Positions 1-64,000 of a stretch of DNA of 64,000 bases are shown here, piece after piece; position 1 is the first letter of the stretch, and the number at the start of each line of letters is the position of its first letter. The stretch spans positions 3,686,615 to 3,750,614 of the forward strand of contig CM060851.1 in NCBI GenBank assembly GCA_030737835.1. Direction: 5' to 3'. This DNA comes from Acorus gramineus (taxonomy: Eukaryota > Streptophyta > Magnoliopsida > Acorales > Acoraceae). A program made the position numbers and the translations under genes. Below the pieces are notes generated by a model that saw nothing but the letters and a program-made list of their open reading frames with translations, searched no databases and had not been told where the DNA came from.

Positions 1-50
1 GCATCGAACTTTTTCTATAAAAGGGAATATGCATGACAAATAGTAATTTC

Positions 51-749
51 ACCATAGTTGTTTGGGAGACGCCTAGTCGACGCATAGGAGGCTTGGGGGT
101 CCATAAGGGTCTAGCATCCGTCCGCTTACTTAGCCTATTCATTAGGCGGATGCATGAGCCTGAATGAGTGCCCGGCCTACCTAGGCATAAAAAATGGGTT
201 GCGCAGACGAGTAATGGACGTAATTTATTTATTATGAATGGTGGTGGAGACTGAAACAAATGAATATTTGTGATTTAATCAAAACAACAAAAATGTAAGT
301 AACTATGTAATTGTTTTGATTAAAAAATTACCTAAATAAAAAAAAATCTTACTTTTTTTTTAATGTATCATTTGTTGACTAATGACAAAGAAAGACAAAA
401 TGTACATTTAAAATATGATGATCAAACGGTGTCAATAGTCATGGTTCACGATCAAAAGGGAATTAATTTTCTCTCTGTTTTTTGTGTTCAACAAGCAACA
501 AATAGAGCAACATCATGTAGATTTTCCCTTCCTCCCCAACTCTCTATGTTGTGTTCTAAACTTATGCTTTTCATTCATAAATATAATATTGTCATCTTAT
601 ATTCACTTGTAAAAAAGCAAAGCATGAATAACAGAGAATTAGCATTATTAATAAAATACACATGTAATTAAGCGCCAGTTAGGCATGCTTAGGCAGCTAG
701 GCGTATGCCTACCGCTTAGGCTCGCCTGGCTGCCTGGATAACTATGTTT
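51..749. mobile_element. Non-autonomous DNA transposon-like insertion in a CPL intron
   Basis: The two ends form imperfect inverted repeats. The left end begins with CATAGTTGTTTGGGAGACGC, and the complement of the right end reads CATAGTTATCCAGGCAGCC. Both ends are followed by degenerate GCCTAGGC-type motifs repeated many times (60-190 and 670-735). The AT-rich middle has no convincing coding frame. The arrangement is that of a non-autonomous element of the common plant type with CCTAGGCG subterminal repeats. Superfamily is not assigned, and the left boundary is close to the window edge. It lies upstream of the first recognised CPL exon, so probably in an intron. Confidence 0.45.
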
Positions 750-1209
750 TAGTACTCTGGATTTAGAGGATACTGGTTTAGTAATAAAATACATGAGTTC
801 ACCAGAATTTTAACTGTTGTTGTCAGTATTACAGATCCATGAAATGGAATAATTACCTTGTGGCATATGCACCTGATATCTATGTCAATGTTATAGATAG
901 GCAAAGAAGTCATATCCTTATGTTATCCTGTCATTTCTAAATTTAATGTAGTTTCTCGTGGGTAGTTATGCTTACGCATCTTATAAAGAGTACCTAATCT
1001 TTCCACAAGACGCTCATATGTTAGTGACCTAAAAGAGTGATTGATGTGGTAGAAGCAATAATCTTGTTGATGGATATTTCTAAAATAAAAAATTGTTGAT
1101 GTTAAATGACAGATACAAGTCATAAGGCTTTCTGCATAATTTCTGGAATGGAGGATCATATCTGCGGTTGTGCTGCATATATTTTTATAAGCTATTAATT
1201 AATGTGCAG

Positions 1210-4200
1210 GTCCGTGATACTAGTGTGCTTGTGAGGCTACGACCTGCTTGGGAAGATTTGAGGAGTTATTTAACGGCAAAAGGACGTAAACGGTTTGAAG
1301 TGTATGTGTGTACCATGGCTGAAAGAGATTATGCTTTGGAGATGTGGAGGCTTCTTGACCCAGAATCCCATTTGATAAGCTCCACACAACTTTTGAATCG
1401 TGTAGTATGTGTAAAATCAGGTACGGACCTTTACACTTATTAAGTGACTATTTACCTGCTAATGTATCATTAGACATGGGGCACCATTTAAACCGAATAT
1501 ATGAATCCTTATATAACACCTAATCTTTCTCCATTCCTCTTATTGGGCATAGACCTGCATGTTCCACAAAATACATCCTTGGAGATTCTCTAGTTTGTTA
1601 ATGTGGTCATACCATTTGCTTCATATTTGAAAAGGAGCCTGCACGATGTCAGAAGGGTGCATTCCATTGAATTTCTTCTTCATTTTATCTTTTACATTGA
1701 TAGGTTTGAGAAAGTCACTGTCAAATGTTTTTCAAGATGGAAATTGCCATCCACAGATGGCAATGGTCATTGATGATCGGCTGAAAGTCTGGAATGATAA
1801 AGATCAGCCTCGGGTTCATGTTGTGCCTGCCTTTATGCCTTATTATGCTCCCCAGGCTGAGGTGATCAATCCGAACTATGATAATATTTCTTGCCAAAAG
1901 GATATATATATTTTGTTAAACTGATAAATTGCTTGTTGTCTTCTCTATAGACCGCGAATGCTGTTCCTGTCTTGTGTGTTGCAAGAAATGTTGCTTGTAA
2001 TGTCAGGGGTGGCTTTTTCAGGTTTAGTTTAATTTGATTGATATATTTTTCCTACATATAATTTTTTTTTACATACATTTAGCTGTCATTATATCCATAT
2101 CTGTATTTTTTTTATTGGCAGGGAATTTGATGAAAATTTGTTGCGAAAAATCTATGAACTGTGTTATGAGGATGAGACGCAAAATTTGCCTCAGAGTCCT
2201 GATGTGAGCGACTACTTGATAGCAGAGGTAGTCATACATATTCCTATTTATGTGCTGTGGATTATTTTTCCAGTTCTCTTAGTATGCTATTGTTTGGTTG
2301 CTGATTGTTTGTCAGGATGCTTCTGCTGTACCAAATGGAAACCCTGTTCCTGAGGGCATGACTGGAGCTGAAGTTGAGAGAAGACTTCATAATGCGGTGG
2401 GTTTGTACAATTTTACATTTGTTAATCTGTCAACTCCTTATAATTGCTTTGTCAATTCCTTATGTGTTCTTCTATGGTTTGTGAATTGGGGTAAAAAATA
2501 TTGGTTTCTGTATGGAGCCTCTAACACCATCTATCATGCTTGAGTGTGTTTTACTGATGCATGATATGTATGGTCTTAAATCATATGCGTTTTATGACTG
2601 TTTTTTAGTGTGCATAAAACTAACCAATTTGCTTGGATTTCGATTTAGTTGGATGAAGTGTTTAGCAACCTATATATGGGCTAATGATGGGTTACAGGTA
2701 AAGGGGGGTGACTATCCAATTTGCTTGGACTTCGATGTAGTTGGATTAGGTGTTTAGCAAACTTTATATGGGCTAATGATGGGTTACAGGTAAAGGGGGT
2801 GATGAGAAAAGGGTGGAGGGTTAGTCCAGGTATGTTAAGAAGGAGAAGAATGCAGAGAATGATGAGGATTAGACATTTGAAAGGTAGATAAGGGACAAAA
2901 TGTTGAAATAGAGGTGGGAGATTAGAAATATAAAGGGAGATCCTTTTCTCCAACATTTAGTCGACTCATCCCGTCATTGCCTGCCTTTCTTCATAGAAAA
3001 GCAGGTAACTATTGATAATTTCATAATTATGTCTAAGACTGCTGCTAACTACCTTAGATTGCCAATTTCTTGCTAAGACCATTGCTTATACCTTTACAAC
3101 ATTAAAATAAATAAACCCACAACATTTGGCCTTTGGGAATCATTTTAATATATAAAAATATTGATGAATTGACATATAGAACTCAGCAACATTCTGGTTG
3201 TGATAACTTTCATGCTTTGCCGAGGAGGGAACAATAATTATGTGCGCAAATATTTGATGAAAGCCGAAGATCATTAATTTCTGGTGCATATCTTTTCATT
3301 TCAGTATTCTTTTTTCCATATGTATGCATGTTATAACCTTGATGGCGTGTCTGAGATTGTGCCAAACAACAATAGGTGCACACATATGTTGGTTCTTTTC
3401 TTAAAAGATAATTATGAAAAAACACTTTCAACAATCTGATGTGTTTTACTTTTAGGATGAAAAGCGTGGGACGGACTCTGATCCTCCTTTGGGCATGGCT
3501 CATTCTGATGTGAATCATGAAGCTTTTCAGCAGCCTTCATCTTCTGATGTTACTGGAGTACCAATTTGTAGAGAAACAGTCCAGAGTACCATCTTCTCCC
3601 TTGAATTGTTGAGTGTAATAACTTATTAAGACATATTTCTCATTCTTTGACATCGCCTTAGATCTTCGCGTGCCTGGAGTTTCTGCTGGAGGAAAGGTCA
3701 CCCAGTCTGAAACAGGTCTTGACACACGACTGTCAAAAATGGAAGATCAAAACTCTCTTAATCTTTCTCAATCGAAAACATCTGCACAGAGATCAATAAT
3801 GGTCACACAACCTTGTGGAGGCTGGCTTGTTGAGGACATCAATCCAGATCAGTTCACAAATCAAGGTTCAAGAATAAATCAAGAGTTTGAACCATTGGGA
3901 CCTGAAAAACATCAAGTTCAGAATGGCAATTCAAAAAATTCAATTGACTCTTCCGGTTTGGTCAGTATACCTCAAGTTGAAGAGGTTTGCACTTCTCTCT
4001 ATTCTTAGAAGTTAGAACTGCTATTGGAATTAAATTGTTATCTTATTTAATAGTTACTGATTATGGTCCGGACCTCACTAAAAGTCAAGCTTGTTTAACT
4101 TAAACTTACCTGCAGGCACATTGTGGAGATCAGAGGCCAGCACTTTTGGTGCAGTCATCTCCTCCTTTCTTAGGTATTATGTTTGAGATAATTGAGGTTT

Positions 4201-7200
4201 TCTCCTTTTTGTGTACTTTAATTTTCATCATAAAGCTTCTCCATATGAAGTTTAAAGCAGACTGAGGATTTGCAAGTGATGGAAAACAATTATCATGTTA
4301 GAACTTATCCGTAGAGGATTTGCTATTTTGGTTTTAAGAGTTTCATTTCAAAAAGGAATTCTGCATATGCAACATTGAAACTAATGAAACTTCACTTATT
4401 TCTTTTCTTCTTTTTTTTCCATTTCAAAAAGTAAATTGAACAGGACAAGAAAAATAATCTAACCGTAACTTCACTGTTATATCTTAATTACAGTTCCCCT
4501 GGGAAACCAAAGGAAGGGACCAGCAGGAATAGGATGTTGGCTTTCTGCCTCATACCCTGTCAACTCTTAGCTAAATTTGGTGATGTAGTTCTTCTGTTCT
4601 TAAAAAAAAATGGTGTACAGAAACTTTCAGCTTTTCCAGTGAGCACTGCTGGACTACCTGAACATGGCTTGTGGTCATGAAGATTGGTTTGAAAAGCTTT
4701 CTGTATGCTAGATTTTTTTTGTTATGTCTTGGAAATGGGGAATATATCAAATGCAAATGTTTATTAAGTGATTCATTGTGAAGCTGGTTTGATGAATTTT
4801 TTCAATAAACAGTAAAGTAAACATGGCTGATAATGTACTTCCATTGGGAAATAATTGAAGGATTAATGCACGAATTGATGTTGCATGCTGAATAAAGCTT
4901 TAAAAGAAACTGTTAAAACAGGTTAAACTTGTCCAACGAGTACGATCATCTATGCTAGATAGATAAAGTGCAATGTCAGCCTATCCGACATTGGTTTAGG
5001 ATATCCATGTTGTTCACCTTGCTTGGATTTTTGCCCATACTTGCTTGTTTGAATTTGTTTGCATGCTAATGGAAATTTTCTTTGAAGATGAGGAAGGATC
5101 TCAAAATCAATTATTTAAAGACAGTAAAGATATTTATGCTGAAGGATCAGTTGTTATCTTTCCATCTGTTGTCTCTATAGGTGTGCTGCTTGAAATTGGG
5201 AAGAAGTGTGACTATAAGGTACATAAATGTCTTTCGAATGTAAACTGCTGCAGCATTTTTAAGTATCTTGTCCTTGTGTTCATGAATTGACCTGCTTGCT
5301 TAATAGCTATTATTCTTGTTTTTCTGATTTATGGTACTGTTCTTTATTGTGTAGGTTGAGTTCAGGTCTATTGTAAGCACAAGTAAAGATCTGCAATCTG
5401 TTGAGGTTGGTAACAGCAGTATGGGTGTTTATATGATTGATAGGCTGATCATTCTAGATTTTGTTGTTTCTGGTTGAGCAATTGAAAATGGTTTATTTTT
5501 ACGCTGCTCTAACTTTGCAGGTTGTTTTCTTAATCACAAGTGTTCTTTGTAACTCCAGGGGAAACTATTATCTGATGTAATAGAGTTGCACCCATTGGCT
5601 TTTGTCCAACAAAACAAGCTTTATATTTTCTCAAATTATCTCGTTTAAGTTTAATGGGAAGTGGTTCAGTTTTTCCATAGTGGGACTGGGCGTCTGAGTT
5701 AAACTGTGACCTGTGAATCATACTAATCTATAATCTAATGCCACAGAACTTCTTCATTACCACATTATCTTGTTGTCTTGGCTTTTCACAAACGCTGGTT
5801 TATAGTGTGCCTTATATTTTTCAGGACTTCAATGCTCAACATCGTAATAAATTTGTATGTTCTGTGCATTAGGTCTTGTTCACGGGTGAGAAGATCGGTA
5901 TTGGGACCGGTAAAACACTGAAAGAAGCAAATCTACAAGCAGCTGAAAATGCTCTTCACAACTTGGCGAGTAGGACATTCATCCTTTGTTTTATAATTTT
6001 TGTTGGTTTTTGGGCACTATAGCGGGTTCCTTGTTCTACTTATCTATATAAATGAAATGGCATATGATTTTAGAAACACAATTTTCATATAAAACGTGGT
6101 CTCTCTAAATTATGTTTTATGAGTTATCCATTCTATCAAGTGCATTTTCTCATAGATACCAGCCAGGAGGTTGAGTGATGATTTAGTGCATGGCAGTTAA
6201 AATTTTCTTCTCTGGCAGTCATTATGTTTAATGCTTGAAATCTGATGCATCGAGTGCCTTTATGTTTTTAGCCTACTTAATATTTGTTTTATTTATTCCC
6301 TACTGGATTAATTTTTTTTTTAATTAACTGATGTAAGATTTCATGGAGGGTGAAAGATTCTCTTTCATTTATATGTGATACAGGTAAATATGCGGCTTTC
6401 ATTGCGCCAAATGCACAGACAATTGGTGGAAAATTAAGGAAGTTTCCACTCAGAAATGAAAATGGAATTCTTAGTGATACCCCAATAGGGTCAGACAAGT
6501 TGTCTAGTAGAGAACCAATGCCAGATGTGAGTAGATCAGGTCTATTGATTTCTCCAGAGGATTCAGAACGATTATCCTTTTTGGTATCTAATATCCGAGA
6601 ATTGGTAAGTTGCCTTGGGCTGTTTTAACGATATTTCTTGGAAGTATAACTGATACCATAATTCAGAGTGCTGACGAGACAACAAATTGTATATTAGTGC
6701 ATGACAGAGGGCCTACGAGTAGCTTTTCAGGATCAGCCCCCTGCTTCGGTAATTCTCAATAAAGGAGAATTTTACCATCAGGTGTGACTTTAGAAATTAT
6801 TTTCCTGATTTAATGTGTTCCACGAAATATTCATGTCGAACTGCATAAAGTATATATGGGTTATTTTATATCTTATTTTAGCCCTCTGATATCATTTTCC
6901 TTTTGTCTATATCAAAGGTTGAGATAGATGGACAAATTTTAGGAAAAGGAATCGGTTTAAACAAAGACAAAGCCAAGCTTCAGGTTTGCTTTCCTCTGGC
7001 CAGCTCTTCTATTTTCTGTCAGATAGTTAATTATCTAAATATGTAACCAATTTCTCTGTTGCATGTAGTAATTACAACTGCAGGTAGTTGATATGAAAAT
7101 AATGGGAATATCTTTTATTAAATGATCATTGCATCATGTAGACGTGTTTTTGCTACCCTAGCAGCATTATAATTCAAATTTACATGTAATGAAGAGTCTT

Positions 7201-7585
7201 CTGGTTCTCATATAACATATGCAATGCTTTACAGGCTGCTGAGGAGGCATTGCAGAGTTTGAAGTCCACAGTCAATCAGCAAACTCAGAAGCCTCCAAAC
7301 CCACAAAGGTCATGATGCTCTTTGAAACTTTCAGAGTTTATTTGGGTTTCACCATTCCCATCAAAGCTGGAATTAGGAAAGACTGGTTGATGATGATTCA
7401 GAATATAAAGTGAAAAATACATCCTTCTTATTTACTTGGAAATCTTAAGTAGATGACGTTTTGCATTTGTTTCTTCTTTCAGGTCACAAGCATTTCCAAA
7501 TAAACGTCTCAAGGTGGATAATTCTCGGGGTCTGCATGGAACATCATCTTCGAGGTATCATAAGAACGGTCAGCCAACATCTTAG
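1210..7585 (+). CDS. CPL1/2: RNA polymerase II CTD phosphatase-like protein (CPL1/CPL2 type), 3' part
   Basis: CPL1/CPL2 proteins are plant nuclear phosphatases that remove phosphate from Ser5 of the RNA polymerase II C-terminal repeat and act in stress, miRNA and splicing control. Clear in-frame exons are 1210-1420, 1704-1861, 1951-2021, 2122-2227 and 2316-2396. They encode the second half of the FCP1-like domain ([14 protein letters not shown], then [12 protein letters not shown]) and the following conserved block ([12 protein letters not shown]). Exons at about 3456-3567, 3662-3984 and 4117-4175 encode a Ser/Gln-rich linker. A first dsRNA-binding domain is spread over about 5181-5970 ([15 protein letters not shown]) and a second over about 6700-7310 ([20 protein letters not shown]). 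The tail has a basic NKRLK motif and the stop is at 7583-7585. The N-terminus with the catalytic DxDxT lies upstream of the window. No long Pro/Gln linker like that of Arabidopsis CPL1 is seen, so CPL2-like is possible. Linker splice sites are uncertain. Confidence 0.87.
2624..2804. repeat. Tandem duplication of about 92 bp in a CPL intron
   Basis: Two adjacent copies (2624-2715 and 2716-2804) share nearly the whole sequence, including CCAATTTGCTTGGA and GGGCTAATGATGGGTTACAG, with a few substitutions. They lie between the exon ending at 2396 and the one starting near 3456. The small divergence indicates a fairly recent slippage or unequal exchange. No coding role is apparent. Confidence 0.85.
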
Positions 7586-8639
7586 AAGGTAAAAATGACA
7601 TAATGAAGATTTTTTTTTAGGAGCGCGCTAACAACATAAGATATGGGAATTGTAATGTAGCAATGTTCCATCTGAAGGCTATTCGCAAGCCATTTCAGTC
7701 TTTCTGATAATGTGGTAATTATACACCCATGTATCATGAGTTTTTTTTTTTCTTTTTTTGCCAATCTCACTCAGTCTGATAAGCTTGTGTAGTATGCAGT
7801 AGATTGTTTTTTTTTTTTTTCCCTCTACATATTTTGTGATTTACAATCCTCAGGTTACATTTGTAAACTCTTTACCCATTTGAAGAGCACAATTTTGTTT
7901 ATAGTTCTCTTTACATTCTTCTCTGTTTTGTAAAACTCTTCAGGGAGTGTGAATTATGGTTAGACCTACCTGGTTAAAGAGGCAGGGCTATATTATGCAT
8001 TTCCTCCTGCAATGATCATCACAGTAGTATGAGTTACAGATAGGTTGAGTGGCATGCATGATAAATGTATTGTCAAAATGATGTACAGAGCTAGAAAAGG
8101 AAGAAATACACGGCAGCTGTACTTGGTTGATCCATTCCTGTAGTGTGTGGACTGCTCGATTGATACAGCATCGGATACCATGTAATATGTATGATGTGCA
8201 AATTGAGACAAGGTCTATGGAGCGCGAGCCGCATCTCTGATGACCTTAAAATTTTAAATTGTGTCACTCTGCCCAAGCCGATGAACAGTCATGTAACATT
8301 GCCCGTGCCAGAAGACGAACACAGCCCCGGCAGAATGGGTGGATGCAACAATGTACATTCGATTAGGAAGCAGTCACAGGTGGAGATGGGTGAAATGAGA
8401 CAGGAGTATACTCTTGATTTTTTTTTAACATGTAATGCTTCTTTATGTAAGATATCAAAAATAAAAAAACAATCACATGATTCTATCTAATGAAACAAAT
8501 ATTAAACAGCATTTGAGTTAACGGAGTTGTATATAAGATTGGGACTTGTTTGCAAGATTGGGTCGCATCTGAAAATCAAATGCTGACTTTTGACATGGAC
8601 TAGTTGGTGCATTGAATGATGGGTGTGGAAAACTAAGTC
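7586..8639. other. CPL 3' flank and intergenic DNA
   Basis: This stretch follows the CPL stop codon and should contain its 3' UTR. It has poly-T runs (7739-7760, 7805-7820) and no reading frame with recognisable protein similarity. No further gene is seen. Confidence 0.5.
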
Positions 8640-9470
8640 TGTCACACTGGAATAAGGAATAAAAGTGCATTAATCAATCTGGATAGAGGAAGGATATTGT
8701 ACTAAACGGGTTCATCAAGAGAGCTCATTAAGGTTGATAATAGAACCCGATAAGAAGATCCATTTAGAAGGTCCAACTGCTTCAGCCCGTTACGCTCTGC
8801 TATGAACAGGTCTCCATCCCAGGTCGGATCAATGAACGATCTGGCTGGACTCTATTCTAGGTCGAACCAATGAGTGAATCTTGAATGGCTAGGGGAAGGA
8901 CTCCAGTCTGACTTGATCAAAAGTAGCAGATCGTGGAGTCTGATCTAATACGAGGATTGTACTCATGCGGGATGTAAACATTAAGAATATCACAGGAGAG
9001 TCTAGGAAATGTACCCTGACATACAATGGTTACGATGAACTGATCCTGAGGTTACACGTGTCGGCCGATCCCATAGCCATGTGAAAGATTTCATCCTATG
9101 ATATGTTTAATTTTCCAATGCAAAACTGACACGCCGCCTTCGCCTATAAATAGAAGGGTATCCCCTTTATCACAAGGTAGACACTTCCTGTTTCCCATAA
9201 ATCCTAGACTCAAGCTTCATTCCTCTTTTTAATGGAGAACTGACTTTAGCGTTGGAAAAGGGTTAGCCGGCACTACATTGGTGTGAGTTGCAGCTAATTG
9301 CAGCGGAAAATCAAGAAGGGTGGCCCACCGAAGGAAGATCACGATCGTAGCGGAAGTTCTCTTGATGCTTCTTCTCGGATCTACATCTAAAGCCTAGATC
9401 GCACTTGAATCCAGCCCCGAGAAGGAAGATCTGATTCCACCTCCCACAATGGGTACCAGACAACTAAATT
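8640..9470 (+). mobile_element. Fossil LTR, probably a solo LTR or LTR fragment (Ty3/gypsy-like)
   Basis: This block differs from its surroundings: higher GC, no reading frame, a TATA-type promoter (CCTATAAATAGAAGG near 9145) and about 300 bases of GC-richer sequence after it, as in the R-U5 part of plant LTRs. No gag or pol similarity is found next to it, so it looks like a solo LTR or a broken fragment. The family assignment rests on general LTR appearance only. It is a fossil and not a complete element. Confidence 0.35.
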
Positions 9471-9869
9471 TGACAAACTGAGAATATAAAGAGAAAGGTG
9501 AACACTATAATTGATTTCCTGGTATTCTCTTATGACTGATAATATGGTATTGTTGTATTTAGGAAGGCAATGACAAACAACAGCTCTATAAAGGATAAAT
9601 TACTGCTAAAAATAAAACAAGAAATAATTGAGTTGCATCACCCACCGCACTCCATTATCAATTACAGAAACTCTTCCGCTGCTCAATCGTGCTCTCTGAA
9701 GCAAGAGGATGGAAAATTTACCTATAATTTCAGGTTATCTGATAAGATAAAATACAATGCATTGAAACATACCCAAGATCTGCTACACACATTATCATTA
9801 TCATTCAATTAGATGCCACACTGGTTATTTTAGAATCTTGCGTTACAAAACGTGGGATCTCCCGATTAA

Positions 9870-9933
9870 AATCAGAATACAACAAGAACACGGTCAAGGA
9901 CAATCAGAATACAACAAGAACACGGTCAAGGAC
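9870..9933. repeat. Perfect 32-bp tandem duplication
   Basis: AATCAGAATACAACAAGAAC and the following CACGGTCAAGGAC occur twice in direct succession (9870-9901 and 9902-9933) without a mismatch. It lies just downstream of the CBM20 gene's stop codon, which is on the minus strand. Perfect identity indicates recent origin. Confidence 0.95.
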
Positions 9934-10024
9934 TGATGGTGCACTCACTCATAGTGAACCGCAAATTAACTGCAATGCATGTAACAAGTCACCAACAGAC
10001 GTGTGCATCTGCAATGAACTATGA

Positions 10025-12576
10025 TCATTCACCATGCATTTCAACTGTAATTTCTACTACTGGAACCCCAAGTTCATGAACAACTTTTGCAGCATATGAT
10101 GACCCGAACGCATGTTAATCCTTGCAACATCAACGGTTGATTCTGCATCTGTTTCTCTTGACATATGGAGAATTTCTGCTTCAGGTTCATCATCATCACA
10201 CAAGGTTTCTGCTTCAATCTTGCCTTTACAAAGATCTTTATGTGGTGTGGAGAATTTTACAGCATTCAGGTCACCATTAATGGTCTTCCATTCTTCTTCT
10301 TCCGGTAATTGATTCTATAGTCGCATTGCATGATACATAAAACAAAAGCAAGGAAACGAAGTGTTATGCCATGGTTGTGCTCGTCGAATATGGAATACAT
10401 GTTTAATGGGTTGGATTCATATAGATTACTCGATATCATACCAAATCCAACACTGCATTCAAAAGAATGTTATCGGTTACTCCTGCTTCTGTCATTTATG
10501 TAATTTGCCAATGCCCATATACAAATTAGGAAGGGAGATAATGTTTTTATTGTTTGTGCTGTATTGCATACCATTGCTGTAGTAAGTGCCATGCTCATTG
10601 TATTAGACTCTTTCAAGACAATAGCTCCACACAAGTACACAACCAGAAAAAACACAGTATTTATTAAACTAGCAAAGACATTACTAAGAAGCACTGCATT
10701 CCTATATTAAGCAGTTGGTTTAGGCAAAAGGAAGCTTCTGCTGTAGGCAGATGAGGGGATATCTGGATGCATAGTTGCTCATAAAGAAAATACGAAATTA
10801 GAGGGGCAGAAACCTGCATCTTATCAACCAAACATTACCTCTCCCATGTTCAACTCTTCAACTCCATCGGAAGCAGCAGTTCTGGTGGCAATCGTACCAC
10901 TCACGATTTCTTTGGAGAAATCATCTTTGATGGGAGCTGAAGTAGGAAGCGTGGTTAAACCTGGGACCAAAACAGGGACATCTCCCTCATTGTGCATCAC
11001 TGCCTTGCCCTCGCCTTCCACACTTTCTATCTGATTCTCCTTCACTGCAGTCAAGGAGTCAACATCTTTAATGCTTATTGAAGCATCCTCTGTTGGGCCT
11101 TTATTTCCCAAATTTTCCTCTAGAACAACTGCTTCTTCCACCATAGCAACCAAAGGCCCTTTCTCAGCTATCCTCTGCAGTCCTGAATCATCCCAATCTT
11201 CTGACACAACAATTGTGTTTTCGGTTTCCCAAGTTTGCAACACACGGTCTGGTCCAGGCTGCCAAAGAATCTCTCCAGTACGTCCTCTCAGTATGAACTT
11301 GAAATGGATCTCTTTTCCGACTGGTATGTCCTGTTTATCAATAAAAAAAAAAAATATGATAATAGCTCTCAATCCTTGACAACAAATTCCGCTGTTAGTA
11401 AAGTATCCCAAAGAACTACTACACACCAGGTCAGCAACCCATATATGATCATCAGACCATTCCAGTGGGATAGCACTCACTGGGTCCCAATGGCCAAAGA
11501 TGGGGTCATCACCGGTGATGAGGAGCTGCTGGCCAAACTTGCAGATCTTCTGCAATTCAAATCTTGCATGGGCAGTCTTGGTATGACCTGATAAGATGGA
11601 AGGAGAAGAACTTTCAATATACTTCTTTCTTAAAATCATGGATGCAAAGATGGGAATGAAAGACTCACTTTCCACTGCAATCTGAGAGTCGACAGTCTCT
11701 GCATCCGCCTGCAAATGTAATTATTTTTTATCACAAAATTTTAATTTTAAAATGCCCACCAAATATTATTAATGATATCTAAACATCCACAGGGACAAGG
11801 AGATAAAAACAAGCAGAAATCACCCACAAAATTGATCCATTCTACTGACTGGAAAAATATACAAAATTCTCATCCCTGTTAAGAGTAACCATGACCTTGT
11901 GCTTCCCCAACGTCCCATTGCAACCGAATACCTCATCCCCAATGTTAATAATAAAAATTTGTTGGCATGGAAAAGCTTTTGTTATTAGCCAACCACAAGT
12001 TCTGGAAATGGCATGGGCCAACTTTCCCTTCACTGTCTTGTTCAACTTCTTGTTAAACATAAGGAGAAAATTCCACACCTCCCTAACCTACTCAAAGTGT
12101 ACTCTTTTCCCGTAAAATAGGTTCAGTTTTCTCCACCTCCCCTTACAAAGTTCTAGCAGCAACTGATCATTAGGTGGTCAGGGTCACCTTCATTCATTAC
12201 ACAACACTTAAGACCACCATCTTGAACCCATATTTTTTTTCACTATTCTAAAACACACCAACCGCATAAAAAAAAAAGTCAGAACAATCAGGGCTCAAAG
12301 AACCACCAAAGTCAAAGGAAGAAACACCTTTTCGGCCGAGCCAGCAGTGGACGAGTTCAACACGATCGACCTCCTCCGCCGCTGCTGCATCCGTCCCCAC
12401 AGTGAAACGGGAGTTCCGACAAGAGAGAAGCACGAGACGAACGGCTTGGGCGATTTCGAAGGCCGGACCACCACCACCGACGCCGCCGCAGACGCCGGCG
12501 TCAAGGGAGCTCTCGGACCTAGGCCGAAGCCCCTCTCGAAGAACGCATTCGAACAGGGTCTCACTAGGGTTTCCAT
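10025..12576 (-). CDS. CBM20 (starch-binding) domain protein, predicted plastid-targeted
   Basis: Five exons in consistent phase: 12576-12328, 11708-11669, 11587-11427, 11330-10839 and 10314-about 10025. The first 83 residues are rich in Ser, Arg and Ala with few acidic residues, like a plastid transit peptide. The CBM20 domain follows in exons 3-4: FGQQLLITGDDPIFGHWDP, IPLEWSDDHIWVADL and HFKFILRGRTGEILWQPGPD, with the conserved Trp residues of the starch-binding surface. No kinase, amylase or phosphatase domain follows. An acidic, low-complexity tail of about 200 residues ends the protein (about 410 residues in all). This differs from glucan water dikinase GWD3, which is much longer, and resembles small CBM20-fold plant proteins of unknown activity. 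A role in starch binding is inferred. The last exon shows a reading-frame inconsistency near 10106, reported separately. Confidence 0.85.
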
Positions 12577-12720
12577 CTTCTTCTCCAAAATCCTCTCTCT
12601 CTGTCTCTTTCGGACAAACACTATGTCGTCTCTCACTCGCTCACTCACTCTGACATTTTCTGTTGGTTCACGCGGAGTTAAATAAAGGCGCGGGATCGGG
12701 GCCTAATGCGTCTGATTTAT

Positions 12721-12730
12721 GACACGTGGC
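12721..12730. promoter_or_regulatory. G-box/ABRE (ACACGTGGC) upstream of the CBM20 gene
   Basis: GACACGTGGC contains the CACGTG core with ABRE-type flanks, about 145 bases upstream of the CBM20 start codon at 12576. Such sites bind bZIP and bHLH/PIF factors in plants and are typical of light-, clock- or ABA-responsive genes. A second core lies at 12793-12800. Function is inferred from motif and position only. Confidence 0.5.
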
Positions 12731-12792
12731 GGGTTGATGGACGGTCAGGAATGGCTATTGAGCATTTCAGGTGTCCCTGTGGGGATCGGGGA

Positions 12793-12800
12793 ACACGTGT
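12793..12800. promoter_or_regulatory. Second G-box (ACACGTGT) upstream of the CBM20 gene
   Basis: A palindromic ACACGTGT lies about 70 bases further upstream than the G-box at 12721. Paired G-boxes within 250 bases of a start codon are a common arrangement in strongly regulated plant promoters. Binding is inferred. Confidence 0.45.
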
Positions 12801-12907
12801 ACGTTCCGTTTCGGGCGGACATGACCGGGGGTTTCTTTCTACTGATTTTCATGTCTTTTTTATTTTTATTAAAATACATGTATATTTATAAATAAAATTT
12901 ATTTTTT

Positions 12908-13109
12908 AAACCCATTATATTATAATATAAGAAATCATCAAAATATATATATTTATATTAACGAAACATATATTTTAATAATTTTTTTATATTTTTTATA
13001 AATATAACAATACAATTTATTAAAATATGTATTTTAAACCCTTTATATTATAATATAAGAAATCATCAAAATATATATTTATATTAACTAAACATATATT
13101 TTAATAATT
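12908..13109. repeat. AT-rich direct repeat, about 128-bp period
   Basis: A 75-base segment starting AAACCC and containing ATAATATAAGAAATCATC occurs at 12908-12984 and again at 13036-13109 with few differences. Weaker similarity extends upstream of both. It lies between the CBM20 and PPR genes, which diverge from each other here only in the sense that both read on the minus strand. No coding content. Confidence 0.8.
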
Positions 13110-14830
13110 TTAAAACATATATTGAAGTAATTAATTTTTTTTTATTTCACTGGGACACCACATGATCTAAAAACGTTGTTTGCTTTCTAAAAGTTTTGGA
13201 TATCTTCTGTTAAAATTAAATTGCACTGGCACAATTTCATAAGAATATTTTGTATATTCCAAACAGACTTCCTTAACCGTTGGTGCATACAAAATGATAC
13301 TAATTAATTAATTAATTAAACAAGCTTGATAGCGCTTATATGCTACGCAACGTACCTCATCGAAACATATGCCCCGTCGTACTCTGAAGTGAAACTCTGA
13401 TAAGACTCTTGTCGGTGGTTTCAAATTTCGATTTAGAACTGTCCGGAGTTTAATCTGTTCGAGGGGTTGTTTGAAAACACTTTTTTTTAAAAGTATGATT
13501 TAGTATATAAAATAGTTTAATGAAACCTAATTTAAAAAAAAACTCACTTTTTTTTATTTTATAAAAACATATTTTTTGTATTAAAAATTAAAACAATCTT
13601 TTTAATTAAATGTATATTTTTTTAAAACCATTATAAACATGATCAGCCTTTTAATTCCTACAACTCAAATTTGTTTTCAAATGAACTCTATACAAATATA
13701 TTATAATTTATTCTGATAGTATTTATACCAGATTATTCACAGCAACCAAACAATCAAAAATAGTTATTTTAACATATTTAAATTTACTCGGGGTGCTATA
13801 CATTATCTAAACAAGGGTTAAATCAAATAATTATGTTTTAATAATATAAAATATATCTTCTCTGACTGAGTCTTGCTTATGTGGGGGCCAAGTCATGTTT
13901 TTATTAGGTGGAATCCTTTATGATCGAGAGGTACCTTATTTGTTTGTATTTTATAGCAGGTAGACTCCTCATCTCATCTGCTTGTCTTCCTATGTTTCGT
14001 ACATATTCCATTTAATACAGTTCAAGGTCATGATTATCTTTTAAAAAAAAATAATAAAAAATAATTATTATTCTATGACAGTTATTTATTAGAACTTATT
14101 TACATCAATCAATTAAAATATCATTTCGTATCACTAAAAAAATATTTGCGGGGATATGTCCCAGAACATGTCATATCTCCCGTGAACGAATAGCTTTGTT
14201 CGTGTCACTTAAAAATATTTCCGTACATATGTCAAAACATGTCACATCACTTAGAGATGAATAATTTCATTCCCAAAATCAAGATAAATTTCCGTTTGAA
14301 TTGAGAATATGATTTATTCTTAGATATACATTTATTTAAATATAAATTAGTATAAATAAGGATAAAATGATTTTGTGTTTGGTTGTGTTTTAACTTATTC
14401 TCGTTGGTAAACATAAGAATAAATGTTTTGTTGTTTAGATAAAATGTGAATAAAGTATTAATAAGGATTTATAAAAGGTAAAAAATAATGACAGTTGATT
14501 TGACAGGTAATTTATAAGAGGTGATGACACTAGATTTGACAGTGGACCCACATATTATTTGAGTAGAATAACCTAGGATAAATTTAATTCCAGGGATTGG
14601 TTAGAATCCATATACCACTTTATACTGATTTATTATGACATACTTTATCAAGAGTTATCCGGGATTTTCAAACACCTTTTATCCTTAGTTATACGGGGTT
14701 ATGCAGGAGCTTATTCCCAAAACAACTAGGGTATCCCGCGCAGGGATTTTACATGGAGAATAGAAGGCACTGCAGATCCATTCTGTTCCCTTGCACAAAT
14801 AATGACTCTGAGACATCACACCCAACCCGT
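13110..14830. other. AT-rich intergenic region with MITE-like segments
   Basis: Between the CBM20 promoter and the PPR stop codon. About 13466-13757 looks like a small element: GGTTGTTTGAAAAC at the left end faces CAACCAAACAATC at the right. About 14280-14745 is related, in opposite orientation, to the element at 27851-28276: both contain strings such as AAGAGGTGATGACA and a TTTGGTTGTG end. No gene is seen here apart from the 3' flank of the PPR gene. Confidence 0.45.
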
Positions 14831-17023
14831 TCACCAATAGTCCATGCAAGAACACTCTCCCCCTCTGAAACGGTGGAACCGATACCGATCCCTCAGAACA
14901 ACCTCCCTCTTGTAGACACTCGACACGACCTTCGCAAACGAATGACAGTCCTCGCACACCCGCAGATTCTTCATCACCCGAATCGGCATGCACGAGTCAG
15001 TACTGATGAGACCAAATGCGATCGCCAACTTCTCACTGTGCAAATACAACGCCTGCTCCTTCGCATCATCGTCTTCTACATTCTGCAACAGCTGTGACCT
15101 GTTTGGAACATAACCTGAGCTTCTCAACCTCGATGCGATCTCATTCAATTTCAAATAGATCTTTCGATACGACGGATGCGATATATCCCCCACCAGGAAG
15201 TCGTATACAACTCCATCGACCTCTATCGAGCTGCAACCCTTCTCTTTCTTCATGCCCATCTCTCGCATTCGCTTACGCAACTTGGCAACACCATCCCAGT
15301 AATCGGATTTTGCATACAAGTTTGACATGAGCACGTACGCCCCATCGTTTCCTGGCTCGAGCGCGACGAGGTGCTCGAACGCCTTTTCACCAAGCTTTAC
15401 ATTTCCATGAACAGCACATGCGCCAAGTAGAGCTCCCCAAACAGAGGCTCGGGGAGGCATCGGCATTTGATTTTCGATCAAATCCAATGCTTCATCCAGT
15501 CTCCCCGCGCGGCCGAGGATATCGACCATGCAACCATAGTGTTCAACCTTGGGCGCAATTCCATAAACAGGTAACATCTGATTCAAATATATTCTACCCT
15601 TATCAACCAATCCTGAATGGCTGCAAGCGCACAACATGTTCATGAATGTGACTTCATTGGGTTTCACCTTCGCTTCTTGCATCTCCAAGAAGAGTTCGAT
15701 CGCTGCCTCACCATGGCCGTGCATTGCCAGTCCCGCCATCATCGCGCTCCATAGAAACACGTCTCTCTGATCCACGGATCGAAACACCTCGACCGCCTTC
15801 TCGAGATTCCCGCACTTCGCGTACATGTCGATAAGCGAGGTCGCAAGGTGACAGTTAAGGGTGATTCCATGCTTGTGTATGCTTGCGTGGATCAGACGGC
15901 CCAGATCGATCGTGCCCAACTGCGAACACACGGAGAGGACGCTCACAAACGTGACTTGATCCGCGATTATGTCTTCTTTCAAACACTCGTGGAAGAGACC
16001 CAAAGCTTCCTTCGGTTGCCCGCTCTGCCCGTAAGCGGAAATCATGGCGTTCCACGCAGCGATGTCCCGACTCGGCATTGCTTCAAAGACCCTCCTTGCG
16101 GCTTTGAAATCCCCATCGCTCGCGTAACCGACGAGCATTGTTGTCCAAGTGAAGGAGTCCCTGTCCCCCATCGCGTCAAACAACTTACGCGCTTCTTCAA
16201 GATTCCCGCACTTTGCATACATATCGAGCATCGCATTGTTCAGAATCAGAGACTGTCGTATGACATTCCTCTCGGTATAAGAACAAACCCACATCCCGAG
16301 TTCCAAATCACCCATTTGTGCGCACGCATTGACGACGCTCGTCATCGTCACATCGTTCGGCTTCACATCCTCCACTTCCATTCGCCGAAATAGCTCCAAC
16401 GCTTCCTCGGGCCGACCCGCCTGAGTGGAAGCAGCGATCATCGAATTCCATGAAACAACATCCCTAACAGGAATTCCATCAAACACTCTGCGAGACAAAC
16501 CCAAATCCCCGCAAGCAGCGTAGAAATAAATCAGAGAGTTTCCGATGAAGACGTCGGCGCGGAGCGCGGACTTCAAGACCATGGCATGGACGGCGCGCCC
16601 GAATCTCGAGGCGGGGAGGTCCGCGGCGGCCTTGATGACGAAGGGGAAGGTGAACTTGTCGGGACCGAGTGGGGCTTCAGAGAGGAGTCTCAAGAAGACG
16701 AGGAGGCTTCGAAGGGGGGTCGATGAGGAGGCGAAGGCGCGGATGAGGGCGTTCCACGTGAAGAGATTCGGGTGGGGGATTTGGTCGAACAGTTGGTGGG
16801 CGTAGTGGAGGTCGCGTGAGGGGGAGGGGGAGAAGGAGAGGGCGGCGATGAGCCGACTCGCCGAGTATGGGTCGGAGAGGAGGCCGAGCCGGAGCATACG
16901 CGCGTGGATTTTCTTGATATGGGTCCGGTCCGGGGGTCTGTTGTGGTCGTCCAACAAAGAGAGGATGGGATGGTCTGGGTGGGTTCGAGTGGGTTGGGTC
17001 TGCAGTAGTTGCAGAGTCGCCAT
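14831..17023 (-). CDS. OTP81: PPR protein, PLS subfamily with DYW deaminase domain (OTP81/QED1-like)
   Basis: An intact, intronless 730-residue protein. The N-terminal ~50 residues are followed by a run of P, L and S pentatricopeptide repeats (for example NALIRAF, FIGNSLIYFYAACGDL, DVVSWNSMIAASTQAGRPEE). Then come E/E+ motifs (ASVWGALLGACAVHGN, CSSIEVDG) and a DYW domain with the zinc-binding HSEKLA motif near residue 662, the DCHS site and the C-terminal CSCMDYW. DYW-class PPR proteins bind defined organellar transcripts and convert C to U. Spacing and wording of the repeats closely follow Arabidopsis OTP81/QED1 (At2g29760), a plastid editing factor, as I recall it. The start chosen is the first Met; a short organelle-targeting sequence is expected there. 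The gene is GC-richer than its flanks, especially at the 5' end. Confidence 0.93.
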   Translation of the reverse strand: MATLQLLQTQPTRTHPDHPILSLLDDHNRPPDRTHIKKIHARMLRLGLLSDPYSASRLIAALSFSPSPSRDLHYAHQLFDQIPHPNLFTWNALIRAFASSSTPLRSLLVFLRLLSEAPLGPDKFTFPFVIKAAADLPASRFGRAVHAMVLKSALRADVFIGNSLIYFYAACGDLGLSRRVFDGIPVRDVVSWNSMIAASTQAGRPEEALELFRRMEVEDVKPNDVTMTSVVNACAQMGDLELGMWVCSYTERNVIRQSLILNNAMLDMYAKCGNLEEARKLFDAMGDRDSFTWTTMLVGYASDGDFKAARRVFEAMPSRDIAAWNAMISAYGQSGQPKEALGLFHECLKEDIIADQVTFVSVLSVCSQLGTIDLGRLIHASIHKHGITLNCHLATSLIDMYAKCGNLEKAVEVFRSVDQRDVFLWSAMMAGLAMHGHGEAAIELFLEMQEAKVKPNEVTFMNMLCACSHSGLVDKGRIYLNQMLPVYGIAPKVEHYGCMVDILGRAGRLDEALDLIENQMPMPPRASVWGALLGACAVHGNVKLGEKAFEHLVALEPGNDGAYVLMSNLYAKSDYWDGVAKLRKRMREMGMKKEKGCSSIEVDGVVYDFLVGDISHPSYRKIYLKLNEIASRLRSSGYVPNRSQLLQNVEDDDAKEQALYLHSEKLAIAFGLISTDSCMPIRVMKNLRVCEDCHSFAKVVSSVYKREVVLRDRYRFHRFRGGECSCMDYW

Positions 17024-17335
17024 TGATTTCTGTGGGTCTTTGTTTAAACAACAGGTTCCGAATAATCCAAACTTATCTGTTGAGGCTGAAATGCCGCAAA
17101 AGGTCTATGTAATGACATCACATCTAATCAAACCGCGTATTTTTCAAGGATTTCGGATCTAGTTAAGCTTGGTGATGGTAGTATCGAATTGCACTAACAA
17201 TTAATTAAACTATATAGTCTAATGATCAAGCTATAGAGAAAGTGATACTATATCTAACAATTGACTGTGTAGTTCGATTTATAGGTTATATAATTCAATT
17301 AATTGACAGTGCTGTTTGATACTGATGATACTCAA

Positions 17336-19901
17336 GCCTCTACTTCTGCCGATGGAAGGGAGTCACTTGCAATCCCTCTCAACCGAGGCAAGTCATCAAG
17401 TTGGAGTTGCAGTCCCTCCGTCTCTCTGGCTCGATATCTCCCGCTGTTGGAAACCTCACCGACCTCCAAGTACTCAACCTTGGCGACAATGATTTCAACG
17501 GGGAGATCCCCGAAGAGCTCAGCTGTCTCACCATGCTCAGAATTCTCAATTTATCGAAACAACGCCTTCTTTGATCCATTCCCGACCAATCTCACGCGTT
17601 GTCGAGCCCTTGAATACCTCGATCTCAACACGGACTCACTCGTCGGGGAGGTGCCTGACAAGCTCACGCCGCTGTCGAAGCTTGACACACTGTATCTATT
17701 TGAGAACAACTTCACGGGTCCGATCTTGCCTTCGATCGGGAACCTCTCCTCACTCACAGTCATTGGTCTTGGAAGAAATGGCTTCCAAGGGAGGATCCCC
17801 GAAGAGATTGGACGTCTTAAAAATCTGACCTTTCTCCAAGTCGGGGATACCAATCTGACAGGTGAGATTCTTGAGTCCATCTATAACCTCTCCTTGCTCA
17901 CATTCATCACCTTCGCAGGGAATCAGATTCATGGGACTCTCCTGCTTCAACTAGGCCACTTGCTTTCGAACCTTGAAACACTCTATCTGGGAGGCAATCT
18001 ATTGACAAGTCCGTTTCCCAATTCACTCATCAATGCTTCAGCACTTCAAAACCTTGATTTTGCCTACAATAACTTCACCAGGCTGGTCCAAAGCGATCTC
18101 GGAAGATTGGGTGGTCTTTTCTGGCTGAATTTGAATGGTAGCCGCCTAAGAACCGGGCATCCCGATGACTTGGATTTCCTCCCCTCCTTGGTGAACTACA
18201 TGGGTTTGCAGACCTTGGGTATAGACACCAATGGGTTCAAAGGGACTCTGCCAGACTCTGTCACCAATTTCTCAACCCAGCTTTCACTGTTCTTGATGAA
18301 AACCAAATCCATGGGCCCATCCCTCCTGGCATTGGAAATCTAGTCTGCTTAATTGCATTGGACATGAATTCTAACATGTTCAGGGGTAGTATCCCTGCTT
18401 TGATTGGTCAGCTTCAGAGTTTTCAGTTTCTCAGCTTGTCTGGGAACAAAATCTCAGGAGCAATTCCAGAATCCATTGGAAACCTCACAGGTATGAATCA
18501 GCTCTCTCTGCGAGATAACAACTTGTCTGGGAAAATACAAGTCTTGGAAACTGTCACAACATCCAGTCATTAGACCTGTCTCAAAACAATCTCGAAGGAC
18601 CAATACCTCCCCAAGTTATCGGCCTTTCATCTTTATCAATTTCTCTGTCACTGGCTCATAATTCACTTTCCGGTTCCTTGCCTACTGAAGTTGGTAATTT
18701 GAAGAACATTGGAGCTCTGAATATATCTGATAATAACCTCTCGGGTGAAATCCCGAGCGAACTCGAAAACTACCAGATCCTGGAGTATCTTAGCATTGTA
18801 GAAAATTTGTTCCAAGGATCCATACCTTCGTCTCTGTGAAGACTGAGAGGTCTACAGGAACTGGACCTTTCACGTAGTAACTTGCCTAGACAGATTCCTG
18901 AGTATCTGGGAGATCTCCAGAATTTATATTACCTGAATCTGTCTTTCAATGATTTTGAAGGAGAAATACCAAGAAACGGCATCTTTGTCAATACGAGCGC
19001 ACTCTCAGTCATCAGAAACAACAAGCTTTGCGGTGGCATCACCAGTCTACATTTGCTCTCCTGCCCTACTCAAATGAACAGCAAGTGAAAAGGTGGTCAT
19101 CCTTTCATTATAGTAGTAGCAGTGGTTGTTCCAGTATTCTGTGTGTTTTTCCTACTGTGTCTGTTTGTTGTGCTTCGTCGAAGAAGATCAAGAAATAATC
19201 CTCCATTAATGTCTTCTTTGGAGGATGGGCACATGAAGGTCTCTTATGCGGAGCTGCTCAAGGCGACTGATGGGTTCTCTTCGGCCAATCTAATTGGTGC
19301 GGGAAGTTTTGGTTCTGTGTATAGTGGAACTCTGGCTAACAGTGAAACACAAGTTGCAGTGAAAGTGCTCAACCTTCAAAACCGTGGCGCTTCCAAGAGT
19401 TTCATGACTGAATGCGAAAGCGCTTAGAAACATCAGACATCAGAACCTCATCAAAATCATCACCACATGCTCCAGTATAGATTTCCGAGGCAATGATTTC
19501 AAAGCATTGGTATTTGAATTCATGCCTAATGGGAGTCTGGATGACTGGCTTCATCCAAGAGAATCCGGACCTCAACGAACAAAGAATCTGAGCAATTCAG
19601 AGGCTGAACATCATCACTGATGTGGCATCCGCCCTGGATTATCTACATCACCAGTGTCAGGTAACGATCGTTCATTGCGATCCCCCATTTGTTGCTGGAA
19701 GTTGAAAAATCTGCCCAAACCGTGGGCGATGACAGTGACAACGCAAGTAGCAACAGAATCAAAGAATGTCTGGTGTCAATGATTGGAATTGGAATATCAT
19801 GCTCCATGGCAGTACCGAAGGAGCGGATGGAGATGAAAGACGTTTGCGCCAAATTGATCGCAGTCAGGGATGCACTCATGGGGATGGGACTGATGAAGTG
19901 A
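17336..19901 (+). pseudogene. LRR receptor kinase pseudogene, copy 1 (Xa21/EFR-like)
   Basis: A decayed relative of the intact kinase at 28582. The signal peptide and the start of the LRR N-cap are absent: similarity to copy 2 begins abruptly at about 17336 (TTCTGCCGATGGAAGGG). LRRs run from about 17450 to 19085 with a frame change and in-frame stops (for example after ALEI at 18343 and at 18837). A transmembrane segment (about 19105-19180) and the kinase N-lobe follow ([35 protein letters not shown]), with another frame change near 19425. At about 19675, right after IVHCD, the sequence jumps to the extreme C-terminus (MIGIGISCSMAVPKERMEMKD), so the catalytic loop, activation segment and most of the C-lobe are deleted. 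It cannot encode an active kinase. Confidence 0.9.
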
Positions 19902-20228
19902 TGAAGCAGAGTCCAACACCTGAATAACAGTCTGTATTGTGAAGTCATGTTGATAATGAAGTCTTTGCTTGTAAAGTAAAAGTGTTTAGTGTTTACACTT
20001 GAAACAATTGAATTTTCCCAAACCAACAAAAAAAAATTGAGATTCTCCAACATGAGACCATAAATTCATGAAACAATTTTTTTGAACAAAAATGTTGGAC
20101 CACGGTCTGAACAACGTCTGCTGAATAACCGTGCAGTTTCAAGCACACATATTTGCAACGTGAACAGATTTACACTATGTGTTGACACCAAGTCACCGAA
20201 GTCCAAAAGAGTATATTGAATTGAACCA
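19902..20228. other. 3' flank of LRR pseudogene copy 1, shared with copy 3
   Basis: The tail (AGTCCAACACCTGAATAACAG near 19908) and the downstream segment at about 20090-20215 resemble the 3' flank of copy 3 at about 27695-27850 (AGCACACATATTTGCAACGTG against AGCACACAGATTTGCAACTTG). This shows that duplication included the downstream DNA. No gene is present. Confidence 0.6.
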
Positions 20229-20365
20229 ATAAGATGGAAAAAGTACTACTTTTGACATACTTCTTTCACCAAATCATAAAATAAAAAGATGGGAATGAAA
20301 GACTTACATGCCATTTCAATATGAGAGTCGATGGTATCTGCATCTGCCTGCAAATGTAATCCTTT
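20229..20365 (-). pseudogene. Fragment of a duplicated CBM20 gene (exon 2 and flanking introns)
   Basis: This segment aligns by eye with 11591-11726, the exon 2 region of the CBM20 gene, in the same orientation. Shared stretches include AAGATGGGAATGAAAGAC, GAGAGTCGA and TGCCTGCAAATGTAAT, and similarity continues into both introns. Because introns are included, this is a DNA-level duplication and not a retrocopy. The 13-codon exon has substitutions and no other CBM20 exon is nearby, so it is a relic. Confidence 0.85.
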
Positions 20366-20499
20366 TTTTAAAAAAAATTGAAGCATGGGATGCCCACCAA
20401 TGATTATGCACAATTTCTAAGCTTTCGGATTCAAAATCACCTTTATTTTGTGGTCACGCACTGATTATGCAAATCATCCTTCCATTTGCCTAAAAAGCT

Positions 20500-20542
20500 C
20501 TAAAGATTCGGGTGGGGAATTTTGTCGAACAGTTGGAGGGGG
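20500..20542 (-). pseudogene. Fragment of a duplicated PPR-DYW gene
   Basis: GATTCGGGTGGGGAATTTTG followed by TCGAACAGTTGGAGGGGG matches the PPR gene at about 16763-16803 (GATTCGGGTGGGGGATTTGG then TCGAACAGTTGGTGGGCG) in the same orientation. It encodes part of the first repeats in the parent. It lies about 135 bases after the CBM20 fragment, the same order as in the parent genes, so most of the intervening 5 kb has been lost. Confidence 0.75.
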
Positions 20543-21101
20543 ATAATGCCTCACATAGTTATGAACTTTATTTGTAGTATGGGAAGCGTAACGAAGATTT
20601 TGGTCACTGTATGGAACTTCCATTAATAAAAAAGAAGATCAGACCCATTGAGTGATCAGTGATAACATTTTTTTTTTTTTTGAAAAACGTTAAGCCCTTA
20701 CTATTCGTCAACACACCTTCGAGTGTTCGCCATTAAATAATGTTCTAATCATTTCTGATTCAATATAATTTTTCGTCTTCTACGTATCTCCTCCCAACGA
20801 AAATACAGAGACAAAAAGTCTTATACATATCCTTTTAGCATCAGTAGCGAACATAAGTTATTCAGGGATAGATAATTATTTCAGTATAGATAAAAATAAG
20901 TCATTTAATTGAATTTTAGTTATTTTATTAAAAATTACAATAATAAAATTTTTAGTGAACTGAGATTTGGTGAAGTTGACTAACACCCCCTCCCCCATAA
21001 AGGAGGTAATGGGATCAAACAAGGGGTACCAATCTTAAAAAAAAATATGAAAATATAATATTTTTCGTTGTTTGTTTAACCATGAATAAGTTGCAGAACA
21101 T
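20543..21101. other. Intergenic, no gene seen
   Basis: AT-rich sequence with a poly-T run. The part at about 20690-20775 (TGTTCGCCATTAAATAATG) resembles 24340-24415 downstream of pseudogene copy 2. No reading frame with protein similarity. Confidence 0.4.
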
Positions 21102-21592
21102 AAAGCCTAGTTTGGCATAGGGATAAGAGGTTGGGATAAAGAAAAAATTGGGTTAAATTACTTGTTATCCCATATGGCATTAAAAAAAGGGGATAAAGCA
21201 TGGACAAATTGTCCACATTTTAGATAAAAAATGGGGATAGTTTGTTCTAGGTAAAAGGTGAAACAAACTTTATCCCAATTTTTTTATCCCTATTTTGTAT
21301 TGGGATAACATTTATGACTACCCTTCCCAAAAAAAAAAAAAAAAGAATGTGTTCCACCAAACAATATTAATGGCCCATTAATAGGAATGATAGATCTGAT
21401 ATTTTTTAAAAAAAATTAAAGTTATCCCATATTTGATCCAAATACAAGATTGATGATAAAAACACAATAAATGAGGATAATAAAAAGCATTACCAAATGC
21501 AAATCTAGATAAAAATAACGGTTTTTTTATCTCTATAAATTAAGCTAACCTAACCTAAAAAATTTATTCATTTACCAAACTAGACCTAAATG
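21102..21592. mobile_element. Tourist-like MITE, copy 1
   Basis: The left end AGCCTAGTTTGGCA and the complement of the right end GGTCTAGTTTGGTA form inverted repeats flanked by TAA on both sides, the target duplication expected for PIF/Harbinger (Tourist) elements. The inside is AT-rich, non-coding, and rich in GGGATAA motifs. A second copy lies at about 49847-50262 and shares long internal strings such as GATAAAGCATGGACAA. Confidence 0.6.
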
Positions 21593-22543
21593 AATAAGAT
21601 GTAGATAAGATATTATAAAATGTGAAAAAAATAATTTGACATCCTTTATTAATAAAATATTATAATAGATGATTTGACAAGTGAATCATTTTTATTAATA
21701 AATAAATTGTATGGAATAACACATTTTCAAATAAGATTTGAACTATAGTTTATCATCATCTATTCTAACTATAACCATATTCACTAATTCTTTGCAAACA
21801 AACAAATTTCCAGACTTATTCACCTTTGTTCCACTCTTTAAGTGATTTTTTTTTTTTGGTTACTAGAGAGGCCAACATGGGCCTACCAGAACAGCGGGGC
21901 TAAACCGCTAGAATTTCAGCGTCTGGGCTGAAACTATTATGAATGGGGCGATCGAGGCCCATGAACTGACCTGGACCCAAAGCCTAATAGCCCATTCTGG
22001 GGCTTTCACCATTCTTTTTCCTGGCTCCGTTGTACTCTTGATACTGCGCCTCCCATTAACTTTTATTGCTGGTTGTCCTCCACAAAGGATCAGTCATACA
22101 ATTAGATATATAATAAATATAAGAAAAAGACCCCCATGATATAAGGGCCCCTCTACAAAAAAGAAAAAGAAAATGACCCACCCCCATTATCAATAGAGAA
22201 TTCGAAAGAAAAAAAAACATTAAATGACACCCATTATATTCGTTTTTACCTGTCTTAAATGCAGCTATATATATCTTCTTTCTGCTCTTCGTAACAAGTT
22301 ATATACATCATTAATTTATTTTTATATTTTCTATAATATCATTTAATATATTGGAGTATATAATTAACATTTTATAAAAATACATATCTTAATAGATGAC
22401 ATATATAATTCTAAAAAAATAAAAACATGTGCCGTTTGTGTTTAATTTTGTAAAATTAATTGAGTGGAACATTTTTTTATATAAAAAAAAAACTTTCCCA
22501 CTATGATTAAAAAAACATAAAAAGATTCGTTCATGAAATCATC

Positions 22544-22545
<2 letters not shown>
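21593..22545. other. Intergenic, no gene seen
   Basis: AT-rich. A GC-richer island at about 21865-22080 (AACAGCGGGGCTAAACCGCT and following) is unlike its surroundings but contains no recognised protein or element; it may be a scrap of a transposon. The rest is low-complexity. Confidence 0.35.

Positions 22546-22578
<33 letters not shown>
22546..22578. repeat. (AAT)n microsatellite
   Basis: About eleven uninterrupted AAT/ATA units just upstream of LRR pseudogene copy 2. An open frame runs through it and would give a poly-Asn run, but the likely ancestral start codon lies downstream at 22680. Confidence 0.95.
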
Positions 22579-22679
22579 GCAAAACTCCCCGACTATGGAA
22601 TATGAATATTCAGATGAACGTTGCAACCCTAAAACACTACTCATTCCATTTCAACTCATCCATATTCCAAAATACTCCA

Positions 22680-24184
22680 ATGTACTTCAACAGGAGATCA
22701 CATGTTCTGTTTCTCTTCCATGCATTCCTCCTCTGCTTCTCTGTTTCCCAACCCATCAATGAAACCGACCGTCTCGTGCTCCTCGAATTCAAAAACTGTA
22801 TAACTTATTCTCCAATGGGATTATCCCCACTGGATTCATGGAATAGCACCCTCCACTTCTGCCAAAGGGAAGGAGTGACTTGCAATCCCTCTCAACCAAG
22901 GCGGGTCACATTATTGGAGTTGTCTTGCTGGCTCAATATCTCCTTATGTTGGCAACCTCACCGGCCTACAAGTGTTCAACCTCAAAGACAACAAGTTCCA
23001 TGGGGGGATCCCCGAACAGCTCGGCCGTCTCACCTTGCTGAGAATACTTGATTTGAGAATCAACTCCTTCTCTGGGCGAGTCCCGGTTAATCTCACACGC
23101 TGTCAAGCTCTCGAATATCTTTATCTTGGGAAGAACAAACTTGTCGGGGAGGTACCGAATGAGCTCACCTCGCTGTAGATGCTTGAAGCCATGGATCTAA
23201 ATAACAACAACTTCACCGGGTCAATCCCGCCTTCCATTGGGAGCTTCTCCTCCCTCTCCGTCCTGTATATTGGGAGGAATTGCTTCCAAGGGAGCATCCC
23301 CAACGAGATTGGTAGTATTAAAAATTTGAAACAACTTGGCATCCGGGAATCCGGACTGACAGGTGAGATTCCTTAGTCTCCGTATAACCTCTCCTCCCTC
23401 ACCTTCATCAGCTTGGAATTTAACCAGCTTCACAGAAGTCTCCCACTTCAACTAGGCAACTTACTTCCAAACCTCAGGAAACTCTATTTGGGAGGCAATC
23501 AATTGACAGTTCCATTTCCCAATTCACTCATTAATGCTTCAGCACTTCAAATACTTGATCTAGGTAACAACAGCTTCATAGGCTCTGTCTTGAGTGATCT
23601 CGGAAGATTGGGTGGCCTTCTTTGGCTGAATTTGAATGGCAATCATCTTGGAAAAGGGCATCCCGATGACCTGAATTTCCTCCCCTCCCTGGTGAACTGC
23701 ACGAATTTACAGAAGCTTCACATAAACACAAATGAGTTTGGAGGAACGCTACCGGACTCTGTCACCAATTTCTCAACCAAGCTTTCTGTTTTCACGATGA
23801 GCGGAAACCAGATATATGGGTATCCCTCCGAGTATTGGAAATCTAATGGGCTTAACTAACTTGGATTTACATAATAACTTTTTTGAGGGTAGTATCCCCG
23901 CTTCCATCGATCAGCACAATTTCATGAAGGACACATTTCCTGAATGGGTGATGGAAATCATTGACCCTCAGTTGTTGCTCGAAGAAGCTATCTAGACAGC
24001 GGGCAATGACGGTGACACCGGAAGCAGCAATGTGGTGCCAATGATCGGAATCGGATTATCAAGCTCTGCGGCAGCACCGAAGAAGCGGATGGAGATGAAA
24101 GACATTTGCGCCAAAGTGATCGCGATCAGGGATGCTGTATTGGGGATGGGACCAATAGAGTATGAGGCGAAGTCCAATACCTAA
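22680..24184 (+). pseudogene. LRR receptor kinase pseudogene, copy 2
   Basis: The ancestral start is at 22680, opening a signal peptide (HVLFLFHAFLLCFSVSQ) and the LRR N-cap (NETDRLVLLEFKNCITYSP). A frame change occurs near 22935, and stops interrupt the LRRs at about 23176 and 23374. LRRs continue to about 23930 (LINASALQILDLGNNSFIG). The sequence then jumps to the last ~60 residues of the kinase (MIGIGLSSSAAAPKKRMEMK, IAIRDAVLGMG) and ends at the stop at 24182. The remaining LRRs, the transmembrane segment and nearly the whole kinase domain are deleted. It shares the 3' end with copies 1 and 3 (AAGTCCAATACCTAATTAAT). Not functional as a kinase. Confidence 0.9.
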
Positions 24185-24538
24185 TTAATAATTCTGTACT
24201 GTAATGTCATGTTCATAATAAAATTAGTACTCATAAAAGCAAACCAAGCTTTGATTGGTTGACTAGCACCTCCCCTCAACATAAAGAAGATCAGGATATC
24301 AAACCCAAGGATTTACACTATTCTTGCTAACACACATTCAAGTGTTTACCATTGAATAATGTTCTAACCAAAACTGATTTTTTATCCAATTTTTCACTTA
24401 TATGTATCACCCCCCAAGTTCCATTTAGATTCGTGGTGGTGCAAATATCATGGTAAAAAAGCAAATAAAACACCATCACGAATTCAAATGGTATTGTTGC
24501 TCCACATTCACACCGTCCATCTAAGTCATTTTTTTATA
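24185..24538. other. 3' flank of LRR pseudogene copy 2
   Basis: Contains AATAAA-like signals just after the stop and a segment at 24340-24415 shared with about 20690-20775. No gene. Confidence 0.4.
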
Positions 24539-25365
24539 GGAAAAAATTCATATAACCCCTGATCAACCCAATATCCATATAACCCCCTAGAATTTTTGTG
24601 AATTCCAATCAACCCCTTAGAAATCCATATAAAAATCCAAATCAACCCGACTTAAAAAACACTTCACGAGTATATTCTATTATCTTAACCCAGTTAATTT
24701 GAAATATATACAAGTTAGTCCCTATAAACTGAAAAAAATTAAAAAAAAAAAAAAACCCTCCAAAATAACGACTCCGTATAATAAAATCAACTTCTTCTTT
24801 ACCATTTTTGTTTCTTCCCCACCAGACCGTTTCAAAATGGATCGTCACATTCTCCGCCTTTAGACGGCATTGTACCATCTTTAAACACCCTTGTTACATG
24901 TAAACAATCATCAAGAATCGTCAAAAACATAAATTTTACATGTCATTGCCAAAAGAAGTTGAAAAAAAATCGTAACATTACTTGCAAAATCCATCGTGAG
25001 TGATTTTTTTCTTACCTCTTGAAGCCCTGTCAGACAGCTTGATGAAGAATGATGAGGAGCAGTGAAGGGCGACGACTTCGACGAGATGAGAGGCGGTGTG
25101 AAGAGATGGAGGGGATTGAAATCGTGTTAGGTTAGATTTTTTTTTTTTTTTAGTGAAGTGAAGAATTAATGGGTTAATGTTATAAACGTAATTTCAACGT
25201 ATGGTTAAATTCAGCTGACCCACGGGTTAACTTGACTAATAGAAGGGTGTATTTGTATTTAGGTTCCGTTTTTGGGGGTGATATATGATTTTAGAAGAAA
25301 AAAAAAAAAACAGGAGGTTATATGGATTTTGACAAGTTCGTGGGAGTTACATGCAAATTTATACC
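24539..25365. mobile_element. Foldback MITE, probably Mutator-like
   Basis: The left end contains TTCATATAACCCCTGATCAA and then ATCCATATAACCCCCTAG. The complement of the right end contains TTGCATGTAACTCCCACG and then ATCCATATAACCTCCTG in the same order and spacing. The terminal inverted repeats are therefore at least 60 bases. There is no transposase frame inside. Flanks are T-rich on both sides and a clean target duplication could not be read. Confidence 0.55.
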
Positions 25366-26051
25366 TTTTTGTATCATTTCTAAAAAGTCATTTTTTAATT
25401 TTTTTAGCTTATAAACTAAGTAATTATCTTTATTCGTTATGTTATATAATATTAGTATATTACTTGATAATGCTTAAATATTTTATTAATTGTAACAATA
25501 ATAATATACGATCAAAAATATATGATAGGGTTGGTTTTATTTATGTATTATATTAATTTTGAAGGATATAAATGATTTACATATAGTAAATAAAACGAGA
25601 TGGATTTTTTATTTGAACCTTAAATTTATTTTATATCTTTATTAAATTAAGACGGATCAAGTTCATATTCAAACTTCAAAGCATCAAACTCATCCCAATA
25701 GAAACGGCTTGTCACATATTTTTCAGTTATCTCATGATCTGTCAGCCCTATATTCAACCCGTGGTTGAGTGTCCATTCTCCTTTTTGATTTATTCACGTG
25801 ATACATCTTCAAATCATTCATACCCTCCCACTAAACACACAACCCGCACACACTCAAAAAATAAAGAAGACCGCGATAATTTATTATAAATTCACACAAT
25901 GAGCTTCATTTTTCGTGGCAGGTGAAATTTTCAATTAACTTTTGTTGCTGTTGTAGTCAAACAAGGAGATTAAAAATCATATGATTAGATAAGAAAATGA
26001 CTCCCCCACTGTCAATAAAGAGTTGGTCAAAAAACAAAAAAAGCACCACTA
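25366..26051. other. Intergenic, AT-rich, no gene seen
   Basis: Low-complexity AT-rich DNA between two transposons in the kinase cluster. Small open frames show no protein similarity. Confidence 0.4.
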
Positions 26052-26060
26052 CTCTTTCAT

Positions 26061-27024
26061 CAGGGGCGGAGCCAGCTTAGGCCCACTGGGGCAGCTGCCC
26101 CTACTAATTTTTTTTTAAGTTTTCCTACCTTGTTGACCTATGTTTGTAATGAAAATTAACTAATGTTATGTAATATATGCCCCCACGCCATCTCTCACAA
26201 CTAGTTCAACTCTCTTCTATGCATGGGCCCATTAATAACATGTAATTATCTCAAATCTCTTTTCTTCGTCAAAATTTAAATAATGTTATTTTTTTTATTG
26301 ATTTTTGTTTATTTTCTTTTTAGAGATGCAAAATATGATAACATGAGTTTTTTTTGTATCTTGATAGTCGATAGATAATCAATCCAAATGAACTCTTTAT
26401 TTATTGAGAAAAGTAAAATATACATCGAATGAGTATCAAATAATGAATTTTGATGTCATATTTCCTTTATGATGTGTGAGTATGACAGGCGACAGTGTTC
26501 AGAATGGTTGTATATATATATATTTTTAATCTTAAGTTCTCCTTTTAAAAATTAATCCCATATATTTTGTGAGAATTAAAAGAGTTGCTTTTATTTATTT
26601 TTTACTCATTCATTTTTTTAGTTGGTTTTTGTTTCAGTTTTTAACTTAAATATTTTTTCTCAAATCCCTATAACAAAATTTTCTTAGAGCATTGAGACAC
26701 TTTTAGTCTATTTTGCAGCCTCATATGCTGATACACTACAATAAGACAGTGTATACTGTGTTACACTGCTTTATTGCAGTATATAATTTTTATCAGTGTA
26801 TGGGATGTAATTTTTTTCATTTTTTTCTAAAAAAATGCATCAGTATATATATTTACTTCAATTTGTATAACAGTATGTATTTGATCAATATGTGAGTATA
26901 TATGTATTTTTTTTAAAAAAAACCCAATAAGCTGCACACAAGAAGCTGCACACAAGACTGGACATATCAATCTCCATCTTCTTATTGTCTGCCCCCACTG
27001 AACATAAATCCTGGCTACGCTACT
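26061..27024. mobile_element. Non-autonomous DNA transposon with 9-bp target duplication
   Basis: CTCTTTCAT flanks the element exactly on both sides (26052-26060 and 27025-27033). The left end starts CAGGGGCGGAGCCAG and the complement of the right end reads AGTAGCGTAGCCAG, imperfect inverted termini. Both ends also carry a GGCCCACTGGGGC / CAGTGGGGGC motif. A 9-base duplication points to the Mutator superfamily. The 0.96-kb inside has no transposase frame. It contains a short direct repeat of AGCTGCACACAAG near 26930-26955. Confidence 0.7.
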
Positions 27025-27440
27025 CTCTTTCATGTAATCATCTTGCTTCCCCACTCTCTGTGAATAAAGAGTTCGTAAAAAAAAAAACACACATTCTGTT
27101 CATGACTTCATGGACCATCATGTATATTATATTAATTTAAAAAATGAACCGCCCCCCCACCCCTTCGGCTATGAAAAATATTTTATTTTTAGAGTATTCT
27201 TGGATGATCCTGCTTGGTACAAGGACATGTTTTTTATGAATTGGATCCATCTCAAAGTAACTACAAGGGTTTAGCATGTGAACCTGAATTCGAGGTTTTT
27301 TATGACAAATTAACCTAGAATAGTTAATTTTTAGAATATTCTATACTCTATATCTCATGAATATTTGATGAATGTCGCAACCCTAACAATACTCGCTCAT
27401 TCCACTCCCACTATTCTATATTTCCAGACACTTGGATCCG

Positions 27441-27719
27441 ATGGAGTTGACAAGGAGATCACATGCTCTGTTTTTATTCCATGCAATCCTCCTCCACCTC
27501 CACAGTTGTGATAACACCACCCTCTCTTTTTTCCAACCCATCAATGAAGTGGACCATCTCGCGCTCCTCGAATTCAAGAACAGAATAATTTATTCTCCCC
27601 TCGGATCCCCCCTGGATCATGGAACAACACCCTTCACTTCTGTCGATGGGAAGGAGTCAACCAAGGCGGGTCATCAAATTCAGTGTGTCACTGGAGAGCA
27701 AAGTCCAACACCTAATTAA
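27441..27719 (+). pseudogene. LRR receptor kinase pseudogene, copy 3 (minimal remnant)
   Basis: Only the two ends of the gene remain. The first ~65 codons match copy 2: a hydrophobic leader (ALFLFHAILLHLHS) and the LRR N-cap (NEVDHLALLEFKNRIIYSPL). About 27670 the sequence jumps straight to the 3' end shared with copies 1 and 2 (AAAGTCCAACACCTAATTAA). All LRRs, the membrane segment and the kinase are gone, and the frame at the junction is not that of the kinase tail. A short secreted peptide of about 93 residues could still be translated, but nothing argues for function. Confidence 0.82.
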
Positions 27720-27850
27720 TAGTTCTGTATGCATTGTAATGTGTAAACAAAAACAGGGACTCTGCTGAAAATACCATGTGGTTCAAAGCACACAGATTTG
27801 CAACTTGGCCTCATGCAGACTTTAGGCTAGATGTCGACTCCAAAGTCCAA

Positions 27851-28276
27851 GGTGCCGTTTGGATGGGAAATAAAGAGGGGAACAAGGAAGATAGAGGGGA
27901 ATAGGGGTTAAAAAGTTGTTTGGGTGGACGCTATAAAAGGGTATAGCTATGCTGAGAATAAACCGGTATTTATATTTCAAGTCCCCCCATAAAATAGTAT
28001 AATTTCTCCACTAGTATAAAGGGATCCACCTTTAAAATCATATGTCATCACCTCTTATACATCAATGGATCCTACATGTCAAATCAACTTTTCACACCTT
28101 ATTCACATTTTATTCTTTATCAACTAAACACTCCAACCTTTATTATTACATTTCTCAACAAAAATATCTGAAAACACAACCAAATAAAAAATAATTCATT
28201 TCATTGATAAAGTCAACAATTCTGAAAATAAGTATAAACCCCAAAATAGCTTATGTCTCTATCTAAACAGACCCTC
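27851..28276. mobile_element. MITE-like element
   Basis: The left end GGTGCCGTTTGGATGGG faces a right end whose complement reads GAGGGTCTGTTTAGATAG. The inside is AT-rich and non-coding and is related in inverted orientation to about 14280-14745. Ends with GTTTGGAT-type termini are typical of plant MITEs. Target duplication is uncertain, so the superfamily is left open. It sits just upstream of the intact kinase gene. Confidence 0.5.
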
Positions 28277-28581
28277 AAAAGAGCATAAATAGTTCTGGTC
28301 TACCAAAATCATAGCAAGAGTCCTGTGTCTCTCAGTACACCGTTTCTGAACTTGCAAATGTTGACAAACACACTGAATTCCAACCATATTTGACCTCCAA
28401 AGTCTCCCTAATGCATGTCTTTTTCAATGTGCACTGTATATCAGATACAAAGGACTAAGCTTTCACCAGATCCACAAACCACATCGGTCTCCCTCTCTCT
28501 GATCTCCCAATTCAGGTTGCTCCACAGCAAATCATGATGTGGGAAGGGGTTCTTCATTTCTCTGAATTCAGAGCGGCCACC

Positions 28582-31500
28582 ATGCGTATACTCCAAGTAA
28601 GCTTCTTTTTATCATTTCTTGTCATCTTCTTGAGTGGATTCCCGGCCTGTGCTGCTCCATCAGTGAATTCCACTGATAGGCTTGCTCTATTGTCTATCAA
28701 ATCCCAAATAACCCAAGACCCTCTCGGGTCATTATCCTCATGGAACGAAACTCTCAACTTCTGCGAGTGGCATGGAGTCACCTGCAGTCTTCGCCACCCC
28801 GAGAGAGTCATCGCACTTGACTTGGAGGGACAGGTCTTGACGGGTTCCATATCACCCTACATAACAAACCTCACCTTCCTTGAAAGAATCCACATGCCAA
28901 ACAACAGCTTATATGGAGAGATACCACAAGAGATCAGCCGTTTGTCACGGCTTCAGTATTTCAACCTCAGCTACAACTCCCTTGATGGGAAAATTCCCAC
29001 CACCTTAGGCCACTGTTCAAAACTTCAAAATATCAGCATAAGAAGCAATAATTTGGTCGGACAGATCCCTGATACGCTTGGCAGGCTCCCAAACCTCAAA
29101 GTGCTCAGTCTTGCTACAAACAATCTCATCGGAGATGTCCCACAATCACTGGGGAACCTTTCCTCACTTAACATTCTCAATCTTGCAAAAAACAGCCTCA
29201 CAGGACTCTTACCATCTTCACTTGGGAATCTTTCATCCCTCTCCTACTTTGATCTCTCGAGTAACAATCTCAATGGGAGCATCCCAGAAGACATTGCCCA
29301 TATCACAGGACTAAAATTTTTTAGTGTCTCCATCAATGGATTTTCTGGACTTATCCCCTCCCCCTACTTCAATCTATCATCCCTCCAACATTTTGCTGTT
29401 TCAGTCAACCAATTGACTGGAACTCTTCCACAAGACATCGGCCTTACCCTTCCTAACCTTGAAGACCTCCTCGTTGATGTGAACCAATTTCATGGTCCGA
29501 TTCCAATCTCATTGTCCAATGCATCAAGACTTCAGGTGGTCGATTTGGACACCAACAAATTCAGTGGGAGAGTGCCTTTGAATCTGGGAAGCCTGCAAAA
29601 CCTAAGAAATCTCAACCTTGGCTCAAATAAACTCAGAGCAAGAGAAGCAGAAGATTGGGATTTCATCACCTCTCTGACCAACTGCAGCAATCTGGTAGTA
29701 CTGGGACTGAACAACAACAGCTTCACAGGTGTATTGCCAAGCTCCATAGCCAATCTGTCATCAGAGCTTCAGTGGCTTGTCATGGGAGGGAACCAAATAT
29801 CCGGAGGCATTCCTGCTGGGATTGAGAACCTCGTCAATCTGGTTGTACTGGGAATGGACCAAAATAATTTTACAGGTGCAATTCCAGGCGCCATCGGAAA
29901 GCTCCAGTGGTTGAACGCATTGGATTTGTCTGAAAACAGATTCTCAGGTCAGATTCCACCATCCCTTGGCAATCTTTCACAATTGAATGAACTTCAACTG
30001 GGCAAAAATGAATTTTGGGGAAGCATACCTTCAAGCCTCAGAAACTGTCAAAACCTGGAAGCCCTGGAACTCTCTAATAACAACTTCAGCGGTACAATTC
30101 CCATAGAAGTTTTTAACATCACATCCCTATCAATATACCTTGATTTGTCTCATAATTCTCTGATCGGAACTCTCCCTATGCAAATTGGTAGTTTGACCAA
30201 TCTTGGAATATTAGATGTTTCGGAGAACAGGTTATCAGGGGAAATCCCCAATGAGCTGGGTGATTGTCAGGTCTTAGAATACCTTTACATGGAAGGTAAT
30301 TTCTTTCAAGGATCCATTCCTCCATCTTTCGGCAAGCTAAAAGGAATCCGCGAACTTGATCTTTCACGCAACAAATTCTCCGGGCAATTTCCAGACTTTC
30401 TAGAGAACCTGCATTCTGCACAATATCTTAACCTGTCCTTCAATAATTTTAATGGTGAAGTGCCACAAGGAGGTGTCTTCAACAATGCGAGTGCAATTTC
30501 AGTTGCTGGGAATAATAATCTCTGTGGGGGCATCCCCAAATTGCAGCTTCCCCCATGCCCAAACAAGAGTTCCAAAAGAAGAAAACAGCATCTTGCAGTG
30601 ATCATAATGGTCCCAGTCGTTTCTATACTATGTTCAATTGTACTACTGTATTTCTGTATTATTTGTTGGACAAAGAGTTCAAAAGCCAAGATTCCATCCA
30701 CACCTTCCTCAAGTGATCAACATAAGAAGGTTTCTTATGCGGAGCTGTATAAAGCAACTGATGGGTTCTCCTCAGAAAATTTAATGGGTGTTGGAAGCTT
30801 TGGTTCAGTATATAAAGGAATTATGGACCTTGGAGAAACAGCTGTGGCAGTGAAGGTCTTCAACCTTCAACGACGTGGTGCAACTAAAACTTTCCTGGCT
30901 GAATGTGAGGCCCTGAGATTTGTGCGGCATCGGAATCTCGTCAAGATCCTAACTTCCTGCTCTAGTATGGATTTCATGGGTAATGAATTCAAAGCTCTAG
31001 TTTATGAGTTCATGCCTCATGGGAGTCTAGAGAATTGGTTGCATCCAGTGGGGAAAGAGTGGTGTCAGTCAGAGAGCTTGAACTTTTCAAAAAGGTTGAA
31101 TATAGCCATCGATGTTGCAAGTGCTTTAAACTACCTCCATTATCATTGTCTTAAGCCAATTGTTCATTGCGATCTGAAGCCAAGCAATGTTCTGCTTGAT
31201 GGCACAATGAGTGCACTTGTTAGCGATTTTGGTTTAGCGAGGTTTCTGTCTAAGACGTTTGCTCCTTCAGGTCAAACTATCTCAATTGGGATAAAGGGAA
31301 CTATTGGATATGTTGCTCCAGGTAACTACTGCATCTAATCTCTATTTCATTCTATAGCTTAACACTACTTTGTTGATTTTCTTCGACAATTCCCGACACC
31401 TGGGATCCTCCTGCTAGGATATCAGTGTCAAGAGATTGCAACCCTTTAACATTTGTCTGATCATTAATATCTTTAACTTTAAAATCAAATGTCAATTATT

Positions 31501-31913
31501 ATTTAACCGATATCATAATGCACAAAAATTTAATTGCAGAGTATGGAATGGGACGTGGTATAACAACAAGCGGAGATGTATATAGCTATGGGATCCTTCT
31601 GCTGGAGATATTTACAGGAAGGAAACCAACAGATAACATGTTTAACAATGATTTAAGCCTTCATAATTTTGTTAAGGCGGCTTTCCCAGAGAGAGTGCTT
31701 GAAATCATAGATCCCTCACTTCTCTCAGCAGAGTACCAAGCCGCAGAGGAAAGTGGAAGATGCGAGGGCATGAAAACAAGAATGGAAGCATGTCTGGTGT
31801 CTGTGATCAGAATCGGTCTCTCATGCTCAGTGGAATCACCAAAAGAAAGAATCGATATGAATTGTGTCGTCCGTGAACTTGAGGCAGTTAGAGATATGCT
31901 TCTTGTCGTTTGA
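28582..31913 (+). CDS. LRR receptor-like kinase, subfamily XII (Xa21/EFR-like), apparently intact
   Basis: Two exons, 28582-31321 and 31540-31913, joined in frame at the family's usual intron site (GYVAP|EYG); 1037 residues. I prefer the Met at 28582 (ACCATGCG context, directly before the signal peptide [14 protein letters not shown]) to the upstream Met at 28534. Order: signal peptide, LRR N-cap ([20 protein letters not shown]), more than twenty LRRs, C-cap ([14 protein letters not shown]), a membrane segment near residue 675, then a kinase with the glycine loop [17 protein letters not shown], and the non-RD catalytic loop [16 protein letters not shown] and [11 protein letters not shown]. 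Non-RD kinases of this group (Xa21, EFR, FLS2) sense microbial patterns at the plasma membrane. The ligand cannot be predicted. An AATAAA signal is at 32007. It is the only undamaged member of the local cluster. Confidence 0.93.
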
Positions 31914-33160
31914 GGATGAACAGAGATGAATGGGACAAAGCCAGGAATGGGGTAATTGTGATTGTGTATGTTTCCTGATGGGACTACGTACGATGATCAA
32001 TTATCTAATAAAACAATATCTCTTTAACAGTGTTTAATTAACATGCATTGTATTTTCTATAAGCAATTCATAGCAGTTCCAATCCAAAATATTGTGCAGA
32101 TGGGGAAAGATCAGTGAAAACTTGCATCTACACAACCAAAGAGAGAGAAATACATAAGCGGCCAAAAAAAAATTCACTGGATGCACAACTAAATTTGGGG
32201 AGGAAGGGGAGATTGAGAGAAGATCACTGAAAAGGAAGGAAATGCAGGCTTACTAAAGTCTATTAACATGTGATAAGAGAAATCAGTGATTCTGCATTTG
32301 CACATCCAAGAGATGAATAAAGAAAAAAGGCCAAAAAAATTGTCAGAAGGAAATGCAGCACAGACCCAAAACTAAGCTTTCTAGAGTGACACCTTGCAAA
32401 ATCCCTCTTTTCTTTGGGAATTTTCCAATCACCCTCTCTAAAACTAGCAATTGCAGTTCGCCGATGGCTTATCCTAGGATCCTACCGTGCTCTAACCTAC
32501 CCTTCACCAAGTTCTCCGTTTCCCCCTCCATTAATCTCCCCTTAGCTTTAAAAAAATATATATATCATTTTTGAGTTCTCCATTTTCCCTAATTCTATCT
32601 ATCTCCATCATTTGGACAAGAAAGATGATTAAATAAATGGAATCTATTATACTATTAGAACCATTATAAATTGCTTAACTGATTTGAGCATCATGTCTAA
32701 AGTTTTTGTATATTCAGAATCAAGTTTACCCCGTGGCCTCATTATCTTGAAACGACACCCTCCGACAAATGCATTAATAATAAGTCTCTATATACATGAA
32801 AATTCATCAGTCAGGAAATCTTTCCCAGAATTTCCAATTGCATAACAAGGAAAGCAACAGCAGAAGTTCAATTCAAAAGCATAACTAATCCAGACACAAC
32901 CACATAAACTCAAAAACAAATGCATAAATAAAACCATGGATCAACTTGAACAATATATTCCACTTCACACATAATTACATAAAGACCCAGACCAAACGCC
33001 CAATCAATGAACGCACGAAGAAACTTAAAAGATGATCGATTCCGTGCTAATAATCCACAATAACATAGTGTTCTATACAAGTAACCATAAAAAACACATA
33101 CATCTCATCCCAACAACCAAGAAAGCACAGATCGAATAAAATCCATCAAAATCGAAGGTT
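31914..33160. other. Intergenic, no gene seen
   Basis: 3' flank of the receptor kinase (AATAAA at 32007) and then the 3' flank of the PH1 gene on the minus strand (below about 33160). The two genes converge. Small open frames here show no protein similarity. Confidence 0.5.
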
Positions 33161-33607
33161 TTATTTGTCACCGGGCTTGGAGTCATAGTCGACGACCTCG
33201 GAATCCGTGACGGACCTCGAGTGCTGGACGATGGACCGTCCGATGGAGTTGATCCAGTCCTCCTTCTCCTTCTCGGTGTCGGCGATGAAGTACATGGTCT
33301 CCGTGGGCGTGGAGAGCATGAACGCGAACTGGCGGTTGAGGACGTCGTCGGCGCCTTTGACGGTGAGGCAGGTCCCGACGGGGATGACGCCGCGGGGCCT
33401 CGAAGAGCGGCTGACGACGGACTCCTTGAACCAGAAGAGCTTCCCCTGCTTCAGGACGAACCAGCGGCGGCGCCAGGTCTTGATGTACTCGCCCTGCTTC
33501 GTGAGCCACCCGGATCTCTCCGGGTTCGTCCAGAACTCGACCCCTCCGTGGGACTCCTCCGTCGTCGATGACCATGAGCCGGTCGCCGCCCTCCAAAGAC
33601 TCTCCAT
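33161..33607 (-). CDS. PH1: Pleckstrin homology domain protein, PH1 type
   Basis: An intronless 148-residue protein that is almost wholly one PH domain. After about 27 residues the domain starts with RSGWLTKQGEYIKTWRRRWF, continues with VLKQGKLFWFKES, and ends with an amphipathic helix holding the invariant Trp (KEKEDWINSIGRSIVQHS). The K-x-W-R-R-R-W-F basic patch is the phosphoinositide-binding site in this family. Arabidopsis PH1 (145 residues, At2g29700) has the same size and architecture; it is reported to bind PI3P and act on endosomes. The length match and full domain indicate a complete gene. The coding region is GC-rich, unlike its flanks. Confidence 0.94.
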   Translation of the reverse strand: MESLWRAATGSWSSTTEESHGGVEFWTNPERSGWLTKQGEYIKTWRRRWFVLKQGKLFWFKESVVSRSSRPRGVIPVGTCLTVKGADDVLNRQFAFMLSTPTETMYFIADTEKEKEDWINSIGRSIVQHSRSVTDSEVVDYDSKPGDK

Positions 33608-33954
33608 TGATCGAATTGAAGGGTTTTTAGGGATTTTTTGTCGAATTATTGGGAATCGAAGGGGAGAGACTGTGGGGCGGTTCGGTTAGGGTTACCTTCG
33701 GTTATTCTAAAGGAGAGAGAGATACGAGGGAATATAGTGATTTAGAATAGGATGGTGGTTTTTTATACAAGGGTCCAATTTTAGAAACAACGAATCAGGG
33801 CCGTTGGTTTTGATTAACCAGCCTTGCAAAATATTTAAATTCTAAATCATGGTGTATATTTTCTTGCCCGCCGTGTGACGTTGGAAATAAGTCCAAGATA
33901 AAAAAGAACATAGGAGAATAGAAAAAAAAGTTATTTATTTAAACATATAAATTC
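33608..33954. other. PH1 5' flank
   Basis: Upstream DNA of PH1 with a GAGAGAG stretch near 33710-33722 in the probable 5' UTR. No other gene is seen. Confidence 0.4.
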
Positions 33955-34349
33955 TGATAGTTATGTTTGGATAAGTTAGGATAATGTCTGATAACTATTC
34001 TAAGAAAATGTTGAAATTATTTATCAGACCTTATTTATGTCAATAGATAAAAATATTCTTATCTGTCATTTTAAAAAATTTATCTCACCTAATAATCTCA
34101 CACATATTTTAAAAACTGTCACATCTATTAAATCAATCATACATTTCTCACACTATTCCCAGGGGTACAGTTATCATTTAAAAAGTCATAAACTCTTATT
34201 CATCCCTTATCAACTATTTATCATCACTTTATCGAAGATGAAAAAAAAAAAAAATCATTTTTACGTTTTTCAATGAGAATAACAGAAAATACAACCAAAC
34301 AAAAAATTGTTTATTCAGTCTGAATTGTTATCTATCCTAACATAGCTAT
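33955..34349. mobile_element. MITE, family A copy 1
   Basis: The left end CTGATAGTTATGTTTGGATA faces a right end whose complement reads TTGATAGCTATGTTAGGATA, giving about 20-base inverted repeats. A second copy lies at 47334-47752 and shares most of its internal sequence, including GATAATTATTCTAAGAAAAT-like and ACTGTCACATCTAT strings. No coding content. The exact ends and target duplication are uncertain. Confidence 0.65.
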
Positions 34350-35094
34350 CAAGAGTGAATAATCCAATATCACACCCCCATGTGGCTTGGAGTTTGAGGG
34401 AAATAAATTTCAAAACATTTCACAGAGATTGTCACTGCCCTCATTAAGATAAGCTTATTCATCACTAAAAACGGTTCAAAGGAGATTATTGAATTTCTTT
34501 TATAGCAATTCAGATCATCCAAGTTCTAGCATTTTTTATTCGGATTTGCATTCAAATGTTGCATGTAAATATTCCAAGAATGTTGGAATAAGATTATAGG
34601 GATTACACCATGCTTACATTCCATTTGGAACTAGTTTTCAAAAACAGATTATATTTTTAATTAATTAAAATAATTGATTATAAAATAAATAATCTTAACG
34701 AATTTTTTTTTATAGATAAAAAATGGTAGACTAATTTACCTTATAATAAGTATAAGATTACAAAGTTTGAATTGAGGATAAGAGACAGAAAAAATATAAA
34801 ACAAAAAAAGTTTCACACCATACAACTGTTTTGTTAACATTTAATTTAAAACATAAAAATCAAAAGCTGAAACCAAAACATGAAGCCAAAAAATACATAA
34901 CAAACATCCATCAATGTGAGATTTTCCCAGGCTCAGAATTTACCAAATGTAGCTGTGGTCGATTTCCACCCCCTATGTTGTGCCCATTAAAACAGTTGAA
35001 CTCGCGATCATCCTCGGCTCAGCTTGAATAGCTTCATGAGCACTCACAAAAGAGACAACAGAGTGTGATCCATGTCGAATGGTCTTCACAAAAA

Positions 35095-35099
<5 letters not shown>
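34350..35099. other. Intergenic, no gene seen
   Basis: AT-rich with one GC-richer patch at about 34915-35070 that matches nothing I recognise. No element boundaries are visible. Confidence 0.35.

Positions 35100-35130
<31 letters not shown>
35100..35130. repeat. (AG)n microsatellite
   Basis: Fifteen uninterrupted AG/GA units. It is a likely polymorphic site. Nothing coding is supported around it. Confidence 0.97.
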
Positions 35131-35132
<2 letters not shown>

Positions 35133-37007
35133 CATTCATCAATTTAAATAAGCTACTGTTCTTACTAAATACAGGAAGGAAGAAGAAGATGAAGCCGCAG
35201 AAGAGAAGGATGAGCTTGACAATGATGACTCGCAGAGGGACTTCTGATAGCTGATTTTCTTCCTCATTCATTCTTTCTGGACCTTGGTTGCTGTATTCAT
35301 GGTTCGAGTATTGGAGAAGATCAACTTTGTGCATGGTTCAAGAATGCGATGTGGTTCAAACAAGACAATAAAAGGTGAAGAGCTTTTCTTTCCTCCATGA
35401 ATGGTGACAGTATGAATACAAGAAGCCAATAATAGCCAACAAAGAAAAACAAATAAATTTTATATGTGGCAAAGAGCAGAAGCTTCAAATCCAACGATTG
35501 CATGCTCTTCTTCAGTTCTTGACTTCTTGTGCACACAAGAAATGCTTTTCTTCAGTTCTTGTACACAAAGAGCAGAAGTTCTTGTACACACAAGAAATGT
35601 TCAGGAGAGGTGGATGAAAAAAGACCAAGAACTACTTTAAAGGGGTGGAGTGAAGCATGGCTCAAGACAGGAGTGAAGCCTGTGAGGGGAATATTCAAGA
35701 CCTTGGCAAGAGTTGTAATTGCTTTTGGAAGTACTTTTACATTTCTTTCTTAGAATTTATGCTCATTTAATAGTGTAGGTAGTGAAAACTATGATAAATT
35801 TCAGTTTTTAATCTGCACAAAATCAAATGGACAACTAAACAGAAGATAACATTTGTGTGTCTTATTTACTTGGTAGTTATCAAAGGGGCATGGGAAAAGT
35901 CCATAGATACGAGAAAGGCACAGGATTCAAATAACCATTACATAGTTCCAAATAAAACTCCGAGATAAGATCGCCTAGAGTGATTTTTGTGTTTGTTTGT
36001 GTGCATAAGAGAACGAGAGAGGGCAGAATCATAAGCTCAGGATACCATTTTCTTTCCTATATAGTTTTCCTTTTTTTTTTCTTCATCCAGAGTTGTTTCT
36101 CATATCAGTTCATCCTAAACATATAATATTGTAGCTTCACAATATGCTAGTCTCAAGATTTGCAAAAGCAATGAGCACTCAGGCCTAGGAACACCTTCAA
36201 AAAAAAAAAAAGTTTTATCTATCTTGAATTCTTGATTCATCATGTCTTATTAGGTATGAACTCCGATTACTAAAACAGACGAGTGTCCACGGAACTGTGG
36301 ATGATTTTGTCAAAATTTATTGGACCACATGTATGGCAATTCTTAACAGAAATGGATCCTTCACAAGTCAACCAGATCAGCATTCACCAATTCACTTTCT
36401 TAGTCGGTTGAAGAACAAGACTCCTGGACAATACTCATTTCCACTTCATTCTTTCCTTGGTGTTCTTCGTACCATCCTTATTGGTTTTAAACACGATGCA
36501 GTATTGACTTATTTTGAAATGATAATCTTCTATTGTTAACAATGTTGTCCAGGAAGTCCTATGTAATGAAGCGGTGCACACCCATATGTATTTATGCATG
36601 ATTCATGAGAGAGGCACTAATACATGTGTGGTCGCCACAATATCTTGAAAGGGGCACTGGATGAAAGTAGGGAAAAGTAAATAAGATGACCCAGGAAGAT
36701 CACAATTCACTAAAATCTGAGTGAAATACTCCAAGATGCCATGCAATCCATACCGCTTCTCTTATGATATGTAAATTGAACATTTGATACAATTAGTTGT
36801 GTGCTAATCTCATAAAATCTTCTTTTCCTTAAGTGTGAAGTTTCACTGAAAGCATCACTTTGTTGATGGAAGCTAATCAAGAATAACTGAATAACAAGCT
36901 TTTATCACTTCCACGATATTCTAAAAATTTCCTCCTCTACCACTTTAGAACTACATTCAAAAGTGATTTGTGCTTCTCCTCTCCAAATACCCAATTCCAT
37001 ACGAAGA
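35131..37007. other. Intergenic, with short direct repeats at 35525-35600
   Basis: No gene is supported. CTTGTGCACACAAGAAATG (35525) and CTTGTACACACAAGAAATG (35581) are near-identical direct repeats, each also close to palindromic, and fragments of AGTTCTTGTACACA recur between them. Open frames of about 60-80 codons here show no family similarity. A non-coding transcript cannot be excluded. Confidence 0.35.
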
Positions 37008-37253
37008 CCTAGTTTGTTAAGGGGATAATATTTTGAGAATAAATTATCTTGATTTTAGAGGGTAAAAAGTCTTTTGCCATAATACACAATTGTCAAATCA
37101 GGACAAAATAAGGGATAAATGTTATTACAGTCTTTAAGCAGAACAAAAAAAATATCTCTATTTTCATTCAAAAACAGGACAATTGCCTTTTTCTTTATAA
37201 CAAACATGATAAGTTATTCTCCGACCCTTCATCCTCTTATCCAAACACTTGTT
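37008..37253. mobile_element. Small MITE-like element
   Basis: The left end GACCTAGTTTGTTAAGGGGA and a right end with TTATCCAAACACTTG, plus a TTATTCTCC/GGGATAA interior, resemble the Tourist-like copies at 21102 and 49847. It is shorter and the inverted repeat is imperfect, so this is a tentative call. Confidence 0.35.
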
Positions 37254-37497
37254 ACCTAGGTGAACATAAACTTGTTGAATATTTTCAAAGTATCAGCATT
37301 TCATCAAACAGACAGCATGAGCAACTTAACAAACAGCCAAAAAAGAAAAAAAAAATGCCAATATAAGTCTCAAGTAACATGACATTAAACTGAAATTCAA
37401 TCCAGAGTTTCATAATGCAAACCAAAATGATAACTTCAGTGACTACAATCTCTCAGAGATAAAAGAAAGAAAGACCATGTAGAAGGAAAATCTCTCA

Positions 37498-37996
37498 TTA
37501 ATTGGAGAAGAGAGACTCATCAATTTCTATCTTGACGATCGACCCATCGTCGAACTTGTCCTTCTTCAACGGTAAAGGCGGCACTGCAGTCCTAGGCGGA
37601 CCCCTCCCCTTGTTCTTGTTCCGAGGCCTCGCCTATTCAATCCACCCCCATAAAAACACAAACTTTAGCAATTCAATACAACCCAGAGAGTCCAAAAGAG
37701 GGAAAATTGGACTCACATTTCCGTAGGAGCCATTGAAGCGCTTCCCTTTCGCGGTCTTCTTGTCGCCTCTCCCACAGGTCACTGACATACATAATAGTTG
37801 ACTTAGTACCCCCAAAAAACACACAAACGTGAAGTGAGTGAGAGAGAGAGAGAAGACCTGAGAGGGGTTGGGGAGATGTGGAGATGGAGAGAGGAGGGAG
37901 AGAGAGGGAGGCGCCGAAGGTTTCAGCGCGAGAGAATGAAAGGCGATGGAGTGATGGAGGGGTCATCGAAAGTGGGACTCCGATGTTTAGCGCCAT
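37498..37996 (-). CDS. PSRP4: Plastid ribosomal small-subunit protein bTHXc (PSRP4, S31-like)
   Basis: Three short exons: 37996-37858, 37781-37717 and 37632-37498, all in phase, giving 112 residues. The first ~48 residues are a Ser/Leu-rich plastid transit peptide ([18 protein letters not shown]). The mature protein begins near [20 protein letters not shown] and continues [13 protein letters not shown], then [13 protein letters not shown] and ends [13 protein letters not shown]. This is the signature of the small basic Thx/S31 family, a component of the 30S subunit head in plastids; the acidic C-terminal extension is typical of the plant plastid form. The mitochondrial paralogue is an alternative, but transit peptide and tail favour the plastid protein. 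The gene looks complete. Confidence 0.9.
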
Positions 37997-38895
37997 TGTT
38001 TATGTTCTCTTCCTTTGCTTTGCTTCTCCCCCAAACACAACAGATAAAATGAAGGATAAGATGTGAAGGGAGAATTTGAAGCGCAGTACGCAAGACTCGT
38101 GTTATGGGTTTGGACCTTTCAATGGATTTGATTGAGTGGATTCTGAGGCCCAATAGCTTCATCCATCTTCACATGACGCTGCGCGGCCCAGTACAAACAT
38201 GTCAATTATTAAAAAAAAAAAAAAATTTAAATCTGTATTCAAACAATTAAAAATATTTAAAGATATGAAGTACGGATATAAATAACAGTATATTCGATCA
38301 AAAACAAATATCCATATCTGATATATATTATAAAAATATATATATTTGTATTATATATTGTTCATATTTGTTATCTTATATGATTAATTAGAATCATAAT
38401 ATATTATATTATTTTCAATATATGATTTTCAAAAGAGAAATGAACTTTCAAAAATCTCAATTTTAATTTTCATCATTCTAATAAATAATCTGATTATTCA
38501 ATTTAATATTAATATTTAAACATGTCAATTATTTAAAAAAATATCTATATTTGATTTGTATTCAAAAATATCGGAATCTAAAGATTACTATGAATCTGAA
38601 AGTTAGGATATACATGTTAACGTATATGATCTGTATTCCGATAGACATGCTTACCCAGTAGTCGATGAATTTCTCTTATTTTTGTCTTTTTAGTAATGTT
38701 ACACGTAATTTATTCCAGCCCTAAGTTCACTCTCATAATGCATAAAAAAATCACTGAAATATATACTTACATTAATGAGAAATATACTTCAACTAAAAAT
38801 TTTCATATTTTTTATAAATATATATTAATGCAGTTGCATTTTTAACACATCGCCCAGGCCTTGCACTAAAAAAAATTTAAAAAAAAATGCACTTC
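37997..38895. other. Intergenic, AT-rich
   Basis: Shared upstream region of PSRP4 (minus) and the small basic protein gene (plus). After about 38200 it is very AT-rich with many ATAT runs. No gene or clear element is seen. Confidence 0.45.
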
Positions 38896-38903
38896 CCACG
38901 TGA
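38896..38903. promoter_or_regulatory. G-box-like site (CCACGTGA)
   Basis: A CACGTG core about 275 bases upstream of the start codon of the small basic protein gene (39176) and about 900 bases from the PSRP4 start. Weak evidence: motif and position only. Confidence 0.3.
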
Positions 38904-39175
38904 AAGAGACACGTTAGGTTAGACACATCCATCCGATCAATACTTGTGCACTTAACCTTCTTTTTGTCTTCCTTGTACCTATAGTTTCATTAAATTATTA
39001 ATCATAAAAACATACACCAAAAACCGGCCAGTTCTCCAACCTACAACAAAGTTTTTTTGTCATCTTATTTTTGCTTGGCCTTTCTTTCTGTCTTCCATAT
39101 CTTCTCCGGCAACAAAACCTCTCCTTATAATTAACATCCCACTCATGAATCATCAACTCTCCTCCTATCTCTAAC

Positions 39176-41102
39176 ATGCCAATATCAGTAAGTTATATTA
39201 CATTCCCAGTATCAAATATATATGTTCATATGCATACATGTAAATCTTAATAACCTTTGATGTCACAGGGTTGTTATAGAGAGAAACATGTGGTGGTGAC
39301 TCTCTACACCGTGACGCCGATCAAAACCAGGATTTCATTAGATGCAGTCACTCACCACCGCCGCCACCGTCGAAGAAGGTTGGCAAATGGCGGCGGTGGG
39401 TACGACAGGAGGGCTGAGCTCCTCCGCTACTCGCGACAATTGAGGGAATCAGTGCGCAGTGAATCGTCATCGTGTTCGGATCCTTTGTCTGAAAGCCACA
39501 TAAAATTCCTAAAGCAATCAATGAGAAAACACCAGGTAAGTAATAAAAATTCATAAGTGATATATTTACAAAATAACTTACATGTATAACTACTTAAACG
39601 ATATTATTCTATCTATGTGAGGTGATGTCGTTGGGTACTATATATCACATGATCATACGTGACTTTCAGTCTAAAGGGCTGGTAAACGAACCAAGCCGCT
39701 CGGGCTCGGCTCGGGCTCGGCTCGATTTAAGCTCGTTCAGGCTCGTTCAATTAAACAAATGAGCGAGCTTGAACAATTTTTAAAGCTCGGTTAGGCTCGG
39801 GACCTGGATCAAACTTCATTTTGTGTTCAAATTCGACTCGTTGTGTTATAAAAAACTTAGTTGAAACTTTACTAAACTCTTTTATAAGATCAAAACATTA
39901 AATTAATACAAAGCTATGCTCATTTAAGCTCATGAACTTGACTCATTTAGGTTAAAATTTTATTTTCGATCCTTAAAAACCCTAAAATGAAGAAGAACGC
40001 TAGGCTCGTTGAGGCTCGTGAGCTCGGCTCGGCTCGGCTCGGCTCGTTTATAAACGAGCCGAGCTTGAACATGTCAAAGCTCGGCTCGTTCGGCTCGTTT
40101 ACCACCCCTACTAATCTCATCGTCGTCGACAAGTGATCATTCGGATTATTTTTCTTGACATGTTTTATTGTTTGATTGACTGTAGGTTGTACCCTTCAAT
40201 GAAGGTAAGCACAACGTTCCAAGAACGCCAACCTGCCTTGGTGATTGGAGGAAGGTTTTCATTGCAAGTTTTGTGAAGTCATGGACTAGTTTGCAAGCCA
40301 AGAATTCTAAACACAAGAAATGGAGAGTAGACAACACCACCTCGAGCAATCAAATGAAAGTTGTTGTCAAGGGCAAAAACGTAACTGAGTTTATTTTAAA
40401 AAAAAATTAAACTCAATCAGTGATGGGAGTAAAAAATTATTGGGACTTTTAGTTTTAGGTTCCTGTAAACATGCCTATTCAGGATCGGTCTCTTATTTCT
40501 TCATACTTCTTTTTAAGTTTCCATATTCAACCGTTTATTTAGTTTTTAGTCCCTCTGTCAAACACGTCCGTCCATATAATTTGTGAAATGTAATTTTATT
40601 TTTAAGTCCCTGTAAAATATGTTATTTAGTGTTAATCCATGTAAACTATGTTATTAGTGATCAGTCCCTGTAAAATATGAAGAAGGGAGGACTAATTACT
40701 ATATAACATAGTTTACAGGGACTTAAAAATAAATCACATTTCACAAATTAACGGTATATGGACGGACATTTGACGGATGGACTAAAAATTAAATAAGCGG
40801 TTGAATATTGGACTTGAAAAAAAATTGAAGAATGGAAGGATCGATCTAAATAAATATGTTTATTTTATGTTTACAGAGACTTAAAAATAAAATCCAAAAT
40901 ATTTTATGCAAGTAAAATTGAAACAAGATGAAATGTGCAATTAAAAAATAACTGAGTTTATTTTAAAATTGCCCCTATCTTTATCAATTTAGCCATCTAG
41001 GTTTTGTACAACTTACCTAATGTTTGGATGCATGGTTTGTAGGTCTCAAAGAAATGCGGATTCATCTCAAGACTTGTCGCATCGATGTGGAAGGGACGGT
41101 GA
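39176..41102 (+). CDS. Unrecognised small basic plant protein, four exons
   Basis: The predicted exons are 39176-39187, 39269-39535, 40186-40380 and 41043-41102. All junctions are phase 0 with good GT-AG signals, giving 177 residues. The first exon is only 12 bases (MPIS). The protein is strongly basic: a His/Arg-rich stretch (HHRRHRRRRLANGGGG), a Ser-rich acidic patch (SVRSESSSCSDPLSESHI), a Lys/Trp-rich middle (LGDWRKVFIASFVKSW, KNSKHKKWRV) and a C-terminus SKKCGFISRLVASMWKGR. I do not recognise the family and see no catalytic motif, signal peptide or membrane span. The four in-frame exons and sharp composition contrast with the AT-rich introns support a real gene. Two introns carry transposons. 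Confidence 0.6.
39675..40108. mobile_element. hAT-like non-autonomous element in an intron
   Basis: The left end AGGGCTGGTAAACGAACC and the complement of the right end TAGGGGTGGTAAACGAGCC are inverted repeats. Subterminal regions are packed with GCTCGGCTCGG motifs in both orientations, the arrangement of a well-known class of plant hAT-type elements. There is no coding frame. It lies in intron 2 of the small basic protein gene. A target duplication was not clear. Confidence 0.55.
40443..40908. mobile_element. Foldback (long inverted repeat) MITE in an intron
   Basis: The two halves are complementary over roughly 200 bases: GGTTCCTGTAAACATG, ATATTCAACCGTTTATTTAG and GTCCGTCCATATA on the left face their complements on the right (CGGACGGA variants, CTAAATAAGCGGTTGAATAT-like). 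The middle is AAGAAGGGAGGACTAAT. Flanks AAAATTATT and AAAATATTT may be a decayed 9-base duplication, as in Mutator-type foldback elements. The transcript through intron 3 would form a long hairpin. Confidence 0.7.
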
Positions 41103-41517
41103 AGATTTGATATTATAGCATCTATGTTAAACAAATAGGATTACAAAATAGACCGTAGAGTATTATATATAAGACTCACATTTTTTTATAAATTATAATG
41201 TAAAATAAAACACAAAAGATCATCTCTATTTCCTTTCTCAGAAGTATAAAAAAATGCACTTACTACCAACAAAGTCACATGCAAACAACATGTATCTCAA
41301 CTACTAATCCCTTATTTTTTACATCTTCTATACCCTGATTCCTTTCAAAAGAAAAAAAGTATCACATTAGATCACATTAGTCCCTATTGAAAAAATTAAC
41401 ACATGGCATCTCACATGTCTAGCATGTGAGGTTTGTAATCACGTGTCAGTCCTTCATTTTCATTGAGAACTGACAAGATCTACTGAAATCCAGACCGCAT
41501 CCCATCTCCCCGCTAGC
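41103..41517. other. Intergenic, convergent 3' ends
   Basis: 3' flanks of the small basic protein gene (+) and anthranilate synthase (-). No gene or element is seen. Confidence 0.45.
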
Positions 41518-44500
41518 CTATCTCCACTTCTCAACAAATGCAGACTCTGCGAGGTCTATAGCGCGAGAGAGAGCTGCAGCTTTGTCCTCGCATTCTCTCT
41601 GTTCATCATCAGGATCGCTATCTGCGACTATACCAGCCCCCGCCTGAAGGTGGGCCACCCACTCCCGGCGCCTGTTCGAGTCCTTGTATGAGTACATGGT
41701 GTCGAAGCGAGTCCTAGTTGAAAAGACGATGGTTCGAAGAGCAAGAGCTATGTCCATGTCCCCTGTGAATGATATCCCGCCGAACCCACCACTGTATGGC
41801 CCTCGCCTTGTGACTTCTAACTCATCTATCAACTCCATTGCCTTAACCTGGTTTTTGCATTATAAACAACATAATGAGAGAAGTGTGGGGAACAAAAAAC
41901 AAAAAAAAAACTCCATAGATGTCGTCTACTAGAAGACAGGTTTATTCAGGTTAAGTTTTAATTTATTCTGTTTATGAGGTATCATGGATGTGAATTCCTT
42001 ATTGAGACCAGTTGATTGTGATCCTGGTGATATTGCAGTTATGTTTTATTTGAGACCACTGCGAGATATACTAAAAGAAAAATTGATCACTATTTTTGAG
42101 ATTTTAAGTAGTGACCCAAGGATTGTCATGTTTATGGAATTGGATTTTCAGGGGTGTTACATGCACATCCAACCATGACACTTTTATGCTCAGAACAAAA
42201 ATAGTAGCATAGCATAGGAGGTCATCAACACTTGGGCAAAGGCTGATTCCCATGTAACCAAAATCATCTTATCAGTAATGCAGGGGATGATCATTCATAT
42301 TTTCTTCTTCATAAGAGTAAAATCATCAGAAGATCTTTATGCGAAAAAAAAAATTTAGGCATGATTCCATACCTTTGGAGCTCCACTCACTGTTCCAACG
42401 GGCAAGGCAGCACGTAGAGCATCCCAACAAGTGAGGTGATCAAGCAATTCTCCTGTGACCTGTAAAAATGCTCAACTAAGTTACAGTGGGCCCTTTCTGT
42501 ACCTATGGTGGTAGAAAACACATCAGGGAAAAAACATCTTAGAATGCATGTTTGATTACAGAATAATGAGAAAGGAAGCTAGCCCATAACAATTTAAGTC
42601 AATAAGCATCCCACACTGTATTTATGAGGCAAAATAGATTAGTGGGATAGAAGACCTTCAGAGAATTATTTCCTTTGGAAATGATGGCAGATCATTTATA
42701 CAATTGTACTGATGAAAGAATAGGATGCCACTTCTGCTAAATGAAATTATTCATGATTCCCAATGTAAGATTTTTTATAAGTATTGGTGGTGTTTCCTCG
42801 TTCAATGATAATATGGTAAACAATCTATCCAAAAAAGAAGACTAATAGTTGGTTCCTTCAAATATATATAGTCACATGACTCACATGTATGCCCATAATT
42901 ATGTACTTCACAATAGAGTTTCTTCAGTTACTGATACAGCTAATATAAACTTTCTCCAATTACGCGTTGATATTTCTCTTAGTTGATAAAATACATAATT
43001 CTCCGGTACGTCATAAGATTTTATGAACAAGAAGACCTTTTGAAGTGCATATAAAAGTTAAGAATATATGTAGTCTATTCATATAGAACTTCAGGAAGGG
43101 AGTCTTACTGTTGAGCTGATGTGCATTACATGGGAATACCGTTCCACATTCATAAGCCTCTCCACTGTTACAGAACCAGGTTTTGAGACCTGCAGGGACA
43201 GCATGTGTGACAGTAAGAGAATAAAACTGTTCAAATTTCATTGGTGATGGAAGTTTAGCTACAATAATCAAGCAAGATAGTGAGAATAAATATCTAGAAC
43301 ATAAATCTGTCAAACATCATCTAATAACCTTCTTTATTAAATCAATTAAGAAAATGAACCTTTCCAACATCGTTTCGTCCCAAATCAACAAGCATAATAT
43401 GTTCAGCGCATTGTTTTTCATCGCTTAAAAGCTGTTGTTCAAGCATCTTGTCTTCCTTGTCTGTCTTGCCCCTTCTAACTGTCCCTGCGAGAGGACGATT
43501 CACAATTTTTCTCTGTTGACAATGAAACACATTGTTCAGGATGCATTTTAATAATAAAACAAAGTTTCAATATGACCATTAAAAGATTGTCAAGCAAAAT
43601 TCAGAAAGTAAACATGTGTAGACCTTCTTGACATGAGTAAGGATTTCAGGACTTGATGCGACGAGAATGCATCCTCTGGCCTAATGAAGAAAAACAGGGA
43701 AAAAATGGAAGGGAACGAAATTAACTCAAAATACTTACATTAACTCAAGATGCTGACACTTTCAAGATGTAGATCAAAATAAAATTGTGGTGCATCAAAT
43801 GTACATACTTGCAAGTAGGTCATATGAGGACTAGGATTAACCATCCTTAATGCTCTATATACTTCAAAAGGTTCAGCAAAAGTCCGACGCTCAAACCTCT
43901 GGCTCAACACTATTTGAAAGATATCTCCTGCTAGGATATGTTCTTTTGAATCCACCACAGCCTTCTTATAAGCTTCACTTGTCATAGTTGATTTATTTGG
44001 TGAAGCACTCAAAAGACTTTGACGATTGTCCACATGACCAGCTAATAACTTTGGACTAGAAAATCAAGATATTAAGAGCAGGGATTTAGAGCACATCATG
44101 GATGCATTGAAGATCAAGTAAGGAAGAAAAAAAAATGGGATGTAAAACTCACGGGTCGATATTCTGCACTCTGGAGAGCAGAAGTTCCAACCGGTTCTTC
44201 CCATCCTCATAGGCTTTCTCAATTGAAGGGTACCTATCTGTTCGCACCCAATGAATCACATGTGCTTTCTGAGACATCATAAAAACACAATCAAATTCAA
44301 ACCACATTTCTACCATATTTATTCTGGTGCAGTTTTGATTTTACTGGTTAATGCAATGGTTTCCAAGAACTTGTGCTCCTCAGATAAGTGACTGCAAGAT
44401 TGTCTCAGACTGACTACTGAAAACATCACAACAAGCTAAAAATATAATAGATTTCTATATGTGTGCAATATCTGTATACAAAGCCAATCACATAGAAGAC

Positions 44501-46295
44501 ATTTTCCCCAAGCTTGGTGAACAAACTGAGTCCCACTTACCTTCTCCACATGATCAAACACTATGACATCATCATATAGTCCCAGATGAACATCAGGGAG
44601 GTTCCTGTCATCCACTGGAGCATTTGAGAAAGGAATCTTTTTTTTCTCAACGTACCGCACTGTATCATATGAAAAATAACCCACCCACCCACCTGCACAA
44701 GGATAATAACATGAACTTGCTTGCTTGAAAAATCGCAAGTTTAAATACCAATGTGACACACGCAGGCTTAGAAAATAGAGTATCTACTAGTACAGATTAC
44801 AATCAGTCCAGATTTAACTTTGCATGAAGCAACAGCTGCTGTGTTGACATTATATGAAGATGCATGAAACAAATATTCATTACTAAAGACAATACTGAAC
44901 CCTCTAAAATAAGGATCTAAAAAACTAGAACCAATTCCATCAAAAGCATCCTATACTTAATATCTGTTTATAATCACATTCATTCAAATAAACGGAAAAT
45001 ACAAAAATAAAAAAGAATGGCGTTTATTTTTGTTCTTCAGGACATCCATAAAAATTGGAATGACACGGAGAAGATAAACATGCTCTCTCCACGGTGACAA
45101 ACAAAAATTGAAAAACGGTCCAAATTTTCAATGAGCCTACCTCTCGATTCATAGGTTAGTAGAGGTACCCCTTCTTCTCGGAGATGTTATAGGCTTGAGT
45201 CTTACTCGTGCGGAAACTTTTTAAAAAAAATAATGCTCTGATTTTTAGATGGAAAACACAAGAAATCAGTTGTTCTTTGACCCTTGCAAGCTGTTTTATT
45301 TGCATACCAATCCAATCAAGAGAAGACCTACTTCAAAATCACTAACATATCACTAAGGCCCCGTTTGGTTGGTGGCATTCTAGGCCGGATTCTGATTCCA
45401 TCCTAGAATAAAAGGAAAATGTCAAAAGCCACATGTTTTGTTGGTGTCAAAAGCCACAGGAATATGGGTCCCACTAGATTCAAAATCCATCAAAGTGGGA
45501 AAATTAGGTGGAAACAAAATCCCACCAAATTGGAAGGATTTTGAGAATCCTAGTGGACATCTTTGACACTAAAGTCTCACTTTCCATTCCTATAGCAACC
45601 AAACTCGCATACCCATTAACACAAGCACATCCCATCCTCCATTGAACACAGATCAAACATCAAGACAGAAGCGCAATAAAAGATCGAATCTCACCGCAGA
45701 ATGCATCGGGGAGTTCATCGATGATTCGGGGAGTCCACTTCTCCATGATCCTCCGTGGGATCACCATTGGGTCCTCAACCGTCTCCTCGGTCCTCCTCCC
45801 TCCCAAATGGTCCATGATCGTCACTGTATTCTCCTTCGCGACGATCTCCATCGCCGGTTGAGCTCCCACCACACTATACCTCCCCTGCCAATAAAAACCA
45901 ATGATGAATCCACAAATCCCAAACCAACCCAAACCCTCCCCAACCAAAACAAGACTTACAACACTGGCTCCGGCGATACCCTGTTCGACGGACTCGAAGA
46001 GGAAGCTCGGCGCGTCGGTGTCGTCCTCCCCGACAAGGCACCGGTAAGCGAGGACCGGAGTGAGGTGGTCGGAGAATATGCAGCGGCGGAGCGGGATGAG
46101 GTTCCCTCCCTCCGACGACGCCCGCGCGAACCTCAACGCGTCCTCCTCCAAAGGCGGCGCTTTGGATGATGGGGCGGAGACGGCGGAGATGGGGTGGCGG
46201 AGGAAGGGTCTGCGGCGGAGGCAGAGGCCTCCATAGGGGGGAAGACGAACGGCGGAGACGACGGAGGAGGAGGTGATGAAGTGAGTCATCTCCAT
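41518..46295 (-). CDS. ASA: Anthranilate synthase alpha subunit, plastid
   Basis: Ten exons, all in phase: 46295-45960, 45884-45695, 44692-44541, 44268-44153, 44055-43809, 43680-43624, 43512-43360, 43189-43109, 42459-42373 and 41847-41518; 582 residues with no break. The enzyme makes anthranilate from chorismate, using ammonia supplied by its beta subunit, in the plastid tryptophan pathway. An N-terminal Ser/Arg/Pro-rich transit peptide ([16 protein letters not shown]) is followed by the tryptophan-binding element [11 protein letters not shown] and by [10 protein letters not shown]. The chorismate-binding domain then has [57 protein letters not shown] and [10 protein letters not shown]. Feedback inhibition by tryptophan is expected from the intact LFES motif. 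Start choice among three nearby Met codons (46346, 46295, 46289) is uncertain. Whether it corresponds to ASA1 or ASA2 cannot be decided. Confidence 0.95.
45357..45610. mobile_element. Small MITE in anthranilate synthase intron 2
   Basis: The left end GGCCCCGTTTGGTTGG and the complement of the right end GCGAGTTTGGTTGCTATAGG form imperfect inverted repeats around a 250-base non-coding segment. GGCCCCGTTTGG termini are typical of plant Tourist/hAT MITEs. It lies wholly inside the intron between exons 2 and 3. Confidence 0.5.
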
Positions 46296-46627
46296 TGGCG
46301 TCGGAACTTCTTGTGATGGTGGTGGTTCTTTGGGTTTGTGACCCACCTTTTAATGTTGGGTCTGGAGGGGGAAGGATTGACATGCAATAAATGAGTGGCC
46401 TTTACATGGCTTCCAAATGCGGAGGAGGAGATGGCGACATTGGGTTTTTAAAGGAGGGGGAGATTGTGATCTTGGGAGGCCATGGGGATTCAGTGCTTTG
46501 AAGGATTTTGGGTTTTTGCATGGACCTTCTTAACATGGCCAATCAATCGTCGTTTTCGTGGTTGGAGTGAAGTAAGCAAGGGTTTACGAAAAGAGTGTGA
46601 GATTGTGTTTTGTTTGTCCATTTTTTT
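46296..46627. other. Anthranilate synthase promoter and 5' UTR region
   Basis: GC-richer than the DNA further upstream and without a recognised TATA box by eye. No gene. Confidence 0.4.
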
Positions 46628-47055
46628 AAGGATAAAATGTACTTCAACCCCTTGACAGTTTTTGAAAAATGCAGAAATGTCGTTTAAAATATAAAAACAT
46701 GCACTTACATTCTCCTGTTGTTATATTTTTTTTATTAGGGTATGATAAAATTAATTTAAAATTACTATTTTACTCTTAATTATCTAAATATCAATAGAAA
46801 AAATCAATCAATTAATTATATATATATTTTATGAATATTAATTTATATAATAATTAATTCTTCAAATACATTTAGATGTATTTTTGTGATAATTAAGTCA
46901 CATAATAAAGATTTAATTAAAATGATAAAATCGTATTGTTATCTCATCTTAATAGAAAATTAAATTGTAAAGGGTGTAATTGTATATTTTTAAACTATAA
47001 AGGTGTTTCTATATGTTTAAAAAATTTCATAGGGTCAAACGCATTTTACCCTTTT
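46628..47055. mobile_element. MITE with GGRTAAAATG termini, possibly Mutator-like
   Basis: The left end GGATAAAATGTACTTCAACC and the complement of the right end GGGTAAAATGCGTTTGACCC are inverted repeats, and similarity continues inward (AACCCCTTGA against GACCCTATGA). The inside is AT-rich and non-coding. Flanks share TTTTTAA. It lies about 330 bases upstream of anthranilate synthase. Confidence 0.6.
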
Positions 47056-47333
47056 TAAACACCGACTTCAACGTTATCTGTGATTCGGATTTGGGAATGT
47101 CTGCGTTTGTTTGTGTGTTGTGGGGCAGGCAAACGAAAGCAATTTTTTTGAGCTCAGATGGTCAATTCGTGTTTCTTTCGGAATTTTTTTTCTTGTTTTT
47201 TTAAGATCAGTTGAAGATTACGTGCGAAGCATCCTCTTGTATTAATTATCCCCCGGGGTGGAAAATATACTATAGACATAGAAGAATACAGTAGAATAGT
47301 CTTTAATCAGCTATTTGTTTGACAAGAATAAAC

Positions 47334-47752
47334 CTTAATAGTTATATCTGGATAAGTTATGATAAGGCCTGATAATTATTCTAAGAAAATAGTGGAATTG
47401 CTTATCAGAACATATCTATGCCAATGGATAAAAATACCCTTCTCTGTCATTTTAAAAATTTTATCTAACCTAACACTCTCTGCACACATTCCAAAAACTG
47501 TCACATCTATCATATCACACACATCTCTCATACTTATTCCCAAACACAAATTATTTATGCAGGGGTATAGTTGTCATTTAAAAAATCATAAACTTTTATC
47601 CATCTCTTATCTATCACTTATCATTACTTTATCCAAGGTGAATCAAACAACAAAAAGTTCAATTTTACGTTTCCTAACAAGAATAACAAAAAAGATAACC
47701 AAATAAAAATTTACTTATTCAGCATGGATTGTTATCTATCTTAGTATAGCTA
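47334..47752. mobile_element. MITE, family A copy 2
   Basis: A second copy of the element at 33955-34349, in the same orientation. Shared strings include GATAACTATTCTAAGAAAAT-like, ATCTGTCATTTTAAAA and AACTGTCACATCTATC. The right end CTTAGTATAGCTATCAAAG matches CCTAACATAGCTATCAAG of copy 1. Two dispersed copies within 14 kb confirm a mobile element. Confidence 0.65.
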
Positions 47753-47813
47753 TCAAAGACGAATAACCTTATGTCACACCCCAAACGGGGGTACAAGTCC
47801 TTGAAACTTTTTA

Positions 47814-48631
47814 GGGGCCGTTATTTCCACCCCATTAATTACTCACCCCACCCCTTTAAAAAATAAAATTTCATTTTTTTGGAAAGGTGAGATCCCACCC
47901 CGTCGAATACAAAACAGCAGCAACAAAGAAGAACAAGCACCAAGTCACCGACTCGTCCGTCTTCACCGGAGCAAACCCTCTCCCAGCCCGACCTTCTCAC
48001 CACCACCATTGTCCAGTCTCTGCTTGGAGCAAAATCTATTGATAAGAGGGTGAGAACACAGAGAGGCCTATGCTTTGAAGTTGCTCATTTGATGTGTTTT
48101 TCATGGCTTCGCTTGATGAGATCAATGAGTTTTGTTTTTCTGTTCATTTTATTTTTTGTATATCTTGAAAGCTCGACAGAAGACATGAAAAAAAGAGGCT
48201 AGGGTTTCTCGTTTATTGCTAACGAGAAACCCTAGCCTCTTTTTTTCTGAAAAAAAGGGGTTTCAGTTTCACTCATCGTAAGTTTTAATCTTTGATTTAG
48301 TTAGAAATTTTTTATTGTTTTTTCTGAAGCTTTTAATTCAATGCCTTGATGGTGTGTTTCTCGTTAGCCTTTCTATTGCATTTATGATCGAAATTGAAAA
48401 GACACTTGTGGAGGCAAAAATTAATAAAAACTTGGTGATGCACTTGCGGGTTGTGGTGGTGATGCCGTTGTACAAACGGTCTTCTCCGGTGAAGACGGGA
48501 GGTGCTCATTCTTTTTTGTTGTTGCTGTCGGAACTCGACGGGGTGGGATCTCACCTTTCAAAAAAACAAATGAATTTTTATTTTTTCAAGGGGTGGGGTG
48601 AATAACTAATGGGGTGAAAATAATGGCCCCC
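47814..48631. mobile_element. Mutator-like foldback element with perfect 9-bp target duplication
   Basis: AACTTTTTA flanks the element exactly on both sides (47805-47813 and 48632-48640). The left end GGGGCCGTTATTTCCACCCC and the complement of the right end GGGGGCCATTATTTTCACCCC begin inverted repeats of about 180 bases, which share TGAGATCCCACCCCGTCGA and GTCTTCACCGGAG further in. The central ~400 bases are unique apart from a perfect hairpin at 48187-48247. There is no transposase frame. Termini and 9-base duplication fit the Mutator superfamily. Confidence 0.85.
48187..48247. repeat. Perfect 27-bp hairpin with telo-box motifs
   Basis: Arms 48187-48213 and 48221-48247 are exact reverse complements over 27 bases with a 7-base loop (TATTGCT). 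Each arm contains the plant telo-box-like AAACCCTAG or its complement. It sits almost exactly at the centre of the surrounding foldback element (centre about 48222). Confidence 0.95.
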
Positions 48632-48640
48632 AACTTTTTA

Positions 48641-49846
48641 ACTTAACGATAAGTCCTCAAGTTTCAATACCGATTATATTTGTCTCCTTCCATTCAACTT
48701 TGTTAATCTCAATCCTTTTTCTACTATTTTTTACCCCTAGCCCCTTCCCTTCTTTGTGTTCCCCCTTATCTCTCATGCTACCCTCGCGCCTTTCTGTTGC
48801 CTCCCTCCATTTTTTGTCTCTGACAATTCACATTGTCTCTCTCATCCCTGTTTTCACATCTTTCTCTTTCCTTTTTTAATCTACTAATGAAAGACGACGG
48901 TGTTTTTCACTCATACTATGTTCATCATGTCGATTGCAATGAAGGGTTCTCTCTCCATCCATCACGGATATATTGTTTCTCACTCCATCCTGGATCGATT
49001 GTTTTTCCCTTCGGATCCACATAATAATAACAGTGTACCCAAATTGTATAACAGTATACTACGCATTTTTAAATCTATGAATCATAATGTACATATTATG
49101 CATAACGGTGTACATGGAGAATGGCAGGGTAGAATAGGAAAAATAAACAACCGTTTATGATTCTGTTAGTCAGGACTCAAACATAATAGGTGGTGATATC
49201 TGGGGACCTATTATTCAGTTAAAAAGTTACATAGACTTATAGTTAATATAAGGGTATACTGAAAGACCTATATTAATTTTTTCAAAATAAATCAAACAAA
49301 TAAAAAAAAAGACAACTCTTCTCGTCAAAATGACAACTCATTCATTCATAAATAATTGTACACATTTTAAAAAGATGGGGTGATGTTTTATCTCTTCATT
49401 GATTTAAAATTAACATTGTTAAACTTTTAAGTCATAGATTGGACCACTAGATCATTATTCTATTTAGGAACAATGTTAAGACTCAACCCAATTTCAGATT
49501 TTTAGTGCAATATGCAATCTACACATTGTTTCAAAATATAATATACAATCTCGTTACAATGATATATGTGACTAATAAGATATATGAGATGATAAAATAG
49601 ATTGAGTATAACAACATTCATCACTTATAATAAGAGGATAACTATGTATATTTAGTTTTTTTTTTTTTTATGTATGTGTATATATACTAGTGTTAATCCA
49701 GTGATGTAATTTGTAATTAAATTTTTAACCAAACAAATAAAAAAAATGACATGTTTATCCCATCACTTTTGGGATGTGTGCTATGACTTTTGAAAACGTC
49801 TTGTCATCTCTGTAACTTCTTTTGCTAGAGCACGTAAAGCCTGGTT
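48641..49846. other. Intergenic, no gene seen
   Basis: CT-rich stretch at about 48680-48890, then AT-rich DNA. Open frames of 60-86 codons at 48833-49160 have no family similarity and overlap each other, so they are not called. Confidence 0.35.
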
Positions 49847-50262
49847 TGATATTGGAATAAAAGCTTGGGATAAAAAAATAATTTGGGTTAAATCACATGT
49901 TATATCCCATACGGCATAAGAAAAAAAAAAGATAAAGCATGGACAATTGTCTGTATTTTGAGAGAAAAAGTTAAGATATTTGTTTCAGATAAAAAGTGGA
50001 ATAGACTTTATTCCCCTTTTTTTCCTCATTTTGTAAAGCATGGACAACATTTATAATTACCCCTTTAATAGAAATGGTAAACTTTGTATTTTTTAAAAAA
50101 ATTTGAAGTTATCTCATATTTTACATCATGTGATTCAAGTGCAAAGTTAAAGATAAAAACACAAAAAAATGGGGATAACATTTACATGAGAATCCATTTA
50201 TCAAGATATACATATTGCATCTTGCATTTTCTATCACTTCCATCACCCTAAATAGGCTTACG
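49847..50262. mobile_element. Tourist-like MITE, copy 2
   Basis: Related to 21102-21592 in the same orientation: AAGCCTGGTTTGATATTGG at the left, then GGGATAAA, TGGGTTAAATCAC, ATCCCATACGGCAT and GATAAAGCATGGACAA in the same order. The complement of the right end reads GTAAGCCTATTTAGGG. More diverged than copy 1, and its right half is rearranged. Confidence 0.5.
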
Positions 50263-51498
50263 ATTTTAAAACGCGTCATAATATGTAAGAGTTGTGCTCA
50301 TATATAAGCACAGACCATCTCTTTTCGCTAGGCGATGTGGGACAAAGCACCTCACTCTCATCCAACCCATGGGTCTCTTGGGACTCTTAGGCCTACCACC
50401 CTCTTAGGACCAAACATTAGATGAAGTATTGCCGAGCCCCATTTCCAACACCAATTTTAATCTACATGTGTTTTGAATTTTTTTTAAAAATAGTATACCC
50501 CATCTAATGTAGCATATGCTTTTATAAAAAATAAAAGCATATCCTACAATGAATTGTATAAATGCATTTATAGAAAATGTAAAAAATTTATATCGAATTA
50601 TATAACTCGTTAATGTGAGTATATGCTGTATTATTTTTTTATCGAAATCTATGAGATTAGAATTAAGGCTGTAAAAAAAAGAATTGTGTGTAAAAAGTTA
50701 AATTTAGTCTATTTTATGGTTCAAAACATAAACCAAATATGTTTTTCTTTTTAAAAATAATAAACATTATCTAACAAATTTATACGTTTAATAAAAAAAT
50801 GTATATTGCTTCATTTCTAATTGAATAAATTCATTTTAATAAATAAAAAAAATTAAAGAAATATATATGCTACTACATTTCGTCTTTCCCCCTTTTATTC
50901 TCATGTTCTTCTTCCCAAAGGCGCAGCGCGCGTTCTCTAGCGCTGCTGCGCCAGTCAGTGTTCGTTCTCACACATTGTGTTTACTTTTGTTTACTTTGTT
51001 TATTTTTATATTATATTTATATAGTCTATTTATCATATGATTGATTCTTTAGTTTATTTTTTTTTTGTTTAATTTTTGTTTATTATCGTATGATTTATTT
51101 GTTAATTTAAAATTTGAATCTCTTTGTTGTCACTTGTCATATTGAATTTTTTTTTGCATGTTATATGTAATTATTTTCTTTAAAAAAATATGTCACTTTT
51201 ATTTGGTGTTTTTTATATTTGTTTTGATGTTTGGGACGAGAGATCCAATGTTGAAAAAATTATAATGTTTTTAGATCTATTTAGGACACATTATGTAGCG
51301 CTTTCGGAAGGAGATGATGTTTTTAGATCTAGAAAAAAAATGTTGTTAAATTTCTTTAGGAATTGGGTTATCCAATGAATTGGTTATTGGTTATGAAGGA
51401 TTTTTTTGTTGATACGATTTTTGTTTCTTTTTAGGTGGTGATGGTCCATCACTTTTTCCATCTATAATCTAACTAGAATATTTCCTCTCTTTCTGTCT
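50263..51498. other. Intergenic, AT-rich, with a repeat-like GC patch
   Basis: The patch at 50320-50445 (GATGTGGGACAAAGCACCTC, then TCTTGGGACTCTTAGGCC) looks like a scrap of a dispersed plant repeat, but I cannot assign it. A short GC-rich GCGCAGCGCGCG stretch is at 50920-50950. No gene. Confidence 0.35.
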
Positions 51499-51843
51499 AT
51501 AATCCGTTTGAAAACACAGATTGAAAAGTAGTTTTTGAAATAAAGCTGTTTTTTAAGATGATTTTAGACTTTGATTTTTTTAAGATGTTTTTTTTTAATT
51601 CAGGAATCAATATTTGAAAGGAGTTTAATGTTTGGTAGAGAAAGTTGCTTTTCAATTCAAAAAATCGATTCCGACCAAAAAGCATTGTTTCTGAGCTTTT
51701 TAAAACACAGATTTCAAGGAAAAAATTAAAAGGAATCCAGCTTCCGATTCTGCAAAAAGCTGTCCCGTTTGGCTGCACGATTTTAGCTTTTCAACTTTTC
51801 AAAAAGCAAAAGCGCGTCCAAACGCGCAACCAAACGGGGCCTA
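51499..51843. mobile_element. MITE-like element
   Basis: The right end CAACCAAACGGGGCCTAAG is the complement of the common CTTAGGCCCCGTTTGGTTG terminus, also seen in the MITE at 45357. The left end near CCGTTTGAAAACACAGATTG is a poorer match. The interior contains mirror-like TTGAAAAGT / ACTTTTCAA segments. Confidence 0.4.
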
Positions 51844-53331
51844 AGTCCCCATAATGATATAAAATTTTAATTTCAGCTAAGAGTGCGTTTGGTTACAAAT
51901 AATTTGAAATACAATAGATTTAATTTTACATGGATCAATTTTTTTAGGAGAAAACAAAATCTCGTGTTTGATGGTATTCAAATTGTTCTACGGAAAATAG
52001 CTTTCATTGTTTGTTATTTATTAAAAAATATACTTTTTCCTTTCATGTAAATTAGAAGTATTATAACAATATGAATTAGATAACTATTATTTTTAAATAT
52101 TTTAATGTCGGGGTGGTTAAAATTTAAAATCTTATCTATTCCATCATGATTAGAAAAATATTCAAATTTATGTATATTTTAAAATTTATTTGGATCAAAT
52201 CTTTTTTATATTTTTTATGATTTTACATAATCTTTTTCATAATTTTAGTTATATCCTAAAATCCTGTGAATTAGTTAATTTTCAACGTTCAATATTTGAG
52301 GTGCTATGATTTTTCAATTTTTATCAGCAACATGATGTGAAAATACCTTAGTTTTTAATTTGAATATAAGTGATTTGTATATAAAGTTTACATAATTTCA
52401 AATTATCATCACAATTAAACAATATAAAAAATTCAAAATAAATAATATATTAAGATTAAAGAATATAAAATTTAAAATATAAGGAAATAGATAAAAGAAG
52501 ATAAAAATTTAAATAGATAATATAAAAGATATAAAAGTTTTCTGATAACTAACAAATGAACCCTAATACTTTTTATTTGAAAATATTGAAGTTGATGTTC
52601 TTGGCATAAATGTCTCATAGGGTGAAAGACATTTTTGGACTAGACGTGATAATAGAGCATTATTATAGAGCATTAATTGTAAAAATCATAAAAACATACA
52701 AAATCACCATTTAAAAGTTAGAAATACAAATGATATAGAAATGATATGTTTCTTGAAACAGATTTCATTTTTGCAAGCCAAGCATTCTAGAAAGCAAGTT
52801 TGCATCAATAAACTTGTATAAAAAGCAAAAGAAATTGAAGATGACTTTCCACTTAAGTCCTTTCCGGCGATGGTTCTCTACTTGATGGTAGAGCATGGAT
52901 AATCCTCATTGCTAATCATTTTACATATGATATTCAGACAGTAAAAGAAAAGAAAGCGCCACACATTTGTGAAATAATAGGATACTTCAACATCCTTATA
53001 TTGAATCACTAAATGGTCAACAAAAAAAGATAAGAAAAAATATAATGACAGAGTTGAGATAATACCTTTTCTGGAATTGCTAAGTAAATTCAGAATTTGA
53101 AAGAACATGATTTTTCTGACTATGTCATAGAGCTAAGAATGTGATATGACAGAGCCGTTAACAAAGTTGGAGGTTTTTAATGTGATATGATGTGAGCCAC
53201 CTTTGTAAGTGCTTGGATAATTTGGATCATGTTATGGAGAGGAACAAAGATGCTTTTGACTGCATGAGAGAGTAAAAACATTGTAAAGTTGAATGAAAGC
53301 CAAGAATGTTATAGAGCAAATTTGCATCAAT
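51844..53331. other. Intergenic, probably another degraded element
   Basis: Begins AGAGTGCGTTTGGTTACAAA (51882), a MITE-like terminus, with a possible partner near AACAAATGAACCCTAA (52549). The remainder is AT-rich. No gene is seen. Confidence 0.35.
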
Positions 53332-53395
53332 GACCTTCTAAAGAAAGCAAAGACATTGAAGAAGACCTTCTAAAGAAAGCAAAGACATTGAAAAA
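53332..53395. repeat. 32-bp tandem duplication
   Basis: GACCTTCTAAAGAAAGCAAA and the following GACATTGAAGAA occur at 53332-53363 and again at 53364-53395 with a single difference. A diverged version of the surrounding segment lies at about 52795-52850 (AAGTTTGCATCAATAAACTT). Non-coding. Confidence 0.85.
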
Positions 53396-54529
53396 AACTC
53401 TTTGCTGGAGACGAGCGATCAAGAGATTTGAACCTTCAATTTCATCAGGCACTCGCCCTCTATTTTCATTAACTCTTTCCCACACACATTCTTAATCGAA
53501 GAATTCACTTCTTATCTTATAAAACCAGACTTTTGGATGAGGATTTCAAGCAATGGCTTCTGCTCCATTTATATATACATTTGAATGGATAGCAAGTTAT
53601 CATATTATGTCATATCATTGGTTATATATATATCACTATCTATATCTTATCCTTATTGTACAAAATGAATCCAAATAGGTAAGCTAAGCTAAAGAGATAA
53701 TATGATAAAAAAATGCAATTCATAAAAAAAAAAAAAAATGTTACACAGTCTATTTTAGAGCCCAAAATACAAACAACACATTTTTTTAAAAATAATTTTT
53801 ATATCTCATTAGATGTATATACTTTTATAAAATGTGAAGTATATATTCTAATTAATTAAATGCAATCATTTATAAAAAAAATAAAACAAATATTAATAAA
53901 TTATATTCCTCGATAAAGTGAATAGAGGGTTAACGACTGAAACTGTAATTTTTTTTTAAAAAAGTAGACCCCAATTGAAAACGGATTTGGGGAGCTTTTG
54001 AGTTTGTGAGAAGCTGTTTTTATAAAACCCGTTTCCAAACATGATAAACTAGTCTTCACCCATGTATGAAGTGCATGAAAATATAATTAATAAATAATAT
54101 GATACGTTAAAAAATATCTAAGAAAATCCACCAATAAAAAAAAAGAAATTGAAAAATAAAGTAAATGATAAAAAAAAATGGTCAAAATAAATAATATGAA
54201 TTCTTTTTAATAAGAAAATAAATTAAACCCACTTATATCCATATAATTCACTAAATTATATGATGTGTTTATAATTATTTAAGAACAACAATGGGTTGAA
54301 GCACAACGCAACTCTGAACAATTGCGGGCCAACATGTCTGTATCTTCCTGACTCTATCATTTTTACAGTAAAAAAACTTAGATCACAACACCATATAATA
54401 AAATACATGATTTGATAAAAAAAAATTGTACATCGCTTCTTTATTTCGTATTAAACGAGCCTAGTTTTATTTTTAGTAAATATAAAAAAAATTACAGTAA
54501 AAAAATTAACTGTGTATAAACCAGGGAGC
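53396..54529. other. Intergenic, AT-rich
   Basis: No gene or complete element is seen between the tandem repeat and the nucleoporin-like gene's promoter. Confidence 0.4.
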
Positions 54530-54539
54530 GTCACGTGAC
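54530..54539. promoter_or_regulatory. Palindromic G-box (GTCACGTGAC)
   Basis: A perfect 10-base palindrome around CACGTG, about 190 bases upstream of the predicted start codon at 54731. Fits a bZIP/bHLH binding site. No such site is seen in the shorter upstream region of the downstream NUP62 gene, so the paralogues may be regulated differently. Confidence 0.45.
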
Positions 54540-54730
54540 GTATGCGTCAGTATACCACGGGCTTAAAGCGGTGGGGGACCAAACCGGGCTTTTTAGTAAG
54601 CTCAAAAAAAAAAAAAAAGAAAGTCAGGTACTCCGTTTCCCCTCTTCGACTTTCGCGCCCGTTAAACCCCTCAAAAAGGAAAGTTGGTAACCAAAACCTC
54701 TCAAAACCCTCGATCGATCGGTTCATTCCG

Positions 54731-57700
54731 ATGACGTCTTTCTCCTTCAACACCTCCTCTTTCACCTCCACCGCCAACGCCAATGCCACCTCCTCCTCCT
54801 CCTCAAACCCTAATTTCTTCCCCTCCAGTCCCATCTCCTTCACCTTCGGAACCAGCTCCTCCCCGATCTCTGGATCCCGTCCTCCATTGTTCGGATCTCT
54901 ACTTTCTTCATCGCCGTCTTCGACGTCTCCCGCTTCTCCGCCGTTCGGAGTCCCCTCACCCGCCGTTCCCGCGTCTCCGTTCACCTCTCCAACGGCACCG
55001 TTCACCGTTTCATCGCCGTTCGGAGCGGCTCCAGCTTCATCGACATTTACGGGGGCTTCGTTTCCCGCCTCTTCAATCTTTGGATCTTCTTCGGCTACCA
55101 CTACATCATCGTCCCCTCCCAGCTTCATCTTGTCCGGTACAGCTTCCACTCCACTGTTCTCCAAGACTCCCGCCACATCGGCCCCAGCATGGGTATTCCC
55201 TATCACGACCTCTCCATTGGTGACATCGCCGTTGTTTGGAAGTGGTTCTGTTGCATCGCCTGTTGCGGCTTCCACCAGAGGTGGACAGGTCAAAGCGGCC
55301 TCACCCGTCGCTGCTTCGCTCTCCTCCACAGTTGTCACTACTTCAGCCTCGGCTCCCACCGCCACTACTCCACCTCTCCCCGTGTTTGACGTTTTCCCAA
55401 ACTTTTCCTTGTCAACAAAATCATTGTCTTCAACAATGGCGTCATCTTCGCAACCTCAGTTGACTACTGCTGCTCCATCTTTTGGTGAGTCAGTTTCTCT
55501 CTTGTGTGAGTTTGTTTTATATTGTCGGTACGGTTCATATGCATTTGAAAGTGCCAAGTATGGCCACTAGAATGTGAAATTGGGTCGCCTTAGATGATCT
55601 GGGGAACCAGCTATATTTTTATTGATATAGGTACTGTCACATGTATGAATTACTCATGGAGTGAGTCATTGCACTGAATGGTTAGTTTGTGAAATCCAGT
55701 GTTCCTTTCAGCATTGTCAGAGAGCATTTAAAAAGCATGAATTGTTGCTGTGTAAGTATAGTTATGGCATCTTATTAGAAAATCGTCCCATCATTATTGT
55801 CGTTTTACTTTATTGACGAATTCTTAAGATTCAGTTCGTGTCCTGCCCTAAGCTTATACCTGTCGTTTCAGCATCTCATGACCTGTGGTCAGTTGGCTAG
55901 ATTGCTCAAGCATCAAAAGGACTGTTCTGTAGTAGATTTTAACAAGGAAACAAGTAAAGCATGTCTTGGAAGAGTGATAGACCAAGTAGTTGTTTTTATC
56001 ATGTTTTCAAAATCCAAACCTTAAAATTTGACCCACTTAACCACCTGATTTATTTTAAAAAATCTGCTTCCCTCCTTTCTTTATGTAATTACCTCCTCTA
56101 TTTACAGCTTAACATCTCCCCTCCGGCCTCAACCACTTATGTACTTGCCTTGTGGTGGACTCCATCCTCTCTTATCCCTTCAATTAATGAGAAGGGGACA
56201 TTGGGAATCATGTGGTAGGACATTGCCCAATGCATGTTAGTGGCCAATTCATCTTCAAATTTCTGGATGTAGTGAATAGCCTGGGTGACTGATCCATTGT
56301 TAGAAGTGGCAAGATTCTTGCACATTTGATGGTCTTGGTTCAGGTGCCACCTACACTATATTGATGAATTGATTAAGTTTGGGTTCGAGTTCGGGCCTAC
56401 AGGTTGTGGGATCTGGGAGTGAATGGCTATATTTAATGGGTTGCTGGACTATCCGATTGGGTATGACTTTGAGGGATCCGCAACAACTTCCTTTGTTCCA
56501 CTTGTTGATTTTGTAGGTCAACAGCTATATTCCCCTGGCCCATTGGCTTCCCATTATGTTTGGATGAATTTTTATGAAGTGGACTTGGACCTAATTTGGA
56601 CTTTGAGGTATTTGGGAGTTGGGTATGAACAACAAAAATAAAGGTTAATTGGGTTAAGTTCTTGGCAATCTATATAAGATGGGCAAATTGGTTCATGGTT
56701 GGTCAAAAATGGTTACAGGCAAAGGTCAAACAAAGTAATTCCTTTAATGGAAGCACATTAAAAAGGCTAACACCAACCAAACACAATAGTGAAGTGGGGA
56801 TCGGGTTGCTTATGGACTGCCTCAACAAATGATGTTTGCATCTCTGTTGTGGATGCCTTGGATGCATGTAATAGTCTTGTCTATGGACAGTCAACATGTT
56901 TTCTTCGTGTAGTATTCATACACCAGCAATGAATGTCTTCCTCAACCACCAGTCAATTCCTGTTTTGAGATGGAAATTATGAGATAATGTATGACTAGTC
57001 ACAGATGGCGTGGTGCATACTCTACGCGTGCAGCTGATATGGGTTTCTTTTTGGTTTACCGGTGGAACACACAAGTTGTACTTGCTGGTTTTTAAATGAC
57101 ATTTAGGGTCATTTATCCTCTCAGAGGCAGAGATGATGTTTTAGTGTTGCACGAATGTGGCATTCAGAATACTTGGCTATTATTGGATGCAAGAGGTTCA
57201 ATGCATATGTTGTGCCTATGGCTTGACCTCCCCGTTATATATGTCCTGTTATTGGTGATACATCCATTGTAGAATGAAAGCCTTACTTCGTGTATGCTCC
57301 ATGTGATCTGATTTGCGTGGCTCATGTGCTAGTGAGCCAAGGTTTACAACCTCAAAATCCAACAACTCTCTTCTAATCTGTAATACCAACAGCTCGAGCC
57401 TCTGTGGGAGCTCAAATAGGCACATGTGGGACCAGTATAAAACACTTAAACACCACTGAATAGTGTTTGTTGTGAGGCTTTTATGCTTTCTAAGAGACCC
57501 ACCTGACTGACCCCAAAAGAGGAAAAAAAGGAAGAAAAAAAAAACAGAGATTCAACAATCACACAATTATTATGCTCAATACAAATGTTTTATTTTGTGT
57601 TATGGTTGTGCTTTGATGTATTTTGGGTTTTCTATTTTAATATAATTTTGGTAGGATGCATACCATTTCATCAAAAAAAAAAAAATTATGCACAATACAA

Positions 57701-58495
57701 TTAAAGATTATGCAGTCATAAATTTCTGTTGTCTGTGTTAGATTTCTTATCTTCATCTCCCATGTTAACTTTTCTATATTATTTTTTAATGCAGCAGCTG
57801 AAGTTGTGGAAGGGAAGCCTGTTTTACAAGGATCCCAAGAACCACAAGCCCTCAAAGATGGAGGGTCAGTAGATGAGGTTGAGACCCAAGAAGCAACAGA
57901 ACCGAAGCCTACTTCAGGAAGATGTGCATCAATGCAAGCACCTAAGAACAAAACAGAAGAAGATAAGACTTTTAAAACAGCGGTGGACAATTCTGCTCAG
58001 CCGGTTGATCATTCACGTGAACTATTGGGGATACCTCAGAACCCTCATTTTGAACCTCTCAATGTTTTCACTGAAAAGGCTAGACGAAATTTAATGGCAG
58101 GTTGGGATAAGACCTTCGTGGAGGTTGCTGAGCAAATTCAGAGTTTAACAGCTGATGGATTCTTTGATAGCGTCGGAGGGCTGAGGAAGTCTTTGGCAGA
58201 GCTGGAGGGCTTAATGGGGTATGATGTGAGCAGGTTGTGGAAGCGGTTGGATGAGCTTGAGAACATAATGGAGAAGAACAAAGAGTGTTTGCAAGGCGTG
58301 AGCGATCTGAAAAATAGAGTGGATGATGAGGAGGAGGAGATCAAGCGACTCGAAGCAGAAATATCGGCGTTGCGAGCCAAGCAAGTAGAGGAGCAGGCAT
58401 GCATTGATGAGCTCATGAAAAAGGCAAAAGAGAAGGAAGAGGACCTCCCAATCATACTTGAGTCTTTTCAAGCAATGGTTCTTGCTCCACTCTAG
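54731..58495 (+). CDS. Predicted FG-nucleoporin/DUF724 chimeric protein
   Basis: Exon 1 (54731-55484) encodes 251 residues rich in Ser/Thr/Pro/Ala with FG, SPFG and PLFG motifs, clearly related to the N-terminal FG region of the downstream NUP62 gene (shared 5' UTR, MTSF start, SQPQLT..A.SFG end and the same donor TTTG|GTGAG). The donor is phase 1. An acceptor at 57794 (TTAATGCAG) opens exon 2 (57795-58495) in matching phase and leads through an acidic linker to a DUF724-like domain: IPQNPHFEPLNVFTEKARR, VEVAEQIQSLT, a long Glu/Lys coiled coil from about residue 395, and the terminus ESFQAMVLAPL. Total 484 residues. The NUP62 C-terminal coiled-coil domain is absent. DUF724 proteins are plant-specific and have been proposed to act in RNA transport. 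The joining of the two exons is a prediction; they could be two separate genes, the first a truncated NUP62. Confidence 0.62.
55485..57794. other. Large intron (or intergenic gap) of the FG-DUF724 gene
   Basis: 2.3 kb between the FG exon and the DUF724 exon. Its first ~100 bases still resemble the NUP62 intron 1 (GTGAGTCA, then CATATGCATTTGAA and AGTGCCAAGTA, AGTATGGCCACTAGAATGTGAAAT). After that the similarity to NUP62 stops. The rest is AT-rich and contains no recognised NUP62 exon. So the breakpoint of the duplication lies inside this interval, at or soon after 55580. Confidence 0.6.
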
Positions 58496-59208
58496 TAACA
58501 TGTAGCCTACACTATCTCTTCTTCCTTTGGACAGTGTAAGCTTTTCTGAGGGGTTGTATGAATCACAGTTGTCGTGGGTGTGTGTGTCTCTTTTGGGTTT
58601 ATTGAAGGGAGATTTTTTGTAATTGTAAGGGATATGTTAGGGTTGTGAATGAGAACCTTTATTAATATTTATTTAGCTAGGTATGTAATTTGAATTGAAT
58701 GACAGCTGGTTTATTAATTGATGCTTAAGGTGGACATAAAATTTGGAAATAAATAAAAGTTTAAGTAATTTGTTAATCACCATTCTCAAAAGCAATGGCT
58801 ATAACTATGGCTCCAAAAAAATCAAACCACCTCGTGAAAAATTGGTAGAGGCATCTTTTTTTTTCACAGAAGGGTTATAGATTTAAGTTTTACTTTTGTT
58901 CATATGAGAAGATTTGATCAAGAGTGATAAAATAATTTTTTTAAAAAATACCAACCCAACAAAAAAAAAAAAAAAAAAGCAGCTCCAAAAAAATCAATTC
59001 AAATAATCAACTTCAAATGTCAAATATACATAAAGTGGACAGAACATTCTTAATTTATCATAGGAAAAACTCGAACAGTTAGATTTACATCCATAAATAA
59101 ATCCTGTATTTCTTCTCTTATACCGCGCGCGCGCCCGTTAAAACCCTCGAAAAGGAAAAGAAGGGAACCAAAACCCTCGATCGATCGATTCACTTCGAAA
59201 CGGAGGCG
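58496..59208. other. Intergenic region between the two nucleoporin-like genes
   Basis: 3' flank of the chimeric gene (GT-rich at 58565-58590) and then the NUP62 promoter. The last ~90 bases (CCCGTTAAAACCCTCGAAAA, then CCCTCGATCGATCGATTC) match the 5' flank of the upstream paralogue at 54656-54725, showing that the duplication included the 5' UTR and core promoter. Confidence 0.65.
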
Positions 59209-62200
59209 ATGACGTCCTTCGCCTTCGGCACCTCCACTTTCGCCTCCTCCGCCCCCTCCACTTCTCAATCACAGGGCTTCTCTTTCTCTCAGCCCCTCTC
59301 CGCCTCCCCCTCAAACCCTAATCCCTTCTCTTCGGCTTCCAGTCCCTTCTCCTTTGGCTTCGGAAGCTCCTCCTCGTCGTCCGCGGCGGCGGTGACAACG
59401 GCGGCAGCTGCGTCGGCCTCGATCTTCGGCGGATTTGGCTCCTCGGCGAGCTCCGGATCTTCTCCTCTCTTGTTCGGAGCTTCACTGACGTCATCTTCAT
59501 CAGCATCTGCTTCTTCTCCGCTGTTTGGCTTGGCTTCATCCACCGCTCCTGCGTCTCCCTTCGCAGCACCCTCGCCATTCGGAGCGGCGTCTGCCTCATC
59601 AGCTGCCGCGGCGTCACCGTTCACCGCTTCATCTCCATTCGGAGCAGCTTCATCGGCTGCCACAGCTTCACCTTTCACCACTTCGTCGCCATTCGGAATG
59701 GCCCCTGCTTCATCGGCCGCCATGACATCACCTTTCGCCGCGCCGTCACCATTTGGAGCGGCCCCTGCTTCATCTCCATTTGGAGCAGCTTCATCGGCTG
59801 CCACAGCATCACCTTTCACCACTTCGTCGCCATTCGGAATGGCCCCTGCTTCATCGGCCGCCATGACATCACCTTTCGCCGCGCCGTCACCATTCGGAGC
59901 GGCCCCTGCTTCATCGGCTGCCACCACATCACCTTTCACCGCTTCAGCGTCACCATTTGGAGGGGCCCCGGCTTCATCGGCCGCCACCACAGTCACAAAT
60001 TCGCCGACTTATACGCGAATATTCGGCCACATTCGCCGAATGAAGCCTCTGCCGAACAAATCGGCGAAGCTACGGGCGAGTCGGTGCATACGGCGATTAT
60101 TCGGTGCATTCGGCGATTATGCGGTGTATTCGGGACAAATCGTGATTGTTCGGATAATTTGGGGTATTTTGGAAAATGCAAAGTATGTTAAAAAAACCCC
60201 CCCGACTGGGTCCCTTGCCCTAACCCCTAAAAAACTAAAAAGGGCCCCTCCATCTCTGGCTGAATAGCTCTCCCTCCATCACCGGCTGTTCGATTGAGTG
60301 GTTGAAGAAGGTGACGACTGAAGACCCTCCATCTCCGGCAGTTCCTGGCTGGCTCTCTCTCTCTCACTCTCTCAGGCTCTCACAATCTCTCCCTCCCTCT
60401 CCGGCGGACCGGCAGTCCGACTCTCCCTCTCCGACAGACCAACACTCCGGCTCTCCCTTAGTCTTCGAAGGTGAAGGTGACGACGGTGATTACCTTTCTC
60501 TTTAATCTTTTCTTCTTTTGAAATCATTGTTTTGGATTTCTTGTTTTCAATTTGTTAATGATGTCCTGTTTCTTCTTGATGATGTTATGTTTCTTCTGTG
60601 GTTGATTGATGTTGGAAATGGAAATGGAAATGTCATATTGATTGATGTCTGTTGGAACCACGGCGTCTGCTCCGGCAGTGACGCCTTCCAGATTCACTGT
60701 GTCTGCCTCCTCTCAATCCTTGACTCCCACTATCACAACTTCAACACCAGCTCCCCATGCGTCGGCTCCGGCTCCGCCTTCAGCTCCATCACTCCCCATG
60801 TTTGGCTCAGCTTCAACACCTGCCACGACTACGGTGACAATGACAGCTCCCCCAAGTCTTTTCTTGTCTACGAAACCATCATCATCAACATTGGCATCAT
60901 CGACCTTATCTTCGCAACCTCAGTTGACTCCTGCCACTCTGTCTTTTGGTGAGTCAAGTTTTTTTTGTGTAAAGTGAGTTTGATTTATGTTGTAATTATG
61001 CTTCATATGCATTTGAAGTTTTGAACCAAGTGCCAAGTAAAGTACGGCCACTAGAATGTGAAATTTGATTCCTCTGTTCTCCAAACCCTTTGCAGGATTC
61101 TCCGTTCCAGCTTCCTCAAGTGCATCAACTCAGAGTGCAGCAATCGCTTTTGCCAGTTCTAGTGTAGCAACAACTCAGCCATTGTCAACAGCTGGCGCAG
61201 CCAGTACTGCTGGGTTTGTGAACCTTGTCAATATTATATATGAATATAACACCGCTGACATTACACATTATCCAGTGGTGATTCTCTTTCTCCATTTGAT
61301 GCGATCCGAGTTCTGTTGCTTATGTTGGATTTATTTATTCTTTTGGCTTGTAGGACGACATCCTCAACTGTTAGCACGGTGCAACATCAAACACCCAAGT
61401 TACCATCTGAAATTACTGGAAAAACTGTTGAGGAGGTACCTTTTCTGGACATGATATATTTATATAGATATTTATCCTGTTCACTGTTGGTGTTACTTTC
61501 TGCCAAAGCCCATAAACATGGCATAAATTTATCAGTTTTTTTGCACTGCAATGAGCATCATTTCCAACAAGAACAGTGTATATCCTTGGTTTTTGAATTT
61601 ATTTCTGACAGTTGTTCATCTATTTGTTGAACTGCAGTAATCATCCATTTAAGGATGCTGCATCTGACACTTTATTCAATCAGAACTGAGATTTAATGAC
61701 ATGTTTCCTCATTATTATTACATTGTTCTGACAGTAAATAAGATTTCCATCATGATTAGTTCATCTTCTAGGACTATATTTTAGTGATGTGGACTTTGAT
61801 ATGGTTTTTTAAATGTAGTTTTTAATCTTGACAATTTTTTTCCAGATTATCAAAGATTGGAATACAGAGCTACTGGAGCGCACTGGGAGATTCCATAAAC
61901 AAGCATGTGCTATAGCTGAATGGGATAGGAGGATCTTGCAAAATCGTGATGTTCTTATTAGGCTTGAGGTAAATCACCATAGAGTAGAAGAATGTATGGA
62001 CAAGAACTGGACAGAACAAATATAATTGACTTTATTCGTTATCTGATAAATGATTGTAACTTTTTGTAACACATTTGCATATGGCCATATTTTGATTTGG
62101 ATGAAACTTTTTTGGGTTGGATCAGAAATTTTTAATGCTTGCTGTCAGTAAGCTTATTTCTGGCTCACAAGCATTCACTGCCACTGAGAAAAGAAGTTAT

Positions 62201-63947
62201 AAAAATAAAATAAAAAAGCATTGGGACTTTAGCATTGGTTGGGTGTAGGATGTAGGTCTATAAGAAGCTCTAGCAGTGCTTTCTGTCTTTTTTCTTGGGA
62301 CCTCCAAACACTTGGGGATAGGATCTTGACCATTGTATTGTCTCGGTGCCAGTGCTGACAGGATTTCTTCCTCTCTTTTTGATCGGCTAAGTGGGATGGA
62401 TGGCTTCATGTCTTGCTTTCTTTTGGTTGTATCCACTGGCCACCTAAGTTTTTAGAATACTTTGTGATGGTTATACCAATTACTCCCTCAAAAAATTCCC
62501 CAAACTAAAGTTTTGAATATTTAATCTCTTGATTGTGGTTGATCAACATATTATTTGTGGATTTCTCCAGGTAAAATTTTCATAAAAAATGACAATAATT
62601 ATTGGCAAAATTTATATTTGATTCCCCACCTTCTAGTTCTGATTTGGGATGTTGTCTTATTTTCTTGCTGCAGACAGAGGTGGGAAAAGTTGTGGAGACA
62701 CAGAGTAAATTGGAGCGGGAGCTGGAATTGATTGAAACACATCAGCAAGAGGTTTAATTTTGATACACCTTACTACAGTATTATTGACGACACACTATTA
62801 TATTACTGATTTGGCTGTCCTTTGTCATGTCTTGAGTGAGACGGTTGTTTCATGTTTTTTCACTGTTGTATATATGTTGATGATACATTAATATTCATCT
62901 TTTTATTGACCTAATTAATGATAAAAACGTGTATCTAGTGCTCTAGCTGTTGATCAGTAGTTCATGTGCTTGTGTGTGAGGGATCAAATATATTCATAAT
63001 CATCATTTTTTAGCAAAATTTCAGTGTTGTTTCAAGTATCAGTAAATTCTATTATTGATCAAATTGGAAATATGAAAAAACCAGTAATGGATTTTCTGAC
63101 ATTTAGGTTTAATCTGTTCCTGTTTGGAAGCTTGAATAGACAAAGATATTCCGTTATTAGAAAGCCATTGTTAGTAAGCATAATAGTGAAATGTCTTATG
63201 CATTTTGTTTTATTACAAATAAAATTGTATTTTTTAATAGGTTGACAAAGCTTTGCAAAGTATTGAAGAAGAAGCTGAGCATATTTACAAGGATGAGCGT
63301 GGATTGATGCTTCAGGATGAAGCTGCATCGACTAGAGATTCAATGTGAACACTTAGCTCAGTAAACTCGTTTATTAGTATTTAAACATATTTTTCTCTTC
63401 AATTATGACAACACATTGGCATCAGTTGATGTCGCAAAATGCCTATATATAGTCTTCTCAAAAGCCTATTTTCAGACGTATTATCTAGATACATCTGCAT
63501 AATGAGTGGAAAATTTGTTCATCTATAGAGTGAAATTTTGAATGATGGCATATGTTTCTTTCTTGAGTGAAATAAATATCCGTGCTCACCTATTCGAGAT
63601 TCTCAGGAAAACAAATGTTTATATCTGTATGTTGATGGAACTGTCAGGTATGAGCAGGCCGAGTTTATTGAAAGGGAAATGGAGCGTATGGCAGAACAAA
63701 TAAAATCAATTATTCAGACCTTTAATGCTAGCCAGGTATAAGGCTCTGTGCATGTTTGTTCTGGGTCCTTTCTTTTATTTCAGTTGTAATTATCATATAT
63801 TTTTTTACAAAAAATGGTTCTTAGAATTCTCATCTACGTGTCTAGGGTGGTGGTGACCTGGATATGATCGATGCAATGACTCCTATTGACGTTGTTGCTC
63901 GCATACTTAACAATCAGCTCAGTTCACTGATGTGGATCGATGAAAAG
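59209..63947 (+). CDS. NUP62: Nuclear pore protein NUP62, partial at 3' end
   Basis: NUP62 is a central-channel nucleoporin: its FG repeats form the permeability barrier and its C-terminal coiled coil joins NUP54 and NUP58. Exon 1 (59209-60948) encodes the FG part, with many SPFG and PLFG motifs and a 47-residue duplication. Downstream exons, all in phase with each other, are 61096-61213, 61354-61435, 61846-61968, 62674-62751, 63241-63344, 63648-63735 and 63846-63947. They encode the Nsp1_C/Nup62 C-domain: LPSEITGKTVEE, IIKDWNTELLERTGRFHKQA, EWDRRILQNRDVL, VDKALQSIEEEAEHIY and DAMTPIDVVARILNNQLSSL. The last exon is beyond the window. Exon 1 is interrupted at about 59998-60640 by unrelated DNA that brings a stop at 60265, and no simple in-frame splice removing it was found. 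The gene may be damaged, mis-assembled or spliced in an unexpected way. Confidence 0.85.
59641..59922. repeat. 141-bp tandem duplication in the FG-repeat exon
   Basis: GGAGCAGCTTCATCGGCTGC starts both copies (59641 and 59782). The two 141-base units, 47 codons each, are nearly identical. The period is a multiple of three, so the frame is kept and two to three FG motifs were added. Confidence 0.92.
59998..60640. mobile_element. Foreign insertion in NUP62 exon 1
   Basis: Sequence unlike FG-coding DNA begins after ACCACAGTCACAA (about 59998) with ATTCGCCGACTTATACGCG, has about three near-repeats of CGGCGATTATTCGGTGCATT (60080-60125), a CT-rich stretch (60330-60440) and a T-rich stretch (60490-60600). 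FG-type coding resumes near 60645 (SVGTTASAPAVTPSRF). It resembles the terminal part of a DNA transposon, with TCGCC/ATTCGG subterminal motifs, but no inverted terminus or target duplication could be fixed. A host-gene 5' end captured by an element is another possibility. Confidence 0.45.
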
Positions 63948-64000
63948 GTCTTTTTTTTTTTATTAATATCAGAATTTAGGTTCTTTTCCATTATATCCTT

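Follow-up and report, generated by a model that had tools for sequence, protein, structure and literature searches.

The locus described here raises a simple question: does an FG-type exon derived from the nucleoporin NUP62 form a single new gene with the DUF724-encoding exon that follows it, or do the two merely lie side by side? Both are found in a 64,000-nucleotide stretch of Acorus gramineus DNA (assembly GCA_030737835.1, contig CM060851.1, forward-strand positions 3,686,615 to 3,750,614), referred to below as the window and numbered from its first letter. A first-pass annotation had proposed that tandem duplication of NUP62 and exon capture created a protein combining an FG barrier segment with DUF724. 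The reading that we find best supported, and consider probable, is that of a two-exon chimeric gene arising from partial duplication of NUP62 and exon capture: its parts can be traced to two gene families (NUP62 and DUF724) and their splice sites are compatible. The origin of chimeric genes by partial duplication and exon capture is a known mode, the same as that proposed here; we know of no exon-capture chimera with an FG nucleoporin as donor.

NUP62 and its partial copy

Judged by its sequence, the gene downstream of the locus is NUP62 (59209..63947, + strand). It was modelled as an FG exon (59209-60948) followed by exons 2-8 (61096-63947) and extends past the modelled part. Exons 2-8 join into 232 stop-free codons, exons 2-6 match the Nsp1_C domain (E 7.8e-23) and one exon of the gene has a match in PDB entry 9sob, to its NUP62 chain (E 1e-17). 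The FG exon is split by a 666-nt insertion (59991-60656), where the frame meets a stop at 60265-60267. This insertion is flanked on both sides by ACCAC, a 5-nt match possible by chance, and is transposon-like by eye, with no terminal inverted repeat longer than 7 nt found. The same exon contains a tandem 141-nt unit (59626-59907, two copies, 98% identical), evidently a recent FG-repeat expansion.

A block of ~0.93 kb (54654..55581, + strand) was copied from NUP62 (source 59130-61065), as delineated by blastn blocks and non-coding Kimura two-parameter (K2P) divergence. Besides the FG exon, it includes 77 nt 5' of the ATG and runs 97 nt into intron 1, so that the copy and NUP62 correspond from the leader through the exon and its donor to the beginning of the intron. 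Homology between exon 1 and NUP62 is clear from the DNA itself (E 7e-32 for the best blastn block) and includes the leader (91% identity over 65 sites, K2P 0.10) and the intron start (89% over 97 sites, K2P 0.12). A blastn search of 54500-57795 against the window gave no match outside the copied block at E 1e-3. The tandem copying and the NUP62-derived first exon seen in the first-pass annotation are therefore upheld, with the correction that the duplication is partial, covering the ~0.93 kb block and not the whole gene.

Exon 1 (54731..55484, + strand) begins with the ATG at 54731 and is 754 nt long, that is, 251 codons plus one base, ending in a phase-1 donor. The donor, TTTTG|GTGAGTC, is that of the NUP62 FG exon at 60948; both the exon coordinates and the donor identity had been correctly recognised before. 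The encoded sequence is Ser/Thr/Pro/Ala-rich with Phe. Its 251 residues include six FG motifs, whereas the NUP62 exon, with its insertion left out, has 16 in 359; a Pfam scan of exon 1 gave no FG profile match; the description 'FG barrier segment' was accordingly too strong. The FG count is above that of shuffled sequences (mean 1.09, P 0.0001) but was inherited from NUP62. Further differences from NUP62 are that the copy is without Nsp1_C and is followed by a DUF724 exon.

NUP62 exon 2 begins at 61096, 30 nt beyond the point to which the copied block extends; the NUP62 intron-1 acceptor is therefore missing, which leaves the donor of the copy without a native acceptor. At the other end, TATA-like sites are found upstream of exon 1 at 54481 and 54515; since the shared DNA reaches only 77 nt 5' of the ATG, promoter copying cannot be claimed. 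Antisense ORFs at 54547-55455 and 58138-58467 were considered as genes and rejected, neither having a Pfam match at E 0.01.

The DUF724 exon and the predicted splice joint

Exon 2 (57795..58495, + strand) encodes an acidic linker and a DUF724 domain and ends in a stop codon at 58493-58495; its assignment rests on a Pfam match and on codon periodicity. The earlier proposal that it is of DUF724 type was confirmed by an HMM search, in which it matched PF05266 with E 9.2e-17 and 62 bits (curated cutoff 38.4), covering profile positions 23-156 of 188. The first in-frame Met, at 57932, is N-terminal to the entire matched stretch. The 45 codons of the exon that precede this Met are codon-periodic (chi-square 28.7), a value reached by 0/5000 shuffles and by none of 273 overlapping or 62 non-overlapping non-coding windows (highest 22.7), compared with just 5.4 for the 135 nt upstream of the acceptor. 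Since the periodicity lies ahead of the first Met, exon 2 was shaped for reading from an upstream exon, which may have been an ancestral exon instead of the FG exon.

In single-sequence mode AlphaFold2 models exon 2 with a mean pLDDT of 65.7 (at least 70 in 106/232 residues), as a low-confidence linker followed by long helices from residue 105. A PDB sequence search with exon 2 returned five weak matches (best E 0.18), and a PDB fold search with the model, to be given little weight at this mean pLDDT, returned 17 (best E 1.7). Searches of viral and prokaryote contigs, collections not meant for plants, gave 12 and 71 pattern matches, respectively, with none confirmed as relatives.

Two broken DUF724 copies lie in tandem on the 5' side of the FG exon, which therefore has DUF724 copies on both sides. 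Relic A (52590..52890, + strand), a broken C-terminal part of a DUF724 exon identified by blastn, tblastn and alignment, is 69% identical to exon 2 over 114 nt (blastn E 1e-5); its tblastn match (52597-52878, E 5e-8) has stops inside, its alignment is gapped and its three + frames gave no Pfam match. Relic B (52964..53373, + strand; blastn 52980-53250, E 3e-12) is a broken copy of a DUF724 exon with numerous frame-breaking gaps and a likely terminus, seen by eye only, at ~53540-53571. In contrast to these two, both broken by stops and frame-breaking gaps, exon 2 is intact with a full-strength DUF724 match.

Between exons 1 and 2 lies a predicted intron of 2310 nt with GT-AG ends (55485..57794, + strand). 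The exon 2 acceptor, TTTTTTAATGCAG|CAG at 57794|57795, has a T-rich tract, then CAG, in a phase that matches the exon 1 donor, and the predicted splice 55484|57795 joins the exons into 484 residues, in frame and without a stop, bearing out the earlier observation of a long exon after a good acceptor in matching phase. An alternative acceptor at 57797|57798 is also in frame and would give a product one residue shorter. The phase agreement would occur by chance about one time in three; stronger support comes from the orphaned donor, the codon periodicity, the in-frame indels described below and the lack of any other candidate exon.

The intervening gap yielded no rival partner for the orphaned donor. 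Under simple scoring of phase and splice sites, no open internal exon that is in phase and reaches 90 nt was found. A Pfam search of all six frames gave nothing significant, its one line, Ycf70, falling below cutoff (E 0.14). Candidate NUP62 3' exons in the gap were rejected (tblastn with the protein of exons 2-6, best E 7.7), and the same protein gave a best E of 5.0 against the stretch from the DUF724 exon to NUP62. With the DNA of 61066-64000 as query, the best blastn match in the gap was E 1.2 only, so that Nsp1_C was not found there by Pfam, tblastn or blastn. An Agenet exon upstream of exon 2 was likewise sought and rejected, there being none in the + frames of 46300-53700 or the six frames of 55485-57794. 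A possible likeness of the gap to the region upstream of the relics was dismissed: blastn found nothing at E 1e-3, and the gap-ridden permissive alignment was taken as noise.

These features suggest a route by which the gene could have arisen. The homology establishes the copying of ~0.93 kb of NUP62 to a place ~4.5 kb upstream, next to DUF724 exon copies; the order of events is inferred. As the copied piece has no NUP62 intron-1 acceptor, its donor should use the next good acceptor, which is predicted to be that of a phase-matched DUF724 last exon.

Divergence, constraint and rival readings

The copy and NUP62 were compared by anchored alignments, the NUP62 exon being read without its insertion. 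In the reliably aligned coding parts all five indels (30, 6, 69, 3 and 9) are multiples of three, compared with one of eight (1, 1, 10, 10, 1, 3, 11 and 5) in the leader and intron (Fisher p 0.0047), a contrast in which the indel of 30 represents the aligner's 29 + 1 merged by hand, and which leaves out the FG middle (~54983-55395), whose inclusion would weaken it. At the end of this middle part, where homology is doubtful, the aligner placed gaps of 21, 2, 1 and 10 in the copy and of 3 and 16 in NUP62. Some of the counted indels may have arisen in NUP62, itself constrained.

Substitutions give a less even picture. The 235 aligned codons give dS 0.52 and dN 0.26, against 0.10-0.12 in the flanks, and synonymous differences rise from 3/32 sites in the opening 41 aligned codons to 17/39 in the 42 that follow (p 0.0015). 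Values that disagree in this way offer no sound basis for dating the copy; repeat turnover or conversion is likely. In the first 41 aligned codons (54731-54860 versus 59209-59377), amino-acid change affects 22/91 sites, compared with 17/162 in flanking DNA (p 0.006), an excess that either relaxed constraint or fast change could explain. Retention of Phe codons was considered as a signal of selection and rejected (10/12 kept versus 62/101 of the others, p 0.21).

Were the two exons separate units, the locus would hold an unjoined 5' fragment of NUP62 beside a short DUF724 gene that has a first exon of its own and is transcribed from a promoter in 55.6-57.8 kb. Such a gene could draw on TATA-like sites in the gap (56671, 57236 and 57436), which also contains one AATAAA (56637), and could start at Met 57932, ahead of the whole DUF724 match. 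That start, however, would leave the first part of exon 2 unexplained, because a strong acceptor immediately precedes the exon and codon periodicity is present ahead of this Met. Nor would an unjoined fragment be expected to stay free of frameshifts, as exon 1 has done: in neutral simulations the probability of its staying open was 0.40 with substitutions alone but below 0.01 (0.007) at a quarter of the local non-coding frameshift rate and 0.00005 at half. We regard two separate units as unlikely.

A chimeric transcript might instead be made and have no function, the gene being a young duplication accident that is open by chance or decaying. The in-frame coding indels and the intact DUF724 match speak against this, despite the low non-coding divergence (K2P 0.10-0.12), the excess of N-terminal amino-acid change over flanking change and the neighbouring relics, which show that DUF724 copies do decay at this locus; we consider it distinctly improbable. 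An assembly or haplotype artefact joining two loci is more improbable by far. The locus is known from one window only, but the copy differs from NUP62 and hence does not represent a collapsed or repeated NUP62, and DUF724 traces flank exon 1 on both sides, as expected for one locus.

The predicted product and its relatives

Under the preferred reading of a two-exon chimeric gene, the predicted 484-residue product is acidic (50.6 kDa, pI 4.8). Its N-terminus would be disordered and contain Phe; its C-terminus, helical and formed by DUF724, would replace the Nsp1_C coiled coil. Work on Arabidopsis reports that a NUP58 two-hybrid screen recovered the Nsp1 domain of NUP62, that AtNUP62 insertions have lethal or developmental effects and that NUP62 overexpression causes severe necrosis in tobacco leaves (PMC4700657); NUP62 dosage, on this account, matters in plants. 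Since the product is without Nsp1_C, the domain retrieved by NUP58, entry into the NUP62/54/58 channel complex is not expected. The intronless FG-coding first zone described for AtNUP62 in the same source resembles exon 1.

For DUF724, the Arabidopsis protein AIP1 is described as self-associating and as binding the ARM-repeat part of ABAP1 in two-hybrid assays (PMC4634149). By analogy, the product may act as a nuclear scaffold that associates with itself and bears a disordered tail containing Phe; this tail, a weak binder of transport receptors, would be brought to nuclear partners of DUF724. A plant nuclear protein of this kind, new and under selection, with a nucleoporin Phe tail on a self-associating DUF724 scaffold, could bring transport receptors or FG-type condensates to DUF724 partners (e.g. 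chromatin/replication regulators), off the pore or at its rim; we offer this as a tentative suggestion that is doubtful at present. If the gene is transcribed and conserved, it would represent a natural exchange of a channel nucleoporin's anchor for a different coiled coil and would test how an FG-type tail behaves away from the pore. In that case DUF724, a domain that is poorly understood, would also gain a partner whose behaviour is known, and nucleoporin FG exons would be seen to be capable of seeding new genes.

Agenet/DUF724 proteins share with the product a C-terminal DUF724 (AIP1/DUF7), here above the Pfam cutoff, but the N-terminal Agenet/Tudor part described for class II was not found here, its place being taken by an FG-type exon (PMC4634149). 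Closer in outline are the Group II DUF724 proteins of wheat and rice, which the wheat paper describes as lacking the Agenet motif and having few or no introns, a likeness drawn from description, N-terminal sequences aside; the group sizes that it gives are mutually inconsistent (PMC10531524). An FG-DUF724 family may be older than the A. gramineus locus. A literature search combining DUF724 with nucleoporin or nuclear pore returned no paper, in keeping with the statement of the first-pass annotation that it knew of no described protein with this architecture, and among the matches listed in broader searches no title or abstract opening names an FG-DUF724 protein. The mode of origin is known, and the FG plus DUF724 architecture is not described in the titles and abstract openings searched.

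Other genes or gene fragments in the window comprise a starch-binding CBM_20 protein (10824-11720, - strand), a PPR-like ORF recognised by eye (14831-17104, -), an LRR receptor kinase (28459-31338, +), a PH-domain protein (33161-33685, -) and anthranilate synthase/chorismate-binding exons (41518-41859 and 44436-44783, -). At 47811-48633, inverted repeat arms (47811-47906 and 48535-48633, 89-97% complementary) surround ~0.63 kb, an arrangement that looks like a small inverted-repeat transposable element.
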